Shown: positions 1 to 64,000 of the stretch, in pieces
Layout of the letters: each line of letters starts with the position of its first letter
Position numbering within the stretch: the first letter of the stretch is position 1
From: Deltaproteobacteria bacterium
GTDB taxonomy: Bacteria; Desulfobacterota; GWC2-55-46; JADFVP01
NCBI GenBank assembly: GCA_029262515.1
Contig: JAJCZH010000038.1
Span: 1-64,000 of the forward strand
DNA length: 64,000 nt
Reading direction: 5' to 3'
Notes under the pieces: generated by a model
What the model saw: only the letters and a program-made list of their open reading frames with translations
What the model was told of the DNA's origin: nothing
Database searches by the model: none
Translations under genes and position numbers: made by a program

Positions 1-434
1 CAGTCGAAACAGATCATCATACCGACACGGGCGGGGCCGATATCAAAAACCTTAAAGGGCGTATTACCGCTCTTGAATATATACGTCTCATTCCAGAAGA
101 GGTGCGCCTTGCGGTAGAGACCGATAAAGCCCTTTGGGCCGACGAGTATAGAAGAGTTGTAGACCGAAGCCCCGGCTCTCTCTGCAATGCCTGCGACAAT
201 AAAAGAGCCCGTCAGAGCGGCAACTTCTTTCAGCCTCGTGGCCGCGTACCCGGTACGCGCACTCTCGGCAAGCTTTAAGGCCTCGGTTGTGGATTTAAAC
301 TGGTAGCCGGTGGAGAAGAGCTCCGGCAAGACCACCAGCTCTGCGTCGAGTTTAGCGATTCTTTTTACCGCGCTATCGACATTAGCTTCTATAACGCCAA
401 ACTCGGGGCGCGTCTGAATGTAGGCTACTTTCAA
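1..434 (-). CDS. Carbon-nitrogen hydrolase (nitrilase superfamily), N-terminal part
   Basis: The reading frame runs from a TTG start at 434 off the left window edge, giving about 144 residues. All three residues of the nitrilase-superfamily triad are visible in the expected order: Glu in LPELFSTGY, Lys in LYRKAHLF and Cys in MICFD at the very edge. The family hydrolyses C-N bonds of nitriles or amides in the cytoplasm; the substrate cannot be told from this fragment. TTG was chosen because an AAAGGAGAG ribosome-binding site lies about 8 bases upstream and the protein then begins KVAYIQTRPEFG, the usual N-terminus of omega-amidase-like members. Family assignment is firm, subfamily is not. Confidence 0.9.
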   Translation of the reverse strand, partial: MKVAYIQTRPEFGVIEANVDSAVKRIAKLDAELVVLPELFSTGYQFKSTTEALKLAESARTGYAATRLKEVAALTGSFIVAGIAERAGASVYNSSILVGPKGFIGLYRKAHLFWNETYIFKSGNTPFKVFDIGPARVGMMICFD

Positions 435-554
435 TTAAATGCTCTCCTTTTAGATAACTGCCAGATCAGTCGAAATACGAAACAGGTTATTAGAGTGTCC
501 TTTTAACATTTATTAGACCTTAACGTGTTTGAAACTTGTCCTTTTAGGTGATTT

Positions 555-584
555 GTTGAGTTACGCTGTGCTAATCCAACCTAC
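555..584. repeat. REP-like palindrome, degenerate copy
   Basis: GTTGAGTTACGC, a short loop, then GCTAATCCAACCTA. It is a degenerate copy of the hairpin seen at 5044 and 5180. It overlaps the stop codon of the adjacent minus-strand gene. Confidence 0.65.
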
Positions 585-916
585 CATGCTCTTCGATTTT
601 GTTTTAATCTTCCGAGTTCATCATTAATCATCTTCTCCAATATATTTAAACCTTCTGCAATTAAGCTATTATCTGCCTGGCTCAAAGTAGTAACTTCTTG
701 ATCAAGAGCCACCGCGTAAACCTCTTCTAATATTCCCCAATTCGAATACAATAAACTTCGCCAATCCTCAGACACCTCCTCTAGCACATCTATCAGTGCC
801 TCGAGATCATTAACGAGTTTCTCTATACCAATATGACCATGTCTATAGTCATCAATACGAGCTATCATGAGTGCATATTGACGTTGATCATAATTCTTGT
901 TTACTCTATTGGACAT
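581..916 (-). CDS. Hypothetical 111-residue protein
   Basis: I do not recognise this family. It is a soluble, acidic, probably all-helical protein with regularly spaced Leu, Ile and Glu (for example LEALIDVLEEVSEDW) and no signal peptide or membrane segment. Its start at 916 has GGAGG only three bases upstream, which is tight. It is more A+T-rich than the genes around it and sits alone between two copies of a repeated palindrome, so it may be a recently acquired single gene. Small proteins of this shape are often immunity proteins or antitoxins, but nothing in the sequence shows that. Confidence 0.6.
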   Translation of the reverse strand: MSNRVNKNYDQRQYALMIARIDDYRHGHIGIEKLVNDLEALIDVLEEVSEDWRSLLYSNWGILEEVYAVALDQEVTTLSQADNSLIAEGLNILEKMINDELGRLKQNRRAW

Positions 917-929
917 GTTCCTCCAGTTC

Positions 930-1050
930 GTAGGTTGGGTATAGCATCAGCGACCGGTATTCGGTGACTCCTGCCCTTTTGGGCAGGATAAAACAAATTA
1001 TAATAATAGGTATTACCTTACCGGGGAGGACAAAGTCCTCCCAACCCAAC
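930..1050. repeat. Repeat-bounded intergenic segment with perfect hairpin
   Basis: The segment begins with GTAGGTTGGGT (930-940) and ends with AACCCAAC (1043-1050), the two arms of the REP-like palindrome found elsewhere in the window but here held about 100 bases apart. Just before the right arm lies a perfect 8-bp hairpin, GGGAGGAC-AAA-GTCCTCCC (1024-1042). This could be a short non-coding mobile unit of REP or MITE type; there is no reading frame inside. Confidence 0.45.
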
Positions 1051-1198
1051 GTCATTTATTCCAACCTGACATGTCGAACAACAACTCAGAGACGATTATA
1101 ACAGAAAGATTTTCCATATCAAGGTATCTGGAAAAGAGTAGAAGGACCGTGTTCCATATAAGGGGGCTTTTCAAATAACTACTATTTACCGGACAAAA

Positions 1199-1235
1199 GA
1201 AGAGGGGGGAGATTAAATTAATCTCCCCCCTCTTC
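1199..1235 (-). terminator. Rho-independent terminator
   Basis: A 17-bp perfect stem with loop AAT (1216-1218), G-rich on one arm and C-rich on the other. On the minus strand it is followed by TCTTTT. It lies 21 bases beyond the stop codon of the small KA-rich gene at 1256-1360 and most likely ends that transcript. Confidence 0.8.
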
Positions 1236-1255
1236 AAATTACTTAAAAAACGACC

Positions 1256-1360
1256 TTAACGGCAGCGTGTCTTCTTTGCCGGGGCCTTCTTTTTTGCGGT
1301 AGTTGCCTTCTTTGCAGTACTCTTTTTTGCGGTAGTAGTCTTCTTTTTAGCAGTTGCCAC
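1256..1360 (-). CDS. 34-residue Lys/Ala/Thr-rich basic peptide (histone H1-like)
   Basis: A GTG-start reading frame encodes MATAKKKTTTAKKSTA followed by further TAKK and PAKK repeats and ends KKTRCR. AAGGAGGT sits 7 bases before the GTG, an almost perfect Shine-Dalgarno sequence, and a strong terminator follows, so this is very probably a real monocistronic gene. Composition resembles the C-terminal tails of bacterial histone H1-like or AlgP-type DNA-binding proteins, but here the tail stands alone. A nucleoid-associated role is inferred from composition only. The single Cys near the C-terminus is unusual for such peptides. Confidence 0.7.
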   Translation of the reverse strand: MATAKKKTTTAKKSTAKKATTAKKKAPAKKTRCR

Positions 1361-1722
1361 GTTCTTACCTCCTTAGTTTGGGTTCATATTTACTACAGAG
1401 TAAAAAAAGTATGTCATCCCTCGGCGTTTAATGAAATGCGCCGTTATCTGGGCACGACCAATACGCTTAAAGTATTGTTCATACGAACAAACTGTTTAAT
1501 GAACACTTAAGAGAATATATCGCCGTAACAGGATAAAACTTTAATATTTTCACCAATTTCATAACAGTAACAACGCCCTAGGTCGCCTATAACCGTATAG
1601 TTAATGCCCTAATCTGCAGATACGGTAACAGCTTCAACTTGAAAAGAACAACATACCTATGTTACCGTTCACTCTTCTTTTATTAATAACCAGAGTCAAA
1701 AGGAACCGAAAGGCAGATAGTC
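1361..1722. other. Intergenic region upstream of gatC
   Basis: About 360 bases between the divergent KA-rich gene and gatC. It must hold promoters for both directions, but I see no clear -35/-10 pair, hairpin or repeat. It is A+T-rich throughout. Confidence 0.4.
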
Positions 1723-2010
1723 ATGTCGATAACCGGAAAAGATGTAGAGTACGTTGCAGGACTTGCGCGTCTTGCGTTGAAAGATGACGAAGTCGATACC
1801 TACACCGCCCAGCTCCAGCGAATACTCAGTTATGTGGAAAAGCTCTCGGAACTGAACACCGAGGGAGTAATACCCACCGCATACTCTGTCTCCACCTCAA
1901 CGCCGATGAGAGAAGACATCAGAGCCGTCTCACTAGAGAGAGACGAAGCCCTGAAGAACGCGCCTTCTACGGCACGCGGTTGTTTTAAGGTTCCACGCAT
2001 AATAGAGTAG
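1723..2010 (+). CDS. gatC: Asp-tRNA(Asn)/Glu-tRNA(Gln) amidotransferase subunit C
   Basis: At 95 residues it has normal GatC length, with the family pattern: an N-terminal VEYVAGLARLAL helix, a central ILSYVEKLSELNTEGV segment and a C-terminal FKVPRIIE tail that wraps around GatA. GatC is the small stabilising subunit of the heterotrimer that converts misacylated Glu-tRNA(Gln) or Asp-tRNA(Asn) to the amidated form in the cytoplasm. It is the first gene of a gatC-gatA-gatB cluster. Possession of GatCAB implies that the organism makes at least one of these charged tRNAs indirectly. Confidence 0.96.
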   Translation: MSITGKDVEYVAGLARLALKDDEVDTYTAQLQRILSYVEKLSELNTEGVIPTAYSVSTSTPMREDIRAVSLERDEALKNAPSTARGCFKVPRIIE

Positions 2011-2067
2011 AAAGACCGGCGTACTTCTGACTCACGTCTAAAGAAGAACACAAATAAGAGGTCACAG

Positions 2068-3528
2068 TTGAGCATTACTAATGAGAGCATACACGGGTTA
2101 TCACACAGACTCGCTAATAAAGAAGTAACTTCTGTAGAGGCGACAGGCCAATTTTTAGAACGTATCAAAGCGGTTGACGAGACTGTAAATGCCTATATAA
2201 CTGTTGCCGACGACCATGCAATAGCACAGGCACAAGAGGCTGATAGGCGTTTGAGTAGCGGTACGAACATAACCCCTCTTACAGGAGTGCCTGTTTCCGT
2301 AAAAGATATCTTCTGCACAAAGGAGATCCGCACCACATGCGGCTCCAAGATGCTCGAAAACTTCATACCGCCATACGATGCCACCCTGATAACGAAACTT
2401 AAGGCGGCTGGTGCGGTAATCCTCGGCAAGAATAATATGGACGAGTTCGCCATGGGTTCCTCAACAGAGAACTCTGCCTATTCGCCTACTCTCAACCCGT
2501 GGTCTACGGCCCACGTGCCCGGCGGAAGCTCCGGAGGTTCTGCGGCCTCTGTGGCGGCAGACGAATGTGCGGCCTCTATCGGCACAGACACAGGGGGCTC
2601 TATACGCCAGCCGGCCTCATGCTGCGGCGTGGTAGGTCTAAAACCGACCTACGGCAGAGTATCGCGCTTCGGCATGATCGCCTTCGCCTCGTCGCTAGAC
2701 CAGGCCGGACCGCTCACAAAGGACGTTGAAGATGCGGCCATTCTTCTAAACGTCATGGCAGGACACGACCCAGCCGACTCCACCTCAATAGACGCACCGG
2801 TACCGGACTATACCGCAAGTCTTAAAGAGGGCGTAAAAGGCCTCAAGATCGGCATACCGAAAGAGTACTTCATAGAGGGCATCGACCCGGAGGTTGACGT
2901 TGCAGTTAAGTCGGCGATAGAAGTTTTAAAAGAAGCAGGGGCCGAGATAGTAGAAGTAAGCCTGCCGCATACGGCGTACGCTGTCAGCGTCTATTATCTC
3001 GTTGCAACCGCCGAGGCGTCGAGCAACCTCGCCCGTTACGACGGCGTAAAGTACGGCATGCGTCTCGACCCGACCGGCAACCTCACCGACATGTACCGCG
3101 CAACGCGCGAGGCCGGTTTCGGCGCAGAGGTAAAGCGGCGCATCATGCTCGGCACCTATTCGCTCTCTGCCGGGTACTACGACGCCTACTACAAAAAGGC
3201 CTCACAGGTCAGGACATTAATAAGCAACGACTTCAACGCCGCCTTCACTAAATGCGATGTAATCGTAACGCCTACGGCCCCCTCACCAGCCTTCAAGGTC
3301 GGAGAGAGAACCGAAGACCCGTTAACGATGTACCTCTCTGACATCTTTACGATTTCATGCAATCTGGCCGGCATACCCGGAATCTCGCTGCCGTGCGGAC
3401 TCTCTAAAGAGGGCCTGCCTATCGGCCTTCAGATACTTGGCCGGTCGTTAGACGAAGAGACTGTGCTGCGCGCCGCCTACGCATACGAGACTGCCACCGA
3501 GTGGCACAAGGCGCGCCCAAAACTTTAA
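2068..3528 (+). CDS. gatA: Asp/Glu-tRNA amidotransferase subunit A
   Basis: The 486-residue protein is an amidase-signature enzyme. The catalytic Ser-cisSer-Lys set is visible as VSVKDIF (Lys), [10 protein letters not shown] and [11 protein letters not shown] (the two Ser). It releases ammonia from glutamine and passes it to GatB. The start is TTG at 2068, preceded by AAGAGGT; no ATG in frame fits the N-terminus better. It lies 57 bases after gatC and 18 bases before gatB, on the same strand, as expected for an operon. The protein is full length with no missing motif. Confidence 0.97.
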
Positions 3529-3546
3529 ACGGAGTTTTTCCCCATA

Positions 3547-4986
3547 ATGAGTTATGAAACAGTTATAGGACTGGAAATTCACGTACAACTCGCCACAGAG
3601 ACCAAGCTCTTCTGCGGCTGCTCCACCGAGTTCGGCGCCGAACCGAATACGCAGGTCTGCCCTGTCTGCCTAGGAATGCCGGGCGTGCTTCCTGTACTGA
3701 ACAGGCGGGCCGTAGAGTTTGCTCTTCGCACAGCCACTGCGCTCGACTGCACGATCAATACCCGTTCGGTCTTTTCACGCAAAAACTACTTCTACCCCGA
3801 TCTGCCCAAGGGGTACCAGATTTCCCAGTTCACCGAGCCGGTAGCCGAACACGGGCACCTCGACATAGAGACATCGGAGGGCACCAAGCGGATCGGCATA
3901 ACGCGCATCCATATGGAGGAAGACGCAGGAAAACTCTTGCACGGCGAGGGCGCAGAAGAAGACTCTTACAGCTTCGCCGACCTCAACAGGGCCTGCGTAC
4001 CGCTCATAGAGATAGTCAGCGAGCCGGACATACGCTCGGCAGAAGAGGCCGTAGCGTATATGAAAGCTATGCGCGATATCGTCGTCTATACCGGCGTATG
4101 TGACGGAAATATGGAGCACGGCAGTTTCCGCTGCGACGCCAACGTATCGATCCGTCCTGTCGGGCGGGAAAAGTTCGGCACGCGCGCGGAATTAAAGAAC
4201 ATCAACTCCTTCAAGTTCGTTAAAGACGCCATAGAGTACGAAGAGCAGCGACAGGCCGACCTGCTCGACGAAGGCGGCACCGTGGTGCAGGAGACTCGCC
4301 TCTTCGACTCGGCCAAGGGCATAACCGTGTCGATGAGAAGCAAAGAGGAGGCACACGACTACCGCTACTTCGACGAGCCCGACCTTCTTCCCCTCGTTGT
4401 GCCTGGTGCGATGTTAGAAGAGGTAAAGGCGACCATGCCGGAGCTTCCGCGCGCCAAGCGCGACCGCTTTGTCAGCGAGTACTCGATACCCGAGTACGAT
4501 GCCGGAGTCCTTACCGCCACGCGCGCCCTGGCCGATTACTACGAAGCCGTTGTTAAAGAGACCAAAGAGCCGAAGGCGTCGAGCAACTGGGTGATGGGCG
4601 AAGTGCTGAGAGTTTTAAAAGAGGAGAACCGTGACATTACCGACTGCCCGCTGGAGCCGAAGCGTCTGGCCGAGCTTGTAACGATGGTAAAGGGCGGCAA
4701 GATTAATTCAAACATGGCCAAAGAGGTCTTCGAGGAAATCTACAAGAGCGGCAAAACCGCAGCCGAGGTTGTAGAGGCGAAGGGCATGACGCAGATCTCC
4801 GACGAGGGCGAACTGGTAAGCCAGATAGATAGTATTATAGCCGCCAACCCGGACGAGGCCGAGCGCTTCCGTGGCGGCGAGGTCAAGTTGCAGGGCTTTT
4901 TTGTGGGCCAGATTATGAAGGCGACCAGAGGACAGGCCAACCCACAGATAGTCAATAAGCTTTTGAAAGAAAGATTGAAAGGATAG
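3547..4986 (+). CDS. gatB: Asp/Glu-tRNA amidotransferase subunit B
   Basis: The 479-residue protein starts [14 protein letters not shown], the invariant GatB N-terminus. It has the zinc-binding CGCS and CPVCLGMPG cysteines, the kinase-like core motif [10 protein letters not shown] and a C-terminal YqeY-like tRNA-binding tail ending [10 protein letters not shown]. GatB activates the tRNA-bound Glu or Asp with ATP and accepts ammonia from GatA. It is the last gene of the gat operon. The next 220 bases hold two REP-like palindromes and a weak hairpin near 5014-5029 that could aid termination. Confidence 0.97.
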
Positions 4987-5043
4987 AAGGGCTGAATGGG
5001 TAGAGGAGTTGCTGGGTGGCTCTGCACCCTGCCTGTTAAAAAT

Positions 5044-5073
5044 GTTGGGTTACGCTCCGCTAACCCAACCTAC
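5044..5073. repeat. REP-like palindrome, canonical copy
   Basis: GTTGGGTTACGC-TCC-GCTAACCCAAC followed by CTAC. The arms pair almost perfectly. It is one of two near-identical copies after gatB. Confidence 0.85.
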
Positions 5074-5179
5074 ACGGCTGAAGGGATCGAAGGGCTGAAG
5101 GGGTAGCGGCTAGAACAGAACCAGAACAACCTATTCAAGAAAAGCCCCTGTATCGAAAATCAGCAACTTGTTACCTACT

Positions 5180-5209
5180 GTTGGGTTACGCTTTGCTAAC
5201 CCAACCTAC
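5180..5209. repeat. REP-like palindrome, canonical copy
   Basis: GTTGGGTTACGC-TTT-GCTAACCCAAC followed by CTAC. It matches the copy at 5044 except in the loop and lies just downstream of the stop codon of the minus-strand TPR gene. Confidence 0.85.
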
Positions 5210-5215
5210 CCACCT

Positions 5216-6631
5216 TTATTTGCAAAGATTTTTGCTTTTTGCATGATTGTAGTTATCACATTTTCCTAGCTCGCAAGCCTTTTTCCAGTCCGTACAAGCC
5301 TTCGTCTCTTTATCCAGTTGTTCCATATATATCTCACCGCGAATATTATAAGCATAACCAGACTTCGGGTCTATCTCTATAGCCTTAGTAAGGTCAGATA
5401 CGGCAAGGTCATACTGGCCTTTATCCATATAGGTGATTCCACGGTTTAAGTATGCACTAGCATGGTTTGGATATACCTCGATGGCTTTAGTATAGTCTGA
5501 TATGGCAAGGTCATACTGGCCTTTTTTTCCATAAATATGTCCACGGTTGTGATAGGCATTAACATAGCTTGGGTCTATCTCTATGACCTTAGCAAGGTCT
5601 AGTATGGCAAGGTCATACTGGCCTTCTCTTGCATAGGTAGTCCCCCGATTGTAGTGAGCAATGACATGGTTTGGGTATATCTCTATGACCTTAGAATAAT
5701 CAGCTATTGCACCTTCATAATTACCTAATCTCAATTTAGATAAAGCACGATTGTAGTATGGATCAGCATAACTGGGGTTAATCTTTATAGCGTGAGTATA
5801 ATCCTCTATTGACCCACTATAATCTCTTATCTTATTCTTAGCTATACCTCTATCGTACAATGCTATAAAATCACTTGGGTCAATTTCTACTGCCTTATCG
5901 AAGTCCTGAATTGCCTCCTTGTATTGTTTTATGTCCAACCTTGTCATACCTCGATTGCTGTATGACATACTAGAATTTGGTTTTAATTTTATGGCTTCAG
6001 TAAAAACAGCTATGGCTCCCTTACGGTTATTCGATACAACTAAAGCTACTCCTTGATTATTTAAATTGGTAACTTGCAAGTGCAAGTTACCAACATCTTT
6101 TGATGCCCTCACCGCTTCCTTATAACTATTAATAGCTTCATTAACTCGACCACTAAATAAATAGCTAGCCGCTAAAGAAGAATAGGGAGAAGGTGTGTCT
6201 CTCACCATCTCTTTAACTTTTTTGAAATGACTAATGGCTGCATCAAACCTCTTGGACTTAAATGCAGTAGCCCCTTTTGCATACTCTGCTATAACCATTT
6301 CACTCACTTTGCTCATCTCTTTCTCAATTGTGCTTAATTCTTTTCTAAAAACTTCAGTAGATGGGTTTGGAACAATTTTATCTTGGATAAAAGCTATCTG
6401 CTCATCTGTAAATGATTCTTTGTTCATTTCGATAGGTGTCTCTTGAAACACCGATATAATTGTTGAGTATATTTTATACAGATTCTCAGGGACACCCACT
6501 ACGACACTTAGAATTATACCAATAGCTAATATTACAGATATAACTTGATGGTTCCTTACCTTCTTACATATCTGCTTAAATCTCTTTTGTATATCCAAAT
6601 TCCTAATAACTTGCCTCCATGATTTTACCAA
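5216..6631 (-). CDS. Membrane-anchored tetratricopeptide repeat protein
   Basis: The protein is 471 residues if translation begins at the TTG at 6631. An N-terminal basic stretch is followed by one hydrophobic segment (about residues 32-55, VISVILAIGIILSVVVGV), then a long helical array. About nine TPR units are visible from residue 125 to 440, many with the GQYDLAI-D-KAIEI-P form. The C-terminus has three Cys and no enzymatic motif. It is probably a scaffold anchored in the inner membrane. The start is uncertain: a TTG at 6598 has GGAGG 13 bases upstream, better than the 6631 start. It is clearly A+T-richer than the neighbouring genes and lies between two repeat elements, which hints at acquisition by transfer. 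Confidence 0.8.
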   Translation of the reverse strand: MVKSWRQVIRNLDIQKRFKQICKKVRNHQVISVILAIGIILSVVVGVPENLYKIYSTIISVFQETPIEMNKESFTDEQIAFIQDKIVPNPSTEVFRKELSTIEKEMSKVSEMVIAEYAKGATAFKSKRFDAAISHFKKVKEMVRDTPSPYSSLAASYLFSGRVNEAINSYKEAVRASKDVGNLHLQVTNLNNQGVALVVSNNRKGAIAVFTEAIKLKPNSSMSYSNRGMTRLDIKQYKEAIQDFDKAVEIDPSDFIALYDRGIAKNKIRDYSGSIEDYTHAIKINPSYADPYYNRALSKLRLGNYEGAIADYSKVIEIYPNHVIAHYNRGTTYAREGQYDLAILDLAKVIEIDPSYVNAYHNRGHIYGKKGQYDLAISDYTKAIEVYPNHASAYLNRGITYMDKGQYDLAVSDLTKAIEIDPKSGYAYNIRGEIYMEQLDKETKACTDWKKACELGKCDNYNHAKSKNLCK

Positions 6632-6694
6632 CCTTACTTTGCTTCATTGGTTCGCAGTATTGTACATTAGCAAAGCGTAACTAAACTCCCCCCT

Positions 6695-7144
6695 CTACCC
6701 AAACACAACCCACCCCTCCCTTTTCCAGCGGAAGTAGTCACGCAGAATATCGGCATGGTCGAAAGCTATTTTTTTTGGCAGGTTATCTTCAGTAAAGATT
6801 CCGACGTTTGCGGCATCGTCGCAGGCAACGGGCGTACCGGTTGCGGTTGCCACAAAAACAACCGTAACCGTATGGAAGCGCGGGTCTCTATTTGGGGCCG
6901 AGTAGGCGTGGAGCTGGCACTTCAAGTCTACGTCTAACGACGTCTCTTCTTTGGCCTCTCTAACTGCGGCGGCCTCTAACGACTCGCCGTAATCGACAAA
7001 ACCTCCGGGCAGCGCCCAGCCATATGGAGGGTTCTTCCGTTCTATTAAAACGATACCGTCTGGCAGGACAATACCGCCCGTATCATCAGAAAGTTCTATA
7101 ATAATATCTACCGTAGGCAGGGGGTTTCTATACTCTTTTGACAT
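6695..7144 (-). CDS. Nudix hydrolase
   Basis: The 149-residue protein carries a complete Nudix box at about residues 46-69: [14 protein letters not shown] then [12 protein letters not shown], with the REVKEE-type metal-binding glutamates. The family cleaves nucleoside diphosphates linked to another group X. The frame [19 protein letters not shown] is typical of the ADP-ribose pyrophosphatase or MutT-like group, but the substrate is not determined by sequence alone. The ATG at 7144 has AAGGGAA upstream. It stands alone between two repeat-rich gaps. Confidence 0.92.
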
Positions 7145-7184
7145 ACCAGGTTCCCTTGTTCGACGAGCAATATTAAAAGAAGAC

Positions 7185-7216
7185 GTTGGGTCTCGCTTAC
7201 GCTCTATCCAACCTAC
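7185..7216. repeat. REP-like palindrome, variant copy
   Basis: GTTGGGTCTCGCTTACGCTC then TATCCAACCTACC. It has the same outer arms as the 5044 copy with a changed centre. A half-copy (TTAGCAAAGCGTAAC) is visible near 6667-6681. Confidence 0.65.
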
Positions 7217-7320
7217 CCGTTAATACAGAAAAAAGATAAAAACAGTTACAGGGGTGGTCAACCTATTTTATAAAAATACCCGTAAAACCGGAAAATAGTC
7301 GTGAAGAGATACTGGACGGA

Positions 7321-8316
7321 TCAACCGATACGAACGCCTTTTAAAAACTCGGCATTCTCTTCTGGCAGGCTCTGGTTAATATACATGCCGCTGCCGAGTT
7401 CAAATCCGGCCGTCTGTGTCATCTTCGGCATTACGCTCATGTACCAGTGCGTAAACTCGTTGCCTATGTCCTTGGGGCGCGAAGAGCGTATAACGAGGTT
7501 GAAGTCCGGGTCTTCGAGGCCGTAGTAGAACCTTGAAAGGAGGTTCTTCAGGTGAAAGCCCAAGTCCTCTATCTCATCGTCGGTTATGTCTGAAAAAGAG
7601 GCCGAGTGCCTCTTGGGGAAGATCCACGAATGGAACGGCGAGAGCGCAGCATACGGAATAAAGGTCAGGAAGTGCTCGGTCTCGGTAACTATGCGCTTAG
7701 CGTCTTTGATCTCCCTGTTGAGGGTATCGCACATAAGACAGACACCGGTATCGTCGAAGTACTGCATGGCGGTGTTTACGCGGTCGCGGTGCTGTACCGG
7801 AACGATAGGTATGGCAACAAGCTGGGCATGGGGATGGTCTATTGAGGTGCCGGCCCCGAGGCCGTGGTTCTTGAATATTATTACATGCTCTACGCGCGAG
7901 TCTTTGTACGCCTCAATAAAGCGCTCTTTGTAGAGCCCGAGAGCCGTTACTATATCTTCGGGCTCCATGAGCGCAAGGGTCGTATTGTGTAGCGGGCTCT
8001 CTATGATTATGTCGTGCAGGCCGACACCGGAGACAAACCGCTCGGTACCGTCTATCGAGCGGGTCTTGGCGCCATCGCGGTCAACCGCCGGGTACTTGTT
8101 AGCCACAACCCGCATCTTCCACATGCCGTCTATGCTTATACGGTGAAGTTCTTCCGGGGTCTTGCTCTCGTTACCGGGACAGAACGGACAGGAACTTACA
8201 TGAGACGGGGCGGCCATACGATCTTGATGATTGCTAAAATCACTCGGCCTTTTCGCCCTATCCGTGGCGATAATAACCCACTCTCTAGTAATAAGATTAT
8301 GTCTAAGCTCAGGCAT
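7321..8316 (-). CDS. galT: Galactose-1-phosphate uridylyltransferase (HIT superfamily)
   Basis: About 331 residues from the ATG at 8316, which has AAGGGA 7 bases upstream; an in-frame GTG at 8337 lacks such a site. The protein begins MPELRHNLITREWVIIA, typical of GalT and GalT-like nucleotidyltransferases. It has the zinc-site CPFCPGNE and the nucleophile motif HPHAQLVAIP, where the middle His accepts UMP. A second His-rich element SPFHSWIFPKRH is present. It swaps UMP between UDP-glucose and galactose-1-phosphate in the Leloir pathway. No galK or galE is nearby, so an ADP-glucose or other sugar-phosphate substrate is possible. Confidence 0.9.
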   Translation of the reverse strand: MPELRHNLITREWVIIATDRAKRPSDFSNHQDRMAAPSHVSSCPFCPGNESKTPEELHRISIDGMWKMRVVANKYPAVDRDGAKTRSIDGTERFVSGVGLHDIIIESPLHNTTLALMEPEDIVTALGLYKERFIEAYKDSRVEHVIIFKNHGLGAGTSIDHPHAQLVAIPIVPVQHRDRVNTAMQYFDDTGVCLMCDTLNREIKDAKRIVTETEHFLTFIPYAALSPFHSWIFPKRHSASFSDITDDEIEDLGFHLKNLLSRFYYGLEDPDFNLVIRSSRPKDIGNEFTHWYMSVMPKMTQTAGFELGSGMYINQSLPEENAEFLKGVRIG

Positions 8317-8451
8317 AAACGCTTCCCTTGCGCCCACAAAAAAACGACGAACCTAATCAACACCACAACGGACAGAACGGGTTAAGGTATTAAGAGTTTT
8401 TTAAGACTTAAAGCCGGGTAGCGCGAGGGCGTCGCAGGCTTGGACAATGCC

Positions 8452-8946
8452 CTATAGCGGAGGAGCGACCTTCAGGAGCGACTCTATCAGTTCTACGTGC
8501 GCCTTCTCTTCCTGAGCTATATTGAGGTACATCTGTCTACCCTCTTCGGTTTTGGCATTCTTGGCAAGCCCTTCAAACAGGCTGACCGAGTACTTCTCGG
8601 TACTTAAAGCGAGGTCAAGGGCTTTGCGCGGATGGTCGAGCATATCTGCCAACTTTTCCACATCGATTCTCTTTGTGAATATTTCACCGGCATGAGTTCT
8701 GGTGAGATAATCTTCGAGCATCAGCTCCTCTTCGGTTATATGCATCCCAAAACCGGCCTCCTCGAAGTACCTGTTCTCTATAACCTTTTTATGCTTTACC
8801 TCATCTGCTGCAAGGCGAGCAAATATTGCCTTTGTCTCAGCATCTTCGGACCGGTCAGTCATAATACTATAAAACTTATAACCGTTCTCCTCAATCAGAG
8901 CAGCCTTCTTGACAGCTTCCTTCTCTTCCAAATGATCAAAATCCAT
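8452..8946 (-). CDS. Rubrerythrin-like ferritin-fold protein
   Basis: The 164-residue protein has two four-helix-bundle halves with di-iron ligand motifs: EENGYKFY with EVKHKK in the first and STEKYSVSLFE with QEEKAHVE in the second. There is no C-terminal rubredoxin CxxC domain, so it is a short or erythrin-type rubrerythrin. Such proteins reduce peroxide or handle iron under low oxygen. ATG at 8946 has GGAGG 5 bases upstream. It is divergent from fabI and separated from it by about 160 bases that must hold both promoters. Confidence 0.88.
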   Translation of the reverse strand: MDFDHLEEKEAVKKAALIEENGYKFYSIMTDRSEDAETKAIFARLAADEVKHKKVIENRYFEEAGFGMHITEEELMLEDYLTRTHAGEIFTKRIDVEKLADMLDHPRKALDLALSTEKYSVSLFEGLAKNAKTEEGRQMYLNIAQEEKAHVELIESLLKVAPPL

Positions 8947-9105
8947 TTAATCCTCCCATTATTTCGGTACTATTAAGTGTAGCAGAAGTAATATGTTCGA
9001 GCAAGCATAACTCCTAAGAATATAAAAAGAAGTGTTGAACCGTCCTTGGATAAATGGTAAAAGCTTAGATAATAAATATTAATATAATATGCGAGGTAAT
9101 ACTCT

Positions 9106-9873
9106 ATGGGTCTTCTTGACGGCAAGCGCGGCATAATATTCGGTGTAGCCAACGAACGTTCGATAGCTTGGGCAATAGCACAAAAGCTCCATAATGAGGG
9201 CATGGAACTTGCTTTCACCTACGTTGGCAAGACACTGGAGTCGCGTGTGCGACCGCTTGCCGAGTCTTTAGGAGCAACCCTGATACTGCCGTGTGACGTT
9301 ACTGACGATAGTGATATTAAAAGCGTCTTCGAGACCGTTAAAAGAGAGTGGGGCTCATTAGACACTCTGGTCCATTCCGTAGCCTTTGCAAATAAAGAAG
9401 AGCTTAAAGGCGATTTTATCGACACTTCCCGTGAAGGCTTCGCTCTTGCACTCGATATAAGCGCCTACTCTTTGGTAGCTATAGCGCGCGAGGCAGTACC
9501 CATAATGAAAGAAGGCAGCACCATCATTTCCATGACCTACTACGGTAGCGTAAAGGTCTTTCCAAACTACAACGTAATGGGTGTTGCCAAAGCTGCTCTC
9601 GAGGCCAGTTCTCGCTACCTCGCTGCAGATCTGGGCCCGCGCGGCATACGAGTCAACGCAATCAGCGCAGGACCCGTAAAGACTCTCGCAGCAATGGGTA
9701 TCTCAGGTTTCAACGCTTTACTCAATATTGTCGCAGAAAAAGCGCCGCTGAAAAAGAACGTTACCCAGGAGGAGGTTGCCTCCACAGCGCTTTACCTTGC
9801 AAGCCCGCTCTCAAGCGGCGTTACCGGAGAGGTTATATACGTCGACTCGGGTTACAACATCATCGGCGCCTAA
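9106..9873 (+). CDS. fabI: Enoyl-[acyl-carrier-protein] reductase (NADH)
   Basis: The 255-residue short-chain dehydrogenase-fold enzyme has the FabI signature: N-terminal MGLLDGKRGIIFGVANERSIAWAI with the GVANxxSIAxAI cofactor loop, and the active-site Tyr-x6-Lys in PNYNVMGVAKAAL, preceded by SMTYYGS. It catalyses the last reduction step in each cycle of fatty-acid elongation, using NADH, in the cytoplasm. Length and motifs are normal. An AGGT lies 10 bases before the ATG. Confidence 0.97.
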   Translation: MGLLDGKRGIIFGVANERSIAWAIAQKLHNEGMELAFTYVGKTLESRVRPLAESLGATLILPCDVTDDSDIKSVFETVKREWGSLDTLVHSVAFANKEELKGDFIDTSREGFALALDISAYSLVAIAREAVPIMKEGSTIISMTYYGSVKVFPNYNVMGVAKAALEASSRYLAADLGPRGIRVNAISAGPVKTLAAMGISGFNALLNIVAEKAPLKKNVTQEEVASTALYLASPLSSGVTGEVIYVDSGYNIIGA

Positions 9874-9888
9874 AAACCGGATTCCCCC

Positions 9889-9917
9889 TTTAAAAATTTT
9901 ACATATTGTGCTATAAT
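9889..9917 (+). promoter_or_regulatory. Sigma-70-like promoter
   Basis: TTTAAA, a 17-base spacer and a perfect TATAAT (9912-9917). It lies 225 bases before the endonuclease Q gene, leaving a long leader in which I see an imperfect dyad (CGGTTCAGT and AACTGACCG near 9940-9963) but no defined riboswitch. Confidence 0.55.
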
Positions 9918-10141
9918 ACATAGACAATTTTACGAACGGTTCAGTACAGTATAAACTGACCGAACGGAAAGTTTTATCGATAACTACCCGTTAATGCAGT
10001 AGTTTGCCTTATTTTGCCTATATTTAAGTGACTTTATCATTCGGTACTGTTCTTGCCAGTTTATGCACCTGTAACGTATACGAATACGAGCAGTCCATAT
10101 GAATGTAGATTTATATACATAATGCAGAGGAAGACTCTTTT

Positions 10142-11401
10142 ATGCGTATAATAGCCGACCTTCATATTCACAGCAGCTACTCCAGGGCAACCAGCAAGGA
10201 GATGAACCTTGCAACCGTCGCCCGCTGGGCAGCGATCAAGGGCATAGACCTGGTCAGCACAGGCGACTTTACCCACCCTGCACACTTCGCAGCAATAGAA
10301 CAGGAACTCGAACCGGCTGAGAACGGCCTCTTCAAGCTAAAAGACTCGAAGCATGCGCCCAAAGTACGCTTTATGCTCAGTACGGAAGTAAGCAATATCT
10401 ACAAGCAGGGCTCAAAGACCAGGAAGGTTCATAGCCTTATCTTCGCACCTTCTATTAAAGCAGCTAAGAAGATGAACTCCGTATTCGGTGCCAAAGGCAA
10501 TATCAAGTCCGACGGAAGGCCGATCTTCGGTTTTAGCTCCATCGACCTTCTAAAGACCGTGCTCGACTCCCACCCTGACTCGATGCTCGTTCCAGCGCAC
10601 GCCTGGACCCCGTGGTTCTCGATCTTCGGCTCAAAATCCGGCTTCGATTCCATAGAGGAGTGCTTCGGCGACCTCTCCCCCCATATCCATGCACTTGAAA
10701 CCGGACTATCATCAGACCCGAAAATGAACAGACGTATCTCTTCGCTCGACTCCATAACGCTTATATCGAACTCCGACGCCCACTCTCCGAGCAAACTCGG
10801 CAGAGAAGCGAACGTCTTCGACTGCAACATGGACTACTTCGAAATAATGGAAATACTTAAGACAAACGATAGAGAGCGTTTTCTCTATACCATAGAGTTC
10901 TATCCCGAAGAGGGTAAGTACCATGCCGACGGCCACAGGGCGTGCGGAGTCTGCTTTACACCGGAGCAGACCGCGCTTGTCTCGGGTATCTGTCCTGTCT
11001 GTACCCGCCCCCTTACAGTCGGCGTACTCAACCGCATTGACGAGCTTGCCGACAGGCCGCATGACTTTGTTACCGAAGAGAGTGTGCCCGCCAGGCACCT
11101 TGTGCCTCTTGTAGAGATTCTTTCAGAAATCATCGGTTACGGGACAGGTTCCAAAAAAGTCCAGAGCGAATACGAAAGGCTCATCAACGAGGGGGGATCA
11201 GAATTCTCGATCCTGCTCGACAAAGAGAAGAGTGAGCTGACGGAACTTGCCGGAGAGAGAACGGCAGAGGCCATACAGAGGGTTCGAGATGGTTGTATAA
11301 GTATCCGAAGCGGTTTCGACGGCGAGTTCGGTGCTATAAGTATCTCTGAGAAACTGAAAGAGCCGGTACCAGCTCGAACATATCAGCAAAGACTTTACTG
11401 A
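10142..11401 (+). CDS. Endonuclease Q-like PHP-domain nuclease
   Basis: The 419-residue protein matches the TIGR00375/EndoQ layout: an N-terminal PHP metal-dependent phosphoesterase domain with ADLHIHSSYSRAT and STGDFTHPAHF, further His and Asp ligands in PAHAWTPWF and SNSDAHSP, then a four-Cys zinc ribbon (CGVC and CPVC, about residues 269-288) and a C-terminal helical region. EndoQ nicks DNA 5-prime of deaminated or abasic bases such as uracil and hypoxanthine and is best known from archaea, with a patchy bacterial distribution. ATG at 10142 has GAGGAA 10 bases upstream. Biochemical specificity is inferred from the family. Confidence 0.87.
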   Translation: MRIIADLHIHSSYSRATSKEMNLATVARWAAIKGIDLVSTGDFTHPAHFAAIEQELEPAENGLFKLKDSKHAPKVRFMLSTEVSNIYKQGSKTRKVHSLIFAPSIKAAKKMNSVFGAKGNIKSDGRPIFGFSSIDLLKTVLDSHPDSMLVPAHAWTPWFSIFGSKSGFDSIEECFGDLSPHIHALETGLSSDPKMNRRISSLDSITLISNSDAHSPSKLGREANVFDCNMDYFEIMEILKTNDRERFLYTIEFYPEEGKYHADGHRACGVCFTPEQTALVSGICPVCTRPLTVGVLNRIDELADRPHDFVTEESVPARHLVPLVEILSEIIGYGTGSKKVQSEYERLINEGGSEFSILLDKEKSELTELAGERTAEAIQRVRDGCISIRSGFDGEFGAISISEKLKEPVPARTYQQRLY

Positions 11402-11475
11402 TTTGTTTCACTCACGCAGTCTGAGATTACAAAACGTATAGGGCAAAAAAAAGCGACAAAGGAGGCTGTTTTTCT

Positions 11476-12174
11476 ATGGATCGATTGTTGAATGGAATAA
11501 AAGATTTTCAGCTGAATTATTACAAAGAGGAAGAGGAGTCCTTCAAGGCACTCGCCAAAGGACAGTCCCCCGAGGTACTGTTCTTTGCATGCTCAGACTC
11601 CCGCGTGGACCCGAACATGATCACACAGAGTAAACCCGGAGACCTCTTTATCGTCCGAAATGTCGGTAGCATTGTTCCAGACTGCGGCCCCCACTGGAAA
11701 AAGAGCTGTACCGGCGCTGCCATAGAGTTTGCGCTACAGTCGCTATCCGTCTCGGACATAGTCGTCTGCGGCCACTCGGACTGCGGAGCGATGAAGGCGC
11801 TCTATCAAGACCCAGATTCCTTCAAAGACTCGCCTAACCTCAAGGAATGGGTCGATACGGCGGCGCATGTCAAGGGCTTGATCGACGCCACCAACGACAA
11901 ACCGACCTTTAAGAAACTGATCGAGATAACGACCAAGGAACATATACTAGAGTCGCTGGAAAACCTGAAGAGCTACCCTATCATTGCCGACGCGATAAAA
12001 GCGGGCAAACTGAACCTTCACGGCTGGTACTACGACTTAGGAAACGGCTCTGTGCATATCTACAACAGTAAAGAAGACAGCTTTGAGCAGATAGCACACC
12101 ACAGTAATGGGGAAGAGAGCTTCCATACTCACTCCTCTGAGACAAAAGAGAGGACCTGTACGCACGAGGCCTGA
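11476..12174 (+). CDS. Beta-class carbonic anhydrase
   Basis: The 232-residue protein has the complete beta-carbonic anhydrase site: CSDSRVDP (zinc Cys and the Asp-Arg dyad), FIVRNVG and GHSDCGAM (zinc His and Cys). It interconverts carbon dioxide and bicarbonate in the cytoplasm. The C-terminal 25 residues are His- and Ser-rich (AHHSNGEESFHTHSSE) and look like an optional metal-binding tail. An AAAGGAGG lies about 11 bases before the ATG. A strong terminator follows, so this ends a transcription unit that may begin with the EndoQ gene. Confidence 0.95.
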   Translation: MDRLLNGIKDFQLNYYKEEEESFKALAKGQSPEVLFFACSDSRVDPNMITQSKPGDLFIVRNVGSIVPDCGPHWKKSCTGAAIEFALQSLSVSDIVVCGHSDCGAMKALYQDPDSFKDSPNLKEWVDTAAHVKGLIDATNDKPTFKKLIEITTKEHILESLENLKSYPIIADAIKAGKLNLHGWYYDLGNGSVHIYNSKEDSFEQIAHHSNGEESFHTHSSETKERTCTHEA

Positions 12175-12230
12175 CACTTCACTCCGTTAGCTGCCGCACG
12201 CACAGTCCCTTTATAATACAAAACCTTACG

Positions 12231-12268
12231 GATAATGCCGGGCTTTTTGCCCGGCATTATCTTATTTC
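12231..12268 (+). terminator. Rho-independent terminator
   Basis: A 13-bp perfect stem, GATAATGCCGGGC-TTTTT-GCCCGGCATTATC (12231-12261), followed by TTATTTC. It terminates the carbonic anhydrase transcript. Confidence 0.88.
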
Positions 12269-12380
12269 AACCTTTTAACGGATCCAACAACGTAAGCTCT
12301 TCCAAAACCCTTCCATCACAGAAGAATGTAAGATAGAATAGAGGCCAATTGAATCAAGGCCAGACTGACCAACAGAAAAA

Positions 12381-13598
12381 ATGAAAAAAATGAGTAGAAT
12401 GTATAATAAAATACTGCTCTGCCTCGACAACTCGGAGCACTCGACAACAGCCATTGACTTCGCACTCTCTTTTGCCAAGTCAACCGGGGCGGAAGTAACC
12501 GGTTGCCATGTCTATGCGGCAAAACTTCACGACTCAAGGTTTGCGGAAATGGAGAGCGGCCTTCCTGAGAGGTACCAGAACCCGGAAGAGTTGACGCGTC
12601 AGAGGGTTATCCACGACGATCTTATCACAAAGGGGCTTCTGACAATTTCCGACTCTTACATCGACGTACTGGTCAATAAGGCGCAAGGGTTCGGTATCAC
12701 AACAAAGTCCGTACACCTGGAAGGTCGAAATTTCGAAGAGATCGTAAAAGAGAGCATCAGAGGTGAGTACGATATGGTCGTGCTCGGCGCACTCGGATTA
12801 GGCGCCACCAGCAAAAGCTCTTCCGGCTCCGTTACCCGCAGGGTAGCGCGCATGGCCAACACCGACGTATTGATCGTACGCGATACAGGCTTTAACCAAA
12901 ACAGTTCCGGCAAGATTGCCGTTGCTATAGACGGAAGCCCGCACTCGTTCGGCGCGCTAAAAAGCGCCATTGAGTTCTCGCGCACCTTCTCATGCGAAAT
13001 CGAGGCAGTCAGCGCCTTTGACCCTGTTTTTCACTACACCGCATTCCGTTCTATCGCCGGGGTCTTGAGCGAAGAGGCTGGCAAGATCTTCAGGTTCAAA
13101 GAACAGGAGAAGCTCCATAAAGAGATCATCGACGACGGACTCGAGAAGATTTACCGGCGCCACCTCGACACAGCCGTGATGGTTGCAAAATCAGAAGGGG
13201 TCGATATAGCAACCAGGCTCTTTTCCGGCAAGGCAACCGACGAGGTCATGGGCTACCTCAGCAAAGAGGAGCCGTTCCTGCTCGTTACAGGTAAAACCGG
13301 GCTTCACGCCACAGAAGATCTCGACATAGGAAACCTCACCGAAGAGTGCTTAAACGGTGTAAACTGCAATATGTTAATTACCACATCAACTTATACTCCA
13401 ACTACGATAGACACCGATTGCAGTACCGCTGCGTGCAGACCCCACTGGAGTTTGGAAGCAGAAGAGATACTGAACAAGATACCCTCGTTTGCACGCGCAA
13501 TCGCGCGAAACATGGTCGAGCAGAGCGCGATTAAAGAGGGTATGGACGAGATAGATGCAGACTTCATGTACGAGATAAGAAAACGGACGGGTTTTTAA
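12381..13598 (+). CDS. Tandem universal stress protein with C-terminal PCP_red domain
   Basis: The 405-residue protein has two UspA domains. The first (about 7-170) starts MYNKILLCLDNSEHS and ends with the ATP-loop GALGLGATSKSSSGSVTRR; the second (about 175-335) starts GKIAVAIDGSPHSFGALKSA and has VTGKTGLH with a less canonical loop. The last 50 residues (WSLEAEEILNKIPSFARAI onward) fit the PCP_red domain (PF08369), which follows the catalytic part of the light-independent protochlorophyllide reductase B subunit. It is followed after 3 bases by a radical SAM gene that ends in the same domain, so the two are surely co-transcribed and probably work together. Start choice is weak: ATGs at 12381, 12390 and 12399 are possible, and none has a strong ribosome-binding site. 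Confidence 0.85.
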   Translation: MKKMSRMYNKILLCLDNSEHSTTAIDFALSFAKSTGAEVTGCHVYAAKLHDSRFAEMESGLPERYQNPEELTRQRVIHDDLITKGLLTISDSYIDVLVNKAQGFGITTKSVHLEGRNFEEIVKESIRGEYDMVVLGALGLGATSKSSSGSVTRRVARMANTDVLIVRDTGFNQNSSGKIAVAIDGSPHSFGALKSAIEFSRTFSCEIEAVSAFDPVFHYTAFRSIAGVLSEEAGKIFRFKEQEKLHKEIIDDGLEKIYRRHLDTAVMVAKSEGVDIATRLFSGKATDEVMGYLSKEEPFLLVTGKTGLHATEDLDIGNLTEECLNGVNCNMLITTSTYTPTTIDTDCSTAACRPHWSLEAEEILNKIPSFARAIARNMVEQSAIKEGMDEIDADFMYEIRKRTGF

Positions 13599-13601
13599 GG
13601 C

Positions 13602-14867
13602 ATGGCTCTCACAAGCTCTACAGTTATCAAAAAACAGGCGCCACCGTACTTGATCTCCTGGAACCTGACCAAAAGGTGTAACCTCAGGTGCGACCACTGC
13701 TATCTAAACTCCACCGAGCTAAACGGCGGCTCGGACATCAGTACCGCAGAGGCCACCGGCATTATAGACTCCGTTGCCGCACTGAGCCCAGGGGCCATGC
13801 TGATACTGACCGGAGGAGAGCCGCTTCTTCGGCCCGACATCTTCGATATTGCCTCTTATGCGGCAGATAGCGGCCTGACCCCGGTACTCGGAACAAATGG
13901 AACCCTCATCGACGAACAGACCATAAAGCAGATAAAAGCAAGTAATATCAAGGGTGTCGGGCTCAGTCTAGACTCAGTTACACCGCTCTTTCACGACCGG
14001 TTCAGAGCCCTGAAAGGCGCATGGGCCAAAACGCTCGGCGCTGCCGCTCTTCTGCATGAACACGCAATTGACTTCCAGTTCCAGTTCACGGTAATGCGTG
14101 AAAATATGGACCAGATTCAAGATGTTATAGAACTTGCAGCCGTTACGAATGCGCGTGCAATTAATATCTTTTTCCTCGTCTGTACGGGCAGAGGCAGCGA
14201 CAGAACCGACTTGACCCCTGAGGAGTACGAAGCAGCACTGCATCTTATAGCAGAGGCCGAGTCCAAATTTCGTGGGCGTTTAATGGTTCGTGCCCGTTGC
14301 GCGCCACATATACTTAGAATTGCTGACGAAACCAACATTGGCAAAATTGACAAAACTTCCGAGGCCGGTAGTACAGCAGGCTGCATAGCGGCCGACGGCT
14401 ACCTGAGAATCGCTCCCGACGGTGAAGTAACACCGTGTCCGTACATACCTGTCGAGAATTCCACACCCAACATCTTCACAGAGAACATCAAAGACATATG
14501 GGAAAAGGGTGAAGATTTCCAACTACTTAGAAGCAGCAGTCTTGGCGGCAAGTGCGGCGAGTGCGACTACTCGTTAGAGTGCGGCGGATGCAGGGCCCGC
14601 GCCCTTGCAACCACAGGAAACATAATGGGTGAAGACCCTCTGTGCGCCTACGAACCGCCGCGAAAAAGTGGTAATTTAGACATAAAAGAGAAGAAAAAAG
14701 AGGAAAAAACCGAGTGGTCTGAAGAAGCAATAAAGCGCCTCGACGCCGTTCCGCCCTTTCTTCAGACAATGGTCAAAACCGGAGTTGAACGGTACGCGAG
14801 GCACCGGGGGCTCAATATAATAACCCCGGAGGTAATGAAAGAGCTCAAGGGCAAAACCGGCATGTAG
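13602..14867 (+). CDS. Radical SAM/SPASM protein with C-terminal PCP_red domain
   Basis: The 421-residue protein has the radical SAM cluster motif CNLRCDHC (about residues 27-34), LTGGEPLLRPD, and a SPASM-type C-terminal set of cysteines (CIAADG, CPYIP, CGECDYSLECGGCRA, LCAY) that would bind a second or third iron-sulfur cluster. This layout resembles the AhbC, AhbD and NirJ enzymes of alternative haem and haem d1 synthesis, and also peptide-modifying SPASM enzymes. The final 50 residues (WSEEAIKRLDAVPPF to KGKTGM) are a PCP_red domain like that of the upstream gene. A tetrapyrrole-linked role fits both the domain and the nearby cytochrome operon, but the substrate is unknown. Confidence 0.85.
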   Translation: MALTSSTVIKKQAPPYLISWNLTKRCNLRCDHCYLNSTELNGGSDISTAEATGIIDSVAALSPGAMLILTGGEPLLRPDIFDIASYAADSGLTPVLGTNGTLIDEQTIKQIKASNIKGVGLSLDSVTPLFHDRFRALKGAWAKTLGAAALLHEHAIDFQFQFTVMRENMDQIQDVIELAAVTNARAINIFFLVCTGRGSDRTDLTPEEYEAALHLIAEAESKFRGRLMVRARCAPHILRIADETNIGKIDKTSEAGSTAGCIAADGYLRIAPDGEVTPCPYIPVENSTPNIFTENIKDIWEKGEDFQLLRSSSLGGKCGECDYSLECGGCRARALATTGNIMGEDPLCAYEPPRKSGNLDIKEKKKEEKTEWSEEAIKRLDAVPPFLQTMVKTGVERYARHRGLNIITPEVMKELKGKTGM

Positions 14868-14922
14868 CACTTATGCTCTTTTGACTTTACCCGGACTGTA
14901 CCTGATTTTAAGAGCGCGACCA

Positions 14923-15132
14923 ATGGAACCGAGAAGCAGAAAAAAGAGAGGCGTCAAACGGCAAGTATCGGGCTGCGTGCTTTTGAGCCTCGGCCTGTTA
15001 AACTTGATGCTCACGCTCAAGGCCGGGCTCAGACTCGACACTTACAATTTCATCATACTCGCTTCAGGTGCGTTACTGCTTCTTTCGGGACTCCTGGCGA
15101 AAGAGCCGCAAACTAAACGGGCTGGAGCCTGA
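14923..15132 (+). CDS. Small two-helix membrane protein
   Basis: Taken from the ATG at 14923 this is 69 residues: a basic start (MEPRSRKKRGVKRQ) and two hydrophobic segments separated by a short polar turn (VSGCVLLSLGLLNLMLTL and FIILASGALLLLSGLL). A TTG 42 bases further up would add 14 residues, but no ribosome-binding site supports it. It follows the radical SAM gene after 55 bases and may be the last gene of that operon. I do not recognise the family. Confidence 0.55.
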   Translation: MEPRSRKKRGVKRQVSGCVLLSLGLLNLMLTLKAGLRLDTYNFIILASGALLLLSGLLAKEPQTKRAGA

Positions 15133-15271
15133 CACCTCTGCTCGGCCAAAGGCTGTGCACTTTACATACGGTCTCCCGGCGGTCTCCCGTTTATTACCGA
15201 CCGGTCGAGGGGTTACAAAATTTGACGGCAGCAAAAGAGACAACTGTCGGATTCTTATAATTCGGAAGCTA

Positions 15272-15289
15272 TAAAAAAAAGGTAACAGC
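15272..15289 (+). repeat. 18-bp direct repeat, copy 1
   Basis: T followed by eight A and GGTAACAGC. An identical 18-mer is at 15610-15627, so the pair brackets the 65-residue gene between them. Confidence 0.7.
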
Positions 15290-15350
15290 CAAACTATAAA
15301 GTAACATAACATCGAACCGCACTCAGGTGCCAAAGAGAGGAGATTGCAGT

Positions 15351-15548
15351 ATGGCCGGCGACGACATCAAGCAGAAAGAGGATGCAACCAGAAGCGAGTA
15401 CAAAGGGCACTCTATGCTCAACCTGCCATTAAACGGTACTTCCGATAAGACCTTCAACTTCGGGCTGACAAAGGCGAAGACGATCCTTCTGTACATAGAG
15501 GAAATAGAGGCCTTTGTTGAGGATGAGGAAAAGGAAAAAGAAGAGTAA
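15351..15548 (+). CDS. Hypothetical acidic 65-residue protein
   Basis: The start at 15351 is supported by AGAGGAG 7 bases upstream. The protein has a hydrophilic N-terminus, a central KGHSMLNLPLNG and FNFGLTKAKTILLYIEEIEAFV helix, and a very acidic tail (DEEKEKEE). The central part looks conserved-domain-like, but I cannot name it. It lies alone between two 18-bp direct repeats and converges on the cytochrome operon. Confidence 0.6.
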   Translation: MAGDDIKQKEDATRSEYKGHSMLNLPLNGTSDKTFNFGLTKAKTILLYIEEIEAFVEDEEKEKEE

Positions 15549-15609
15549 TACGAACGGGTCAAAGCTGACCCGGCTGGTGCAATCGCAACAACTATTCAAG
15601 AGATGATAG

Positions 15610-15627
15610 TAAAAAAAAGGTAACAGC
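15610..15627 (+). repeat. 18-bp direct repeat, copy 2
   Basis: Identical to 15272-15289. It sits in the short gap between the 65-residue gene and the end of the convergent cytochrome operon. Confidence 0.7.
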
Positions 15628-15662
15628 AGGAGGCCGCACTAAGAGCTCTCCGGCCTTCTCGC

Positions 15663-17252
15663 TTAACCCTTTCCAACATTGCAGAGCCATACTATCTCCA
15701 CTCCAAGAACGAGTATAAAGATAAACGCTGGCAGTATATAGACCATCATATCACGCTCGGCCTCAAAGGCGAGGCTGCTCCAGACGGTCATCGTATGCTT
15801 TGAGCCGAACTCTGAGTTAGAGCCGTCCCAGAACGCGAATGCCACGGGCACCGTGGCCCCAGAGGCGATACTCTCCACTGCCTGCTCCCACTCCGTTAGC
15901 GAGCGCGTAACAAGCACCCGCCACGTTCCTTCGTCATAAAGGCCGACCCCGCTAAGCCCTGCCTCCCCGGCTCCTACAAAATTGAGGCTGCCGACACCTT
16001 CGGCCTCTATGAACCTGACTCCGTCTCCGGTACCTTTGCCAGGACCCTGCCAGAACCATATATCCACCGGCTTCTTTATATCCCCCATGCCGAAGTACGG
16101 GGTACCTGAAAAAGTCTCGCCGCTACGACCGTCAGATAGAGGCTCGCTTGGAAACTGTACGGCAGCCGCATCGACATAGACTCTCCCTCCCGCTATTACC
16201 TCCGAATCCCGATCTCCGGGCAAAGACTCGGTAGGGTCGTCCCACTCGATCAGCATCGCCACACTCTCGCGGTTATAGAGCACTTTGACCGAGACCGAGT
16301 CTAGAGAAGGCGTAAAGAGACGCTCTTTGGTTATTATCTGCGGAAAAATATACAGGCTCGCGTACTCTGCCCTGCTCCACTCAGGGGCAACGGGGCTTTC
16401 AGGCAGCGCCCCTGTTATCTTAACCGCCTCTATAACCGTACCCGGCACAGGCTCTTTATAAGGCTGCGCCAGAGTGACAACATAATTCGCCACGTCCCAT
16501 CTCTCGCTCTCGGAAAGAGACTTCCTCGATTTGGGGTCGGCAAATGCCGGCATCTGGGTACCTTCAATACCGAGGCTTATACGCGTAAAGATATCATCAA
16601 CTTTGGCGCCGGTGCGAAATAACCACGGTTTGGTAAGGTTACGCGCCCATGTCCTCTCACCGAGATCGTCCTTCAGCCTCTTCGAAGAGTTTCCACGGCC
16701 ATACATGCCGTGGCACTCGGAACACCTGTTGCGAAAGAGCTTTTTGCCGCTCGCCACGCTCTTATCAGTACTGGTAACGCGGCCTGAAAGATCGACCGTC
16801 TCAGCAGGAAGCGGCCCGTCTATATAAGCGAGCTTTAAAACATAGTCTGCAACGGCCTCTATCTCGGAGTTGGACAGGATACTGTCCCAACCGGGCATAG
16901 AGGTGCCGGTTATACCGCTCCAGTGCGAGGAATCGTCAGAAAGGCCCGCGATAAAGGCGTGCAGATCCTCTTTGGTAGGAAGCCCTGTACCGAACGCGGA
17001 CCTCTTCCACTTAAAAGTACCTAAAGAGAAGTCGCGCGGAGGTGGGTTGAGGTACTTTGCGGCAATACCGTAGCCGGTGCCTTCTGAATCGTGGCACCAG
17101 GCGCAACGCGCCTCGTAAATGGCCCGCCCTTCGCTTCCACTCTGCCCGCTTGCTCCAGTGGCGCCGGCCGCCAGACCGAGCCCACCGATAGCATCAACTG
17201 AAACACAGAGCAGAAGTAGTAGAATAAACTTGCAGGCCTTGTTAACAGACAT
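15663..17252 (-). CDS. Di-haem cytochrome c with EB_dh domain
   Basis: The 529-residue protein starts with a Sec signal peptide (VNKACKFILLLLLCVSV), then two class I cytochrome c domains with CAWCH (residues 50-54) and CSECH (177-181), then a region from about 280 to 500 that fits the ethylbenzene dehydrogenase/DMSO-reductase gamma-like haem-binding domain (EB_dh; note LIEWDDPTES and PYFGMGDIKKPVDIW). One C-terminal membrane helix (MMVYILPAFIFILVLGVEIVW) anchors it on the periplasmic face. It is the last gene of the bd-like operon, 22 bases after the previous one. It probably carries electrons between the periplasm and the CydA-like subunit, with up to three haems. Confidence 0.9.
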   Translation of the reverse strand: MSVNKACKFILLLLLCVSVDAIGGLGLAAGATGASGQSGSEGRAIYEARCAWCHDSEGTGYGIAAKYLNPPPRDFSLGTFKWKRSAFGTGLPTKEDLHAFIAGLSDDSSHWSGITGTSMPGWDSILSNSEIEAVADYVLKLAYIDGPLPAETVDLSGRVTSTDKSVASGKKLFRNRCSECHGMYGRGNSSKRLKDDLGERTWARNLTKPWLFRTGAKVDDIFTRISLGIEGTQMPAFADPKSRKSLSESERWDVANYVVTLAQPYKEPVPGTVIEAVKITGALPESPVAPEWSRAEYASLYIFPQIITKERLFTPSLDSVSVKVLYNRESVAMLIEWDDPTESLPGDRDSEVIAGGRVYVDAAAVQFPSEPLSDGRSGETFSGTPYFGMGDIKKPVDIWFWQGPGKGTGDGVRFIEAEGVGSLNFVGAGEAGLSGVGLYDEGTWRVLVTRSLTEWEQAVESIASGATVPVAFAFWDGSNSEFGSKHTMTVWSSLAFEAERDMMVYILPAFIFILVLGVEIVWLCNVGKG

Positions 17253-17273
17253 TCGAAACTCCGTAGTAACGGA

Positions 17274-18029
17274 TCAGTGGCTCCACTGCCTCGGTTTGTT
17301 ACCGGTATAGTCGTAGATAAAGAGTATCACTTTCCAGACCTCCTCTTCGTTCAGTATACCCTCCCAGGCAGGCATAGAGGAGGCCCACGGCCCCGCCTGC
17401 TTCGGCAGGCCAGGTCCGCCCTTTACCACGCGCCAGAAGACGTACGACTCTTGCAATTGCGAAATGGTGTCGGAACCCTGAAAGGTCAACGGACGCGGAG
17501 TGAGCGCATGGGCGTAGTGGCCCCTGCCGTCCAACTTGGCGCCGTGGCAGAAGAAACAGTTCTGAAAGTAGATATCTCCGCCCTCTTTGACATAACTCCT
17601 GAACCTCTCAGGCTCAGACGACTCTAAAGAGCGGAGCGGATTTTCGAGCGTGCCCAGATCGTAGGTCTGCCCGTAAGCCTCAATTACCGCCGGCGGAGCC
17701 GGATGAACGGACCTGAAGCCGACCACACCCTCGCTATCAGGCCGTACCGCCAGATAGGTAATGAGTGCTGCAAAAAGAGGCAGTATAACAAAGATAGTGT
17801 TGCGCTGGCGAACCCTGGCAGGCTCTTCAAGGAGTGCGATGATTGGCGAAAAAAGTTCGTTGGCCGAAGCGTCCGAGGTGGTCATAACGAGTATTGTGAC
17901 GATGGCCGCAAAGAAGAGATAGAGCAGAATCAGGCTCGACGGCACCGGCAGGCCGAAGAGAAGCCCCGGAAGCTTTAGCAGCACATAGATACCGAGTATA
18001 AGTAGAAAAAGTTTTAAGAGCTTATGCAT
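17274..18029 (-). CDS. Membrane-bound mono-haem cytochrome c
   Basis: The 251-residue protein has three predicted membrane helices in its first 100 residues (about 5-25, 31-51 and 78-96) and a periplasmic cytochrome c domain with one CFFCH haem site (158-162) and a distal Met candidate in ASSMPAWEGIL. Class I features such as NEEEVWKVILFIYDY follow. It is encoded 33 bases after the preceding cytochrome gene, in the same operon. A role as an electron carrier docked to the bd-like complex is inferred from context. Confidence 0.88.
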   Translation of the reverse strand: MHKLLKLFLLILGIYVLLKLPGLLFGLPVPSSLILLYLFFAAIVTILVMTTSDASANELFSPIIALLEEPARVRQRNTIFVILPLFAALITYLAVRPDSEGVVGFRSVHPAPPAVIEAYGQTYDLGTLENPLRSLESSEPERFRSYVKEGGDIYFQNCFFCHGAKLDGRGHYAHALTPRPLTFQGSDTISQLQESYVFWRVVKGGPGLPKQAGPWASSMPAWEGILNEEEVWKVILFIYDYTGNKPRQWSH

Positions 18030-18062
18030 AAGCTTCCGCTGTACGGGTCCTGAAGAGCAATG

Positions 18063-18629
18063 CTACTCTTCAGCTTCCTTACTGACCTTGCTCCGTGCGC
18101 CGTTCTTCTCTTCTGCTTTCGGACCGGCTCCCGGCATCTTCACCGTAACCTCAAGGCCTGAGATGGCCTGTAAGTACGCAATTACCGCAGCCAGCTCCAC
18201 TTCATTCAAAGAGATGCTTCCGGAGCTTACATCAGGCATCGGGCTTACAATCTTCTTACCGAGAAGCGTACCGTAACCTTCAACCACATAGACAGACGGT
18301 TCGACCATCGATTCCCTTAAGTAACCGACAGCATCCGTCGCAGTGCCGGTATATTGAGACGCGCCGTATCTGGACGCAGAAATTGCTGCTATTAAACTCA
18401 GTTCCGGGGCACGGTCTCCTGCGGAGTCGTGACACTGGGCGCAGCCCCCCCTGCCGTAGTAGACCTCTTCGCCATAGGCAACGGGCCCGACCTCTTCGAT
18501 AGGCAAGACCACCCTCTGCCGCTTACTTGACTTATGAGTATTGATATCAGGCACGTAATAGACGGAAAAGAGCGTATAAGAGAGTATCAAGAGTACGCCG
18601 AAACCGATTATCTTAATGAAATTATTCAT
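18063..18629 (-). CDS. Membrane-anchored mono-haem cytochrome c
   Basis: Taken from the ATG at 18629 (GGAGCAGG about 8 bases upstream) the protein is 188 residues: one N-terminal helix (IIGFGVLLILSYTLFSVYYV), then a periplasmic cytochrome c domain with CAQCH at residues 63-67 and a Met candidate in SPMPDVSSG, followed by LNEVELAAVIAYLQAI. It resembles the FixO/CcoO type of anchored mono-haem cytochrome in topology, though not in detail. A longer frame into the end of the preceding gene lacks a good start. The tail is charged (KAEEKNGARSKVSKEAEE). Confidence 0.86.
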   Translation of the reverse strand: MNNFIKIIGFGVLLILSYTLFSVYYVPDINTHKSSKRQRVVLPIEEVGPVAYGEEVYYGRGGCAQCHDSAGDRAPELSLIAAISASRYGASQYTGTATDAVGYLRESMVEPSVYVVEGYGTLLGKKIVSPMPDVSSGSISLNEVELAAVIAYLQAISGLEVTVKMPGAGPKAEEKNGARSKVSKEAEE

Positions 18630-18654
18630 AACAACCTGCTCCGAACAGATAGCC

Positions 18655-20598
18655 TCATACTTTGTTCTCTTCTCCTTTGCCAAGCGAAGAGAGCCAGAAG
18701 ATGAAAATAATCAAAGCCATAAAGACAATAGTGCCGAAGGAGACCACACGGGCGGCATATGCTATTGACGGGGTGTACGCCTCAGGGGAGTTGTCCTTCA
18801 TAATAGAGTAGACGTGCCAGTTCTGCCTGATCGCCGAGCGCACAAAACCCATAAGACCCATAAGCCACGTAAAAGAGACCGCTATGAGCACAAGGGCGTA
18901 CTGGCTTCTGTCCGGCATCCGCCCCCACGTAAAACCACCGGCCCGTTCAGCGCGCCTGAAGATCAGCCACTCTATACAGAGCGAAAGAAGGATAACCGTC
19001 AGCGTAGTCATTACCTGCGGAATAGAGGAGACAACCTTATATACATTGTCGGTATAGTAACCGTAGTAGACGCCAAGAAAGATTATATTGAGTATCGCTG
19101 CACCGAAGAGTCCAACCTCTACGGCAGTTGCGGTCGAGGCCCACGGCACAGTAGAGGCCTTACCAGAGCGTCTGTACAAGAGGAAGCTGATGTAGGTGAA
19201 GATAACCATGATGTTTACCGCCGTGTTCTTGGCTGGCATTAAACCCAGGGCCTTCAGCCACGGGTGGTACTGCCCTCCGAGCGCACTCGTCTCGGAAGCG
19301 GTAAGCACTATATTGTGCGGGGTGAACCAGACGAGAAAAGAGAGGACCAGAACGATTGCTATGTATTTAATGTAACCGGTGTATCTGTTGCCACCTTCGG
19401 CCCTGCCCATGCCGCACCAGAGATAGTAATTGGCCGCAAGAAAAAGCGCCCCGATCAAGACCGCCTGAATGATGAAGAGCCATCCAAAGACCCCGCCCAT
19501 AAGCGTTATACCCATCTGCTGGCTGTATGAATATATCTCTGCCGTAAGCCAGTACCCTGCAAAAGGAATAGGCAGAAGCGCGCCGATTGCGATGAGGCTC
19601 GCGGTATAACCCATCCAGTCATAATGGGCCCTCGATGCCTGACTCTTCGAACTCAGGTACTGATACGCCGCATACGCCCCGACAATCGAACCGCCGTAGG
19701 CTATGTTCGCAACAAACCTGTGCAGGTTCATCGGGCTCCATAGATGGTTATTTATTGCAGCGAAGACCCCGCCCTGAAAGGCACCCATTTTATCCACGCC
19801 CGCAGGCGACATCATAAAGGTAACCCACGCGTTTGCGATAAACATCAACGCCGTGCCGGACATGTTAAGAAGAAGACCGACGAAGAGGTGGAGCCTCTTC
19901 AGGCCGCCGCCGTCATTCATAATACCCCAGCCGTAGTAGTAGATATAAAGGGTTATGCTCTCAATGAAGAACAGTAGACCGTAACCGAGCATCGTGGAGC
20001 CGAAGACGGACGAGAGGTAACCCATAAGAGCAGGGTAGAAGACTACGAGCGATAGCAGCAGAAGACCGCCGGTGATTGCTGTTATGGAGTAGGCGGTTAT
20101 GGAGACACGGATAAATTCATATGCGGTTCTGTCATAGCGGCTGTCACCCGTAACCATACCGATGACCTCAAGTATCAGCACGAAGATAGGAACCGCCAGC
20201 ACAAACGCCGCAAACCAGAGGTGCATCTGCGCGGCCAGCCATACGGTCACCCTTGGGCTCACTCCCTCAACGACAGGGTAATCCTTGGCCTCTAAAGCAG
20301 GTGCCGGAGGCCCCTTCTTCAGCCTCTTCGATTTTCCGGCTTTGTAAGACTTGATGAGTTCGGAGGCCTTATCTTTTACTTCTACACCTTCAACAGCTTT
20401 GACTGCACCGGATTCAACCGTACTGGAAACCTGTGCCACCTGCGTTTCCGCAGAAAATGCGTGAGCGGGAATAACCTGTAAAAACAGAATAGACAGAAGC
20501 AGAAGCAGCGGCACCGCTACCCCGGGGCAGAAAAAAATGCCTAGGCCCGCCCTGCTCCTGGAGTTGATATGGTGAGATAAGTCCAAACGGTTACCCAT
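18655..20598 (-). CDS. Cytochrome bd-like oxidase subunit I (CydA-like), unusual
   Basis: The start at 20598 is favoured because its ATGGGTAA overlaps the stop of the upstream 37-residue gene, which suggests translational coupling. The protein is 647 residues. It begins with a signal peptide-like segment ending about residue 47 (IPAHAFSAE), then a basic linker, then a CydA fold with about nine to ten helices. Haem-ligand candidates are His in AAQMHLWFA and His in MNLHRFVAN. The quinol-binding GRQPW motif of true CydA is absent; the equivalent place reads LTAEIYSYSQQMG. No CydB gene is adjacent. Context with three cytochromes c suggests it exchanges electrons with c-type haem rather than quinol. 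Similar bd-like proteins are known from Nitrospira and relatives. Confidence 0.85.
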   Translation of the reverse strand: MGNRLDLSHHINSRSRAGLGIFFCPGVAVPLLLLLSILFLQVIPAHAFSAETQVAQVSSTVESGAVKAVEGVEVKDKASELIKSYKAGKSKRLKKGPPAPALEAKDYPVVEGVSPRVTVWLAAQMHLWFAAFVLAVPIFVLILEVIGMVTGDSRYDRTAYEFIRVSITAYSITAITGGLLLLSLVVFYPALMGYLSSVFGSTMLGYGLLFFIESITLYIYYYGWGIMNDGGGLKRLHLFVGLLLNMSGTALMFIANAWVTFMMSPAGVDKMGAFQGGVFAAINNHLWSPMNLHRFVANIAYGGSIVGAYAAYQYLSSKSQASRAHYDWMGYTASLIAIGALLPIPFAGYWLTAEIYSYSQQMGITLMGGVFGWLFIIQAVLIGALFLAANYYLWCGMGRAEGGNRYTGYIKYIAIVLVLSFLVWFTPHNIVLTASETSALGGQYHPWLKALGLMPAKNTAVNIMVIFTYISFLLYRRSGKASTVPWASTATAVEVGLFGAAILNIIFLGVYYGYYTDNVYKVVSSIPQVMTTLTVILLSLCIEWLIFRRAERAGGFTWGRMPDRSQYALVLIAVSFTWLMGLMGFVRSAIRQNWHVYSIMKDNSPEAYTPSIAYAARVVSFGTIVFMALIIFIFWLSSLGKGEENKV

Positions 20599-20704
20599 GA
20601 TATAAGAAACTGAGACCCCGAGCGCTGAACAGAAGCAGATCCATCGCCAGAAAGAGAAATGCAAAAGAGATAAAACCTACAACAAACGCAACAAGATCCT
20701 TCAT
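20591..20704 (-). CDS. 37-residue single-helix membrane peptide upstream of CydA-like gene
   Basis: The frame encodes MKDLVAFVVGFISFAFLFLA followed by MDLLLFSARGLSFLYHG. GGAG lies 8 bases before the ATG. Its stop codon overlaps the start of the CydA-like gene (ATGGGTAA). The single hydrophobic helix and position recall the accessory peptides CydX and CydH of bd oxidases, although I see no clear sequence match. It would be the first gene of the operon. Confidence 0.6.
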   Translation of the reverse strand: MKDLVAFVVGFISFAFLFLAMDLLLFSARGLSFLYHG

Positions 20705-20837
20705 AAAATAGACTCCAGCGTTAAGCGTACTTGATTTACCCAGACCTTCTTACCGGTCAACAAGACCCGACCTGAGTACCTTCTCTTCCAAACAGAGCCT
20801 GTTGACAATCGACTGTGTATGGATTACTCTTTTACAC

Positions 20838-20951
20838 ATGCCAAAACAGTTACTCTCAAAGCGCACTCCTGTCGACATCCTAATACTTTTGGGGGCTTTT
20901 GTAAATCTGCTTGTTATTGGGCTTCTGGTCCTTGCATATGTTATAATTTAG
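20838..20951 (+). CDS. 37-residue hydrophobic peptide upstream of the hyp operon
   Basis: The frame starts MPKQLLSKRTPVDILILLGA and continues as one membrane helix to AYVII. It ends 13 bases before the hydrogenase endopeptidase start, so it could lead that operon. A TTGACA (about 20801-20806) lies upstream without a convincing -10. No strong ribosome-binding site is seen, which lowers confidence. It does not resemble the other 37-residue peptide beyond being hydrophobic. Confidence 0.42.
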   Translation: MPKQLLSKRTPVDILILLGAFVNLLVIGLLVLAYVII

Positions 20952-20964
20952 TACGGAAGTGGGA

Positions 20965-21468
20965 ATGACAGCGCAAAAACAGGTGCTTGTACTCGGCATA
21001 GGTAATACCTTGATGGGAGACGACGGCCTCGGTGTGCGTATTATCGAAGCCTTTGAGCGGACGTACGAAGTTCCCTCTTGTGTGGAAGTGATCGACGGTG
21101 GCACCGGCGGACTCAAACTCCTGGAGCTTTTTCAAGATTTCGAGTCCGTTATAGTAATAGATGCAGTCGTATCGGACTCTCCAGCCGGTACGGTTCACGT
21201 GTACCGAGATGAAGAGTTAAGAGGCGCGAAACAGCCCGTAAGGGTCTCGGCGCACCAGATAGGGCTCTTTGAACTCTTGGAGACAGCCCGGCTAACCGGA
21301 CATGAACCATCCGTTAGCCTTATAGGCGTGGTGCCGGAACGAATCGCTCCCGGAGAGAATCTAAGCAAAAGAATAGAAAAGAGGACTACGTTGGTGGCGG
21401 AAAAGATCGTACAGGAACTGAAAAGACTCGACATAGAGTGTGAGACAAGGCCACTACCACATGCATGA
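20965..21468 (+). CDS. Hydrogenase maturation endopeptidase (HycI/HyaD family)
   Basis: The 167-residue protein from the ATG at 20965 (GGAAG 5 bases upstream; an in-frame GTG lies two codons earlier) has the family N-terminus VLVLGIGNTLMGDDGLGVR, the metal-site Asp in VIDAVVSD and His in VSAHQIGL. The protease removes the C-terminal tail of the hydrogenase large subunit after nickel has been inserted. It overlaps hypA (ATGCATGA). It indicates that a NiFe hydrogenase exists in the genome, although no large or small subunit gene is in this window. Confidence 0.92.
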   Translation: MTAQKQVLVLGIGNTLMGDDGLGVRIIEAFERTYEVPSCVEVIDGGTGGLKLLELFQDFESVIVIDAVVSDSPAGTVHVYRDEELRGAKQPVRVSAHQIGLFELLETARLTGHEPSVSLIGVVPERIAPGENLSKRIEKRTTLVAEKIVQELKRLDIECETRPLPHA

Positions 21469-21802
21469 GATTTCATTAATTAAGAGCATACTCAAGACTA
21501 TAGAGCACGAGATGGAGAAGTGCGGCGCTAAAAAGCTCAATAGCCTGACGCTCAGAATCGGTACGCTTACCGCCGTGGAGCCGGAAGCGATGCAGTTCGC
21601 CTTCAACTCTTCAATTGAAAAAACGGCCATGGAAGGCGCCACCCTATGTATAATAGAGACTAAACTCTCCGGGCGGTGCAGAGAGTGCGGCACGGAATTC
21701 GCACTTTCAGAGTTCGACTCACCCTGCCCTATCTGCGCAGGACTCGACATAAAAAGACTTACAGGAACAGAGCTTGACATAATCTCCATGGACGTAGATT
21801 AG
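21461..21802 (+). CDS. hypA: Hydrogenase nickel incorporation protein HypA
   Basis: The true start is the ATG at 21461, giving MHEISLI with the nickel-binding His2; it overlaps the previous stop. The protein is 113 residues with the zinc site CRECG and CPICAG. HypA delivers nickel to the hydrogenase precursor together with HypB. It is followed after 33 bases by hypB. Confidence 0.95.
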   Translation: MHEISLIKSILKTIEHEMEKCGAKKLNSLTLRIGTLTAVEPEAMQFAFNSSIEKTAMEGATLCIIETKLSGRCRECGTEFALSEFDSPCPICAGLDIKRLTGTELDIISMDVD

Positions 21803-21835
21803 TTCTACGGTTTACAGCGAACAGGGAAGAGACCG

Positions 21836-22534
21836 ATGCACGAGATACACCTAGAAGAGAAGATACTTAAGAAGAACGACGAAATCGCCGCCGGTACACG
21901 GGTGGCATTTAAAAAAATGGGTATCTTCTCCATTAACATGGTCAGCTCCCCCGGGGCCGGCAAGACCTCAATAATCGAAGAGACGGTAAAGCGGCTCGGA
22001 GCAGAAGCCGAAGGCATAGCCGTAATAGAAGGTGATCAGGAGACCGATCTCGACAAGCAAAGAATCGAAAAATGCAACATACCGGCACACCAGATTACCA
22101 CCGGCAGGGCATGCCACCTCGACGCGGAGATGATCTGCTCGGCCCTTGAATGGGTGATGGAGCGGAAAGGGCTGAGGCTGCTCATAATAGAGAACGTAGG
22201 CAATATGGTCTGCCCGGCCGAATACGACCTCGGCGAAGAGATGATGGTAGCTGTGTTGAGCGTTGCCGAAGGCGACGACAAACCGCTCAAGTATCCGGCG
22301 CTCTTCAATGCGGCAGACGTACTGATAATAAACAAGACCGACCTTACCCCTCAGACCGACTTCGACTTAGAGCGTGCAAAAAAAAATGCCCTGAAGATCA
22401 ACCCCGGCCTGAAAATATTCACTACTTCATGCAGAACCGGTGAGGGAATCGATGAATGGTGCGCTTTTCTTGCAGGCCTCACTATCAAGGGACCCGCGAT
22501 CAAAGGTAAGCGCGAACACCGCTCCAGCCGTTAA
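21836..22534 (+). CDS. hypB: Hydrogenase maturation GTPase HypB
   Basis: The 232-residue SIMIBI-class GTPase has the P-loop SSPGAGKTS, the switch GDQETD, ENVGNMVCPAEYDLGE with its metal-binding Cys, and the NKTD base-recognition motif. The N-terminus is short and has neither a His-rich stretch nor a CxxCGC nickel site, so nickel storage is unlikely and the protein probably only drives GTP-dependent nickel transfer with HypA. It lies 15 bases before hypF. Confidence 0.95.
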   Translation: MHEIHLEEKILKKNDEIAAGTRVAFKKMGIFSINMVSSPGAGKTSIIEETVKRLGAEAEGIAVIEGDQETDLDKQRIEKCNIPAHQITTGRACHLDAEMICSALEWVMERKGLRLLIIENVGNMVCPAEYDLGEEMMVAVLSVAEGDDKPLKYPALFNAADVLIINKTDLTPQTDFDLERAKKNALKINPGLKIFTTSCRTGEGIDEWCAFLAGLTIKGPAIKGKREHRSSR

Positions 22535-22549
22535 GACGGAACAGAGCAT

Positions 22550-24907
22550 ATGCGCAGACGTATCGAAATAACCGGTGTGGTGCAGGGCGTCGGATTCCGT
22601 CCCTTTGTCTACAACCTCGCCCGCAATCTAGGCCTATCCGGTTGGTGCAGGAACAACAATGCAGGACTTTCAATCGAGGTAGAGGGAAATGAATTAGATT
22701 CGTTCATAGAGAAACTCCGGCTCTCACCTCCGCCGCTTGCCAGGATCGACAACCTTCGGGTAGAGAAGATACCGCCGCTTACAACAACTCCCGGCAAGTT
22801 CGTTATAGAGCCGAGCGCCGTAACATTAACAACTTCTGCCGCCTCTATCTCACCGGATATATCCACATGCCCCGACTGCATAGAAGAACTCTTTAACAGT
22901 AAAGACCGGCGTTACCTCTATCCTTTTATAAACTGCACCAATTGCGGCCCACGGTACTCCATTACCATGGGAGTTCCATACGACAGAACTCGCACCACAA
23001 TGGCGGACTTCAAAATGTGCGAAGAGTGCAGGGCCGAGTACGAAGACCCGGGCAACCGACGCTTTCATGCCCAGCCGAACTGCTGCGCCGAGTGCGGACC
23101 AAAAGTATGGGTAGAGGGTAACGGTACCAGAGGATATGAAGGGATTTGCAACTATGCGGCAATAGAGTTCGCACAGAAGGCAATAACCGACGGCGCCATA
23201 GTCGCCACAAAAGGGCTCGGCGGGTTTCATATAGCCTGCAATGCTACCGACGAAGACGCACTTGGACGTCTCCGTTCCTTCAAACGGGCTTCCCTTCTAA
23301 ACGGAAGTGCCCCTGGCAACAAACCCTTCGCTCTTATGGTCTCAACGCCTGACAGAGCAAGAGAGTTTGCAATAGCCGGTAAAGAGGAGCAGAGACTACT
23401 ATCAAGCGCAACAAGCCCCATACTGTTACTCGACAAGAGAGCTGGAGAAGCGCTGCCAAAGCCTGTCGCCCCGGGATGCGGTACATACGGGGTCATGCTG
23501 CCGTACACGCCGCTCCATCACCTGCTCTTTCACGGTGCGGGCAGTACGTTCAAGGCGCTTGTAATGACTAGCGGTAACTTGAGCGACGAACCGATTGAAA
23601 CCAATAACGAAGAAGCGGTAGAACGGCTCTCCGGCATCGCAGACCTCTTCTTGCTGCACGACCGCGCCATCCACTTGCGGATTGACGACTCCATAGCCAA
23701 GGTGGAGAATCATCGAATGAAGATCCTGCGCCGCGCTCGCGGCATAGCGCCGTTGGCAATTGGACTTATGGGTAAGGTGCCTAACGTGATCGCCTTCGGA
23801 GCGGAGCAGAAAAACACCTTCTGTATCGGCACAGAGTCGGTAGCAATATTGAGTCCGCACATCGGGGACCTCGACACAGTACGCGCCATTGAGTTCGAAA
23901 AAAAAAGCGTCGTGAGCCTGCTCAATACGAACAACGTAAACCCTCAAATAGTCGCACACGACCTCCACCCCGACTACCAGAGCACGCACCTTGCCAAAGA
24001 GTATGCCGGGGCCAACTCCATACCTAAAGAGTTGGTCTTCGCCGTACAGCACCACCACGCACATATCGTATCATGCAAAACAGAGCACGCACTCGAAGGC
24101 CAGGTAATCGGAGTTGCATTCGACGGCACCGGTGCCGGAGAGGACGGAAACATATGGGGTGGCGAGTTTCTTATTTCGGACAACAACACATACAGAAGAG
24201 CTGCCCACTTCAAATACGTGCCGATGGCCGGAGCCGAACGCGCGGTTCTGGAACCGTGGAGAATGGGACTCGGTTACATACTCGACGCTTATAACAAGAG
24301 CGCGGATGAAGTAGCCGACCGTATTCTGGGCAGAATAAGAAAGAGCCAACGAGCGACGATACTCAAGATGATCGAACAAAAAATCAACTCACCTCTCACA
24401 TCCAGCGTTGGCAGGCTCTTCGACGCTATCTCCTCTATCTTGAATATAAGGGACTACGTTACATACGAAGGCGAAGCGGCAGTAGAACTTGAGACGATAG
24501 CGGACTCTTTCTCAAGAACAAAGACTGATAAAGAAGAGACCGGATACTGTTATGCGATTACGGAACAGGCTCCATACGTCATTGACGTAGCCCCTACTGT
24601 TAAGGCTATAATAAAGGATATTGAATCAGGCGTGGCAAAAGGTAGAGTAGCGTTACGGTTTCACATAACGCTCGCTGAAATCATAACCGGCATCGCAGAA
24701 CGTCTGTCACAAGAGAACGGAATAAATGATATCGTACTCTCCGGCGGGGTCTTCCAGAACAGGCTTCTCTCTTTAATGGCGGAACAGAGGCTCACCTGCA
24801 AAGGGCTTACACCCTGGTTCAACGAAGCGGTGCCTACAAATGACGGCGGAATCTCACTCGGGCAGATGGTAGTAGCGACCGAGCGGTTCAAGAAAAGCAG
24901 GAGTTAA
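22550..24907 (+). CDS. hypF: Carbamoyltransferase HypF
   Basis: The 785-residue protein has the full HypF architecture: an acylphosphatase domain (1-90, VQGVGFRPFVYNLA), two zinc fingers with CPDC/CTNC and CEEC/CAEC, a YrdC-like domain (about 200-390, GLGGFHIACNA) and a Kae1/TobZ-like carbamoyltransferase domain (about 400-785, HHHAHI and AFDGTG). It converts carbamoyl phosphate to a carbamoyl group passed to HypE, the source of the cyanide ligands of the NiFe site. It is 2 bases from hypC and is full length. Confidence 0.96.
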   Translation: MRRRIEITGVVQGVGFRPFVYNLARNLGLSGWCRNNNAGLSIEVEGNELDSFIEKLRLSPPPLARIDNLRVEKIPPLTTTPGKFVIEPSAVTLTTSAASISPDISTCPDCIEELFNSKDRRYLYPFINCTNCGPRYSITMGVPYDRTRTTMADFKMCEECRAEYEDPGNRRFHAQPNCCAECGPKVWVEGNGTRGYEGICNYAAIEFAQKAITDGAIVATKGLGGFHIACNATDEDALGRLRSFKRASLLNGSAPGNKPFALMVSTPDRAREFAIAGKEEQRLLSSATSPILLLDKRAGEALPKPVAPGCGTYGVMLPYTPLHHLLFHGAGSTFKALVMTSGNLSDEPIETNNEEAVERLSGIADLFLLHDRAIHLRIDDSIAKVENHRMKILRRARGIAPLAIGLMGKVPNVIAFGAEQKNTFCIGTESVAILSPHIGDLDTVRAIEFEKKSVVSLLNTNNVNPQIVAHDLHPDYQSTHLAKEYAGANSIPKELVFAVQHHHAHIVSCKTEHALEGQVIGVAFDGTGAGEDGNIWGGEFLISDNNTYRRAAHFKYVPMAGAERAVLEPWRMGLGYILDAYNKSADEVADRILGRIRKSQRATILKMIEQKINSPLTSSVGRLFDAISSILNIRDYVTYEGEAAVELETIADSFSRTKTDKEETGYCYAITEQAPYVIDVAPTVKAIIKDIESGVAKGRVALRFHITLAEIITGIAERLSQENGINDIVLSGGVFQNRLLSLMAEQRLTCKGLTPWFNEAVPTNDGGISLGQMVVATERFKKSRS

Positions 24908-24909
24908 AG

Positions 24910-25116
24910 ATGTGCCTTGCAATACCTGGAAAGATACTCTCCATAGACGGGGATACGGCACGGATAGAGGTGCTCGGCAGCATCAAAAAAGCTAATCTTG
25001 CTCTGCTCGATAACCCATGCGAAGGCGAATACGTTTTAGTCCATGCCGGCTTTGTTATAGAGCGGGTCGATACCAAACGCGCAGAAGAGACCCTCTCCCT
25101 TATAGGGGAACTATGA
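24910..25116 (+). CDS. hypC: Hydrogenase assembly chaperone HypC
   Basis: The 68-residue protein starts MCLAIPGKI with the essential Cys2. HypC (also called HybG in one paralogue) brings the Fe(CN)2CO unit from HypD to the hydrogenase large subunit. Its stop overlaps the hypD start (ATGA). Confidence 0.95.
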   Translation: MCLAIPGKILSIDGDTARIEVLGSIKKANLALLDNPCEGEYVLVHAGFVIERVDTKRAEETLSLIGEL

Positions 25117-26228
25117 GCAAGAGCATGCACCAAAAAAAACCGAACTTCATAGACGAGTACCGGGAGCGAGAAGCGGCTACCCGGATACTCGAAAAGATTC
25201 ATGCGATCTCCACAAAAAAAATCACAATAATGGAGATCTGCGGCACGCACACCCACTCCGTCTCCAAGTACGGCATACGCAACAGCCTGCCGCCTAACAT
25301 TACCCTTATCTCAGGGCCCGGCTGCCCTGTCTGCGTAACGGCAAGCTCCGACATAAACCGCATCATCGACTTTGTAGAGACGCACCCGGACGTAACAGTA
25401 GCAACCTTCGGCGATATGATGCGGGTACCAGGCAGCTATTCGACATTGTCCGAGGCCAAGGCCAACGGCGCGGACATTCGTGTCGTCTACTCTCCGCTGA
25501 ACGCGATAGAATTCGCTGAAAAGGACCCTGACAAAGAGGTGCTTCTTTTTGCCGTCGGCTTCGAGACCACCTCTCCGACAGTAGCCGCTACCATAAAAAT
25601 AGCAAAAGAGAAGGGACTGAAAAACCTCTCGGTGCTCGCGCTCCATAAGTTAACGCCACCGGCGATGCGCGCACTTATGGACTCCGGCGGCATCCATATC
25701 GACGGCTTTATCTGTCCCGGCCACGTAACAGCTATAACAGGCTCCGAGGCCTACGCTTTTTTAGCCAGAGAGTATAAAGCACCGTGCGTGGTGGCGGGCT
25801 TTGAGCCGGTCGATCTGCTCTTAGGTGTATATATGCTCGTTAAACAGCTCGAGGAGGGTCGGGCAAATATAGAGATCGAGTACTCAAGGATCGTGCATCC
25901 AAACGGCAACAAAAAGGCGCAGCAGGTGCTCTTAGATGTCTTTACGCCAACCGATGCTCTCTGGCGCGGCATAGGAGAAATACCCGGTAGCGGCCTGAAG
26001 ATTAAAGAGGCTTACTCTGGCTTCGATGCCGAGCGCCGTTTCGAGATACCGTCAGGGCCGGAAATAGAACCGGACGGCTGTGACTGCGCAAGCGTGCTGA
26101 AGGGTCTGATAACGCCGCCGGAGTGCGCACTCTTTGGGACAGCCTGCACGCCGGAGAGACCGGTGGGTCCCTGCATGGTCTCATCCGAAGGCACATGCGC
26201 TGCCTACTACCGTTACAAGAGTCTTTAA
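25113..26228 (+). CDS. hypD: Hydrogenase Fe-cofactor assembly protein HypD
   Basis: The start at 25113 is fixed by the ATGA overlap with hypC; the frame is open further up but that part lies inside hypC. The 371-residue protein has MEICGTHTHS, the redox-active GPGCPVCVT, GFETTSPT and the C-terminal iron-sulfur cysteines (CDCASVLKG, PPECALFGTACTPERPVGPCM). HypD is the scaffold on which the Fe(CN)2CO group is built. It is followed by hypE after 30 bases. Confidence 0.96.
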   Translation: MSKSMHQKKPNFIDEYREREAATRILEKIHAISTKKITIMEICGTHTHSVSKYGIRNSLPPNITLISGPGCPVCVTASSDINRIIDFVETHPDVTVATFGDMMRVPGSYSTLSEAKANGADIRVVYSPLNAIEFAEKDPDKEVLLFAVGFETTSPTVAATIKIAKEKGLKNLSVLALHKLTPPAMRALMDSGGIHIDGFICPGHVTAITGSEAYAFLAREYKAPCVVAGFEPVDLLLGVYMLVKQLEEGRANIEIEYSRIVHPNGNKKAQQVLLDVFTPTDALWRGIGEIPGSGLKIKEAYSGFDAERRFEIPSGPEIEPDGCDCASVLKGLITPPECALFGTACTPERPVGPCMVSSEGTCAAYYRYKSL

Positions 26229-26258
26229 CCCAACACAAAAAAAGAAAGAGATACATAA

Positions 26259-27278
26259 ATGGACGCTAAAAAAATCGAGCTCTCGCACGGTAGCGGCGGC
26301 TTAAAGACAAGGCGACTTATAGAGGAGCTCTTTGCCCGTGAGTTCGACAACCCCCTGCTTGCCCCTCTAAACGATCAGGCCATATTCGGCCCGCTTTCGG
26401 GCAGGCTCGCCTTTACCACCGACTCGTATGTCGTCACACCGCTCTGTTTCCCCGGCGCGAATATAGGCAAACTCGCGGTCTGCGGAACCGTAAACGACCT
26501 GGCCGTCGGCGGGGCAAGACCGAAGTACCTTAGCGCCTCTTTCATAATCGAAGAGGGTATGGAGATAGGGGAACTTCGGGGTATCGTCCGCTCCATGGCT
26601 AAAACTGCGCAAGAGGCAGGCGTGGAAATAGTAACCGGAGATACCAAGGTGGTCGAGCGCGGCAAAGGCGACCGCCTATACATCAATACAGCAGGTATCG
26701 GGGTCATAGACGAAGGCCTAGAACTCGACCCGACAAGAATAAAACCGGGTGATGCAATAATACTCTCCGGTACAATCGGAGACCACGCCATCGCCGTCTT
26801 AACAGAACGAGAAGGCATTGAGCTTGAAACAGAGATCAAATCCGACTGTGCCGCACTCCATAAGATGATAGCAAAGATGCTGGAAGCAACAGGAAAAGGT
26901 AACGAAATAAAAGCGATGCGCGACGCAACGCGCGGAGGTGTGGCAACCGTGCTCACCGAATTTGCCGAGGCCTCTAAAACCTCTCTTCTGATTTTGGAAG
27001 AGGCCGTACCAATTAAAGAGTCCGTACGCGGAGCATGCGAGCTGCTCGGCTTCGACCCGCTCTACCTTGCAAACGAAGGCAAGATAGTGGCAATCGTAGG
27101 TAAAGAACGCGCGGAAGAAGTGCTGCAAATCATGAAGAACGACCAATACGGAAGAGACGCTGCCATAATCGGCAGTGTAGAGAGCGACCCGGTTGGAAAA
27201 ATAATACTGGAGACGACCATCGGCAACCGCCGTCCGCTTGAGATGCTCTCGGGCGAGCAGTTGCCGCGTATCTGTTAA
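26259..27278 (+). CDS. hypE: Carbamoyl-dehydratase HypE
   Basis: The 339-residue protein has AIR-synthase-type ATP-binding motifs (SHGSGGLKTRRLIEEL, DATRGGVATVLTE) and ends PRIC, with the C-terminal Cys that carries the thiocarboxamide later dehydrated to thiocyanate. It is the last recognised gene of the hyp operon. Confidence 0.96.
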   Translation: MDAKKIELSHGSGGLKTRRLIEELFAREFDNPLLAPLNDQAIFGPLSGRLAFTTDSYVVTPLCFPGANIGKLAVCGTVNDLAVGGARPKYLSASFIIEEGMEIGELRGIVRSMAKTAQEAGVEIVTGDTKVVERGKGDRLYINTAGIGVIDEGLELDPTRIKPGDAIILSGTIGDHAIAVLTEREGIELETEIKSDCAALHKMIAKMLEATGKGNEIKAMRDATRGGVATVLTEFAEASKTSLLILEEAVPIKESVRGACELLGFDPLYLANEGKIVAIVGKERAEEVLQIMKNDQYGRDAAIIGSVESDPVGKIILETTIGNRRPLEMLSGEQLPRIC

Positions 27279-27323
27279 GATACGTCGGTAGGATAACCGG
27301 ACATATAAGGGCGAACAAAAAAG

Positions 27324-27593
27324 ATGACGGATAAACCGATAGAGTTTCCTATTCACGAAGCGCAGAGGCGGCGTAACCGGCTCGGCAAGAAGGCAGTGGC
27401 CTGTCTCGCATCCGAAAGGTGGATAAAATTTCCTAAGAAATCAGCCGGAAGCCTCGAGGCCGGAGAGGTCATAAAACTCTCGATAATGACGGGCAGTGAC
27501 GCGGCGGGGAGCAGAAAGGTCTGCGACCTTGTGGTCACGCGCGAGGCGCTTTTGAGCGCACTAGAGGCCGTCAAAAACCCGGATATGGAGTGA
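27324..27593 (+). CDS. Hypothetical 89-residue basic protein
   Basis: It follows hypE by 45 bases on the same strand and may be read through from the hyp operon. The protein is soluble, with a basic N-terminal half (RRRNRLGKKAVACLASERWIK) and a C-terminal LVVTREALLSALEAVKNPD helix. I do not recognise the family and see no signal peptide or metal motif. Codon use looks like the neighbours, so it is likely a real gene. Confidence 0.6.
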   Translation: MTDKPIEFPIHEAQRRRNRLGKKAVACLASERWIKFPKKSAGSLEAGEVIKLSIMTGSDAAGSRKVCDLVVTREALLSALEAVKNPDME

Positions 27594-27789
27594 GGCATGT
27601 ACAGGCTTTAACCGGGTTAGAAACAGAGGTGGACTGCACCCAACATTCGTAGCTGAAGTGCTTCCCTTGATCTCAAGACTTCTTCCTGAAGTCCTCAGTT
27701 GTAATCCTTTTCAAAATATTATAAGTTTCTATTAGTAACCGATACTGGAATTGCGCTCTAAGGGTGGACCTGCATGTAAAGGAGAAGGC

Positions 27790-29466
27790 TTGGCTAAATA
27801 TCAGTATATCTATACCATGGACAGGGTCGGCAAGGTCGTGGCCGGTAAAAAAGAAATATTAAAAGACATTTATCTCTCCTTTTTTCCGGGCGCGAAGATC
27901 GGAGTTCTGGGACTGAACGGCTCCGGCAAGTCCACTCTACTGCGCATCATGGCTGGTGTGGACCAAGAGTATATAGGAGAGGCGAAACCCGCGCAGGATA
28001 TCAAGGTTGGTTATCTGCCGCAGGAGCCAGAGCTTGATTCGGCCAAGAACGTGCGCGAAAACGTCGAAGAGGGTGTTGCCGAGACGAAAGCGCTGCTGGA
28101 TAAGTTCAACGAGATATCAGCGAGATTCGCCGAGCCAATGAGTGACGACGAGATGAATAACCTTATTGAGGAGCAGGGCAAACTGCAGGATGGGATCGAT
28201 GCTGCCGATGCCTGGGATCTGGACCGGAAGTTAGAGGTTGCCGCCGATGCGCTTCGTCTGCCGGACTGGGGTGCAGACGTTACGAAGCTCTCTGGCGGGG
28301 AACGCCGACGTGTGGCGCTTTGCCGTCTGCTGCTCTCTAGTCCGGACATGCTGCTGCTCGATGAGCCGACAAATCATCTCGATGCCGAATCCGTGGCATG
28401 GCTTGAGCGTTTTCTCCACGACTATGCGGGTACGGTCGTGGCCGTTACGCACGACCGCTATTTTCTGGATAATGTTGCAGGATGGATTCTGGAGTTAGAC
28501 CGCGGTCGCGGCATTCCGTACGAGGGGAATTATTCGTCATGGCTGGAACAGAAAGAAAAACGCCTGGCTGTTGAGGAGAAGCAGGAGAGTTCACGCCAGA
28601 AAGCGATCAGGCACGAATTGGAGTGGGTACGGTCCGGCACAAAAGGCAGGCATGCTAAATCTAAGGCGCGATTGAGGGCCTTTGACGAACTCGCCGGAGC
28701 GGAGGTCCAGAAACGTAATGAAACAAAGCAGATATTTATTCCGGTGAGCGAGCGCCTGGGAGACCTGGTGATCGAAGCGGAAAATCTCTGCAAAGCTTTT
28801 GGCGATAAGGAACTGATCGATGGCATGAACTTCAATCTGCCCAGAGGTGGAATAATCGGTATTATCGGTGCAAACGGTGCAGGTAAAACAACGCTCTTTC
28901 GAATGCTGACGGGTTCTGAGAAGGCGAACTCCGGAATATTGAGGATCGGCGAGACGGTGCGGCTTGCCCATGTAGACCAGTCACGCGATGCGCTCGACCC
29001 CGACAAGACCGTATGGGAGGAAATTTCCGGAGGGCATGAAACCGTCTCTCTTGGCAAGACCGAGATACCAAGCCGAGCCTATTGCGGCCGTTTCAATTTC
29101 AAAGGTGGCGACCAGCAGAAGAAGGTTGCAACTCTTTCGGGCGGTGAACGAAATCGCGTGCATCTGGCCAAGATGCTCAAATCCGGCGGCAATGTACTGC
29201 TGCTTGACGAGCCTACAAATGATCTTGATGTAGAGACGCTCAGAGCACTGGAGGAGGCGCTGCTGGATTTCGCTGGTTGTGCAGTGATTATCAGCCATGA
29301 CCGCTGGTTCCTGGATCGTACTGCCACGCATATTCTAGCTTTTGAAGGAGAGGGCCGTGTCGAATGGTTCGAAGGAAACTTTGCCGACTATGAAGAGGAT
29401 AAGAAAAAGCGCCTTGGTGCGGATGTGCTCCAGCCGCATCGGATAAAATACAAAAAACTGGTCTGA
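27790..29466 (+). CDS. ettA: Energy-dependent translational throttle protein EttA (ABC-F)
   Basis: The start is TTG at 27790 with AAAGGAGAAG just upstream, giving [17 protein letters not shown], the usual EttA N-terminus; a longer frame begins at 27751 but is poorly supported. The 558-residue protein has two ABC domains with Walker [10 protein letters not shown] and GANGAGKTT, signatures [11 protein letters not shown] and [11 protein letters not shown], and a linker with the arm insertion. EttA binds the ribosomal E site and gates entry into elongation according to the ATP/ADP ratio. Codon use seems richer in GAT and CTG than in the flanking genes, a weak hint of different ancestry. Confidence 0.95.
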
Positions 29467-29656
29467 CCGGGTTTCACCACTCTGATCGTATTGGATATTG
29501 TCCTTGCTCTCGAAGAGGTACTAAATGCTAAAATTGGAAACAAAAGTTGCTTAAAGAGGACTGTTACTTTCTGTTGGAAAATCGATAAGTATCAAGCTAT
29601 CCCGGACCTGCTTCTTTGTAGATGAAAGACACAAAGCAAATATGCAACCTACTTCT

Positions 29657-30613
29657 CTAACCAACCTCTATTAAGACCTTCAACGCGCCTTTCCTGCCGG
29701 CATGCTCCAGCGCCTGTACACACGACTCTAACGGGTAGATCTTCTCTATAAGCGGTTCTACTATAACAGTACAGTTATCAAGAGCTTCAATAGCAGGAGC
29801 AAACGGGCCGCAGCGCGAGCCGACTATCGTGACCTCGTCTATGACAGCCCTATTAAGGTCGACCGTACTTCTGTTCGCAACTGTGCTCTTTAGTACTACG
29901 GTTCCTCTCGGTTTAACGAGTTCGAGCGCAGAAGATAACCCGCCCCCGGAACCGGTGGCGTCTACGACGATATCAAACGAGCCTTCAAAGCCTTCTGCTT
30001 TCATGGAAGTAGAAATCGAAAGGTCTTCGGCCATAGCGAGCTTCTCTCCATAGCGGCCAAAGAGTTTAACTTGACAGCCTGTATTCGCAAGAACCTGCGC
30101 TATAAGCAGCCCTAGCCTTCCGTCACCGAGAACCGCTACATTGGTGTTCGGTCCGACATCCACCTGCTCAAGAACCTCAAAGGCAGCGCCGAGCGGCTCG
30201 GTAAAGACGGCGTCTATATCTGAGAGAGTATCCGGTATTACGTGAAGGTTCCCGACAGGCAGAACGAGCCGTTCGGCAAAGGACCCGTTTAGGCCGAGGA
30301 TGCCGAGCACCGTTCTTTCCTTACAGTGATTTTCCAGACCGGCCTTACAGAGAGCACAAGTGTTGCAACCGACATTTATTTCACCAACTACTCTTTTACC
30401 CTCAAGTCCGGAGTCAGACGGACACCGCTCGACCAGACCCGAGAACTCATGGCCCGGTATGCCCGTAAAACCCATATAGCCCTTTGTAATCTCAATATCC
30501 GTTGCACAGACCCCGGCATACGATACGCGAATGAGCGCGTCGCCTTCAACGAGTTTCGGCTCAGGAAAGTCCGTCCGGTAAGTCAGACCATTATCGAAGT
30601 AAATGGCGCGCAT
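29657..30613 (-). CDS. Zinc-dependent alcohol dehydrogenase-like protein (MDR family)
   Basis: The 318-residue medium-chain dehydrogenase has catalytic-zinc motifs (YAGVCATDIEITKGY, GHEFSGLVE), four structural-zinc cysteines (GCNTCALCKAGLENHC) and the Rossmann motif VLGDGRLGLLIAQVL. Members oxidise alcohols or sugar alcohols with NAD(P). The sequence resembles threonine dehydrogenase or sorbitol dehydrogenase-like proteins, but the substrate is open. It begins 10 bases after the nth stop codon on the same strand, so the two are probably co-transcribed. Confidence 0.88.
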   Translation of the reverse strand: MRAIYFDNGLTYRTDFPEPKLVEGDALIRVSYAGVCATDIEITKGYMGFTGIPGHEFSGLVERCPSDSGLEGKRVVGEINVGCNTCALCKAGLENHCKERTVLGILGLNGSFAERLVLPVGNLHVIPDTLSDIDAVFTEPLGAAFEVLEQVDVGPNTNVAVLGDGRLGLLIAQVLANTGCQVKLFGRYGEKLAMAEDLSISTSMKAEGFEGSFDIVVDATGSGGGLSSALELVKPRGTVVLKSTVANRSTVDLNRAVIDEVTIVGSRCGPFAPAIEALDNCTVIVEPLIEKIYPLESCVQALEHAGRKGALKVLIEVG

Positions 30614-30622
30614 GGATAGAAG

Positions 30623-31267
30623 TTAACCCTTCTGATACTCAACTTTATAGTAGTCGCAATGGGAACTAACGGGACACTCTTGACAATTCGGTTTACGGGC
30701 CTTGCAGGTACTGCGCCCGTGCAGAATCAGGAGATGGCTGGAAAGAGTCCACCTCTCTTTGGGGAGTAACGAACATAAATCGGACTCAATCACATCGGGG
30801 TCGTCCGAGGCGGTTAGCCCCAGGCGTCCGGCAACACGCTTGACATGCGTGTCTACAGCTATTGAAGGTATTCCGAAGGCGTTACCGAGCACGACGTTGG
30901 CGGTCTTTCTGCCGACACCCGGAAGCTTTATAAGCTCTTCCATCGTCTGTGGTACCTCTGCGCCGAAGTCCTCTACAAGCATCTCGGCGCACTTCTTTAA
31001 CGACTTCGCTTTGTTCCTATAAAAATTAACAGAACCGATATCAACCTCAAGCTCGTCGAGTTCGACGGTCGCATAATCAGCTGCTGTTTTGTACTTTTTG
31101 AAGAGTTCTTCGGTAACCTTGTTGACAAGTTTGTCGGTTGCCTGAGCTGAAAGGATGGTGGCTATAAGGAGTTCCAGCGGATTCGAGAAGACCAACGCCC
31201 CGCGTGCATCCGGCAAAACCAAGTGGAGCAGGTCGAAGATAGTATTGGCTCGCTTACTAGCTTTCAC
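30623..31267 (-). CDS. nth: Endonuclease III
   Basis: The 214-residue DNA glycosylase/AP lyase has the helix-hairpin-helix LIKLPGVGRKTANVVLG with the catalytic Lys, the catalytic Asp in AVDTHVKRV, and the C-terminal 4Fe-4S ligands spaced C-x6-C-x2-C-x5-C (CKARKPNCQECPVSSHC). It removes oxidised pyrimidines in base excision repair. The start is GTG at 31267, with only a weak ribosome-binding site. Confidence 0.96.
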   Translation of the reverse strand: MKASKRANTIFDLLHLVLPDARGALVFSNPLELLIATILSAQATDKLVNKVTEELFKKYKTAADYATVELDELEVDIGSVNFYRNKAKSLKKCAEMLVEDFGAEVPQTMEELIKLPGVGRKTANVVLGNAFGIPSIAVDTHVKRVAGRLGLTASDDPDVIESDLCSLLPKERWTLSSHLLILHGRSTCKARKPNCQECPVSSHCDYYKVEYQKG

Positions 31268-31350
31268 TGGTATTAACCCGGATTATTTTAAAGTGGATTG
31301 TCTGAAAAAAGCAGAAACAGGGCCCTAGGCCTGGACGGAATTACAGAAAC

Positions 31351-32325
31351 TTAAAAGGACCTCTCTATGACGTAATCGGCAACGGCTTCGAGAGCTGCCT
31401 TCTCGACACCGGGGTCGAACTGCGCAAGGTCCGCTTTCGCTTCGTCCACAAGCTTGTGCGCATAATCTACCGTATAATCGATTCCGCCGCGCCGCTCGAT
31501 TATGCCGAGAACCTCTTTTAGTTTCGACTCATCAAACTCGTCCGCCACTATCGCACTCTTCAACACAGACTTCTCAGACTCATCGGCGCTCTTATAGGCA
31601 TGAATAAGCGGTAACGTAACCTTGCCCTCTCTTAAATCATTTCCGATCGCCTTGCCGAGATCTTTGTCGGTAGAGACGTAATCGAGACAATCGTCCATGC
31701 ACTGATAAGCCGTGCCGATACGCATGCCGTAGTTGGCCAGCGCAACCTCTTGTTCCAGTCCAACTTCACCGAGAATAGCCGCGACCTGTGAAGATGAGGA
31801 GAAGAGCACTGCTGTCTTGTTGGAGACCACTTCGATATAATCGATCTCGGTCAAATTTATATCGCTATGCTTCACAAGCTGGAGCACCTCGCCCTCGGCC
31901 ATGCGCGTAGTAGTCTGGGAAAGCACTTTGAGTACGCGCTCGTTGCCGTAAGTAACAGCCATGGTAAAGGCCTTTGAGAGCAGAAAATCTCCTACGAGTA
32001 TACTGGCGCCGTCTCCCCATACGGTATTTGCCGCGGCATTTCCGCGCCTCAAGTTCGCATTGTCCACAACGTCGTCGTGAAGCAGCGTAGCGGTATGGAT
32101 GAACTCCATAACTCCGGCAAGCGGAACGTGATTCTCGCCCTTGTATCCGCAGAGCCTTGCGCACAAGAGCAGCAGAAGCGGCCTGAACCTCTTTCCTCCG
32201 CTACTCAGTATATACTCGCCGACCTTGCTGACCAGAGGCACACTCGAATTTAAATTTTTTTTAAAGACCTCTTCGACATTCAACATGTCGTCCTTCACAA
32301 GGTCAAAAACTTCCTGAATATGCAT
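31351..32325 (-). CDS. Long-chain polyprenyl diphosphate synthase
   Basis: The 324-residue trans-prenyltransferase has both aspartate-rich motifs, LLHDDVVDNANLRRG and MDDCLDYVSTDKDLGK, plus GGKRFRPLLLLL. It condenses isopentenyl diphosphate into an octaprenyl- or heptaprenyl-type chain, the side chain of the respiratory quinone. The residues before the first DDxxD are small, consistent with a long product, but length cannot be fixed. GGAGCC precedes the ATG at 32325. Confidence 0.93.
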   Translation of the reverse strand: MHIQEVFDLVKDDMLNVEEVFKKNLNSSVPLVSKVGEYILSSGGKRFRPLLLLLCARLCGYKGENHVPLAGVMEFIHTATLLHDDVVDNANLRRGNAAANTVWGDGASILVGDFLLSKAFTMAVTYGNERVLKVLSQTTTRMAEGEVLQLVKHSDINLTEIDYIEVVSNKTAVLFSSSSQVAAILGEVGLEQEVALANYGMRIGTAYQCMDDCLDYVSTDKDLGKAIGNDLREGKVTLPLIHAYKSADESEKSVLKSAIVADEFDESKLKEVLGIIERRGGIDYTVDYAHKLVDEAKADLAQFDPGVEKAALEAVADYVIERSF

Positions 32326-32695
32326 CTAAAGGCTCCATAAGCGCTTGTAATGACTCTTACTGAAGAGACCAAGCTCCTCAACGTAGAGGAGCGACTCCAA
32401 CACGGCTACTCTCGAATAAAAGACGTATATCGGCAAAAAATGACCCAAGACCCGTAACTTTAGAGACGCAACAAGCTTTCTCCAAGGCATTTTTAGTGGT
32501 GCCAGAGTGAGTACATACGGCCTGCGTAAGAGAGTAATAAGAGGATGTAGTACCGAAAATATAGAACAAATCGTACCTCAAATCCCCTGAACTGTCAAAG
32601 GATTTCACTTTAAAGAGCAGAGTACGGCTCAGAGACGGCAAAGGATTTTTAGAGAAGAATAGTGCGGAAAATATGGAGCAGACGGGAAAGTACGG
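32326..32695. other. Intergenic region with a small hairpin
   Basis: About 370 bases between two minus-strand genes. A 7-bp hairpin GCTCCTC-N6-GAGGAGC lies at 32373-32392. A minus-strand frame of 87 codons is present but looks non-protein-like. I see no tRNA fold or other known RNA. Confidence 0.4.
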
Positions 32696-33568
32696 CTACA
32701 GTACGCAGATATCCCTGATAAGGCAGTCGGAACACTTAACCGGGTCTAGCCGTGCCGGACACTTGTCCAGTATACCGAGCCTGCAAAGTGCAAAGTCGTA
32801 CTTGACCGGGTCCGCCGGATCTAGCCTCCGAAGATGCGAAGTCACCTCTTCGGCGCACTTCCAGTCGGAGCTCTTGCGTGTCGTCAGACCGATGTTCCTA
32901 GAAATACGGCCAAGATGCGTGTCTATCGGTATAATAAGCTTCGCTGGGTCTACTTCCGTCCAGAGCCCCAGGTCTAGGCCGTCTTCGTGCCTGACCATCC
33001 AGCGGAGATAGAGGTTTAGCCTCTTGCACGCGCTCCCCCCGGACGGAGAGGGAAAGAAGTACCTGACACCTGCCTTCTCACTGAGCCTTTTACTGCCGTA
33101 TACAGCGCTAGAATCGAGTGAAAGCACGTTTTCGGTAAAGGTCGTAAGTGCGCCCTTGATAGAATTGTCGGGATTTTCATCTTCATACCCTCTAAGAAAG
33201 TACGAACCTATCGAACCGCTACTCTCAACCATCTGCCGCATAAAGTATATGAGGCAGGCCACATCGGCTCCCGTGTTGAACCTGTGTACGAACCCGTCGA
33301 ATAACGGAGCATGTTTTGCGGGTTTAAAATGCATGACAAAGTCATACGGACTTTTGCCCATAATTGCCAGAACCCGCTCAACGCTCCTCTTTATTCCCGC
33401 GACTTTACCGTAAGCGAGACTCGACGATATAAGCCCCACCACCTCGCGGTCCTGCCTCGAGGAGTACCTGTGGACAAAGAGAAGAGGATCTGAAGAGAGG
33501 TAACGCGAATCAAAAGTTGACAACAGGGAGTCGAGCCGCTTTTTTAAAACTCTCTCATCAGGTTTCAT
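32696..33568 (-). CDS. TIGR02757 (DUF2400) family protein
   Basis: The 290-residue protein matches the TIGR02757 family of unknown function: VGLISSSLAYGKV near the N-terminus, CKRLNLYLRWMVR in the middle and a glycosylase-like LIIPIDTHLGRISRNIGL followed by DPADPVKYDFALCRLGIL. The C-terminus carries four Cys (KCPARLDPVKCSDCLIRDIC), reminiscent of the iron-sulfur loop of endonuclease III. A helix-hairpin-helix DNA-related role is inferred; activity is not established. Confidence 0.88.
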   Translation of the reverse strand: MKPDERVLKKRLDSLLSTFDSRYLSSDPLLFVHRYSSRQDREVVGLISSSLAYGKVAGIKRSVERVLAIMGKSPYDFVMHFKPAKHAPLFDGFVHRFNTGADVACLIYFMRQMVESSGSIGSYFLRGYEDENPDNSIKGALTTFTENVLSLDSSAVYGSKRLSEKAGVRYFFPSPSGGSACKRLNLYLRWMVRHEDGLDLGLWTEVDPAKLIIPIDTHLGRISRNIGLTTRKSSDWKCAEEVTSHLRRLDPADPVKYDFALCRLGILDKCPARLDPVKCSDCLIRDICVL

Positions 33569-33627
33569 AAGTTTGCACGCTCTGTTCGTTCGGTTCTTAC
33601 CATTTATAACTCCGAGATAGATACCAT

Positions 33628-33642
33628 ACTACCTTTATTAAT
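33628..33642 (+). repeat. 15-bp direct repeat, copy 1
   Basis: ACTACCTTTATTAAT; the identical second copy is at 33732-33746. Both lie upstream of the cupredoxin gene, and a TATAAT (33664-33669) lies between them. They could be a regulator site. Confidence 0.45.
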
Positions 33643-33731
33643 ATAACATGCTGTCCGGCACTTTATAATCTAAAAAATATAAAGACTTTCAATTTCTACT
33701 TACTAATGTTAATGTTTCTACTCTTCTACTA

Positions 33732-33746
33732 ACTACCTTTATTAAT
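33732..33746 (+). repeat. 15-bp direct repeat, copy 2
   Basis: Identical to 33628-33642 and 104 bases downstream of it, 66 bases before the cupredoxin start. Confidence 0.45.
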
Positions 33747-33811
33747 GCGCTTAGTAACAAACAAATACAGCCTCTCAGTGTGATGCTGAGCACCTTTATC
33801 AGGAGGACCAA

Positions 33812-34669
33812 ATGCACTCCAGACGCCTGGGTATATTTCTTGCCCTTATGGTAACCCTCGTTCTGCCAACCGTCTCTCATGCATACGAGTCGAAGTTAGT
33901 AGCGGAGTACCTAAAGGCCGTAGACGCCAGGGACGCTGCAGGGCAGGCGGCTATTATTAAAGAGAATATGGGGCGCATCCCATCCGAGGTAAAGGCCCTG
34001 CTCTACGAAGCGGCAATGCAGAAGACATCTGGTGAAGATAAAGAGGCAAACTACTTTATAGCGGAACAGATTGCAAAGAGCGTTTTCGATATTACCGGAG
34101 ACTCAGCCCTGCTTATAGAGGTTAAACAGACCGTCTTCAACTCCAAACTCTCTTCCCAAGTCAGTTCAACCCTGCAGGGCGGGGTTCACATAGTCGAATT
34201 TCCGAAAGCCGGCGCAGACCACAAGAACGTTTTTAAACCGAACAACATTAAGATCTCCGCCGGGCAGACCGTACGTTGGGTAAACAGAGATGAGATAGCG
34301 CATATCTTTGCCTCAATGCCGGTAATAGGCAAGGGCGGCATCTTTACCCCTGACATAGAACCGGGAAAGCACTGGGAGTTCAAGTTCGAAACTCCTGGAG
34401 ATTACTACTATATCTGCTTTATACATAAGGGAATGATCGGCAAGATCACGGTAGCAGGCGTAGCAGGGGGAGGCGCAACCGGTGCCGTAGAGAAGAAAAG
34501 GGAAGCAGAACCGACACAGAGTACTTCCCAGGCGTCTTCAGCCTCTGCCTCCTCAGTTGAAGAGAAGAGCCCGGAGCAGAGCAGTGTAATGAGCACACCG
34601 GAAAAACCCAAGAAAAAGAAAAGACGTTCTGCACCCGAACAAGAAGAAGACCCGTTTGACGACATGTAA
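33812..34669 (+). CDS. Secreted cupredoxin (plastocyanin-like) protein
   Basis: The 285-residue protein starts with a Sec signal peptide (GIFLALMVTLVLPTVSHA), followed by a helical region (about 25-110) and a cupredoxin domain (about 115-215). Type-1 copper ligands are visible: His in DEIAHIFAS and the Cys, His and Met of YICFIHKGMIG. The last 70 residues are low-complexity Ser/Glu/Lys with KKKKRR. It probably carries electrons or binds copper in the periplasm. ATG at 33812 has AGGAGG upstream. The helical N-terminal extension is unusual for this family. Confidence 0.88.
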   Translation: MHSRRLGIFLALMVTLVLPTVSHAYESKLVAEYLKAVDARDAAGQAAIIKENMGRIPSEVKALLYEAAMQKTSGEDKEANYFIAEQIAKSVFDITGDSALLIEVKQTVFNSKLSSQVSSTLQGGVHIVEFPKAGADHKNVFKPNNIKISAGQTVRWVNRDEIAHIFASMPVIGKGGIFTPDIEPGKHWEFKFETPGDYYYICFIHKGMIGKITVAGVAGGGATGAVEKKREAEPTQSTSQASSASASSVEEKSPEQSSVMSTPEKPKKKKRRSAPEQEEDPFDDM

Positions 34670-34680
34670 GGATACTTCGG

Positions 34681-34736
34681 CCTGGTTTCAATACCATCGA
34701 TTCAAAGACCTGGTTTCAATACCATCGATTCAAAGA
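34681..34736 (+). repeat. Two tandem 28-bp repeats
   Basis: The 28-base unit beginning CCTGGTTTCAATACCATCGA occurs twice, at 34681-34708 and 34709-34736, with no mismatch and no spacer. It lies between the cupredoxin stop and the next gene. Only two units are present, with no spacers, so it is not a CRISPR array. Confidence 0.85.
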
Positions 34737-34824
34737 CTTTGATTTGGCGCCAAGAGTCTCTATTTGACAAATCGATCACTTTATCGCTGCCAATCAATTT
34801 CAGCAATATTTGCAGGAGCCTGAT

Positions 34825-36168
34825 ATGAAAATGTATAACTATGAACTCAAACCGCTCGGCAGCGGAGAAGAACATATCTGTTACAAGGCCTATACTCTCA
34901 ACAACTTCAGAGATCTTCCGCAGATGGAGCTCTTGAGCGATGAGGCCAAGTTCGCTATGGAGGTCGTGGCCAATGTCTTTCCGTTCAAAACCAACAGTTA
35001 CGTCGTAGACGAGCTGATCGACTGGAACAACTTTCAGAACGACCCTATCTTCGCGCTCACCTTCCCCCAGAGGGAGATGTTAAAGCCGCAGCACTTCGAC
35101 CATATGGCAGCGGCGCTTGTAGGCGGGGCGAGCAGCGACGACATACGCAAGACCGCCAATCGTATACGGGCGGAGCTTAACCCCCACCCGGCCGGCCAGA
35201 TGGAATCGAACATACCGGAGCTGAACGGCGAGAGACTCAACGGCCTCCAGCATAAGTACAACCAGACTGTACTCTTCTTTCCTGTTCGCGGACAGACGTG
35301 CCATGCCTACTGCTCCTTCTGTTTCCGCTGGCCGCAATTTGTAGGCATCGACGAACTACGCTTTGCCATGCGCGAAACAGAACAGCTCATCGAATACATC
35401 CGCATACACCCCGAAGTCACCGACGTGCTTATAACCGGCGGAGACCCTATGGTTATGAAAACTAAGCGGCTCTCTGCATATGTAGACGCCCTTCTTGAGA
35501 GCAACCTCGACAATCTTACAACCATAAGAATCGGCACAAAGGCGCTCTCGTTCTGGCCGTACCGCTTCCTTACAGACAACGACTCGGATGAGCTCCTTGC
35601 TCTGTTTAAGAAGGTAGTCGACTCCGGCAAGCACCTCGCCATCATGGCCCACTTCAGCCACCCGCGCGAACTTGAGACCAATGCCGCGAAAGAGGCCATA
35701 GCAAGGATTCTTAAGACCGGTGCGCAGATAAGAACCCAATCTCCGCTGCTATCACATATAAACGACTCCGCAGACGTATGGGCGGATATGTGGAACAGAC
35801 AGGTCGCCCTCGGTTGCATACCGTACTACATGTTCGTGGCGCGTAATACCGGAGCGCACCAGTACTTCAGCGTACCGCTTGTAAAAGCTCACTCCATCTA
35901 CAAAGAGGCTATGAAGAAGGTCAGCGGGATAGCCAGAACGGCCCGTGGACCTATTATGTCTTCCAATCCAGGCAAGATTCAGGTGCTCGGAACAAACAAA
36001 GACGCTTCCGAAGAGGTGCTTGCGCTGCAGTTTCTACAGGCCCGCAACCCCGACTGGATATCGCAGCCATTCTTCGCCAAGTACGACGACAAGGCCTTAT
36101 GGATAGATGAACTGAAACCGGCCTTCGGGGCTGACCAGTTTTTCTTTCAGAACAAGAACGAAAAGTAG
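34825..36168 (+). CDS. Lysine 2,3-aminomutase-family radical SAM protein
   Basis: From the ATG at 34825 (CAGGAG upstream) the protein is 447 residues. The cluster motif is CHAYCSFCFRWPQF, typical of the KamA family, followed by DVLITGGDPMVM. A PGK near the C-terminus (SSNPGKIQVLG) may supply the Lys that binds pyridoxal phosphate. Residues that hold lysine in true KamA are not obvious, so the substrate may differ. It stands alone with a tandem repeat upstream. Family assignment is firm; reaction is not. Confidence 0.85.
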   Translation: MKMYNYELKPLGSGEEHICYKAYTLNNFRDLPQMELLSDEAKFAMEVVANVFPFKTNSYVVDELIDWNNFQNDPIFALTFPQREMLKPQHFDHMAAALVGGASSDDIRKTANRIRAELNPHPAGQMESNIPELNGERLNGLQHKYNQTVLFFPVRGQTCHAYCSFCFRWPQFVGIDELRFAMRETEQLIEYIRIHPEVTDVLITGGDPMVMKTKRLSAYVDALLESNLDNLTTIRIGTKALSFWPYRFLTDNDSDELLALFKKVVDSGKHLAIMAHFSHPRELETNAAKEAIARILKTGAQIRTQSPLLSHINDSADVWADMWNRQVALGCIPYYMFVARNTGAHQYFSVPLVKAHSIYKEAMKKVSGIARTARGPIMSSNPGKIQVLGTNKDASEEVLALQFLQARNPDWISQPFFAKYDDKALWIDELKPAFGADQFFFQNKNEK

Positions 36169-36432
36169 TATCACTGCCGCATACTCCCAACCGATTACCA
36201 TGCGCAAACCTCGCAACCTAACCAAAAACAGAATACGTTTTTCGGCCTGACTTCTTCAAAACAGAACAGGGTCTAAAACAACATACACCCACCCGAGTTA
36301 CGAACGGAGTTAAGGCTAAAGAGTCAATAGTATCACCCGATAAATACCTAAACAGCACTTTGCAATTCCAACTCATATTCGCGTGCCTGGCACGGTTTGG
36401 AAAGTAGCAATAGATAAAGAGGAGCAATTGAC

Positions 36433-37119
36433 TTGGAAATTACGGTCGTAATGCCAGCATACAACGAAGAGCAGTACATAAAATCGATTGTCGAGCGCGT
36501 ACTCGCCACCGGGATACCGACCGAACTTATCATCGTAGATGACTACTCTACCGACTCTACCCGTTCCATACTCAAAGAGATCTCAGGTGACGAACGCATA
36601 AAGGTCTGCTACCATAACAAAAACATGGGCAAAGGTGCGGCTCTAAGAACAGGCTTTAAAGAGGCAACGGGAGAGATCGTAATAGTACAGGACGCGGACC
36701 TCGAGTACGACCCTGCCGAATACCCCAGACTGATTAAACCGATACTCGACGGAAAGGCCGACGTTGTCTACGGCTCCCGTTTTGCCGGCGGAGACGCCCA
36801 CCGCGTACTCTTCTTCTGGCACATGATCGGCAACAAGCTTTTAACTCTCCTGTCGAACATGTTCACCAACCTCAACTTAACCGATATGGAAACATGCTAC
36901 AAAGTCTTTCGTAAAGAGATACTCGATCAGGTCGTCATCAAAGAGAACCGCTTCGGCTTTGAACCAGAAATCACGGCCAAGATATCGAAACTCGGAGCAC
37001 GTATCTACGAGGTAGGCATTTCGTACTCAGGAAGATCGTACAGCGAGGGTAAGAAGATAAACTGGAAGGACGGACTCAGCGCGCTCTGGTGCATCATAAA
37101 GTACAACATGTCAAAGTAG
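36433..37119 (+). CDS. Family 2 glycosyltransferase (dolichol-phosphate-mannose synthase-like)
   Basis: The 228-residue protein starts at TTG 36433 with GAGGAG 8 bases upstream. It has the GT-A signature: VVMPAYNEEQYIKSIV, IIVDDYSTDST, the metal-binding DAD in VQDADLEYDP, and YGSRFAGGDAHR. No membrane helices follow, so it is a stand-alone soluble transferase of the DPM1 type, making a lipid-linked sugar donor. The GT-C protein at 42915 could use such a donor. Confidence 0.9.
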   Translation: MEITVVMPAYNEEQYIKSIVERVLATGIPTELIIVDDYSTDSTRSILKEISGDERIKVCYHNKNMGKGAALRTGFKEATGEIVIVQDADLEYDPAEYPRLIKPILDGKADVVYGSRFAGGDAHRVLFFWHMIGNKLLTLLSNMFTNLNLTDMETCYKVFRKEILDQVVIKENRFGFEPEITAKISKLGARIYEVGISYSGRSYSEGKKINWKDGLSALWCIIKYNMSK

Positions 37120-37228
37120 AAACACACCTTGATTGGTATACGCATTTATAAAGATAGCAAAAGCGATTTTTATATATGCAGCAGCAAGCATCTACCGTAA
37201 TACAGCGTAAAAGTGTGAGTATCCCAAG

Positions 37229-37459
37229 ATGGCACTACCTACTACATCGGATAACGACTTTGAATTTGCCCTTATAGGCACCTTTGAACCTCGTATAACC
37301 ATGCAGCTTGTAGCGGAACTGAACAGGCGCAAGATTATCCACAGGGTAAAAGACTCCAGTCAATTTACCTCCACCCTCTATGCCTTGAAACACTCTGCAA
37401 ACGAAGCTACCGAAGTCCTCTCCGACATAAAAAAACAGTATCCGAGAGTCCGTTTATAA
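37229..37459 (+). CDS. Hypothetical 76-residue protein
   Basis: A soluble protein with mixed alpha/beta pattern (FALIGTFEPRITMQLVAELN, RRKIIHRV). It follows the GT2 gene after 109 bases on the same strand. I do not recognise it. No signal, metal site or membrane helix is visible. Confidence 0.5.
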   Translation: MALPTTSDNDFEFALIGTFEPRITMQLVAELNRRKIIHRVKDSSQFTSTLYALKHSANEATEVLSDIKKQYPRVRL

Positions 37460-37555
37460 ACATCCCTTTCAGTCAGAGACTCCAATTCTTAAAAGAGACT
37501 TTGACCGCTCTCATTTGACCGCTCTCAAGAGACACTTTGGCCGAAGCACGGCCTG

Positions 37556-37954
37556 CTAGCCGGCAATAACCTTAACAAGTACGCTTCTGCTTCTCGGCCC
37601 GTCGAACTCCGCAAAGTAGACGCCCTGCCAGGTGCCGAGCATCGGCGCATTCGCCTCAACGATCAAACTTTCCGAAGTACCGAATAGCGAGCTCTTTAGG
37701 TGCCCGTCAGAATTACCCTCAGCGTAATCGAAACCCGGATCATCCTGCTCTATCATCTTTGAGCTTTTCATTACCATATCACTTACTACCGCAGGGTCCG
37801 CATTCTCGTTTATTGTAATCCCGGCCGTCGTATGAGGACAGTAAACGAGCGCAATACCGGACTCAACCCCGGACTCGCGTATAGCATCGACCACCTTCGC
37901 AGTTATATCTATAAACTCTACACGTCTATGCGTCCTGACATCAAACCTGATCAT
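37556..37954 (-). CDS. YjbQ family protein
   Basis: The start is set at 37954, where GAGAGGGGAAAAG precedes the ATG; a longer frame to 37993 has no site. The 132-residue protein has the UPF0047/YjbQ motif CPHTTAGITINENADP and GTWQGVYFAEFDGPR. Members form small homotrimers and some show thiamine-phosphate synthase activity in E. coli; the true role is unclear. Confidence 0.92.
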   Translation of the reverse strand: MIRFDVRTHRRVEFIDITAKVVDAIRESGVESGIALVYCPHTTAGITINENADPAVVSDMVMKSSKMIEQDDPGFDYAEGNSDGHLKSSLFGTSESLIVEANAPMLGTWQGVYFAEFDGPRSRSVLVKVIAG

Positions 37955-38083
37955 CTTTTCCCCTCTCACATTAGACACCGACACGAGAACCACACACCAT
38001 ACATCTCTTGATCTTGATCATTTCCTTATCCGTTAATATATAATAGAATAATACGACAATCAATTACAGGAGGCTAATCTGAA

Positions 38084-38761
38084 ATGAGCAACATACTCGA
38101 CGTAAGGGAGCTGGAGCCGAAAGAGCGCCACTCAACTATATTTAACACTTATGCAGACCTTAAGCAGGGCGATGGTTTCGTACTCGTTAATGACCACGAA
38201 CCGCGCCCGCTTCTCTATCAATTTCAGGCGGAACATGACGGTGAGTTCGAGTGGTGGCCGCTTGAACAAGGCCCCGATGCCTGGAGGATCAGCATTCAAA
38301 AAAGAGAGACAAAAGAACCGAACAGAACCGTAACGGAATTCCTGCAAAATGACCACAGCCGCCTCGACGCCCTCTTCGACCTCTTTAATAATGCTATAAA
38401 AGAGAATGACTGGGAGAACGCTTCGACCAGCTTTGACGAATTCAACCACGGCCTCAGAAGGCACATAAGGGGCGAAGAGGAAATACTCTTCCCTATCTTT
38501 GAGGAGAAGAGCGGCATGACAGAGGCCGGCCCGACCTTTGTGATGAAGATGGAGCACACCGATATTAAAGAGAATCTCGATAATATAAAGAACACAATCG
38601 GAGCGCAAGACTCAGCAGAGGCAACACAAGCGGCAAATCGCCTGCGCCTCACTCTCGGCGACCACAACATGAAAGAGGAACATATTCTTTACCCGGAGTC
38701 CGACTCATTCATTCCCGAAGCCGAACGCGCCGCTGTGGTCAAAAAGATGCAGGCGCTCTGA
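38084..38761 (+). CDS. DUF2249-hemerythrin fusion protein
   Basis: The 225-residue protein has an N-terminal DUF2249 domain (about 4-75, with DGFVLVNDHEPRPL) and a C-terminal HHE hemerythrin bundle (about 80-215). Iron ligands are visible in NDHSRLD, HIRGEEE, MKMEHTDI and GDHNMKEEHILYP. Such proteins bind oxygen or nitric oxide, or repair iron-sulfur clusters. ATG at 38084 has AGGAGG upstream. A strong terminator follows. Confidence 0.92.
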   Translation: MSNILDVRELEPKERHSTIFNTYADLKQGDGFVLVNDHEPRPLLYQFQAEHDGEFEWWPLEQGPDAWRISIQKRETKEPNRTVTEFLQNDHSRLDALFDLFNNAIKENDWENASTSFDEFNHGLRRHIRGEEEILFPIFEEKSGMTEAGPTFVMKMEHTDIKENLDNIKNTIGAQDSAEATQAANRLRLTLGDHNMKEEHILYPESDSFIPEAERAAVVKKMQAL

Positions 38762-38818
38762 TGTAAGCAATTCATATTATTGCAGACATCGACAGGTAAA
38801 ACTCTATTCAATAACCGA

Positions 38819-38854
38819 TAAAGGGCGCGAGTATATAGTAACTCGCGCCCTTTA
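38819..38854 (+). terminator. Rho-independent terminator
   Basis: A 14-bp perfect stem (TAAAGGGCGCGAGT, loop ATATAGTA, ACTCGCGCCCTTTA) follows the hemerythrin gene. The T-run after it is short. Confidence 0.75.
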
Positions 38855-39052
38855 TCGTGCCTTTCCATACAAAAAAACAATACCGCAAGATACTCAACAA
38901 AGACCGTGCGGCCTGCAAAAAATTCCTGTAAAATCAGACATATAACCACACTCAGCTATTCCTCAAGACTTTCACTGCAAGAGCGATATATTGATTATTA
39001 TTCCGCTTTTTTATACAATGATAGAAAGTTAATTTTCTCCCCCGGAGTTATC

Positions 39053-40141
39053 ATGAAACAGATACAGTACAGCAAACCAACAATCAGCCTCGACGAAGAA
39101 GAGTATAAAGAAATAAGGGCCGTTTTAGAGTCGGGCTGGGTCTCAATAGGCAAACATGTAGAAGAGCTTGAGAACGAATTCAAGAGGCGCTACAACGTCA
39201 AGCATGCCATTGCATGCTCATGTTGTACGCAGGGCCTCGTCATAGCCCTCAAGGCCGCAGGGTGGCGCAACAAACGTATTGCGGTGCCGGCCTTCACATG
39301 GCCAAGCACCATCTTCGCGATAGAGTCGAATATCGGCAACGTACCGCTCTTTTGCGATATAGACGCCGAGACATGGTTAATAGACCTCGCTACCCTCGAC
39401 GATGAGTCGTACGATGTGGTACTTGCGGTGGATACCTTCGGCAATCAGGCAGAAGTTGATACCGACAAACCTGTTATCTACGATGCCGCGCACGGTTTCG
39501 ACCTCGAAAAACTTGGACACAGGGGTGTGGCCGAGGTCGTCTCCTTCTCATTTACAAAGGTAGTCACCGCCTCGGAAGGCGGCATGATCCTGACCAACCA
39601 CGACGACATAGCGAAGACCGCATATGAACTGCGTCGCCTATCGAGCAGAATGGAGGAAATCAACGCCATTATAGCGCTCAGCTCAATCAATAAATATAAA
39701 GCGAACAGGGATATAAAGAACGACATAATAGAAGGCTACAAAAAAGGCCTCGACTTCAACTACACGCTGCAACGGATTCCGGAGTGCACCAACAACTCCG
39801 TCTTCTCAATACTTTTGAACAACTCGTACGCACGTGATGCTGCCGTTACGGAACTGAATAGTAACGGCATAGAGGTTAAGACGTATTATGAGCCGATGGT
39901 AGAGGGTCTCGTCAATACTGACCAGATCTACTCACGCATAATCTCACTTCCGATGTACGACGAAATCGTACCTGAAGTAGACCGAATCTGCGAGCTTATG
40001 AACAGAAGCGTGCACAACAGCGCAGACACGAACACCGCTAAGAGCGAGAACGGTACGGGCGCCGAGCTTCCGGGAAAGGCCTATCTTATGGAGAGCGGCT
40101 ACCTCATGAAATACCTCAGGCGCGAGACAAAAGTAAAATAA
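39053..40141 (+). CDS. DegT/DnrJ/EryC1-family aminotransferase
   Basis: The start at 39053 is set by CGGAG 8 bases upstream and by MKQIQYSKPTISLDEEE, the usual N-terminus; a longer frame has no site. The 362-residue PLP enzyme has SGWVSIGKHVEELE, PAFTWPST, VDTFGNQ and the catalytic Lys in SFTKVVTASEGG. It transaminates a sugar-nucleotide ketone or a similar substrate. The C-terminal extension past about 325 (NTAKSENGTGAELPGKAY) is unusual. It overlaps the following gene by one base. Confidence 0.9.
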   Translation: MKQIQYSKPTISLDEEEYKEIRAVLESGWVSIGKHVEELENEFKRRYNVKHAIACSCCTQGLVIALKAAGWRNKRIAVPAFTWPSTIFAIESNIGNVPLFCDIDAETWLIDLATLDDESYDVVLAVDTFGNQAEVDTDKPVIYDAAHGFDLEKLGHRGVAEVVSFSFTKVVTASEGGMILTNHDDIAKTAYELRRLSSRMEEINAIIALSSINKYKANRDIKNDIIEGYKKGLDFNYTLQRIPECTNNSVFSILLNNSYARDAAVTELNSNGIEVKTYYEPMVEGLVNTDQIYSRIISLPMYDEIVPEVDRICELMNRSVHNSADTNTAKSENGTGAELPGKAYLMESGYLMKYLRRETKVK

Positions 40142-41439
40142 TGAAGCTTACCTTGATAGAACCGAAGTACTTTAATATATGGGAGTCAATAGGGCTTGCA
40201 TATATCTCCAGCTACTGCAAAAAAAATTATGAGGGTCCGCTCGAAGTAGAGTACTTCCAGGGCTACTTCGATTCGGATAAAGAGATAATAGAAGGCGCGC
40301 GCGACTCCGATGTTGTGGGCTTCTCATGCACCTCACCAACATTTAAACACGGTGTTCAACTCGCCAGAGCACTAAAAGAGATTAACCCTAATATACATAT
40401 AGTCTTCGGCGGCTTTCACGTCTCGGCACTTGCCGAAACGATCGACGAAGAAGCCATAGATCAGTTTGTTGCGGGAGAGGGCGAGAGCGCTTTCCTGCAG
40501 ATTCTCAACGGCAACAGAGAACGCATTCTCTGCGGCGATGCGGTTGAGTTCGACTCTCTGCCGTGGCCCGACAGAGAGGTCATCAAAAACAGGCGAACCA
40601 TAGACCTCTGCGAGAAGATGGCAGGGGTGCGTATTACAAGTTTCCAGGCAAACAGGGTCTGTCCGTTCAGGTGCAGATTCTGTGCCGAAAAGACGGTTAC
40701 AGGCACCTTCAACAGAAAGACAAACCCCGTACGGTCGCGCGACGTATCCGACCTGCTCGATGAAATAGAAGCTGTCTCAAAAGAGTATGACCTCAATTAC
40801 TTTAAATTCGTGGACGCAACATTCGACACCTCGCCCGAGTACGTTATCGCCTTCTGCAAAGAGAAGATACGGCGCAAGGTAACTACCCGCTGGGAGTGCA
40901 TGATCCATGCCAGCATTGCGAACAGAGAGATGTTCAAATGGCTCAAAGAGGCGCAGTGCAACCAGATAAACGTCGGATGCGAAAGCGGCAGCCCGAAAAT
41001 ATTGAGAGAGATACAGAAAGGCACTACGGTAGAAAAGATCGAGTCTGTCTTTAAGTGGGCCAGGGAACACGGCATTGAACGGCGCGCCTTCTTCCTGCTC
41101 GGCATGCCGGGTGAGACAAAAGAGGACATAGAGATGACGGAACAGTTGGTCGAAAGAATAGAGCCTGAGGTCTTCGGAGTGACCATACTCTGCCCGTACC
41201 CCGGAAGCGACCTCTACGATAGTGAGTCGATGCAGGATATTGAGTGGGAACAGACGGACGAGTACTCGAACGACTTCTGGAGTACCGATCACTTTACAAA
41301 CTCTGAGCTCAAAGAGTGGCAGAAGTACCTGACAGACAAGTTCAAAGACCGGCTATCGTGGCATAACCGTATTACGATCGAGCAGAACGCCGACATGGAC
41401 TCTGCCTCCAAGGCCTCTACTGAGAGCAACTCCGAATGA
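40141..41439 (+). CDS. B12-binding radical SAM protein
   Basis: The 432-residue protein has an N-terminal cobalamin-binding Rossmann-like domain (VVGFSCTSPTFKHGV, VFGGFHVSAL), then a radical SAM domain with CPFRCRFCAEK and CESGSPKILREIQKGT. Members methylate or rearrange lipids, bacteriochlorophyll and glycans. Its gene overlaps both neighbours, so it acts in the same pathway. The substrate is unknown. Confidence 0.9.
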   Translation: MKLTLIEPKYFNIWESIGLAYISSYCKKNYEGPLEVEYFQGYFDSDKEIIEGARDSDVVGFSCTSPTFKHGVQLARALKEINPNIHIVFGGFHVSALAETIDEEAIDQFVAGEGESAFLQILNGNRERILCGDAVEFDSLPWPDREVIKNRRTIDLCEKMAGVRITSFQANRVCPFRCRFCAEKTVTGTFNRKTNPVRSRDVSDLLDEIEAVSKEYDLNYFKFVDATFDTSPEYVIAFCKEKIRRKVTTRWECMIHASIANREMFKWLKEAQCNQINVGCESGSPKILREIQKGTTVEKIESVFKWAREHGIERRAFFLLGMPGETKEDIEMTEQLVERIEPEVFGVTILCPYPGSDLYDSESMQDIEWEQTDEYSNDFWSTDHFTNSELKEWQKYLTDKFKDRLSWHNRITIEQNADMDSASKASTESNSE

Positions 41440-42869
41440 AGAAAGTCACTATTATCGGGGCGGGCCTGACCGGGCTGACACTCGCATCTATCCTCGCCAA
41501 CAAAGGCCATTCAGTAACCATCCTCGAAAAGGAGGCAACTGTCGGCGGCCTTGCGCGTACATACGAATTCGAGGGACAGCTCTTCGACCCAGGTCCCCAC
41601 GAGTTCTGCACCAACAACCCGGTACTCATCAATATGTTAAAAGAGGTCCTCGGAGACGACTTTCTGGTCTGCCATAAAAAGGCCGCCCAATTTTTTATGG
41701 GGCGTATGATCGACTTTCCGGTTCGCCCGCTCCATTTTTTCGGACAGATGGACAAGCTGCTTATACTTAAAATCATGGCCGAGCTTGTCTACTTCCGGTT
41801 CAAGAACCTCGTGGCCGAGACCATGGACTACTCATTCGAGCACTGGGTAACGAACCGCTTCGGCTCTACCATGTATGAACTCTACTTCAAACCTTATACC
41901 GAAAAAGTCTGGGGCGTTGAGCCGAGCCTGCTAGACCCCAGAACAGCTTCGGAGCGAATAGCCTTCAACTCTGTTTTCGATATTCTCCACCAGACGCTCA
42001 ACTACTACCTCTTCCATAAAGAACAGTACAACTCGGCGCATAACCCGTTAAAATCTACCTTCTACTACGCAAAAAAGGGCATCGGCAACCTCAGCGACAA
42101 GCTTTATGACAAATGCGTGAACGCCGGCTGCGAAGTACTCTTTAACTGGCAACTTGAATCCATCACCCTAAAAGACGGTAATGCGGCCTCTGTTACCAGC
42201 ACCCGGGGCGACATCAGAAAAGGGTTCGATACACTCGTAAATACGGTGCCGATGACTGCGCTCAACAGCGCGCTCGACAGAGATGATCTCAACACCGACC
42301 TTGACTTCCGCTCCATGGCCTTCTGCTACCTCGACATACCCAAAGCAGAACTCGATGACTTCCACTGGATATACTTTCCGGAGCGTGAGTACTCATTTCA
42401 GAGAATAACCGACTTCTCGCACTTCAACGCCGATATGACCAAAAACGGGCACACAGGAGTCTGTGCCGAGATTGCCTGCTTCGAGGGTGACGAACTCTGG
42501 CATATGAACGACGCCGAAATTGTAAAACTTACTGTCAAGGACCTCATGGCCTCCGGGCTCTTGAAGGACGATAAAGGGGTCAAGGGCTGGGTCACAAGAG
42601 AGAAGCACGCCTACCCGCTTCAGATAAACGGCTTTATAGAGCATGTCGCAAAGTCGATAGAATATTTTAAAACAATACCGAATCTCGTCACCTCGGGCAG
42701 GCAGGGACTCTTCAAGTACTGCAACATGAACGAGTGCATGGAAATGGCGATAGAACTCGCCGAATCGATCGACAAAGGCGCGGAGCACTCCTTTTCACTC
42801 GACTCCTCGTGGACTGGCGCGGGCAATGTCCCGAAAAAATCACCTGAAAAAAGAGCGACCGGAGCGTAA
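41436..42869 (+). CDS. FAD-dependent oxidoreductase, UDP-galactopyranose mutase/protoporphyrinogen oxidase-like
   Basis: The 477-residue flavoprotein has a dinucleotide motif (VTIIGAGLTGLTLASILA), EKEATVGGLARTYEF and GPHEFCTNN. The YFKPYTEKVWGVEP segment is common in UDP-galactopyranose mutase-like and protoporphyrinogen oxidase-like proteins. It overlaps the radical SAM gene (ATGA). The substrate is likely a sugar nucleotide or lipid-linked sugar, inferred from context. Confidence 0.87.
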   Translation: MKKVTIIGAGLTGLTLASILANKGHSVTILEKEATVGGLARTYEFEGQLFDPGPHEFCTNNPVLINMLKEVLGDDFLVCHKKAAQFFMGRMIDFPVRPLHFFGQMDKLLILKIMAELVYFRFKNLVAETMDYSFEHWVTNRFGSTMYELYFKPYTEKVWGVEPSLLDPRTASERIAFNSVFDILHQTLNYYLFHKEQYNSAHNPLKSTFYYAKKGIGNLSDKLYDKCVNAGCEVLFNWQLESITLKDGNAASVTSTRGDIRKGFDTLVNTVPMTALNSALDRDDLNTDLDFRSMAFCYLDIPKAELDDFHWIYFPEREYSFQRITDFSHFNADMTKNGHTGVCAEIACFEGDELWHMNDAEIVKLTVKDLMASGLLKDDKGVKGWVTREKHAYPLQINGFIEHVAKSIEYFKTIPNLVTSGRQGLFKYCNMNECMEMAIELAESIDKGAEHSFSLDSSWTGAGNVPKKSPEKRATGA

Positions 42870-42914
42870 TCGAGTACCGGCCTATTAATCTTGAGAGAAT
42901 AGATAAAATACCTT

Positions 42915-44612
42915 ATGACGAGCAACCTTCAACATTGGATTAAAAATAGAGTAAGCTTAAATACGCTCATTCTGCTGCTACTCTTCGTTGTAGCGCTCGG
43001 AGTGAGGCTTATATATCTACAACAGTTCTCCGAGTACCCGACATTCCGCCATCTCAATATAGATCAGGAATACTACAACCTCTGGGGCAAAAAGATACTG
43101 GCAGAAGGCCTCATCGGCAAAGATGTCTATGAAATGACGCCGCTCTACGCCTACTTTCTAGCCTTCGTATACAAGTTCATCAGCACCGACCTCTATACGG
43201 TAAGGATCATTCAGGCCCTCTTCGGCTCCCTCACCATCGTCTATATCTACAGACTCGCTCTGCTGCTCTTTAACAGCAGAAGAATCGGCATTATCGCAGG
43301 CCTGGCAGGCGCCTTCTACGGCCTGTTTATCATGAACGACGCAATGGTGATGAAGCCTTTTCTCGCCACCTTCTTCTCTGTAATGGCCCTTTACTGGCTT
43401 GTAAAACTGACCGAGAGCAAAGCAAAAGCTTTCATCATCCCTGGCCTGCTTGTAGGGCTTATGATACTGGTGCGCGAGAATGCGCTCTTGCTCGTTGGCG
43501 GCATACCGCTGTGCTTCTTTATACAGCGCGGCATAGGCGTAACGGCTCTAAAGAGGAGCATCTTCTTCGGCATCGGCGTGGCGCTGATGATACTGCCGGT
43601 AACGCTCAGGAACTACGCGGTCTCCGGGGAGTTTATCCCGGTAACGGCAGGGGGCGGAGAGGTCTTCTACATGGCGTACTACGAAGGCTCTAACGGTTAC
43701 TATGTGCCGCCGGACTTCATATACACTGCCAACCCTCTGGCCGAGCATGAAGAGTTCAGACAAGAGGCGATGAAGCGCACGGGTAAAAAGATGTCGTATA
43801 TGGAGAGTTCGGACTACTGGTCGAACGAGGGTTTTAAGTTCGTGAAGAATGAACCGGGCAGAATGGCCTACCTTCTCTACAGGAAGTTTCTCGTCTTCTG
43901 GAACTTTTACGAGACACCAGACAACCAGAATGTCTACTTTATGAGTACGCTTTCGTCAGTGATACGGTACTCGCTCGGCTTCGGCCTGGTGGCCCCGCTA
44001 GGAATACTCGGCATCATAATCTCGATCAGGCAATGGAGAAAACTCTTAATCGTATATGCCTTCTTTCTCGCCTACATGGCCTCGGTACTTATCACGTTCT
44101 ATATATCGAGGTACAGGATACCTACTCTGCCTATCCTTATCATCTTCGCCGCACTTTACGTAGACTGGTTATATGTACGGTTGCGAAGAAAGATGATGCG
44201 CAGCGCCGGAATAACCGTAGCCGTACTGGTACTGCTCTTTTTCGTAGTCAACCACCGCGTGGACGGAGTTGAGCCTTATAAAGACTACTTCCCGACAGAG
44301 TACACGAAACTCGGCAAATCGTATATGCTCGAAGGTAATACAGAAGGCGCAAAAGAGGCGTATCAAAAGATTGTCGATATGCGGCCCGACTTCTTTGCAG
44401 GCCATATGGGGCTCGGCAAGATTGCCCTTAAGCAAGGTCAATTGAAAGAGGCTGCAGTACACTTTACGAATGCAATCAAGGTAAACCCGCGCGACCACAG
44501 GGGGTACCTGAGCCTCGCTATAACTTACAACCGGCTCGGCATGACAAAAGAAGCCCAGGCGATGCTCAACAGAGCTACAAGTTTAAACAGAGGACTCTGG
44601 GGCAAACAGTAG
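42915..44612 (+). CDS. GT-C family glycosyltransferase with C-terminal TPR
   Basis: The 565-residue membrane protein begins with a helix (LILLLLFVVALGVRLIYL) and has about ten helices to residue 450. A DQEYYNLWGKKILAEGL loop near the N-terminus, with acidic residues after the first helix, fits the ArnT/PMT (GT39/GT83) fold. The C-terminal 110 residues form three TPR units (YTKLGKSYMLEGNTEGAKEA onward). It transfers sugars from a polyprenyl-phosphate donor on the periplasmic side. It is the last gene of the cassette. Confidence 0.86.
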   Translation: MTSNLQHWIKNRVSLNTLILLLLFVVALGVRLIYLQQFSEYPTFRHLNIDQEYYNLWGKKILAEGLIGKDVYEMTPLYAYFLAFVYKFISTDLYTVRIIQALFGSLTIVYIYRLALLLFNSRRIGIIAGLAGAFYGLFIMNDAMVMKPFLATFFSVMALYWLVKLTESKAKAFIIPGLLVGLMILVRENALLLVGGIPLCFFIQRGIGVTALKRSIFFGIGVALMILPVTLRNYAVSGEFIPVTAGGGEVFYMAYYEGSNGYYVPPDFIYTANPLAEHEEFRQEAMKRTGKKMSYMESSDYWSNEGFKFVKNEPGRMAYLLYRKFLVFWNFYETPDNQNVYFMSTLSSVIRYSLGFGLVAPLGILGIIISIRQWRKLLIVYAFFLAYMASVLITFYISRYRIPTLPILIIFAALYVDWLYVRLRRKMMRSAGITVAVLVLLFFVVNHRVDGVEPYKDYFPTEYTKLGKSYMLEGNTEGAKEAYQKIVDMRPDFFAGHMGLGKIALKQGQLKEAAVHFTNAIKVNPRDHRGYLSLAITYNRLGMTKEAQAMLNRATSLNRGLWGKQ

Positions 44613-44620
44613 AACAACTG

Positions 44621-45199
44621 TTACGCGACCACCAGCCTGTACTTTCTAAGCCTCTTGTCAACCGCCTTTGCATCCGACATATACCTGTTCAACTCATTCC
44701 AGAAGTACGCAGAGTGACTCTTTATCCTGGTATGAACAAGTTCATGAAGTATAACGTAATCACAGAGTTCATCGGGCAGTTCCGCAAGCTTCATGTTCAG
44801 GCTGATATTATTCTTAAAAGAACAGCTCCCCCAAAGGGTCTTCTGGTTGCGGATAAAAACCTTGTTGTAGCTAAAAGAGTGCCTCTCGGACAGGTACTCA
44901 AGTCTTGCCACTAGCCGTTCGCGAGCAGCACTCTTGTCGAGCTGCGGTAACTGCGCGCAGATCCTCTTACGCTCTTCATGCTCCTCTTCAAACGCGAGCA
45001 TCTTCTGTTGGTGTTTCCTGATCCACTCGGCCTTATGCTCTACAAACTCTTCGGCCATCCTGAAAGTAAAACTCTGCGGTATCGCAACTCTTACTCCATC
45101 GAAAGGTTTAACGGAAATATTGAGATGCCGTGCTCTTTTGCTTCTCTCAAAGAGTACCGGTCCGATACCGTCTATATCTATAATTGTCGATTTTTGCAT
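44621..45199 (-). CDS. YgjP-like M48 family zinc metalloprotein (DUF45)
   Basis: The 192-residue protein has the zinc motif HELVHTRIKSHSAYFW and the family QKTLWGSCSFKNNISLN. It is of the YgjP/DUF45 type, related to SprT-like metallopeptidases. Activity is not established. It converges with the GT-C gene at 8 bases distance and diverges from the ABC-F gene. Confidence 0.9.
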   Translation of the reverse strand: MQKSTIIDIDGIGPVLFERSKRARHLNISVKPFDGVRVAIPQSFTFRMAEEFVEHKAEWIRKHQQKMLAFEEEHEERKRICAQLPQLDKSAARERLVARLEYLSERHSFSYNKVFIRNQKTLWGSCSFKNNISLNMKLAELPDELCDYVILHELVHTRIKSHSAYFWNELNRYMSDAKAVDKRLRKYRLVVA

Positions 45200-45425
45200 A
45201 AATTAACTCTACGGGTACGCCTGGCCCTTGCCAAGAGACTAAAAACAAGCACTTCAACCGCCGGTATTGTACTAATATATACCGCCTTGCGTCAACTTCC
45301 TAAGGACAATTACGGACCAATACCCGGTTAAAATAGAGCAACAGTGGCAATAAGAGAGTATATCGAGGTCAATTTGATAATTTTACTGTTAAGCGCAGCC
45401 ACTTTTATGTTACACTTTTTTGGTT

Positions 45426-47228
45426 ATGATCCAGGTGACCAACCTTACAAAATCATTTAGCGGGATCTCCCTCTTCCAATCCATCTCCTTCTCAGTCGGG
45501 AAAAATGAAATAATCGGCCTGGTAGGACGTAACGGGTCCGGGAAATCTACGCTCTTTAAGATAATTCTCGGTCTCGAGAGTTACGACTCCGGTGATATCA
45601 GCACCCCCAAGACGTATAAGCTCGGTTACCTAGACCAGCATATACATTTCACAAAAAAGACACTCCTGGAAGAGTGCTGCCAGGTTCTTAGCGAAGCAGA
45701 GCAGTACGACCACTACAAAGCAGAAAAGATCCTCTTCGGGCTCGGTTTTACCGAGAGCGACCTCGCCCTTGAGCCGTCCACATTCTCAGGCGGTTTTCAG
45801 CTTCGTATTAATCTGACCAAGACGTTATTACAGAACCCGGACCTCCTGCTTCTCGACGAGCCTACCAACTACCTCGACCTCTTGAGCCTCAGGTGGTTGA
45901 GACGGTTCCTCAAAAGTTTTCGCGGAGAAGCGATCCTTATTACACACGACCGCTCATTCATGGATACGGTTACAACGCATACAATGGGCATCCATAGAGG
46001 TGCACTGACCAAGGTAAAAGGAAATACCGACAAGTACTACACTCAACTTCTGCTCGATGAGGAGATTCACGAAAAGACCCGCATAAACCAGGAGAAGAGG
46101 ATTAAGGACCTGCAGAAGTTTGCTGATAAATTTGGTGCAAAGGCGTCAAAGGCTACGCAGGCCAAGTCTAAACTGCGCCAAATAGACAAGATGGAGGTTC
46201 TTACCGAGATAAAGAAGGAGCATAAGCTCGGTTTCAGATTTAACTACTCAGCCTCTCCTGCCAAGACATTGCTGCAAGTAAACGGACTCGCCTTCTCGTA
46301 CACGGGAAGTAATGAGGATAATCTCTTTGCTAACCTCTCATTCCATATCGGTCCGAAGGATTGCATTGGTGTAATAGGAAAGAACGGCAAGGGAAAGACA
46401 ACTCTACTGAACGTACTTGCAGGAGCTGTAAAGCCGACCTCCGGTGAAGTTGTTTTCAACCCGAACGCCTTGCTCGGTTACTACCAGCAGACAAACCGCA
46501 AGGATCTCAAACCATCGAACACCGTCGCCGAAGAGATCGCGATGGCCAATCCGCATTTGAGCATTTCCCAGTCCAGAGCGATCTGCGGGGCAATGATGTT
46601 CTCAGGAGATGCTGGAGACAAAAAAATATCTGTGCTTTCGGGAGGTGAACAGAGCCGCGTGCTGCTCGGGAAAATCCTGGCCCACCCGTCAAATCTGCTC
46701 TTTCTGGATGAACCGTCTAACCACCTCGACATGGACTCTATCACTATACTGACCAGTGAAGTAAAGAAGTTCCGTGGCGGGCTTGTCATAGTCACTCACA
46801 ACGAAGAGATGCTTCACACGCTGGCCAACAAGCTTATTATCTTCCATAAGGGCGGAGCAGAGTTCTTTCACGGTACTTACGAAGAATTTCTGCAAAATAT
46901 CGGCTGGGAAGAGGAAGCATCTTTAAAAAGATCGAAAGATATAGTGACCGGCAAGAGCACAGATAAGAGTGTTGACAACGACTCTACAGACAGAGCTCGC
47001 GAAGTAATGTCGATTAAGAAAGAATGTAAACAGGTGGAGCGTAGAATAGAGAGGCTCGAAGAGTACATAGAGAGCAAGAACAGGTCGGTTGACGCGATAA
47101 CCAATGACAGTAAAGAGACAAAACAGCTCGACAAACTCTACAAGAACATAACCGAGCTACAGTCCCAGATAGATAATTGCTATACGAAGATGGAAGGACT
47201 GCTTGAGCAGCTTGACTCTCTTGTATAG
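45426..47228 (+). CDS. ABC-F family ATPase
   Basis: The 600-residue protein starts at ATG 45426; a TTG 6 bases upstream is possible. Two ABC domains show Walker A GRNGSGKST and GKNGKGKTT, with signatures FSGGFQLRINL and LSGGEQSRVLL. The first signature is FSGGFQ in place of LSGGE, a known variation. The C-terminus is a charged coiled coil (residues about 535-600). It is of the Uup or YheS type; ribosome-related roles are known for the family. It is not EttA, which is encoded separately. Confidence 0.9.
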   Translation: MIQVTNLTKSFSGISLFQSISFSVGKNEIIGLVGRNGSGKSTLFKIILGLESYDSGDISTPKTYKLGYLDQHIHFTKKTLLEECCQVLSEAEQYDHYKAEKILFGLGFTESDLALEPSTFSGGFQLRINLTKTLLQNPDLLLLDEPTNYLDLLSLRWLRRFLKSFRGEAILITHDRSFMDTVTTHTMGIHRGALTKVKGNTDKYYTQLLLDEEIHEKTRINQEKRIKDLQKFADKFGAKASKATQAKSKLRQIDKMEVLTEIKKEHKLGFRFNYSASPAKTLLQVNGLAFSYTGSNEDNLFANLSFHIGPKDCIGVIGKNGKGKTTLLNVLAGAVKPTSGEVVFNPNALLGYYQQTNRKDLKPSNTVAEEIAMANPHLSISQSRAICGAMMFSGDAGDKKISVLSGGEQSRVLLGKILAHPSNLLFLDEPSNHLDMDSITILTSEVKKFRGGLVIVTHNEEMLHTLANKLIIFHKGGAEFFHGTYEEFLQNIGWEEEASLKRSKDIVTGKSTDKSVDNDSTDRAREVMSIKKECKQVERRIERLEEYIESKNRSVDAITNDSKETKQLDKLYKNITELQSQIDNCYTKMEGLLEQLDSLV

Positions 47229-47545
47229 TATTGCAATTGTATGATAATATCTAGAAGAAATTATTAAGAGTCTGTTGTCACAAAACTGAAACCATTCAGC
47301 TTTGCGGTTCTTTCTTCATTCCCTTATATGCCTCACCAGGAGTTTTACTACCCATACACAGGTCTTCACCCTTCTATAACCGTCCATATCGTATGCAGGC
47401 CGACCCAAAGGGCCCTTAAACAGAGTAATAACGATATTTTCCAAGGTAGAGGTCGACCCGGACAACGGATAACCATTACTACCGCAAGCTTAACAATATG
47501 AGACAGCCGACCGTATAAACCGGCTGATACAGAAAAGGAGTAAAG
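47229..47545. other. Intergenic region and leader of the helicase gene
   Basis: About 317 bases. Long leaders before DEAD helicase genes are often cold-shock regulated, but I see no cold box. A short dyad AGCCG/CGGCT lies near 47505-47525. On the minus strand a 50-codon frame (about 47328-47490) looks protein-like (KGPLGRPAYDMDGYRRVK) but lacks a start and may be a gene scrap. Confidence 0.4.
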
Positions 47546-49180
47546 ATGTACGACAGATTTTATGAATTCGGCATTTCAGATGAGGTGCTCAGCGCTATCT
47601 CCGACATGGGGTTTGAAGAACCGACTCAGATACAGAAGATTTCCATTCCGCCCGCGTTAAAGGGCAAGGACCTGATAGGAGTAGCACAGACCGGCACAGG
47701 AAAGACCGCAGCATTCGGTATCCCCATCGCTGAAAAAGAGGCACGTGGGGAGAGAAGAAAACCGGCGGCCCTGATACTCGTACCAACACGCGAGCTTGCG
47801 ATGCAGGTAGCCCAGGAGATGAACAAGATAGGCAAGATAAAAGGCGTAGTCTCCGTACCGATCTACGGCGGACAATCGATCGAAAGGCAGATCAAGAGCC
47901 TTAATAAAGGCATCGACGTAGTTGTAGGCACCCCGGGCAGAGTAATCGACCATATAAGAAGAAAAACACTCCAGCTCTCCCATATCTCTACCGTTGTGCT
48001 AGACGAAGCCGATGAGATGCTCAACATGGGTTTTATCGAAGATATGCAGACCATTCTTTCCGAAACCCCTGAGAGCAGACAGACCATGCTCTTTTCTGCG
48101 ACCATGCCGGAACAGATAGTTAAAATATCCAAAAAATATATGACCACTCCCAAGAAGGTCCGCGTTGACACAAAAGAGCTTGTGGCAGCAAAGATTAGAC
48201 AGATCTTCTACGAGGTGAAAGAAGGTGACAAGATCAAGGCCCTGACGCGTATACTCGACGTTCAAGACCCGGCTCTAACGCTGATCTTCTGCCATACCAA
48301 ACGCGATGTGGACGAACTCGCAGGTAAACTTCAGACTCTCGGTTATGAAGCCGGTGCAATACACGGAGATTTCACTCAGTCGGCCCGCGACGACATGATG
48401 CGCAAATTCAAAAAAGGTGACATCGACATTCTGGTTGCTACGGACGTAGCCGCTCGCGGTCTAGACATAAACGACGTTACTCACGTCTTCAACTATGCGA
48501 TTCCACAAAACCCGGACGCCTACGTACACAGGATAGGGCGCACAGGGCGGGCCGGAAAGCAAGGCATCGCCATAACGTTCGTTACGCCGCGTGAATACAG
48601 GCACTTAAGACTTATAGAGCGAATTGCAAAGACAAAGATCACCAAAGGCAAACTTCCTACGAAGGACGAAGTACGCCTGGCAAGAGAGAGGGAATTGACC
48701 GAAGAGATCGATACGGTTATCGAAGAGGGTGCTCACCAGAAGTTTTTACCGCTCGTCAAAGAGCTTCAGGAAAAGTATGACCTCGAAGAACTGGCGGCCG
48801 CCGCAATCGGCTTTATCATGGGCGACATGGAAGTAGAGAATATCGATGAGGTCAGAGGCGGAGACCGCTCAGAGAGAAGCGGAAGCAGCAGGGGCGGTAT
48901 GTCCGGCAGGGGCGGCATGAGAGGTGAGGCCGGCATGACAAGGTTATTTCTGACCATAGGAAAGAAAGACAAAATAAAGGTCGGGGATATGGTAAGGGCA
49001 ATTGCAATGAAGTCGAAGATGCCCGGAAAAAGAATAGGCAATATTGCGCTCTTCGATGAATACAGTTTTGTAGAGGTGCCGTCTGACATGGCTGACCAGG
49101 TTATCGCCTCGATCAACAACATGGCGATCGGCGGGCGTAAAGTACGCGTAAAACCAGCACGTGACAGAGGCCGGGGCTAA
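47546..49180 (+). CDS. DEAD-box ATP-dependent RNA helicase (DeaD/CsdA type)
   Basis: The 544-residue protein has all the DEAD motifs: FEEPTQIQ (Q), AQTGTGKTAA (I), PTRELA, TPGR, LDEADEM (II), SATMP (III) and HRIGRTGRAG (VI). The C-terminus has an RGG-like linker (RGGMSGRGGMRG) and a DbpA-type RNA-binding domain (about 470-544). It unwinds RNA in ribosome assembly or mRNA decay. AAAAGGAG precedes the ATG. Confidence 0.95.
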   Translation: MYDRFYEFGISDEVLSAISDMGFEEPTQIQKISIPPALKGKDLIGVAQTGTGKTAAFGIPIAEKEARGERRKPAALILVPTRELAMQVAQEMNKIGKIKGVVSVPIYGGQSIERQIKSLNKGIDVVVGTPGRVIDHIRRKTLQLSHISTVVLDEADEMLNMGFIEDMQTILSETPESRQTMLFSATMPEQIVKISKKYMTTPKKVRVDTKELVAAKIRQIFYEVKEGDKIKALTRILDVQDPALTLIFCHTKRDVDELAGKLQTLGYEAGAIHGDFTQSARDDMMRKFKKGDIDILVATDVAARGLDINDVTHVFNYAIPQNPDAYVHRIGRTGRAGKQGIAITFVTPREYRHLRLIERIAKTKITKGKLPTKDEVRLARERELTEEIDTVIEEGAHQKFLPLVKELQEKYDLEELAAAAIGFIMGDMEVENIDEVRGGDRSERSGSSRGGMSGRGGMRGEAGMTRLFLTIGKKDKIKVGDMVRAIAMKSKMPGKRIGNIALFDEYSFVEVPSDMADQVIASINNMAIGGRKVRVKPARDRGRG

Positions 49181-49247
49181 CCCTTCCAAGAGACCTTCCA
49201 TAGACGTTGACTACTTACATGCTAGCCGGACAGGGCGTCAGTTCAGC

Positions 49248-50486
49248 TCACGCTCCGTGTCCGGTAAGTACGTTATGAACTTCAGCAGCAAACTCCGTAA
49301 TACCGTACGGCTTTGCCACAACACCGCTGAAGCCGTACTTTTCAAACTCTGCCATTATGGGATAGTTAGAGTATCCGCTCGATACTATTGCCTTAACTTC
49401 AGGGTCATACTCCAAGAGGCTTTCTATAGCCTCTTTTCCACCCATACCTCCCGGCACGGTAAAATCCATAACCACGATGTCAAAAGCCGCTCCACACTCT
49501 TTGGCCTCTTTATATAACCTGATGGCTTCGTTGCCTTCGGCTACCGTCACAACCTCATAACCGACAGCAGTAAGAATTTCAGACGCTGCATACCTTACAA
49601 AACCCTCGTCATCCATGACCAGAACCCTGCCATCACCTGTAATTGGAAATACTTCAGCCTGTCCGTCCGCTGCAACAAGCTCCTTCTCGGATGCCTGCAT
49701 ATATATAACGAAGGTACTGCCGACACCGGGTTCTGAACTTACATCGATATAACCGCCATGTTTCGTATTTATCGAGTAAACACTGACAAGCCCGAGACCA
49801 CTTCCCTGCTGCTTGGTAGTAAAGTACGGGTCAAATATGGATTGCAGGATCTCGCCGGGTATTCCGATCCCCTGATCTTTGAAGGATATCTTTACATACT
49901 TTCCTGCCATTAAGGCAGGTTATCAACGTCGAGCAACCATATGGTTGCTCGCCACAACCTTAAAGGTTCCTCCTGCAGGCATAGCCTGAACCGCATTGAT
50001 CGAAAGGTTATTTACAACCTGATGCAGCTGCCCCTTATCCGCATCGGTGAGCCATAAGTCACCAGGTATAAAACAATCAAACCTAACATTGGAGCCACTT
50101 AAAGCAAGCAGGACCGACTCCTTTAGAAAAGAGCCGATGGTTTTCGTCTCCTTAACGGGTTGTCCACCCTTTGAAAAGGTAAGAAACTGCTGTGCAAGGT
50201 TTTTGGCCTGCCGGACAACGCTATTCACCTCCATCAAGCTCTTGTAAGAACGCTCATTCCTGTTCATCGCACTCTCTAATAAAGAGAGATTACCTATGAT
50301 ACCGGTTAAAAGATTATTGAAATCATGTGCTATGCCACCGGCCGGCACACCTACCGACTGGAGCTTGTCCAGTTTCCTCAGCTGCTCCTCGGCCCGTTTA
50401 CGTTCAGTAATATCCTGGGCAATACCAACCAACAGAACTACCTTACCCGACGCGTCGGTCCCCACCTCTCCAATACCGTAGCGCAA
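49248..50486 (-). pseudogene. Broken hybrid sensor kinase (HisKA-HATPase-REC)
   Basis: Two frames in the same phase form one gene interrupted by tandem stops TGA TAA (49925-49920). The first half has a PAS remnant (VVLLVGIAQDITERKRAEEQ), the H-box GGIAHDFNNLLTGIIGN and an N-box (NNLSINAVQAMPAGG). The second half has the G-boxes (DQGIGIP, GSGLGLV) and a receiver domain with VMDFTVPGG. The N-terminus is truncated: the frame upstream of 50486 stops at once and no sensor domain remains. The intact relative at 55794-57722 has the same order. It is most likely a decaying copy, although the receiver half could still be translated from the ATG at 49910. Confidence 0.85.
49930..49951. repeat. 22-bp perfect palindrome
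   Basis: CGAGCAACCAT then ATGGTTGCTCG, a perfect inverted repeat just upstream of the tandem stop codons in the broken kinase gene. It falls exactly where the intact relative has an unrelated linker. Confidence 0.85.
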
Positions 50487-50785
50487 TGTTATAAAATGGC
50501 TAAATAAATGTTATAAGTCCCTTCTCAATATATTTTACTCAGACAAACCCTATTTATGTTTCAGTTTCTCTTCTACATGAACTATCCTTCGATTTTACCC
50601 ATATGACCTTCATGACACTACGAATAAAAGGGTACTTCCTGGAAGGAAGAGTTGTGGATTTATCTAAAAACTTGTATATTTTTCCCGATAGTTAACAAAG
50701 AGGGTGGCTGCGCCCATAATATCTATGTCCGAATAGCTTTTTTTTAGATGTAAATAGAGATCAGAAAGTGAACAGTGAGGAATAG
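50487..50785. other. Intergenic region
   Basis: About 300 bases of A+T-rich sequence between the remains of the kinase gene and the next gene. It holds a small inverted repeat (CTTCC-TGGA-AGGAAG near 50635-50650). No promoter is clear. Confidence 0.35.
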
Positions 50786-51163
50786 ATGATTTCTTCAAAG
50801 ACTCAAAAATATCTCAAGAGGAACTGGCCTGAAATTGGCAATAAAGAGGTATTACATAATAAAATAGAAGACCGATTAAAGGAAATGACTACTAACGCCT
50901 GGAAGGATTCAAAAGATACGAACAAAAATTTTCTCAGAGAAGTTCAAAGCAAATCAAGAAGTTCTAAGTTCGCAGGGATCGGTCTCATTATTCTTAGTTT
51001 CCTCATGTTTGTACAGGCAGGAGGTAGTTTTACTTTTGGAGCATTGGTAGATTTGGTAATTTTCTTGCCTATGGGCATAATAGTATATCGTGGTGGAGTT
51101 AAATCTAGCTACGCTGTAAAATCATACCTTGACTTGAAGTCTCATCTTGCTGTCTTGAAGTAA
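50786..51163 (+). CDS. Hypothetical membrane protein, 125 residues
   Basis: It has a charged N-terminal half (about 1-70, KRNWPEIGNKEVLHNKIEDR), then two membrane helices (FAGIGLIILSFLMFVQAGG and FGALVDLVIFLPMGIIVY) and a short polar tail. GAGGAATAG precedes the ATG. It is A+T-rich compared with the neighbours and is probably acquired or fast evolving. I do not recognise it. Confidence 0.6.
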   Translation: MISSKTQKYLKRNWPEIGNKEVLHNKIEDRLKEMTTNAWKDSKDTNKNFLREVQSKSRSSKFAGIGLIILSFLMFVQAGGSFTFGALVDLVIFLPMGIIVYRGGVKSSYAVKSYLDLKSHLAVLK

Positions 51164-51327
51164 TCCTTCTCTATTCTTTTTGAGTATAGTAGTACACGCT
51201 CATCTGCACGGTCGATCATCTGCCATAAAGCATCGACCTCTACCTCTCTATCACCACTTAAATACTCCACTAGCCTAAGGTGGAATACAGAGACCTCTTT
51301 CTGCATATACAGTATTTCATCATCCAT
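51142..51327 (-). CDS. Hypothetical 61-residue protein
   Basis: A short helical acidic frame (DDEILYMQKEVSVFHLRLVEY, DALWQMIDRADERVLLYS) that converges on the preceding gene and overlaps its last 22 bases. No strong ribosome-binding site is seen. The composition looks protein-like, but the call is tentative. Confidence 0.4.
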   Translation of the reverse strand: MDDEILYMQKEVSVFHLRLVEYLSGDREVEVDALWQMIDRADERVLLYSKRIEKDYFKTAR

Positions 51328-51534
51328 GCGTCCATTATGGCTTTGCACACATTTAACGAGACTAAAAAGAGAATAGCGTGCAACTAATGATTTTATAGAG
51401 CCTTAAGAGTTTTCTGAGGTAAGAGCGGCTTTATTATAAGACTTAAGGTGGGAGTAAACCGTATCGCTAATAAATGATTACTGTGCAGGACCGGTTATGG
51501 CAAAGAGTGGTTCCAACCGGTATGAAGATGTAAA

Positions 51535-53235
51535 CTACCTGTCGTAGTAGCGTTCGATCTCGAAGATTTTCTGGCGGGCTTCTGCGAATTCGGGGTTGAG
51601 GCGCAAGGCCTCGCTATACATATTATGCGCCTCGTTTATACGTCCGAGCCTTTCGTAAACGAGACCGAGGTTATAGTGAGCCCGGTAGTTATAAGTATTC
51701 GCGCTTAGTGCGGCCTCGTACTGTATACGGGCATTCTCGATATCGCCATTGACCAGATATACGTTACCGAGGTTATTACGGGCTACGGTATGGTCTGGTA
51801 TCAACTCAACCGTACGCAAAAGATGTCTCTTAGCTCTTACGTAATCCTCTGAAAATATATATTCGCGTGCGATGTTGTAATGGGCGCGACCGTTGTTCGG
51901 CATCTTGGCAACGACATCTGTCCACATCGTCATATTATTCGCCCAGACCCTGTTACGAAGAACGGTCGAAGCAGAAAGCGCAAGCGCCACGCAGATAAGA
52001 ATGCTCCAGAAGTACTTCCATGGAGCGCTAACCTTTGCAAACGTACCGCTCAGGTAGTTACCGGCAACGTAAATGAGCACCACAGCAGCCATGGCGAAAC
52101 CTATGGAAGGCAAGTATACACGGTGCTCAAAAATATGGTCCTTAATCGGTATCACAGACGACTCTATTGATACGGTTATAAAAAACCATAATATGCCGGT
52201 CGAAAAGAGAAGCAGCGCACACTTTGAGCGGTCACCCCATTTCCCGTCCACAGAACGCCTGAACCGTATAAACAGGTAGAGCCCCAACCCGAATATAGAT
52301 GCGAGAAGTATAAATGATAAAAAGACCTGTGGCGTAGCAAAAGAGTCATAACGTGGAAAATCGTAATCGAGCACCTGATTGATTGGAAGGATAAGAAGGC
52401 GTAAGTAAGTGACAACAACTCTGAACTGAGTCATCAGGTAACTGTATGGAGACAACTCGGTCAGGTCCTTAAGTTTGTCAGCTCGTATAGCATCCATCTC
52501 ACCCTGGGAGAGGTCGGATACAGATCCGCCATCGTACATTAGCGTCTCGATCGGTATTATGGCTGAAAGCACAATGAAGGGCAAGATAAGGAGTATCGAT
52601 CGCTTCGCGGTACCTGCGCCCTTTAAAAAACCGAACTCGATTACAAAAAGCGCTGCAGGCAGTGTAAAACTAATCTCCTTGGTCTTATAGGCTAGCAGGG
52701 CTGAGACGAGCGCAACCATATAGATGATAACCTTGCTCATACCGGTACTGCGCCTTGAATAGATATAAAGAAGTGCCGTTAGGAGGTAAAAGAGCGTAAC
52801 TAGAGAAACGAAACGCTGCGCTATGTATGATACGGCCTGCGTCTGTACGGGGTGCACAAGAAAAAGAAGGGCCGCTCCAAAGGCAAGCGCAGTGCCTCCT
52901 GAGAAGCCCTCTTCATATTTTGAAAAAGAAGTAGAACCGAGCAGTGCCGAGACAAACAGGTAGACGAGAATACCGTTTACGCCATGAATAAGAATAGATA
53001 CGACATGATAACCTAAGGGCTCATAACCGCCAACGGAGTAGTTCAGCGCGAAGCTAAGTAACCCCACATACCTGACACCGGAAAGGTTTCTGAAGTTCTC
53101 CAGCTCTCTTATAAGGGGGTTCTCGGTGATGTAGAGTGAATCGTCGAAAATGAAGCTGGAGCCCAAGGTATTTGCGTAGAGTAAGAAACTCAACGGTATG
53201 AGAATAAGGAAATAAGGAAGTCGGCGTCCGGTCAT
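51535..53235 (-). CDS. TMTC-like membrane protein with C-terminal TPR
   Basis: The 566-residue protein starts with a membrane helix, followed by LGSSFIFDDSLYITENPLI, the luminal acidic loop typical of TMTC and other GT-C-like proteins. About ten further helices run to residue 420. The C-terminal 130 residues form about four TPR units (AHYNIAREYIFSEDYVRAKR and so on). It may transfer mannose or another sugar to secreted proteins. It resembles the GT-C gene at 42915 in domain layout but is not near it in sequence. Confidence 0.83.
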   Translation of the reverse strand: MTGRRLPYFLILIPLSFLLYANTLGSSFIFDDSLYITENPLIRELENFRNLSGVRYVGLLSFALNYSVGGYEPLGYHVVSILIHGVNGILVYLFVSALLGSTSFSKYEEGFSGGTALAFGAALLFLVHPVQTQAVSYIAQRFVSLVTLFYLLTALLYIYSRRSTGMSKVIIYMVALVSALLAYKTKEISFTLPAALFVIEFGFLKGAGTAKRSILLILPFIVLSAIIPIETLMYDGGSVSDLSQGEMDAIRADKLKDLTELSPYSYLMTQFRVVVTYLRLLILPINQVLDYDFPRYDSFATPQVFLSFILLASIFGLGLYLFIRFRRSVDGKWGDRSKCALLLFSTGILWFFITVSIESSVIPIKDHIFEHRVYLPSIGFAMAAVVLIYVAGNYLSGTFAKVSAPWKYFWSILICVALALSASTVLRNRVWANNMTMWTDVVAKMPNNGRAHYNIAREYIFSEDYVRAKRHLLRTVELIPDHTVARNNLGNVYLVNGDIENARIQYEAALSANTYNYRAHYNLGLVYERLGRINEAHNMYSEALRLNPEFAEARQKIFEIERYYDR

Positions 53236-53637
53236 TATTTTCTACCGATATAAAGCTCAGGTTATCTTGATATCGGCCTATTTAACCAATACTTTTAAGG
53301 GATTATAAAACAAGCTATCTCAACAACCTTGTAAAGTCAAGTCAATCCGGCCCTACGACGGTCAATCCGTATCAACTCCGCATTAATACATCCAGGTAGC
53401 CCATAGAGTCATGAAACTCGCTCTTTGAATGAATACTGACTGAACCGAGCAATGCCCAAACCTAGCTATTTAACCGCTTCTGTCCTGGTTTCCTCTTACC
53501 TGGACAAGTTCATCTCAAGAAATCCAGCTCTTTGGTCGATATAGTATCTAGTTGTTGACCTGTCTTCCATCGACTAACATATCAAAAGAATTTGCTAAAA
53601 CAGATAAACATCTTGATACCTGCAATAATGGAGAAGT
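53236..53637. other. Intergenic region between divergent genes
   Basis: About 400 bases between divergent genes. A TTGACC (53555-53560), 19 bases before TATCAA (53580-53585), may be a weak promoter for the cyclic-di-GMP gene. Nothing else is clear. Confidence 0.35.
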
Positions 53638-55731
53638 ATGAGTAAGCGTACGTTAAGTGTTCTTCTAATAGACGATGATGAGCAGGTCTATCTCATAATT
53701 AAAGAGATGTTGTCCACACTAAAGACAATAAAATATGATGTCGAGTGGGTCTCTAACTACAATGATGCACTTCAGGCGCTTGAGAAGAGTAGGCACGACG
53801 TCTGCTTAATGGACTACTGTCTCAACGGTATTAATGCCCGTGGCCTTCTATACGAAGTGGTGGCAAATGGCTGTGGAATGCCGGTAATATTGCTTATCGA
53901 CCATGATGATGTAGATTCAATGGATGCCGAACACATAGATTATTTGATAAAGAAGCAGGCCACACCTTCCTTGATTGAACGTACCATCCGCCACTCTATA
54001 AAATACAGGTATGCAGAAGATAAGCTTAAAGCAGCTGATGAGTATGCAGAAAACCTGATCAACTGCTCTATCGACATGATTATTGCCGTTAACCTTGAGC
54101 GCAAAATAGTAGAGTTCAACCCGGCTGCTGAAGAGGTCTTTGGCTACAGCAAGAAAGAGGTACTCGGAAAGGCTGTCGATATGCTCTACGACAAGCCTAC
54201 TCAAGGCCTTATAATGAACAAGAAGATCGGAAGGGACGGCAAGTACTCAGGTGAAGTAGTCAGTAAAAAGAAGAACGGAGAGACATTTGTCGTATTCCTC
54301 TCCGCATCAAAATTAAAGGACACAAACGGTAATGAGATCGGTTCAATGGGAATATCCCGAGATATAACCGAGCGCAAGCGACTTGAGGAGCAGCTCACAC
54401 ATAATGCATTTCATGATTCCCTGACCAACCTGCCCAACAGAGACCTTTTGTACAACCGCTTGAAGTACGCGATCGATCGTACAAAGAGGAACAAGAGTTA
54501 CCTCTATGCCGTACTCTTCCTGGATGTTGACAGGTTCAAAATTATAAACGACAGCCTCGGTCACGCTACCGGAGATAAACTTCTTGTCGCTATCACCAAA
54601 AGGCTTGAGTCATGCCTGCGTACCACGGATATGATAGCCCGCTTCGGAGGAGATGAGTTCACGATACTACTTGATGATATTGAAAAACCGGCCTCTGCGA
54701 TTGAAGTCGCCGACCGACTTCTGGAAAGCCTGAAAGAGCCTTTCGAGTTCGACGGTCAAAAACTCTCTACCAGCGTAAGTATCGGGATAGTACTGGGTGA
54801 GCAGAACTATAGCCAGCCTGAAGAGCTCTTGAGGGACGCCGATACGGTAATGTATATGGCCAAATCACTCGGTAAGTCCAGATATGCAATCTTTGATTCA
54901 AGAATGCACTCTCAGATGGTAAAGGTCATGCGACTTGAAGCCGATATGCGCCGTGCCATAGAGGAAGAGGAGTTTAAGGTCTACTTCCAACCGATAGTCT
55001 CTTTAAAAGACGGGCAGATTAGCGGAGTGGAGGCCCTGGTACGATGGGAAGACCCCGAACGCGGAATGATATCACCCGGTGAGTTTATTCCTCTGGCAGA
55101 AGAGACCGGCTTGATAGAGCCGATCGGAACATGGGTGCTGCAACAGGCATGTCTGCAATGTAAAGCCTGGATAGATGCAGGACACACGGAATTATATGTA
55201 TCGGTAAATGTTTCACCTCGTCAATTTCAGAACCAGTTTCTGCTGGAGATCATTAAAAAAACCCTCAAAGAGACCGGTATGCCTGCGAGCAGCTTAAAGC
55301 TCGAAATTACGGAAACCATGGCTATGAATGACACAAACTATAGTAGCACGATCTTACATGAGTTGAACTCTCTGGGGTTGGAAATTTTCATGGATGATTT
55401 CGGCACAGGTTATTCTGCAATAAACTACTTACAACGCTTTCCTGTAGACACGATAAAAATTGACCGCTCGCTGGTTAAGAACATAGCCGTCAAACCCGAT
55501 GCCGCATCAATTACCAGTGCCATTATTACTTTGGCACATAGCCTAAAGAAAAGTATTATCGCAGAGGGAGTGGAGACCGAAGAGCAACAAGAGTTGTTAC
55601 GCCTTCAGCAATGTGACAAGATACAAGGTTACCTGTTTAGCAAACCGGTACCTGCAAAAGAGATCACCAGGTTATTAAAGGAAGGCCGGTCTCTGGCATT
55701 GATTTTGGAACCGAAAAAGTCATCAGCCTGA
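53638..55731 (+). CDS. REC-PAS-GGDEF-EAL cyclic-di-GMP signalling protein
   Basis: The 697-residue protein has a receiver domain (about 5-125, LLIDDDEQVYL and the acceptor Asp in VCLMDYCLN), a PAS domain (about 140-255, ending ISRDITERKRLEEQ), GGDEF (about 258-425) and EAL (about 440-690). The GGDEF site reads RFGGDEFTILL and the inhibitory I-site RTTD lies five residues before it. The EAL site has GVEALVRWEDPERG and DDFGTGYSAINYLQ. Both enzyme sites look intact, so it may make and degrade cyclic di-GMP under control of a partner kinase. ATG has GGAGAAG upstream. Confidence 0.93.
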   Translation: MSKRTLSVLLIDDDEQVYLIIKEMLSTLKTIKYDVEWVSNYNDALQALEKSRHDVCLMDYCLNGINARGLLYEVVANGCGMPVILLIDHDDVDSMDAEHIDYLIKKQATPSLIERTIRHSIKYRYAEDKLKAADEYAENLINCSIDMIIAVNLERKIVEFNPAAEEVFGYSKKEVLGKAVDMLYDKPTQGLIMNKKIGRDGKYSGEVVSKKKNGETFVVFLSASKLKDTNGNEIGSMGISRDITERKRLEEQLTHNAFHDSLTNLPNRDLLYNRLKYAIDRTKRNKSYLYAVLFLDVDRFKIINDSLGHATGDKLLVAITKRLESCLRTTDMIARFGGDEFTILLDDIEKPASAIEVADRLLESLKEPFEFDGQKLSTSVSIGIVLGEQNYSQPEELLRDADTVMYMAKSLGKSRYAIFDSRMHSQMVKVMRLEADMRRAIEEEEFKVYFQPIVSLKDGQISGVEALVRWEDPERGMISPGEFIPLAEETGLIEPIGTWVLQQACLQCKAWIDAGHTELYVSVNVSPRQFQNQFLLEIIKKTLKETGMPASSLKLEITETMAMNDTNYSSTILHELNSLGLEIFMDDFGTGYSAINYLQRFPVDTIKIDRSLVKNIAVKPDAASITSAIITLAHSLKKSIIAEGVETEEQQELLRLQQCDKIQGYLFSKPVPAKEITRLLKEGRSLALILEPKKSSA

Positions 55732-55793
55732 ATCTGTCCTAATCATACAACCGGTATCGCCTGAAGAAAGAGGCGTAAGCATACCTTTTTAAC

Positions 55794-57722
55794 TCAACTA
55801 CCCTTTTCCGAAAGTACCTTATGTACCTCTACCTCTAACGCATTCGCATCATACGGTTTGGAGATCACACCACAGAAACCATACTCCTTAAAATCAGCCA
55901 TTACAGGGTCATGTGAGTACCCGCTTGAAACGATTACCTTGGCCTGTGGATCGATCTCCAGAAGCCCTTTGATGGTCTCTTTACCACCCATCCCTCCGGG
56001 TATGGTCAGGTCCATTATCACAAGGTCAAAAGGCCTTTTAGATAGCTTGGCTTCCAGGTATAGATCTATTGCCGTATCACCATCCCCGGCCTGGCTCACC
56101 TCATACCCTGCTCCGGACAGGACACGGTCAGCGACTTTTCTGACAAGTTCTTCATCATCCATCACAAGTATCCTGCCCCCCCTTTTCACGGGTTCGGTGA
56201 CACGGGACTGCTCTCTTGGCGCTACCTTAACAGTCTTGCTCTTGGAGGCGGGAAGATAGATCATAAAGGTCGTACCGACCCCGACCACCGAATCAACTGA
56301 AATATGTCCTTCGTGGTTCTTTATGATGGAGCTTACAATCGCAAGCCCGAGACCGCTTCCCTCTTCCTTAGTCGTATAATAGGGGTCGAAAACCTTATCG
56401 AGGTTCTCACTCGCTATGCCGGCACCCTCATCCTTGATACTCAGCTTCACATACTTTCCCGCCTTCAGGTTAGACCGGTTGCCTGAGGCAATAGTTATGT
56501 TCTCGGCCCTGACCTCTACTACCCCGCCATCCAGCATAGACTGTTCTGCATTGATAATAAGGTTTTGCAAAACCTGGTTGACCTGGCTTTTGTCTGCCTC
56601 AACAGGCCACAGGTCGTCTTGAATGGAGAGATCACACCTTACATTGGAGCCTCTCGTGGCAAAACCGGCCGCACCTTTTATCAGCCCACTTATATCAAGA
56701 ACCAGTTCCTTAACTGGCATTCCGCCCCTTGCAAAGGTTATCAGCTGCGTGGTCAGTTCCTTTGCCTGTAACGTAGCTCTCTCTGCATCCCTCAGGCTCT
56801 CCAGAACTACCCCTTCGGGTTTGTTCTTGTAGACCCGAACCTCAGGATCCTCTATCTGTGTCGCAAAGGAGATATTGGCCATAATAGCGGTCAGAAGGTT
56901 ATTATAATCGTGGGCTATGCCTCCGGCAAGTATTCCCAGCGACTCAAGTTTCTGCCCTTTTAGCAGATCCTCGGCCATACGCATCCGGTCGAGTTCGGCA
57001 CGCCTAAGCCTCATAGCCACCAGGATTATCGCTCCGGAGCCCAAGAGCCACAGCAATAAATGGGCATATACAAAGGTTGTTGCTGACTTGGATGCCGTTA
57101 CCCGTAACGGTTTCATGGGAAACATAATGCTGATAGCTCCTTGCACGTCACCCTCGGAGTAACCCTGCCCGGCGTGGCACCTCAAGCAGCTTTTCTCGGC
57201 AATCAGGGGCCGCATCAGGCGCATCTGTTCGGCCCCGCCTACCTCCATGGTAGCGCTCACCCCCCAAGACTCTCCAACCTCTATCCTCTTAAGAACTTCA
57301 GCCTCCCACTTGTCGGGCCGGTTGTTGGGATTTAACGGGGCAAGGCTTACAATGCGCTCTGTTGTACTATGTTCCGTCTTTGTCATCTCGTGGACCTTGC
57401 GCATCATAAAAGCGGGGTTCATCAGCGTCAACGTCTTACCGGACGGCGTCGTTATATCACGTTCAGGTATGTTGCTCATATACGGATTAGGCTGAAGGTC
57501 ATCGGTAACCTCTACGTAAATACCGCCGTGCTCGTTGTTCCAGCGGCGGTATGTCATATTCATATCATAAGCCGCCTCCACCTGGACGAGAGCCAGCTCA
57601 GTAACCCTGTTCCTCAACTCATAAAGGTTCCACACAAGAGAGACAATGATAATCATCGTCCAGGCCGCCATAATAACCACAACCAGCGGGCGGGACGTCT
57701 TATTCTCTTTGTAGGTTCCCAT
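55794..57722 (-). CDS. Haem-c-sensing hybrid histidine kinase
   Basis: From the ATG at 57722 (GAGGA 7 bases upstream; another ATG lies two codons before) the protein is 642 residues. After a membrane helix (VVVIMAAWTMIIIVSLVWNL) comes a periplasmic DUF3365/Tll0287-like domain with a c-type haem site CLRCHAGQG (about residues 190-196), then a second helix, an H-box (GGIAHDYNNLLTAIMAN), HATPase G-boxes (DEGAGIA, GSGLGLA) and a receiver domain with VIMDLTIPGG. The haem suggests sensing of redox state, oxygen or nitric oxide in the periplasm. Its output partner is not adjacent. Confidence 0.92.
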   Translation of the reverse strand: MGTYKENKTSRPLVVVIMAAWTMIIIVSLVWNLYELRNRVTELALVQVEAAYDMNMTYRRWNNEHGGIYVEVTDDLQPNPYMSNIPERDITTPSGKTLTLMNPAFMMRKVHEMTKTEHSTTERIVSLAPLNPNNRPDKWEAEVLKRIEVGESWGVSATMEVGGAEQMRLMRPLIAEKSCLRCHAGQGYSEGDVQGAISIMFPMKPLRVTASKSATTFVYAHLLLWLLGSGAIILVAMRLRRAELDRMRMAEDLLKGQKLESLGILAGGIAHDYNNLLTAIMANISFATQIEDPEVRVYKNKPEGVVLESLRDAERATLQAKELTTQLITFARGGMPVKELVLDISGLIKGAAGFATRGSNVRCDLSIQDDLWPVEADKSQVNQVLQNLIINAEQSMLDGGVVEVRAENITIASGNRSNLKAGKYVKLSIKDEGAGIASENLDKVFDPYYTTKEEGSGLGLAIVSSIIKNHEGHISVDSVVGVGTTFMIYLPASKSKTVKVAPREQSRVTEPVKRGGRILVMDDEELVRKVADRVLSGAGYEVSQAGDGDTAIDLYLEAKLSKRPFDLVIMDLTIPGGMGGKETIKGLLEIDPQAKVIVSSGYSHDPVMADFKEYGFCGVISKPYDANALEVEVHKVLSEKGS

Positions 57723-57926
57723 TGGCATTCCTCGGTCTTATAAACTTCGTGTTTTGCGAATAGCTAAAAAACTTACTTCAAGTAGTGGTAGATGAAGAGC
57801 CCTGATGAAGTGCAATTAGTTAATATTATAACCTCTATCTCGACCTACCGTCAAGCATACAGCTTAGACAATATTACAGATCACGTGAACCACATAAAAC
57901 TCTATAGAGCTTTACTTACTAGTTAG

Positions 57927-58169
57927 CCTGACAACTCCATTAATTCTTTAATCGAACCCAACCATCCACGTACAATTACTTTAGCAATAGCCACTTACCG
58001 CGTCTCAAGCATCATAAACGCGTACTGTATCTCACTTGAAGCATGGAAGGACCTCGGCCTTTCTATAGACATTATTCCCGAGATTATGCAGTGTATTGAA
58101 AGAGTCAGCCAAGTCGCAGGTACTGATGGCACTGGCGTAGAATTTCGGTCTAGACTTAATACAGTTTAG
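57927..58169 (+). other. Possible gene remnant
   Basis: Within the 1.26-kb gap 57729-58989 an 80-codon frame open from stop to stop reads SLEAWKDLGLSIDIIPEIMQ and is less A+T-rich than its surroundings. It has no suitable start. It may be the tail of a lost gene. The rest of 57729-58247 holds nothing I can name. Confidence 0.3.
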
Positions 58170-58247
58170 TCTTACGATCTTCACCCACAAATACCCTGAC
58201 TACCATCTGCCGGCTCAGGATCATGTATATTCTTTCGATTTATTATC

Positions 58248-58285
58248 TTTTTAGATATCTTCATGTACCTGAAGATATCTAAAAA
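58248..58285. other. 16-bp hairpin
   Basis: A perfect 16-bp inverted repeat (TTTTTAGATATCTTCA, six-base loop, TGAAGATATCTAAAAA). It lacks a T-run outside the stem, so it may be a bidirectional stop or a protein site. It lies just upstream of the sigma-54 control region. Confidence 0.6.
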
Positions 58286-58344
58286 CCTCACCACTTTATA
58301 ATTCCACCCGGACCAATAAAAAGATGTAATCTCCCCAAGTACAG

Positions 58345-58362
58345 TGTCGAAATTCTTTACAC
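58345..58362 (+). promoter_or_regulatory. Putative enhancer-binding site UAS1
   Basis: TGTCGAAATTCTTTACAC. It matches 58433-58450 at 15 of 18 positions and has TGT/ACA dyad ends. It is centred about 230 bases before the predicted sigma-54 start site. Confidence 0.55.
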
Positions 58363-58432
58363 ATATGTTCTCATCCTAAGTACCTTAGAATATTGAACTA
58401 TCTTGCAGACGAATATATTTCCACAGATATAA

Positions 58433-58450
58433 TGTCGAACTTTCTTACAC
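58433..58450 (+). promoter_or_regulatory. Putative enhancer-binding site UAS2
   Basis: TGTCGAACTTTCTTACAC, the second copy, 88 bases downstream of the first. It is centred about 140 bases before the predicted start site. Confidence 0.55.
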
Positions 58451-58515
58451 TCTATTGCTCATTTGCATACTTAAATTGTGAACTGTATAAAAGGAAAGCA
58501 TAAGGTTACCTTAAT

Positions 58516-58528
58516 AATCCAGCACTTA
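58516..58528 (+). promoter_or_regulatory. IHF-like site
   Basis: AATCCA-GCAC-TTA matches the WATCAANNNNTTR consensus with one mismatch. It lies between the two upstream sites and the -24/-12 promoter, the usual place for IHF. Confidence 0.35.
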
Positions 58529-58556
58529 GGTGATCGGCATAGATAACCTTGCTAAA

Positions 58557-58572
58557 GGGCATGAAAATTGCA
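58557..58572 (+). promoter_or_regulatory. Sigma-54 (-24/-12) promoter
   Basis: GGGCATG-AAAA-TTGCA agrees with TGGCACG-N4-TTGCA at all but two positions, and the invariant GG and GC are 10 bases apart. Transcription would start near 58583 and leave a leader of about 400 bases. Confidence 0.65.
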
Positions 58573-58582
58573 ATTTATATTA

Positions 58583-58989
58583 CCTATACTACTCTAAAGA
58601 CTGGTCTCATTGCAGGCCTCAGAAAATGCAGCACCGGGTGCCTGTATATACAGCCTATTAACCTATGTAGCTGTATTATAGGTATTTTTTATCTGTATTA
58701 CACTGCTATATCTTTAAGGGTTTTTGCACTTTCTTCCTTCTTCAAGGAGAGAGTGGCATCAAACAGGCTGACTGACTAACTTATCGTAAAACAGCATCAT
58801 TTCTAGCATTTTCTAAAAGACTCTTGGGTAGGTCTTGGATGGGTATTATGGGTATTAAGGTCAGTGACTATCGAGATTTCCTTTAATGCCCCAGGATGAC
58901 TCAAACAGGAGCCTAAAACATGTAGAAGAAGAGTATCGGCTATTACTTTCCAAAACTGCAATAAAAAACAGAAGAAAGGAAGGTTCAAA
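58583..58989 (+). other. Long 5-prime leader of the secreted-protein operon
   Basis: From the predicted start to the first gene. It contains the palindrome CTGTATATACAG (58642-58653) and a short GCACC/GGTGC hairpin just before it. AGAAAGGAAGG lies before the ATG at 58990. No known riboswitch is seen. Confidence 0.4.
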
Positions 58990-60258
58990 ATGGCAAATGT
59001 AAGACAGAAGTTGCGATTTGGCAGACCACTTTTAGTACTGGGCGGCCTGCTACTCAGCGCATCACTTGCTTCTGCGGGACCGGTATCTCTCGGTGATACC
59101 GCCCTCGATCAAGTGACGGCCGGTACCGGTACCAATCACGGCAGCAGCAGTAGCGGCAGCGGCGGAGCCATCATAGGAAACAGCTCGGTGGCAACTATCA
59201 GCCAGACCGGCGGTGTCACCTTGGAGGGTGAAGCGCAGAGCGGGGCCAAGGGGCTCAATCTCGTTAACAGCGCCGAGTCGACCGTTGCCAACGGCGTAAA
59301 CATCTGGGAAGTTAACGGAACAGAGCCAGGCGTAAATGACGGGCAGGCGGGCATAGAGCAGTCTAACATCATCCACCAGGAGCAGAGGCGCTCGGCATCT
59401 ATGCCCAACTACTCCCGCCCGGATGGAGACACTTTAACTGTTGTAGACCGTACCGGCTCCGAGGCGCATAACGACAGCTTCGACCGGAACAATAACCTTG
59501 TAGATACCCGGACAATTGCGAGTAACAGCACTACCAAGACTACAGCAAGTGTCAACACCTTAATTGAAGGCGGTCTCGATTCCGGCGGACCTGAAGATCC
59601 CAGAGGTAGTGTAACAACCAACCCCGGTAAAGGTGGAGCAGGCGCTGGAATTGTCAACCTCGGTGTCGATGGCGGTGAGGTGCATGTAGGACTGGCCGTT
59701 GGCGGACCCGTTACAGCCCATCCAGATGTTGTAACAACACTCGAGGGATCGGGAGGCCAGACTACCAGCGACAGTTATGGCGGTATGGATGTAGACGGTG
59801 ATAGTGTCTCACTCTACGGCAGACTGATTCTTCCTGATCTTACGATCGATATCAATGGCGCCGGTTGCGGAGTAGTAATGGGCTCCTGTACTGCCGGTGG
59901 TGAAACAGGCGATGTTAGCACCAATACAACGGACAACTCCGTAATGGACAACGAGCAGGCCAGCAGCGTCGGTAATAGTCAGTCCACCGACAATAGCACA
60001 AACACCTATCGTTCACCCTTTGAACTGAATAACGCACAGGCTGAGTACATAGTTGTTGACGACTCGAGTCTCACGGTCAACACTACATTCAACCTGACGC
60101 TCTCAGGCAGTGCGCAGAACAATGCCAACGGCATGAACATAGTCAATGCCACCGGAAGCGCAGTAGCCAACGGCGTTAACGTTGCCCGTACCGGCCAGCT
60201 CTCAAGCAGCGGTGCTCTGGGGCTTAGCCAGACTAACGTAATAAGTCACAGCCGTTAA
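58990..60258 (+). CDS. Secreted Asn/Gln-rich repeat protein, Fap-like amyloid candidate 1
   Basis: The 422-residue protein has a Sec signal peptide (about 1-29), then LGDTALDQVTAG (34-45), a motif shaped like a double-glycine leader, then a Gly/Ser stretch. Two copies of a repeat module follow: about 75-137 (LEGEAQSGAKGLNLVNSAES, then VANGVNI) and 358-422 (LSGSAQNNANGMNIVNATGS, then VANGVNV, ending in LSQTNVISHSR). Between them lies a Gly/Asp/Thr-rich beta-like region with Cys293 and Cys300 (GAGCGVVMGSC). The pattern of GVN, N and Q spacing recalls FapB/FapC amyloid repeats. A role as a fibre subunit is inferred; no enzyme motif is present. Confidence 0.75.
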   Translation: MANVRQKLRFGRPLLVLGGLLLSASLASAGPVSLGDTALDQVTAGTGTNHGSSSSGSGGAIIGNSSVATISQTGGVTLEGEAQSGAKGLNLVNSAESTVANGVNIWEVNGTEPGVNDGQAGIEQSNIIHQEQRRSASMPNYSRPDGDTLTVVDRTGSEAHNDSFDRNNNLVDTRTIASNSTTKTTASVNTLIEGGLDSGGPEDPRGSVTTNPGKGGAGAGIVNLGVDGGEVHVGLAVGGPVTAHPDVVTTLEGSGGQTTSDSYGGMDVDGDSVSLYGRLILPDLTIDINGAGCGVVMGSCTAGGETGDVSTNTTDNSVMDNEQASSVGNSQSTDNSTNTYRSPFELNNAQAEYIVVDDSSLTVNTTFNLTLSGSAQNNANGMNIVNATGSAVANGVNVARTGQLSSSGALGLSQTNVISHSR

Positions 60259-60286
60259 TTCGGTATTCTGTTCAGCTCTGTTCACC

Positions 60287-60314
60287 CTTGTCCCGGCCCT
60301 CAGGCCGGGGCAAG
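60287..60314 (+). other. Intercistronic hairpin
   Basis: CTTGTCCCGGCC-CTCA-GGCCGGGGCAAG, a 12-bp stem with one G-T pair and no T-run. It lies between the first two secreted-protein genes and may stabilise the upstream mRNA or attenuate the operon. Confidence 0.6.
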
Positions 60315-60391
60315 AGCAAGCTGCGCAACAGATCGAACTCAACAGCCAACCAGGCAGACATAATTGTTTTCACAAGTTTTACAAGGTAGTT

Positions 60392-61654
60392 ATGGCAAAC
60401 AAAAAAAAGATAATGTTTTTGAGTGCAACTCTACTCTTAAGCGGTCTGCTGCTAAACGCACCGCAGGTTTATTCCGAACCGGTGGCTCTAAACGACAGAA
60501 CCATGGATACGGTTACGGCCGGTGACGCTACAAGTAACGCAGTAGAAGGCGGCGGGATAGTAGTCGGATACGGTTCAGGGACTGTCGCCAACCGTAACAC
60601 AGGGCTCGACCTCAACGGTGAAGCTCAGCATAATGCCCACGGGCTCAACATCGTAAACAGCACCGAGTCCGCTGTGGCCAATGTTGTCAATATCTGGGAC
60701 GGCAGCGGTGTGATAGCAACACAGGAAGAGAGCGGTACGGATTCCGGTGTTAAGATCAATCAGGTCAACAGCACCACTCAGGAGCAGGTTCGCTCTGCTA
60801 CGCTCTCCGGGTACGTAAGGTCCGAGGCCGACCATACTGAGACCTTGAGCCGTTTGAGCAACGAAAGCTACTCAAGCAAAATCGTCGACCATCATGACGT
60901 CACTAACATCTTGGAAGAGACCAGTGTAATCATCACAGAAACCAACGGTATAGTCGATACCCGTATCAAATTCAACCTCGGCGACAAGCTTTACGTTGAT
61001 GGACACCTCGGGCAGGGTATGGCTGCCGCCGGTCATACTGAGATCAACTTTGACGGCGGCTCAGCCGACATTGCTCTGGTGGTCAACGGAGGCATAAAGG
61101 TTGGGGCTGATACCGATTTAATAAAAAGTGCAATAGAAATCACGGGCATGGACCTCGGAGAGTCCAAACTCGAAGCCGGTATATATGCAGAGGCCCAAAT
61201 TTCCGTCGTCACCCAACTGGTGCTGCCCAAGCTGACGATAGTGCTCGACGGCGCAGGTTGCGCAGTGGCTATGGGATCGTGCAACGCCTCCAGTACGACC
61301 ACCGAGATTACAAATACGAAGACGGACAACTCCACGCTTGATATCATGGAAAACCACCAAATAGGACAGAGCTATTTTTCAGAAGTACAGACAAGCACCT
61401 ACCGTTCGCCCTTTGAGCTTAAAAGCGCCAAGGCAGAGTATATCGTAATCGACGACTCGACCCTTGAGCTCAACTCCGACGTCACGCTCGAACTCTCAGA
61501 CTCTGCCCAAAGAGATATCAAAGGCATGAACATAGTAAATGCCATAGGAAGTAACGTAGCGAACAGCACAAACGTCGCAAAAACTGCAAGATTTGAGGGT
61601 CGCAAAGCAACGCTGGTGCTCAACCAGTTCAATACCGTTAACCACGGTCACTAA
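60392..61654 (+). CDS. Secreted Asn/Gln-rich repeat protein, Fap-like amyloid candidate 2
   Basis: This 420-residue protein is a paralogue of the preceding gene product. It has a signal peptide (1-28), LNDRTMDTVTAG (33-44) and two repeat modules (LNGEAQHNAHGLNIVNSTES near 73-92, and LSDSAQRDIKGMNIVNAIGS near 369-388). Cys290 and Cys297 fall in GAGCAVAMGSC, spaced as in the first protein. The segment YRSPFEL-AEYIV-DDS before the last module is nearly identical in both. The middle parts differ, so the two may form distinct subunits of one structure. Confidence 0.75.
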   Translation: MANKKKIMFLSATLLLSGLLLNAPQVYSEPVALNDRTMDTVTAGDATSNAVEGGGIVVGYGSGTVANRNTGLDLNGEAQHNAHGLNIVNSTESAVANVVNIWDGSGVIATQEESGTDSGVKINQVNSTTQEQVRSATLSGYVRSEADHTETLSRLSNESYSSKIVDHHDVTNILEETSVIITETNGIVDTRIKFNLGDKLYVDGHLGQGMAAAGHTEINFDGGSADIALVVNGGIKVGADTDLIKSAIEITGMDLGESKLEAGIYAEAQISVVTQLVLPKLTIVLDGAGCAVAMGSCNASSTTTEITNTKTDNSTLDIMENHQIGQSYFSEVQTSTYRSPFELKSAKAEYIVIDDSTLELNSDVTLELSDSAQRDIKGMNIVNAIGSNVANSTNVAKTARFEGRKATLVLNQFNTVNHGH

Positions 61655-61730
61655 GACTTTACGATGGCGTTTTACCGATCTTATGGATAGTTAAATCGGG
61701 ATAATTTAACCAGACAAGTATAAAAAGCTT

Positions 61731-63446
61731 ATGAAACGTCTCTTCATAACAGCATTAATCGCCTCGGGGCTCATATACTCAGGGCCTGTACTGGCAGCAA
61801 CAACGCTCTCCGACACCGAACTTGCTGGGGTTAGCGGTGGTGGGATCGACCCCCACCTTGGGGGCCAGAGCCTGCCGCAGGAACAGCAACAACCTGAAAA
61901 GAATGAGAACGGATATGCGCCGCTCCGGCAACCGCAGAGTATCGACGGAATGGAACTGACTCCTGAGCTGTTTGCTATTTTACAGAGTAGAATCGATTCG
62001 GAGCGCCAAAGAAGACTTCTTTTGAACGGAACGACCCAGCAAAATGCAGTCGCGCTCAACCTCGAGAATATGCTGTCGAGTGACATTGTCTCAACCAACA
62101 ATATCTTTAACGGCGGCTCCATCTCTTTAGACGACGTAACAACAAACATTGAGATCAACCAAGCCAACGACGTGAACCAACGCCACCGTACTCAGGGCAG
62201 CCTGACCTCGTCCATTGCAGGGCACCGGTATGAAAAGAGCGAACTGCGCAGATCAGGCACCGAGAGTTTCGAGTATCGTACCTACTCATTAGTCGACCAG
62301 CATCACAAGAGTGAGTACCTGCGCACCTTCAGCAGTGGCAGCGCCGCCCATGTAGGCGAAACTTTCACTTCGTTAGACGACTTTACCGCCAATACCCTAC
62401 CGCTCGAACTCATTGAACCTAATGAGCTTTTTAGAGTCTTCAAGTTCGGTCCTTTCGGTAAGATCGTTGATTTAGGATGGTTCGGAGATGCAGGCGCAAC
62501 AATTGAGTACACCGGCATTGGATTTACCGGGCCGGGACTTACTATAGATACGATCAAAGCGGGCGGAACTGACAACAAGGACCTGATCTTCGGAACCAGC
62601 GTAACGGAGCCCAAGCTTGACTTCGGCCAAATAGACATCAAGGCATGTGTTAGTGCATGCTCACAACTGAAGTGGCCCAAACCGCCCTTTTCATTAGGCG
62701 GTAGGAGTATCCATCCCGAGTTCGCATTCGAGGACATGGCCCCTGAAGTAGAGAGGCTGAGCCTCAGTACCGGTTTAGACTTTGCCGGCATCGGCAATGG
62801 CACACCACTTTCGGCCACCCCCGGAACCTTCAAAGTTGACGGTGAGGTCTCTATAAAAGTTGTACCATACGCCACTGCAACCCTCGACCTGTCAAAGCTA
62901 AAGCTGTTGGGGGTGAGTGTGGGGCCGGTCATAGCAAAATTCGATCCCTTCGGAAATGGTACGGCCAAAACCAGTAAAACGTGGAGCTTCACTCTGGTTG
63001 ACGAGGACTTTGCCTTCGGACTGCTCGATAAGGAAATAAAGGTCGATGACATGGACCTTGAACTCGGAGACCCGGAGCACTTTTCCACCGAGAGACTCAT
63101 CAGCCAGGATAACGAACTCATCGTAGAGTACGACGCAATAGACGTCGCCGAAAGCTCTTTTAATGAATCGTATGTGCACTCCGCCTTTACAGGTGGGCAG
63201 ATGACTGGAGCCGAGGCTGAACTGCTTGCCCTGAGTGACGGAAGCCTTTCTGTGAACAACAATAGCACTGTAGCTCTTAGCGACAATTCCCAGCAGAATA
63301 TGCGGGTCTTCAACGGAGTAAACGCCGTCTCGTCAATAGCAGCAAACAGCCTCAATATGGGCCGCACGCCATCCTATAACGCAAGACCGAACGGTGCGCC
63401 GCAACTCTCGCTGAATCAGCAGAACCGTTTCAACCAGACACGGTAA
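61731..63446 (+). CDS. Secreted repeat protein, Fap-like component 3
   Basis: The 571-residue protein has a signal peptide (1-22) and LSDTELAGVSGG (26-37), the clearest double-glycine-like motif of the set. A Pro/Gln-rich stretch follows (43-70), then a first module (LLNGTTQQNAVALNLENMLS near 97-116) and a last module (ALSDNSQQNMRVFNGVNAVS near 513-532, ending SLNQQNRFNQTR). The long middle (about 180-500) is a non-repetitive beta-rich region with Cys in KACVSACS. It is larger and less repetitive than its neighbours, so it may be a nucleator, adhesin or cap. Confidence 0.72.
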   Translation: MKRLFITALIASGLIYSGPVLAATTLSDTELAGVSGGGIDPHLGGQSLPQEQQQPEKNENGYAPLRQPQSIDGMELTPELFAILQSRIDSERQRRLLLNGTTQQNAVALNLENMLSSDIVSTNNIFNGGSISLDDVTTNIEINQANDVNQRHRTQGSLTSSIAGHRYEKSELRRSGTESFEYRTYSLVDQHHKSEYLRTFSSGSAAHVGETFTSLDDFTANTLPLELIEPNELFRVFKFGPFGKIVDLGWFGDAGATIEYTGIGFTGPGLTIDTIKAGGTDNKDLIFGTSVTEPKLDFGQIDIKACVSACSQLKWPKPPFSLGGRSIHPEFAFEDMAPEVERLSLSTGLDFAGIGNGTPLSATPGTFKVDGEVSIKVVPYATATLDLSKLKLLGVSVGPVIAKFDPFGNGTAKTSKTWSFTLVDEDFAFGLLDKEIKVDDMDLELGDPEHFSTERLISQDNELIVEYDAIDVAESSFNESYVHSAFTGGQMTGAEAELLALSDGSLSVNNNSTVALSDNSQQNMRVFNGVNAVSSIAANSLNMGRTPSYNARPNGAPQLSLNQQNRFNQTR

Positions 63447-63467
63447 CCATTTTTCTGGAGTCACCTT

Positions 63468-63884
63468 ATGAACAGACAATATAGACTCTTATTCATGATA
63501 CTCTTTCTGGTAATTACAACTCTTCCTGCAAGGGTCTGGGGGTTCGAAGAGCTGACCAATCAGGAACTCAACGCCGTGACTGCCGGTAGCGTTGACCCGG
63601 CCTATGATACCTCAGAAGCATTGACTCGCATTCCCTTCCACTATACAGGCAGCAAGGGCAAGATTGACGGAGAAGTATTTGTGCTGCCCATGAACACCTT
63701 TAACCAGCAAGGAACACTACAGCTGATGGACAATGCCCAATCAAACCTGCGCTCGCTCATCAACGTCAATGCCGTCAACTCACCGGTGCAGATACTCTTG
63801 AACCTGAACATAAACATCAACTCCACTATAGGCAATGTCAATCAGCTCAACAATCTGCTCTCGGGTAAAGGGTCATGGCGCTAA
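63468..63884 (+). CDS. Short secreted repeat protein, Fap-like component 4
   Basis: The 138-residue protein has a signal peptide (1-25), LTNQELNAVTAG (29-40) and a single module (LQLMDNAQSNLRSLINVNAV then ILLNLNININ and NQLNN). It has no Cys. CTGGAG lies 8 bases before the ATG. Its size suggests a nucleator, chaperone or minor subunit. Its stop overlaps the start of the next gene (ATGGCGCTAA). Confidence 0.72.
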   Translation: MNRQYRLLFMILFLVITTLPARVWGFEELTNQELNAVTAGSVDPAYDTSEALTRIPFHYTGSKGKIDGEVFVLPMNTFNQQGTLQLMDNAQSNLRSLINVNAVNSPVQILLNLNININSTIGNVNQLNNLLSGKGSWR

Positions 63885-64000
63885 GCCCTTCAGTCTTCAG
63901 TCGCAAAGCGCTTCTTAATTTGCTCTCTATCTTTATATGCTGCATAACCATTACACCGGCATATTCAGCCAGCCGTGCCGGCGTGCGTGTTGGGGGGCTA
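63875..64000 (+). CDS. Exported protein, 5-prime part (possible C39-type peptidase)
   Basis: Only 42 residues are in the window. They form a Sec signal peptide (KALLNLLSIFICCITITPA, cleavage near YSA) and the start of the mature protein, SRAGVRVGGL. Overlap with the preceding gene shows translational coupling. In Fap operons a C39-like peptidase (FapD) with a short start of this kind follows the repeat proteins, and the double-glycine-like motifs upstream would suit it, but no catalytic Cys is visible here. The identity is a guess from context. Confidence 0.6.
   Translation, partial: MALSPSVFSRKALLNLLSIFICCITITPAYSASRAGVRVGGL

Follow-up and report, generated by a model that had tools for sequence, protein, structure and literature searches.

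A CydB-free bd-like oxidase operon and its adjoining pair of PCP_red genes in a Deltaproteobacteria genome

Two adjoining genes for PCP_red proteins accompany a bd-like oxidase across several phyla, and they do so in the window, the whole 64,000-nucleotide stretch of DNA analysed here. The oxidase subunit is encoded in a four-gene set of conserved order, carries residue changes relative to canonical CydA, comes from a genome without CydB and is linked to PCP_red both statistically and physically. We give about an even chance to the reading that the set encodes a bd-like reductase fed by cytochrome c, with the PCP_red pair making, modifying or inserting its heme. The pair is the new part of this finding. 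The four-gene set is rejected as a novelty, as the same cluster is already described for Nitrospira, Nitrospina and anammox bacteria in the accessible part of PMC6606698. The initial annotation had rightly pointed to relatives in Nitrospira and had overlooked the adjoining USP-PCP_red and radical SAM-PCP_red genes. No earlier report of a radical SAM or USP link to a bd-like oxidase was found in a search that did not extend to Murali 2021 and Lucker 2010, and the absence of such a report is unproven. The features are:

15663-20664, minus strand: whole four-gene set, coding for one CydA-like protein, two cytochromes c with a single heme each and a diheme cytochrome c/EB_dh fusion
18655..20664, minus strand: CydA-like protein (bd-like oxidase subunit I), 669 aa, PF01654, without CydB
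18063..18683, minus strand: monoheme cytochrome c1 with a hydrophobic N-terminal segment, CAQCH at 81
17274..18029, minus strand: membrane-anchored monoheme cytochrome c2, CFFCH at 158, Cytochrome_CBB3
15663..17252, minus strand: diheme cytochrome c fused to an EB_dh/NxrC-type heme b domain, two CXXCH
12381..13598, plus strand: two USP domains (Usp 121 bits) and a C-terminal PCP_red (48 bits), proposed to act as a carrier of tetrapyrroles or as a helper
13602..14867, plus strand: radical SAM/SPASM protein of the AhbD/NirJ group with a C-terminal PCP_red (Radical_SAM 83, SPASM 33, PCP_red 50 bits), proposed heme-modifying enzyme

Association of PCP_red with bd-like CydA

In the gammaproteobacterial sample, PCP_red occurs in 10 of the 12 carriers of a bd-like CydA and in 5 of 217 non-carriers (p 2e-12). 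In the sample from the window's own phylum it occurs in 17/17 carriers and in 77/279 non-carriers (p 1e-9), and the latter count leads us to reject PCP_red as a mark specific to bd-like genomes. Fifty-nine relatives divide into 45 with both, 4 with CydA only, 3 with PCP_red only and 7 with neither (p 9e-5). These are Fisher p-values, which overstate independence because the sampled genomes are related. Chosen named carriers have PCP_red in 42 of 43 cases. CydA-like genes without PCP_red are found in four relatives and in G476, G577 and G344, with gaps in MAGs possible. The few PCP_red copies sampled from elsewhere in the phylum are mostly ORFs of about 262-287 aa (L207-L210, L212, L214); the two inspected, L207 and L209, are siroheme/4Fe-4S (sulfite-reductase)-like with PCP_red at the N-terminus, and in L215 the domain lies at the end of a transporter. 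PCP_red is found elsewhere in chlorophyll enzymes and siroheme-like proteins.

The physical link was measured in 23 genomes, where PCP_red lies 0.1-14 kb from the CydA-like gene, mostly 3-6 kb and at most 7.5 kb in 22 of them. The pair is found in three settings, beside the EB_dh module, beside an ACIII-linked CydA-like gene (L171) and in a Mo-enzyme operon (L157). In other genomes the USP-PCP_red gene adjoins either bd-like CydA or the radical SAM gene. Radical SAM and CydA distances correlate (r 0.68, 26 loci, 0/2000 permutations), which may result from shared ancestry alone. Of the 51 loci whose sequence runs on for 3 kb past EB_dh, only 27 show USP-PCP_red nearby, and 25 show the radical SAM gene. 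A plasmid search with the window protein returned three weak matches only.

Proposed role of the pair

Like AhbD and NirJ, the radical SAM-PCP_red protein retains the radical SAM motif CX3CX2C and the AhbD SPASM cysteines. Unlike them, it stays far under the family cut-offs and carries PCP_red. It reaches 289 bits against the AhbD model TIGR04545 (cut-off 500) and 172-278 bits against NirJ models (TIGR04051 175 bits, cut-off 515). We rejected it as heme b synthase because the genome encodes a better-scoring, separate AhbD (531 vs 289 bits), which is without PCP_red.

We propose that the pair acts as maturation factors of the CydA-like protein. In this scheme, a heme or one of its precursors would be modified by the radical SAM protein, a paralogue of AhbD/NirJ. 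The USP-PCP_red protein would bind or deliver the product, which would suit the altered ligand set of the CydA-like protein. That the two proteins make and deliver an undescribed heme, side-chain-modified or chlorin-like, for the bd-like active site is a tentative extension that we think may well be wrong. If true, the bd-like oxidases found in nitrite oxidisers and in anammox-like and sulfur bacteria would have a heme type of their own, and no member of the bd superfamily would have had known genes dedicated to heme maturation before this pair. Against the proposal, canonical bd to our knowledge acquires its heme d with no PCP_red pair of this kind. This agrees with the control genomes: PF01654 occurs in 10 of 14, nine of these ten lack PCP_red, and PCP_red is present in one cyanobacterium only.

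Alternatively, the pair serves a second, low-O2 route to heme b, heme d1 or a general heme chaperone function, and co-occurs with bd-like CydA via shared lithotrophic lineages. We consider this possible but not likely. The pair, or one of its members, also occurs in genomes with no CydA-like match, among them G222 and G015; both hold the radical SAM-PCP_red form, G222 also USP-PCP_red. A PPOX-like gene often follows the pair (19/51 proteobacterial loci), as heme synthesis would predict, and in some organisms the last step of the coproporphyrin heme route also falls to AhbD (PMC7242693). Against this stand the genome's own AhbD, the short distance to CydA-like genes, kept in different operon settings, and the correlation between radical SAM and CydA distances. 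The PPOX-like family (cluster 8) was rejected as a fixed part of the locus, its window member (41436-42869) resembling another FAD protein and lying 26 kb off.

In the literature accessible to us, bd-like oxidases are proposed to serve Nitrospira, Nitrospinota and kin as terminal oxidases and are termed uncharacterised. The two-gene mark across phyla indicates where their cofactor may be sought, offers a co-expression set and makes the question directly testable.

The four-gene set and its CydA-like protein

The spacing of about 20-35 nt between the genes would fit a single operon. A better ATG start of cytochrome c1 lies at about 18629. The CydA-like gene starts with TTG, and its real start may be further downstream. 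The signal peptide-like extension noted initially corresponds to a hydrophobic stretch at about residues 46-71, where most orthologues, judged by eye, also have a hydrophobic N-terminus; the conserved core begins at about residue 119. A survey of gene neighbourhoods, among the checks named in the initial annotation, covered the 50 loci that extend 5.5 kb or more downstream. All four genes follow in the same order in 49 of them, and because of this conservation the set is not a chance arrangement. These loci come from Delta-, Alpha-, Beta- and Gammaproteobacteria and Nitrospinota; at the one exception, L045, three other genes, mostly for beta-propeller proteins, are inserted before EB_dh.

The three c-type cytochrome proteins with four CXXCH sites described at the outset are confirmed, with one site each in c1 and c2 and two in the protein with EB_dh (62 bits, cut-off 33.3). 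Cytochrom_C/Cytochrome_CBB3 matches occur in the operon proteins other than CydA, with 32.1 bits (Cytochrome_CBB3) for c2 and a score just under the cut-off for c1. M149 of c1 is kept in 84/85 relatives, 63/85 of which have a second CXXCH that is absent from the window protein. In c2, M219 is found in 77/78 and H109 in 78/78 relatives. The diheme protein keeps both CXXCH, M119 and M234 in 85/85; it scores 95 bits with TIGR03477, under that model's cut-off, and its PDB relatives are 6h5l_B, 2ivf_C (EbdC) and 7b04_C (NxrC).

The CydA-like protein matches Cyt_bd_oxida_I (PF01654) with 60.7 bits (cut-off 26.2). The quinol site is not intact: the quinol-loop Glu present in 10/10 canonical sequences, which we take to be E257, is Gly390 in 75/75 main and 23/23 paralogous sequences. 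Another canonical Glu (10/10) is Tyr228 in all of these. H148, E235 and H315 are retained, presumably as heme ligands of the N-terminal part, and the column of canonical E445 holds Ser. The initial annotation had described GRQPW as lacking. In this exact form the motif is indeed absent; the site itself is altered and not missing. It reads RQ(H/N)WH, with R613 and W616 kept, Q614 in 67/75, the Pro replaced by H/N615, and then H617 (75/75 main, 23/23 paralogous, 9/10 further bd-like, 0/10 canonical). We assume that GRQPW adjoins the heme ligand E445 and is not the quinol site proper.

The structure model matches solved CydA over residues 131-666 (Z 25-27). It predicts 14 helices of at least 19 residues between positions 137 and 661 (mean pLDDT 72), and 14 is also the published helix number for bd-like proteins. 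ACIII subunits also match the model (Z 15-17). In the phylogeny, likewise named as a check, the CydA-like group is split from canonical CydA with support 100/100 and includes the Nitrospinota sequences.

CydB (PF02322) has no match in the genome, which is an estimated 98.45% complete, while the same search was positive in 10/14 controls. This extends the initial description of an operon without CydB to the genome. Neither of the two observations that the initial annotation named as refuting, a strictly co-occurring CydB gene elsewhere and intact quinol-site residues, was made. There is no further CydA-like protein in the genome either; the single PF01654 match is shared by 37 of 49 positive relatives.

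Electron donor, acceptor and named relatives

The electrons probably come from cytochrome c and not from quinol, because the quinol-loop Glu is lost in all members, c-type cytochromes stand in conserved order and an EB_dh heme b domain is present. The donor suggested initially is supported by the same features. In a periplasmic chain, a donor would pass electrons to the diheme c/EB_dh heme b protein, and the two membrane-anchored cytochromes c would hand them on to the CydA-like subunit, whose hemes would most likely reduce O2. The enzyme would work without CydB and, in the window lineage, also without a second CydA-like subunit. By its ligands, about 14 helices and c-type neighbours, and not by placement in published clades, the protein appears to be of the bd-like (OR-N/OR-C) sort.

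We regard it as unlikely that the complex is no oxidase and instead feeds the quinone pool with electrons taken from NXR or another periplasmic Mo enzyme. Such reverse electron flow is put forward for Nitrospina and Nitrospira clusters in the accessible parts of PMC3578206 and PMC6606698. It would agree with the EB_dh/NxrC domain, with the L157 operon of TorD-like, Mo alpha and FeS genes, and with other terminal oxidase-family genes in the genome. The lost quinol-loop Glu and the conserved active-site His argue against it, as does the lack of a Mo enzyme beside the module in most loci (by cluster, not every ORF being annotated). A Mo enzyme as fixed donor was rejected, being nearby in L157, L168 and L169 and absent at most loci.

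Reduction of another acceptor, such as NO, is very unlikely. The altered ligands (Ser at the E445 column, the new His617) and transcription of a homologous cydA gene by anaerobic anammox bacteria, reported in the part of PMC6423088 available, would be compatible with it. Against it, the genome already contains a NorB-like gene whose neighbours resemble NorC, NorQ and NorD (named by eye), and the closest literature, as far as accessible, regards bd-like proteins as O2 reductases. We reject a canonical quinol bd oxidase whose CydB is merely missing from the assembly, a near-negligible prospect for which the MAG source and PF01654 membership speak, but which is contradicted by the CydB-free genome, the residue changes and the phylogeny.

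The cytochrome c-fed, bd-like reading can be set against named systems. Canonical CydAB shares the CydA fold and the His and Glu residues of the N-terminal bundle; it has CydB, the quinol loop and GRQPW, whereas the window protein is without CydB and has altered residues. We take the anammox NXR cluster to have the limits kustd1699-1713. It is similar in its cydA-like gene, several heme proteins and uspA (kustd1706, a likeness by gene name), according to the accessible part of PMC6423088. The OR-N/CydAA' reductases (Murali et al. 2021, via the parts available of PMC10839748 and PMC12342949) likewise have no quinol site and a presumed cytochrome c donor, and nearly all Nitrospinota CydA are filed there as OR-N1/OR-N2. 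CydAA' supposes two CydA-like subunits, whereas the window genome, like most positive relatives, has one; this single-CydA lineage puts the heterodimer idea to the test. In Nitrospira moscoviensis, bd-like_3/bd-like_4 with alt_NxrC_2 form a similar cluster, in which a bd-like oxidase is joined by two cytochromes c bound to the membrane and by an NxrC-like subunit; the account of this cluster in the accessible part of PMC6606698 does not mention the radical SAM/USP pair. This nitrite oxidiser has several bd-like paralogues, in contrast to the one of the window genome. Its cluster is duplicated a few genes downstream (PMC6606698, same part), similar to the tandem modules that we observe in 30/80 loci.

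The CydA-like operon and its conserved gene order

Two groups of genes are considered here:

20664 down to 15663, minus strand: four-gene operon of a CydA-like gene, two monoheme cytochromes c (c1 and c2) and a diheme cytochrome c fused to EB_dh (from ORFs, Pfam and CXXCH motifs)
12381-14867, plus strand, convergent with the operon: USP-PCP_red and radical SAM/SPASM-PCP_red genes (from ORF clustering and domain search)

Intergenic spacing within the operon is about 20-35 nt. The host genome, which contains this contig 38, measures 2.50 Mb, is 98.45% complete and has proteobacterial/deltaproteobacterial MAGs as nearest named relatives. A domain search of this whole genome returned neither a second PF01654 protein nor PF02322 (CydB). 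The initial annotation of a CydA-like gene without CydB and with three cytochrome c genes is right. Several heme-copper oxidase-family genes are present, one of them beside NorC/NorQ/NorD-like genes (L176; named by eye). A [NiFe] hydrogenase maturation set (HycI-like protease, HypA, HypB, HypF, HypD, HypE; 20959-27278, named by eye) runs divergently from the operon and is kept beside it in several deltaproteobacterial loci.

One scan of genome contigs confirmed at least 583 relatives, and 80 loci were retained for comparison. The neighbourhood survey suggested in the initial annotation found c1, c2 and EB_dh in order and on the same strand at 49 of the 50 loci having at least 5.5 kb after CydA; the exception, L045, has other genes inserted. 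The remaining 30 loci have less room downstream, and most of those whose contig is long enough keep this order. Both CXXCH motifs of the EB_dh protein, M119 and M234 are conserved in 85 of 85 sequences. A second, diverged CydA lies upstream in 30 of the 80 loci (27 of the 49 with at least 8 kb of upstream sequence), usually as part of a tandem CydA-c1-c2-EB_dh module. In many proteobacterial loci, HEAT and cupredoxin-like genes lie ahead of this second module. At L168 (17-8702) an arsenite-oxidase-type large subunit (TIGR02693, 419 bits, cut-off 359) and a HEAT-repeat protein precede the CydA-like module.

The CydA-like protein and its published relatives

A structure model built from 25 sequences (mean pLDDT 72) contains 14 long helices from residue 137 onward and matches solved CydA chains with Z of 25-27 and rmsd of 3.8-4.1 over about 336-356 residues. 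Against ten plasmid-borne canonical CydA sequences, HMM comparison gives a local match over the N-terminal bundle and a global match over the full length. Residues were counted over 75 main, 23 paralogous, 10 further bd-like and 10 canonical sequences; the compared positions presumably correspond, in number and role, to E. coli H19, E99, E107, H186, E257 and E445. His is found at H315 in every sequence of all four groups and at H148 in 75/75, 23/23, 9/10 and 10/10, respectively, and Glu at E235 in 74/75, 23/23, 9/10 and 10/10. The columns of Tyr228 and Gly390 are Glu in 10/10 canonical sequences and Tyr and Gly, respectively, in all main and paralogous ones. Among main sequences, R613 is Arg in 72/75 and W616 is Trp in 75/75. 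H617 is His in 75/75 main, 23/23 paralogous and 9/10 further bd-like sequences, and in 0/10 canonical ones. By hhalign, S610 aligns with the canonical Glu preceding GRQPW; this column is Glu in L171 and L172, two ACIII-type gene clusters (by eye) with a CydA-like gene at the end.

In the phylogeny, also suggested initially, the split between canonical CydA and bd-like sequences has 100/100 support. Nitrospinota sequences fall within the group of the window protein. Some of the branching among bd-like sequences is weak, and L163, a single long row, is not reliable.

The four-gene set belongs to an already described, uncharacterised kind of bd-like cluster. A section of PMC6606698 describes a highly transcribed Nitrospira cluster, kept in Nitrospina and anammox bacteria, in which a bd-like oxidase is encoded with an alternative NxrC and two membrane-bound cytochromes c; as presented there, it has the same four-gene content as our operon. 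PMC3578206, in the part concerned, gives 14 helices, retained heme b ligands and absent quinol residues, and terms the function enigmatic. A portion of PMC9040806 lists, for Manganitrophus, terminal oxidase complexes that include bd-like proteins. In the relevant part of PMC10839748, Nitrospinota CydA is placed in OR-N1/OR-N2, with cytochrome c as probable donor and a CydAA' pair as probable form. Such a pair would have two CydA-like subunits, whereas the window genome and 37 of 49 positive relatives give a single CydA-like match, which is at odds with an obligatory CydAA' pair here. The initial proposal of an oxidase or reductase fed by cytochrome c is plausible, but it is not new, as its outline had been published.

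Association with PCP_red proteins

Clustering the ORFs of the loci revealed two recurrent and apparently unreported neighbours, a universal-stress-type (USP) and a radical SAM/SPASM protein, each with PCP_red. Among 59 relatives, PCP_red occurs in 48 and CydA-like in 49 (both 45, CydA only 4, PCP only 3, neither 7; p 9e-5, which, like the p-values below, is only a guide since the sampled genomes are not independent). In 296 genomes of the phylum, PCP_red occurs in 94, and all 17 with a CydA-like match of at least 370 bits carry it (p 1e-9); this cut was chosen after inspecting the list to part bd-like from canonical matches, all other genomes reach at most 65 bits, and G242 (62 bits, with a PCP_red match), which may be a distant bd-like case, was excluded. 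For 229 genomes from the class of a gammaproteobacterial locus, the numbers are 12 CydA-like (at least 119 bits, a cut of our choosing; all others below 27), 15 PCP_red and 10 both (p 2e-12). ORF lengths suggest chlorophyll enzymes in four of the five PCP-only genomes.

PCP_red is further present in 42 of 43 named carriers that we selected from the 80 and in 73 of 77 Nitrospinota genomes, scored for PCP_red alone. Fourteen well-known control genomes contain PF01654 in 10 and PCP_red in one, Synechococcus. In 23 genomes with both genes on one contig, picked by us from the phylum and gammaproteobacterial samples, the distance is within about 7.5 kb in 22, one of which has PCP_red on both sides of CydA-like, and 14 kb in one. 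Of the 51 loci in which 3 kb follow EB_dh, 27 contain USP-PCP, 25 the radical SAM gene and 22 both, counts that miss some neighbours through greedy ORF calling and contig truncation.

The pair also occurs in other settings. It immediately precedes a CydA-c1-c2-TorD-like-Mo alpha-FeS operon at L157 (TorD by eye) and adjoins the ACIII-linked CydA-like gene at L171 (ACIII by eye); at L170, a CydA-c1-c2-EB_dh set has PCP_red genes on either side. In the Nitrospinota stretches inspected (L216-L222), USP-PCP and/or radical SAM-PCP are sited elsewhere in the genome. G004, G015 and G021 have PCP_red and no CydA-like match, as does G222, which carries the two PCP proteins along with a cupredoxin-like gene; G032, G034, G046, G049, G344, G476 and G577 have CydA-like and no PCP_red match. 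Several of these genomes are fragmented or incomplete MAGs, and incompleteness may or may not be the cause.

A possible role in heme modification

The accessory pair is the part of the finding worth pursuing. The radical SAM-PCP_red protein scores 289 bits against the AhbD model and 278 against NirJ2, below both cut-offs of 500, and conserves the AhbD cysteines. It is a different protein from the AhbD of this genome (531 bits), which is without PCP_red. The domain otherwise occurs in protochlorophyllide reductase and, in this analysis, in siroheme-type proteins, which fits a tetrapyrrole role; its N-terminal position on siroheme/4Fe-4S sulfite-reductase-like proteins in other genomes of the phylum (L207, L209; by eye) supports such a role. 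AhbD/NirJ-type enzymes cut or alter tetrapyrrole side chains, according to a section of PMC7242693.

In the proposed mechanism, the EB_dh/diheme protein would most likely be the periplasmic collector of electrons, which c1 and c2 would relay to the CydA-like subunit; there O2 would be reduced at the H148-held heme. The subunit's altered ligands, together with the link to an AhbD/NirJ-type enzyme, suggest that one heme is non-standard; the radical SAM-PCP_red protein would make this heme and the USP-PCP_red protein would handle it.

A third PCP_red copy in the same genome, an 81 aa ORF (L173, contig 5, about 74454-74588), is not near the operon. According to part of PMC6423088, the anammox NXR cluster includes a uspA gene, Kuenenia kustd1706, with a bd-like cydA a few genes away. 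Elsewhere in the window (58990-63884), four secreted-looking proteins in a row have in common a short N-terminal motif that follows the signal region and ends in V-T/S-A/G-G, and apart from that differ in length.

Follow-up and report, generated by a model that had tools for sequence, protein, structure and literature searches.

A cassette of six genes in the genome of an uncultured member of the Deltaproteobacteria (GCA_029262515.1, a 2.5 Mb assembly) is probably a sister lineage of the Fap system, in which Sec-exported subunits would be cut at a leader by a C39 peptidase, leave through a FapF-type barrel and stack their modules as cross-beta fibres at the surface. The DNA analysed, here called the window, comprises positions 1-64000 (64,000 nucleotides) of contig JAJCZH010000038.1; the contig was also read past position 64000. 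Pairs of fapD and fapF were noted earlier in five further phyla (PMC6173800), and the existence of such loci is therefore not new; what appears to be new are the subunits, their link to the Fap repeats and a leader that joins Fap, Fil and the new lineage. These double-glycine leaders, unremarked in a preliminary description of the window, are the most informative feature of the cassette. Here we present its gene content, the placement of its peptidase and porin, its leaders and modules, and its relatives, as read from the sequence, together with a proposed mechanism.

Gene content and organization

The cassette starts on the forward strand with four subunit genes, the products of which each begin with a Sec-like signal. 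P1 (58990..60258, 422 aa, two modules) and its paralog P2 (60392..61654, 420 aa, two modules) are 39% identical across their length in a protein comparison. P3 (61731..63446, 571 aa) is the longest subunit and has a long middle region flanked by two modules, and P4 (63468..63884, 138 aa) is a small subunit with one module, with orthologs in Desulfuromusa, in the host's order and in Acidobacteria. On the same strand follows the gene for a Sec-exported, FapD/FilB-like C39 peptidase of 252 aa (63875..64633, of which 63875..64000 lie inside the window), and then that for a FapF-type outer-membrane porin of 408 aa (64635-65861). The six genes appear to form a single operon: intergenic distances are 133, 76 and 21 nt, the ORFs of P4 and the peptidase overlap by 10 nt, and those of the peptidase and the porin are 1 nt apart. 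Downstream of the porin a sodium:solute symporter is encoded on the opposite strand.

The preliminary description had proposed four successive Sec-exported proteins sharing one module in seven copies (2+2+2+1), which the ORFs at 58990-63884 bear out. It had set the locus at 58990-64000; the start stands, but the operon runs on to about 65861. Both the C39 peptidase and the FapF-type porin that it advised looking for beyond 64000 are present, and these two genes, together with the position of the peptidase in the C39 tree as sister to canonical Fap, support its view of a Fap-like system. Neither the FapB nor the FapC model of NCBIfam matches any of P1-P4 at E values up to 1, and both match a Pseudomonas control. 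Scans of P1-P4 with Pfam and NCBIfam yielded no credible match; the FilA and DUF6160 models do not match P1-P4 either, and do match an Acinetobacter locus (L062). FapA and FapE were not found in the host genome with the NCBIfam models at E values up to 10 (the FapE model is silent in control genomes and finds FapE elsewhere). Because the FapB, FapC and FapE models find no counterpart here, the cassette is best regarded as a divergent sister lineage outside Fap proper. Scans for sigma-54 and sigma-70 promoters gave sites no commoner than expected by chance. Interpretation as a RiPP or bacteriocin locus was dropped, since there is no adjoining ABC exporter and the subunits are repeat proteins of 138-571 aa.

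Peptidase and porin

The peptidase has an N-terminal hydrophobic signal, retains the catalytic residues Q62, C68, H154 and D170, and matches Pfam C39 (1.6e-13), NCBIfam FilB (3e-33) and NCBIfam FapD (4.8e-29); its sole match in the PDB is 6MPZ, the double-glycine protease domain LahT150. The porin matches NCBIfam FapF over nearly its full length (2.2e-35, residues 29-403), FilC (6e-17) and the FapF crystal structures in the PDB (1e-19). The NCBIfam scores of both proteins lie far under the equivalog cut-offs (700 bits for FapF).

A maximum-likelihood tree of C39 proteins was computed from 43 rows; it is unrooted and displayed with a midpoint root. Canonical FapD forms a group of 11 rows (support 100/100), and the new system forms a clade of 15 rows with Acidobacteria and one Azospirillum (88/78). 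These two group together with strong support (99/96, starred in the tree), and the Fil-type proteins of Acinetobacter, Pseudomonas and Alcanivorax fall outside. On the basis of this tree the cassette is taken to be closer to Fap than to Fil, although the FilB model slightly outscores the FapD model.

Double-glycine leaders and a possible target of FapD

The pattern L-x4-[LM]-x2-V-x-[AG]-G occurs right behind the Sec signal in 4/4 subunits. The leaders, all on the forward strand, are LGDTALDQVTAG in P1 (positions -12 to -1, 59089..59124, directly behind the Sec signal), LNDRTMDTVTAG in P2 (60488..60523), LSDTELAGVSGG in P3 (61806..61841) and LTNQELNAVTAG in P4 (63552..63587). The canonical C39 consensus is L(-12)xxxE(-8)L(-7)xxxxG(-2)G(-1) (PMC6959990). 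P3 fits it exactly and P4 does so with A at -2; P1 and P2 retain the hydrophobic residues at -12, -7 and -4 and the G at -1, but not the E at -8. The hydrophobic groove of LahT150 holds Val-4, Leu-7 and Leu-12 of its leader (PMC6363468), and the P3 leader likewise has V at -4.

In the contig's own stretches the strict form of the pattern was found in four of 67 ORFs, namely the four subunits, and in 0/63 others. Across all loci scanned it gave 14 matches in 1,230 ORFs, 11 of which are subunits of this system, leaving about 3 in 1,219 ORFs outside it. A position-specific scoring matrix was trained on the leaders of the window's order and Desulfuromusa only. At a threshold of >=6 bits it recognized, in other lineages, 45% of the genes located upstream of C39, a lower bound because the upstream set contains regulators and spurious ORFs, as compared with 0/76 C39 proteins, 3% of the exported proteins further downstream and 8% of shuffles.

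Degenerate forms of the leader occur in the known systems. Fil subunits carry one with the consensus MDDxALSxVTGQDG, which aligns with the window leaders (17 of 20,000 permutations). In FapE, a stretch resembling [LIV]x[DENS]xx[LM]xx[MLI]RG[RK] was found behind the signal in 18/18 proteins examined (that of locus L137 being a looser match, read by eye). A profile of 17 FapE, extracted by the RG anchor alone, aligned at offset 0 to the leaders of the window, and 8/20,000 permutations were as good. Several FapA have a related stretch, LSDADFxxMS, deeper in the protein. Among the FapB and FapC examined, no such leader was seen behind the Sec signal; high-scoring stretches of some FapB lie within the repeat.

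FapD is essential to Fap secretion, and its active-site cysteine is required for the secretion of FapC, which is abolished by replacement of this residue with alanine; the same study called the target of FapD unclear and described the Fap proteins as lacking canonical C39 sites (PMC5557850), and the target was likewise described as unclear elsewhere (PMC6173800). The degenerate leaders of FapE and Fil suggest an answer to what FapD cuts. Mass spectrometry data from the literature agree with a leader in FapE: of the Fap proteins, FapE alone gave no N-terminal peptides (PMC5557850). No published statement on a leader motif of FapE was found in the literature searched, the coverage of which was incomplete. 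We lean, if only by a little, towards the view that Fap, Fil and the new lineage form one secretion class in which proteins mature in two steps, export by Sec and then cleavage by a C39 peptidase in the periplasm at a leader of double-glycine type, before they exit by a FapF-type barrel; the substrate of FapD would then be FapE, via LSDxELxxMRGRY.

Repeat module and structure models

In a frame of 39 residues the seven module copies, all on the forward strand, lie at 59206..59322 and 60085..60201 in P1 (residues 73-111 and 366-404), 60596..60712 and 61478..61594 in P2 (residues 69-107 and 363-401), 62007..62123 and 63261..63377 in P3 (residues 93-131 and 511-549), and 63708..63824 in P4 (residues 81-119). 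The preliminary description had given the module 60-70 residues, a length that is right if the strand ending in LxQxN is included; the conserved core itself is shorter, about 32-39 residues. A module HMM built from this clade found modules in Acidobacteria proteins left out of its building, with domain E values down to 1e-15.

The minimal Fap repeat has been published as X15-G-X4-N-X3-G-X6-N-X7 (PMC3792158). The window module has the same frame, G-X4-N-X3-S-X6-N, with Ser for the second Gly, as seen in TFNLTLSGSAQNNANGMNIVNATGSAVANGVNVARTGQL versus TNTASLSGSAFSGASGNIGVNVASGTGNLQANSLALAVA. For comparison, the published pattern was used to collect 112 repeats of canonical FapB and FapC, and the profile made from them was compared with the module ungapped. 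Offset 0 gave the best register; column permutations were as good in 75-89 of 20,000 cases for the window's order, 13/20,000 for Acidobacteria and 19/20,000 for both (p about 0.001-0.004). With hhalign, the E value was 0.0013 for a single comparison, at a probability of just 19%. When HMMs of the Fap repeat were run against the cassette proteins, and in reverse, no single score stood clearly above shuffles, and the case for homology therefore rests on the profile-profile tests. Module and Fap repeat are likely homologous. The preliminary description had spoken of a resemblance in spirit to clearly divergent Fap repeats; the divergence is upheld and the likeness, ungapped and in the same register, goes further than that, at a modest statistical level.

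The AlphaFold model of P1 was uninformative (pLDDT 37). That of a long, repeat-rich relative (L019) is an all-beta repeat model with pTM 0.53, confident just in some module centres, and a Foldseek search with it against the PDB gave no significant fold match, the best non-significant ones being beta-helix proteins. The two models neither support nor refute stacked beta-arches.

Relatives and distribution

An initial contig search with P2 as query found nothing, and 80 named loci were retrieved when the C39 alignment served as query. In Desulfuromusa sp. BB21 (L022) the six genes occur in identical order with 49-76% protein identity; the ortholog of P1 (L022:5265-6527) is 62% identical. Between the two cassettes dN is 0.18-0.45 and dS is saturated or 3.4, from which it follows that all six proteins have been kept by selection; retention of the same cassette at a dN this low against dS also indicates that the genes are real.

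Within the order, a porin homolog was found in 6/47 other genomes. Two loci (L015 and L016) encode the same type of subunits, the small one included, and four others (L017-L020, in genomes G005, G035, G036 and G044) encode subunits of 600-820 aa, which in complete form contain 6-8 recognised copies of the module. In the two genomes of the host's own genus that were searched, the porin has no homolog; presence in Desulfuromusa together with absence from this genus suggests that the cassette may have been transferred horizontally. Homologous loci were found in Acidobacteria, among them Granulicella and Edaphobacter. Just 3/395 genomes of the phylum gave matches to a profile of the small subunit, from which we conclude that the system is rare there.

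Proposed mechanism and alternative explanations

In the mechanism that we consider probable, the four subunits would cross the inner membrane via Sec, whereupon the periplasmic C39 peptidase would dock on the leader behind the Sec signal through the hydrophobic residues at -12, -7 and -4 and cut after A-G or G-G. Matured and largely unfolded, the subunits would then exit via the FapF-type barrel, and their modules, as diverged Fap repeats, would stack into cross-beta fibres at the cell surface. P1 and P2 may serve as main subunits, with P3 as a minor, decorated one and P4, with its one module, as a nucleator or anchor. The gene content, the homology and phylogeny of peptidase and porin, the leaders and the module repeats are read from the sequence; the cleavage of the leader, the route of export, the fibre and its amyloid state, and this division of labour are inferred.

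The end product is the point at which a different reading is most plausible. Subunits taking the same secretion route may be non-amyloid surface adhesins or matrix proteins, closer to the putative Fil system of Acinetobacter, with modules that are ordinary beta-arches or beta-solenoid turns. Fil substrates do have a leader and a C39-porin pair without a Fap repeat, the long linkers, together with the C-x6-C loops in P1 and P2, hint at folded parts, and the beta-helix proteins that Foldseek ranked best for L019, short of significance, point the same way. The C39 tree, however, joins the clade to Fap and not to Fil, and the module retains the Fap repeat register; we regard adhesins as a minority possibility, clearly less likely than fibres.

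Another reading concerns the cut itself. The C39 protein may leave the subunits uncut, the motif being a docking site alone in a chaperone role, comparable to that of C39-like domains in certain type I systems. FapA to FapD gave whole-length peptides in mass spectrometry, and hence cutting does not extend to every Fap substrate (PMC5557850); the peptidase nevertheless retains its catalytic residues, and FapD without its cysteine does not sustain secretion (PMC5557850), which makes pure docking rather unlikely. A role of the barrel as a COG4313-type uptake channel, with the secreted proteins as ligand-binding partners and not fibres, is very improbable: FapF barrels are similar to the COG4313 channels for hydrophobic substrates, but C39 peptidases have not been reported beside such channels (PMC6173800), and the porin matches the FapF structures at the level given above.

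With C39 sites on every subunit and their register carried over to all FapE examined, the question of the FapD target is open to simple mutagenesis. The cassette also supplies subunits, with their sequences, for some of the fapD-fapF pairs that had been reported outside the Proteobacteria but left unstudied (PMC6173800), and a divergent Fap-type repeat can now be compared with the structure of the FapC fibre (PMC12392863).

Comparison with known systems

The cassette shares with Fap of Pseudomonas (fapABCDEF) a FapD-type periplasmic C39 peptidase, a FapF-type porin, several Sec-exported repeat subunits per operon, a module whose weak likeness to the Fap repeat is in register, and the sister position in the C39 tree. 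It differs in having no FapA or FapE by the NCBIfam models (FapA is often missing from true Fap systems; PMC3792158), in having S for the second Gly of the repeat and VANGVN for NxQxN, in carrying two instead of three modules in each long subunit, and in bearing a C39 leader on all subunits, which the FapB and FapC examined do not have behind the Sec signal. Fil (FilA-FilF of Acinetobacter, a putative pilus, with relatives in Pseudomonas) has a homologous C39 peptidase (FilB) and porin (FilC) and a similar leader behind the Sec signal, whereas FilA starts with DUF6160 and is without a Fap-type repeat, Fil loci contain extra genes, including one for a long FadL-like protein, and Fil lies outside the clade of Fap and the cassette in the C39 tree.

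With the C39 ABC transporters (LahT, PCAT1, ComA) the cassette has in common the leader consensus L(-12)xxxE(-8)L(-7)xxV(-4)xGG, the C39 catalytic residues and the nearest PDB sequence, 6MPZ; their peptidase, however, is located in the cytosol as part of an ABC exporter, whereas that of the cassette is Sec-exported and the leader comes after a Sec signal. Curli (Csg) has a different porin and a different repeat, and no relative of CsgG, CsgE, CsgF or CsgA was seen in the cassette; what the two share is the idea of a repeat-protein fibre secreted via a dedicated outer-membrane channel.

Subunit features

The linkers of P1 and P2, two of the long subunits with two modules each, carry a C-x6-C pair (GAGCGVVMGSC and GAGCAVAMGSC, respectively). 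The pair is conserved in the between-module linker of the long subunits from members of the Desulfobacterota, including those of the porin loci L015 and L016, and is absent from the Acidobacteria subunits in the alignment. Its conservation in the Desulfobacterota sequences suggests that the two cysteines form a disulfide loop. In G035, a genome of the window's order, the long repeat subunit is duplicated (L020:9206-11110 and 11607-13409), the copies flanking a small subunit gene on both sides.

In long-subunit loci of this order the porin gene is adjoined by a conserved exported protein of 160-177 aa (L017:185-715, L018:2700-3203, L019:8514-9002 and L020:6808-7302) with the signature FLQGTKHY ... 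CQTSRTxTxYWT. A Pfam search with one copy yielded no match. This protein may be an additional component of the long-subunit subtype; the window cassette has no counterpart.

Genomic context

The DNA 4-11 kb downstream of the window cassette (C38, about 69400-77000; L002:12429-19964) encodes a tyrosine recombinase and two integrase-type insertion-sequence transposases. Together with the lack of the cassette in the same-genus genomes searched, they suggest that the region is mobile or was acquired recently.

Upstream, the window has no MalT-like ATPase/TPR regulator; a non-coding stretch of 1.26 kb (57730-58989) is found there instead, preceded by genes for a sensor kinase (55794-57728) and a GGDEF-EAL protein (53638-55731). 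Many Pseudomonas species possess a Fil-type C39-porin locus (L033-L101, many genomes), which stands apart from the fap operon and encodes an exported protein of 145-170 aa (ADLKAMDDSALSSVTGQDGI). Large MalT-like ATPase/TPR regulators are encoded upstream of the Desulfuromusa cassette (regulator at L022:1609-4761) and likewise of Pseudomonas Fil-type loci (C39 loci L033, L037, L039 and L066).
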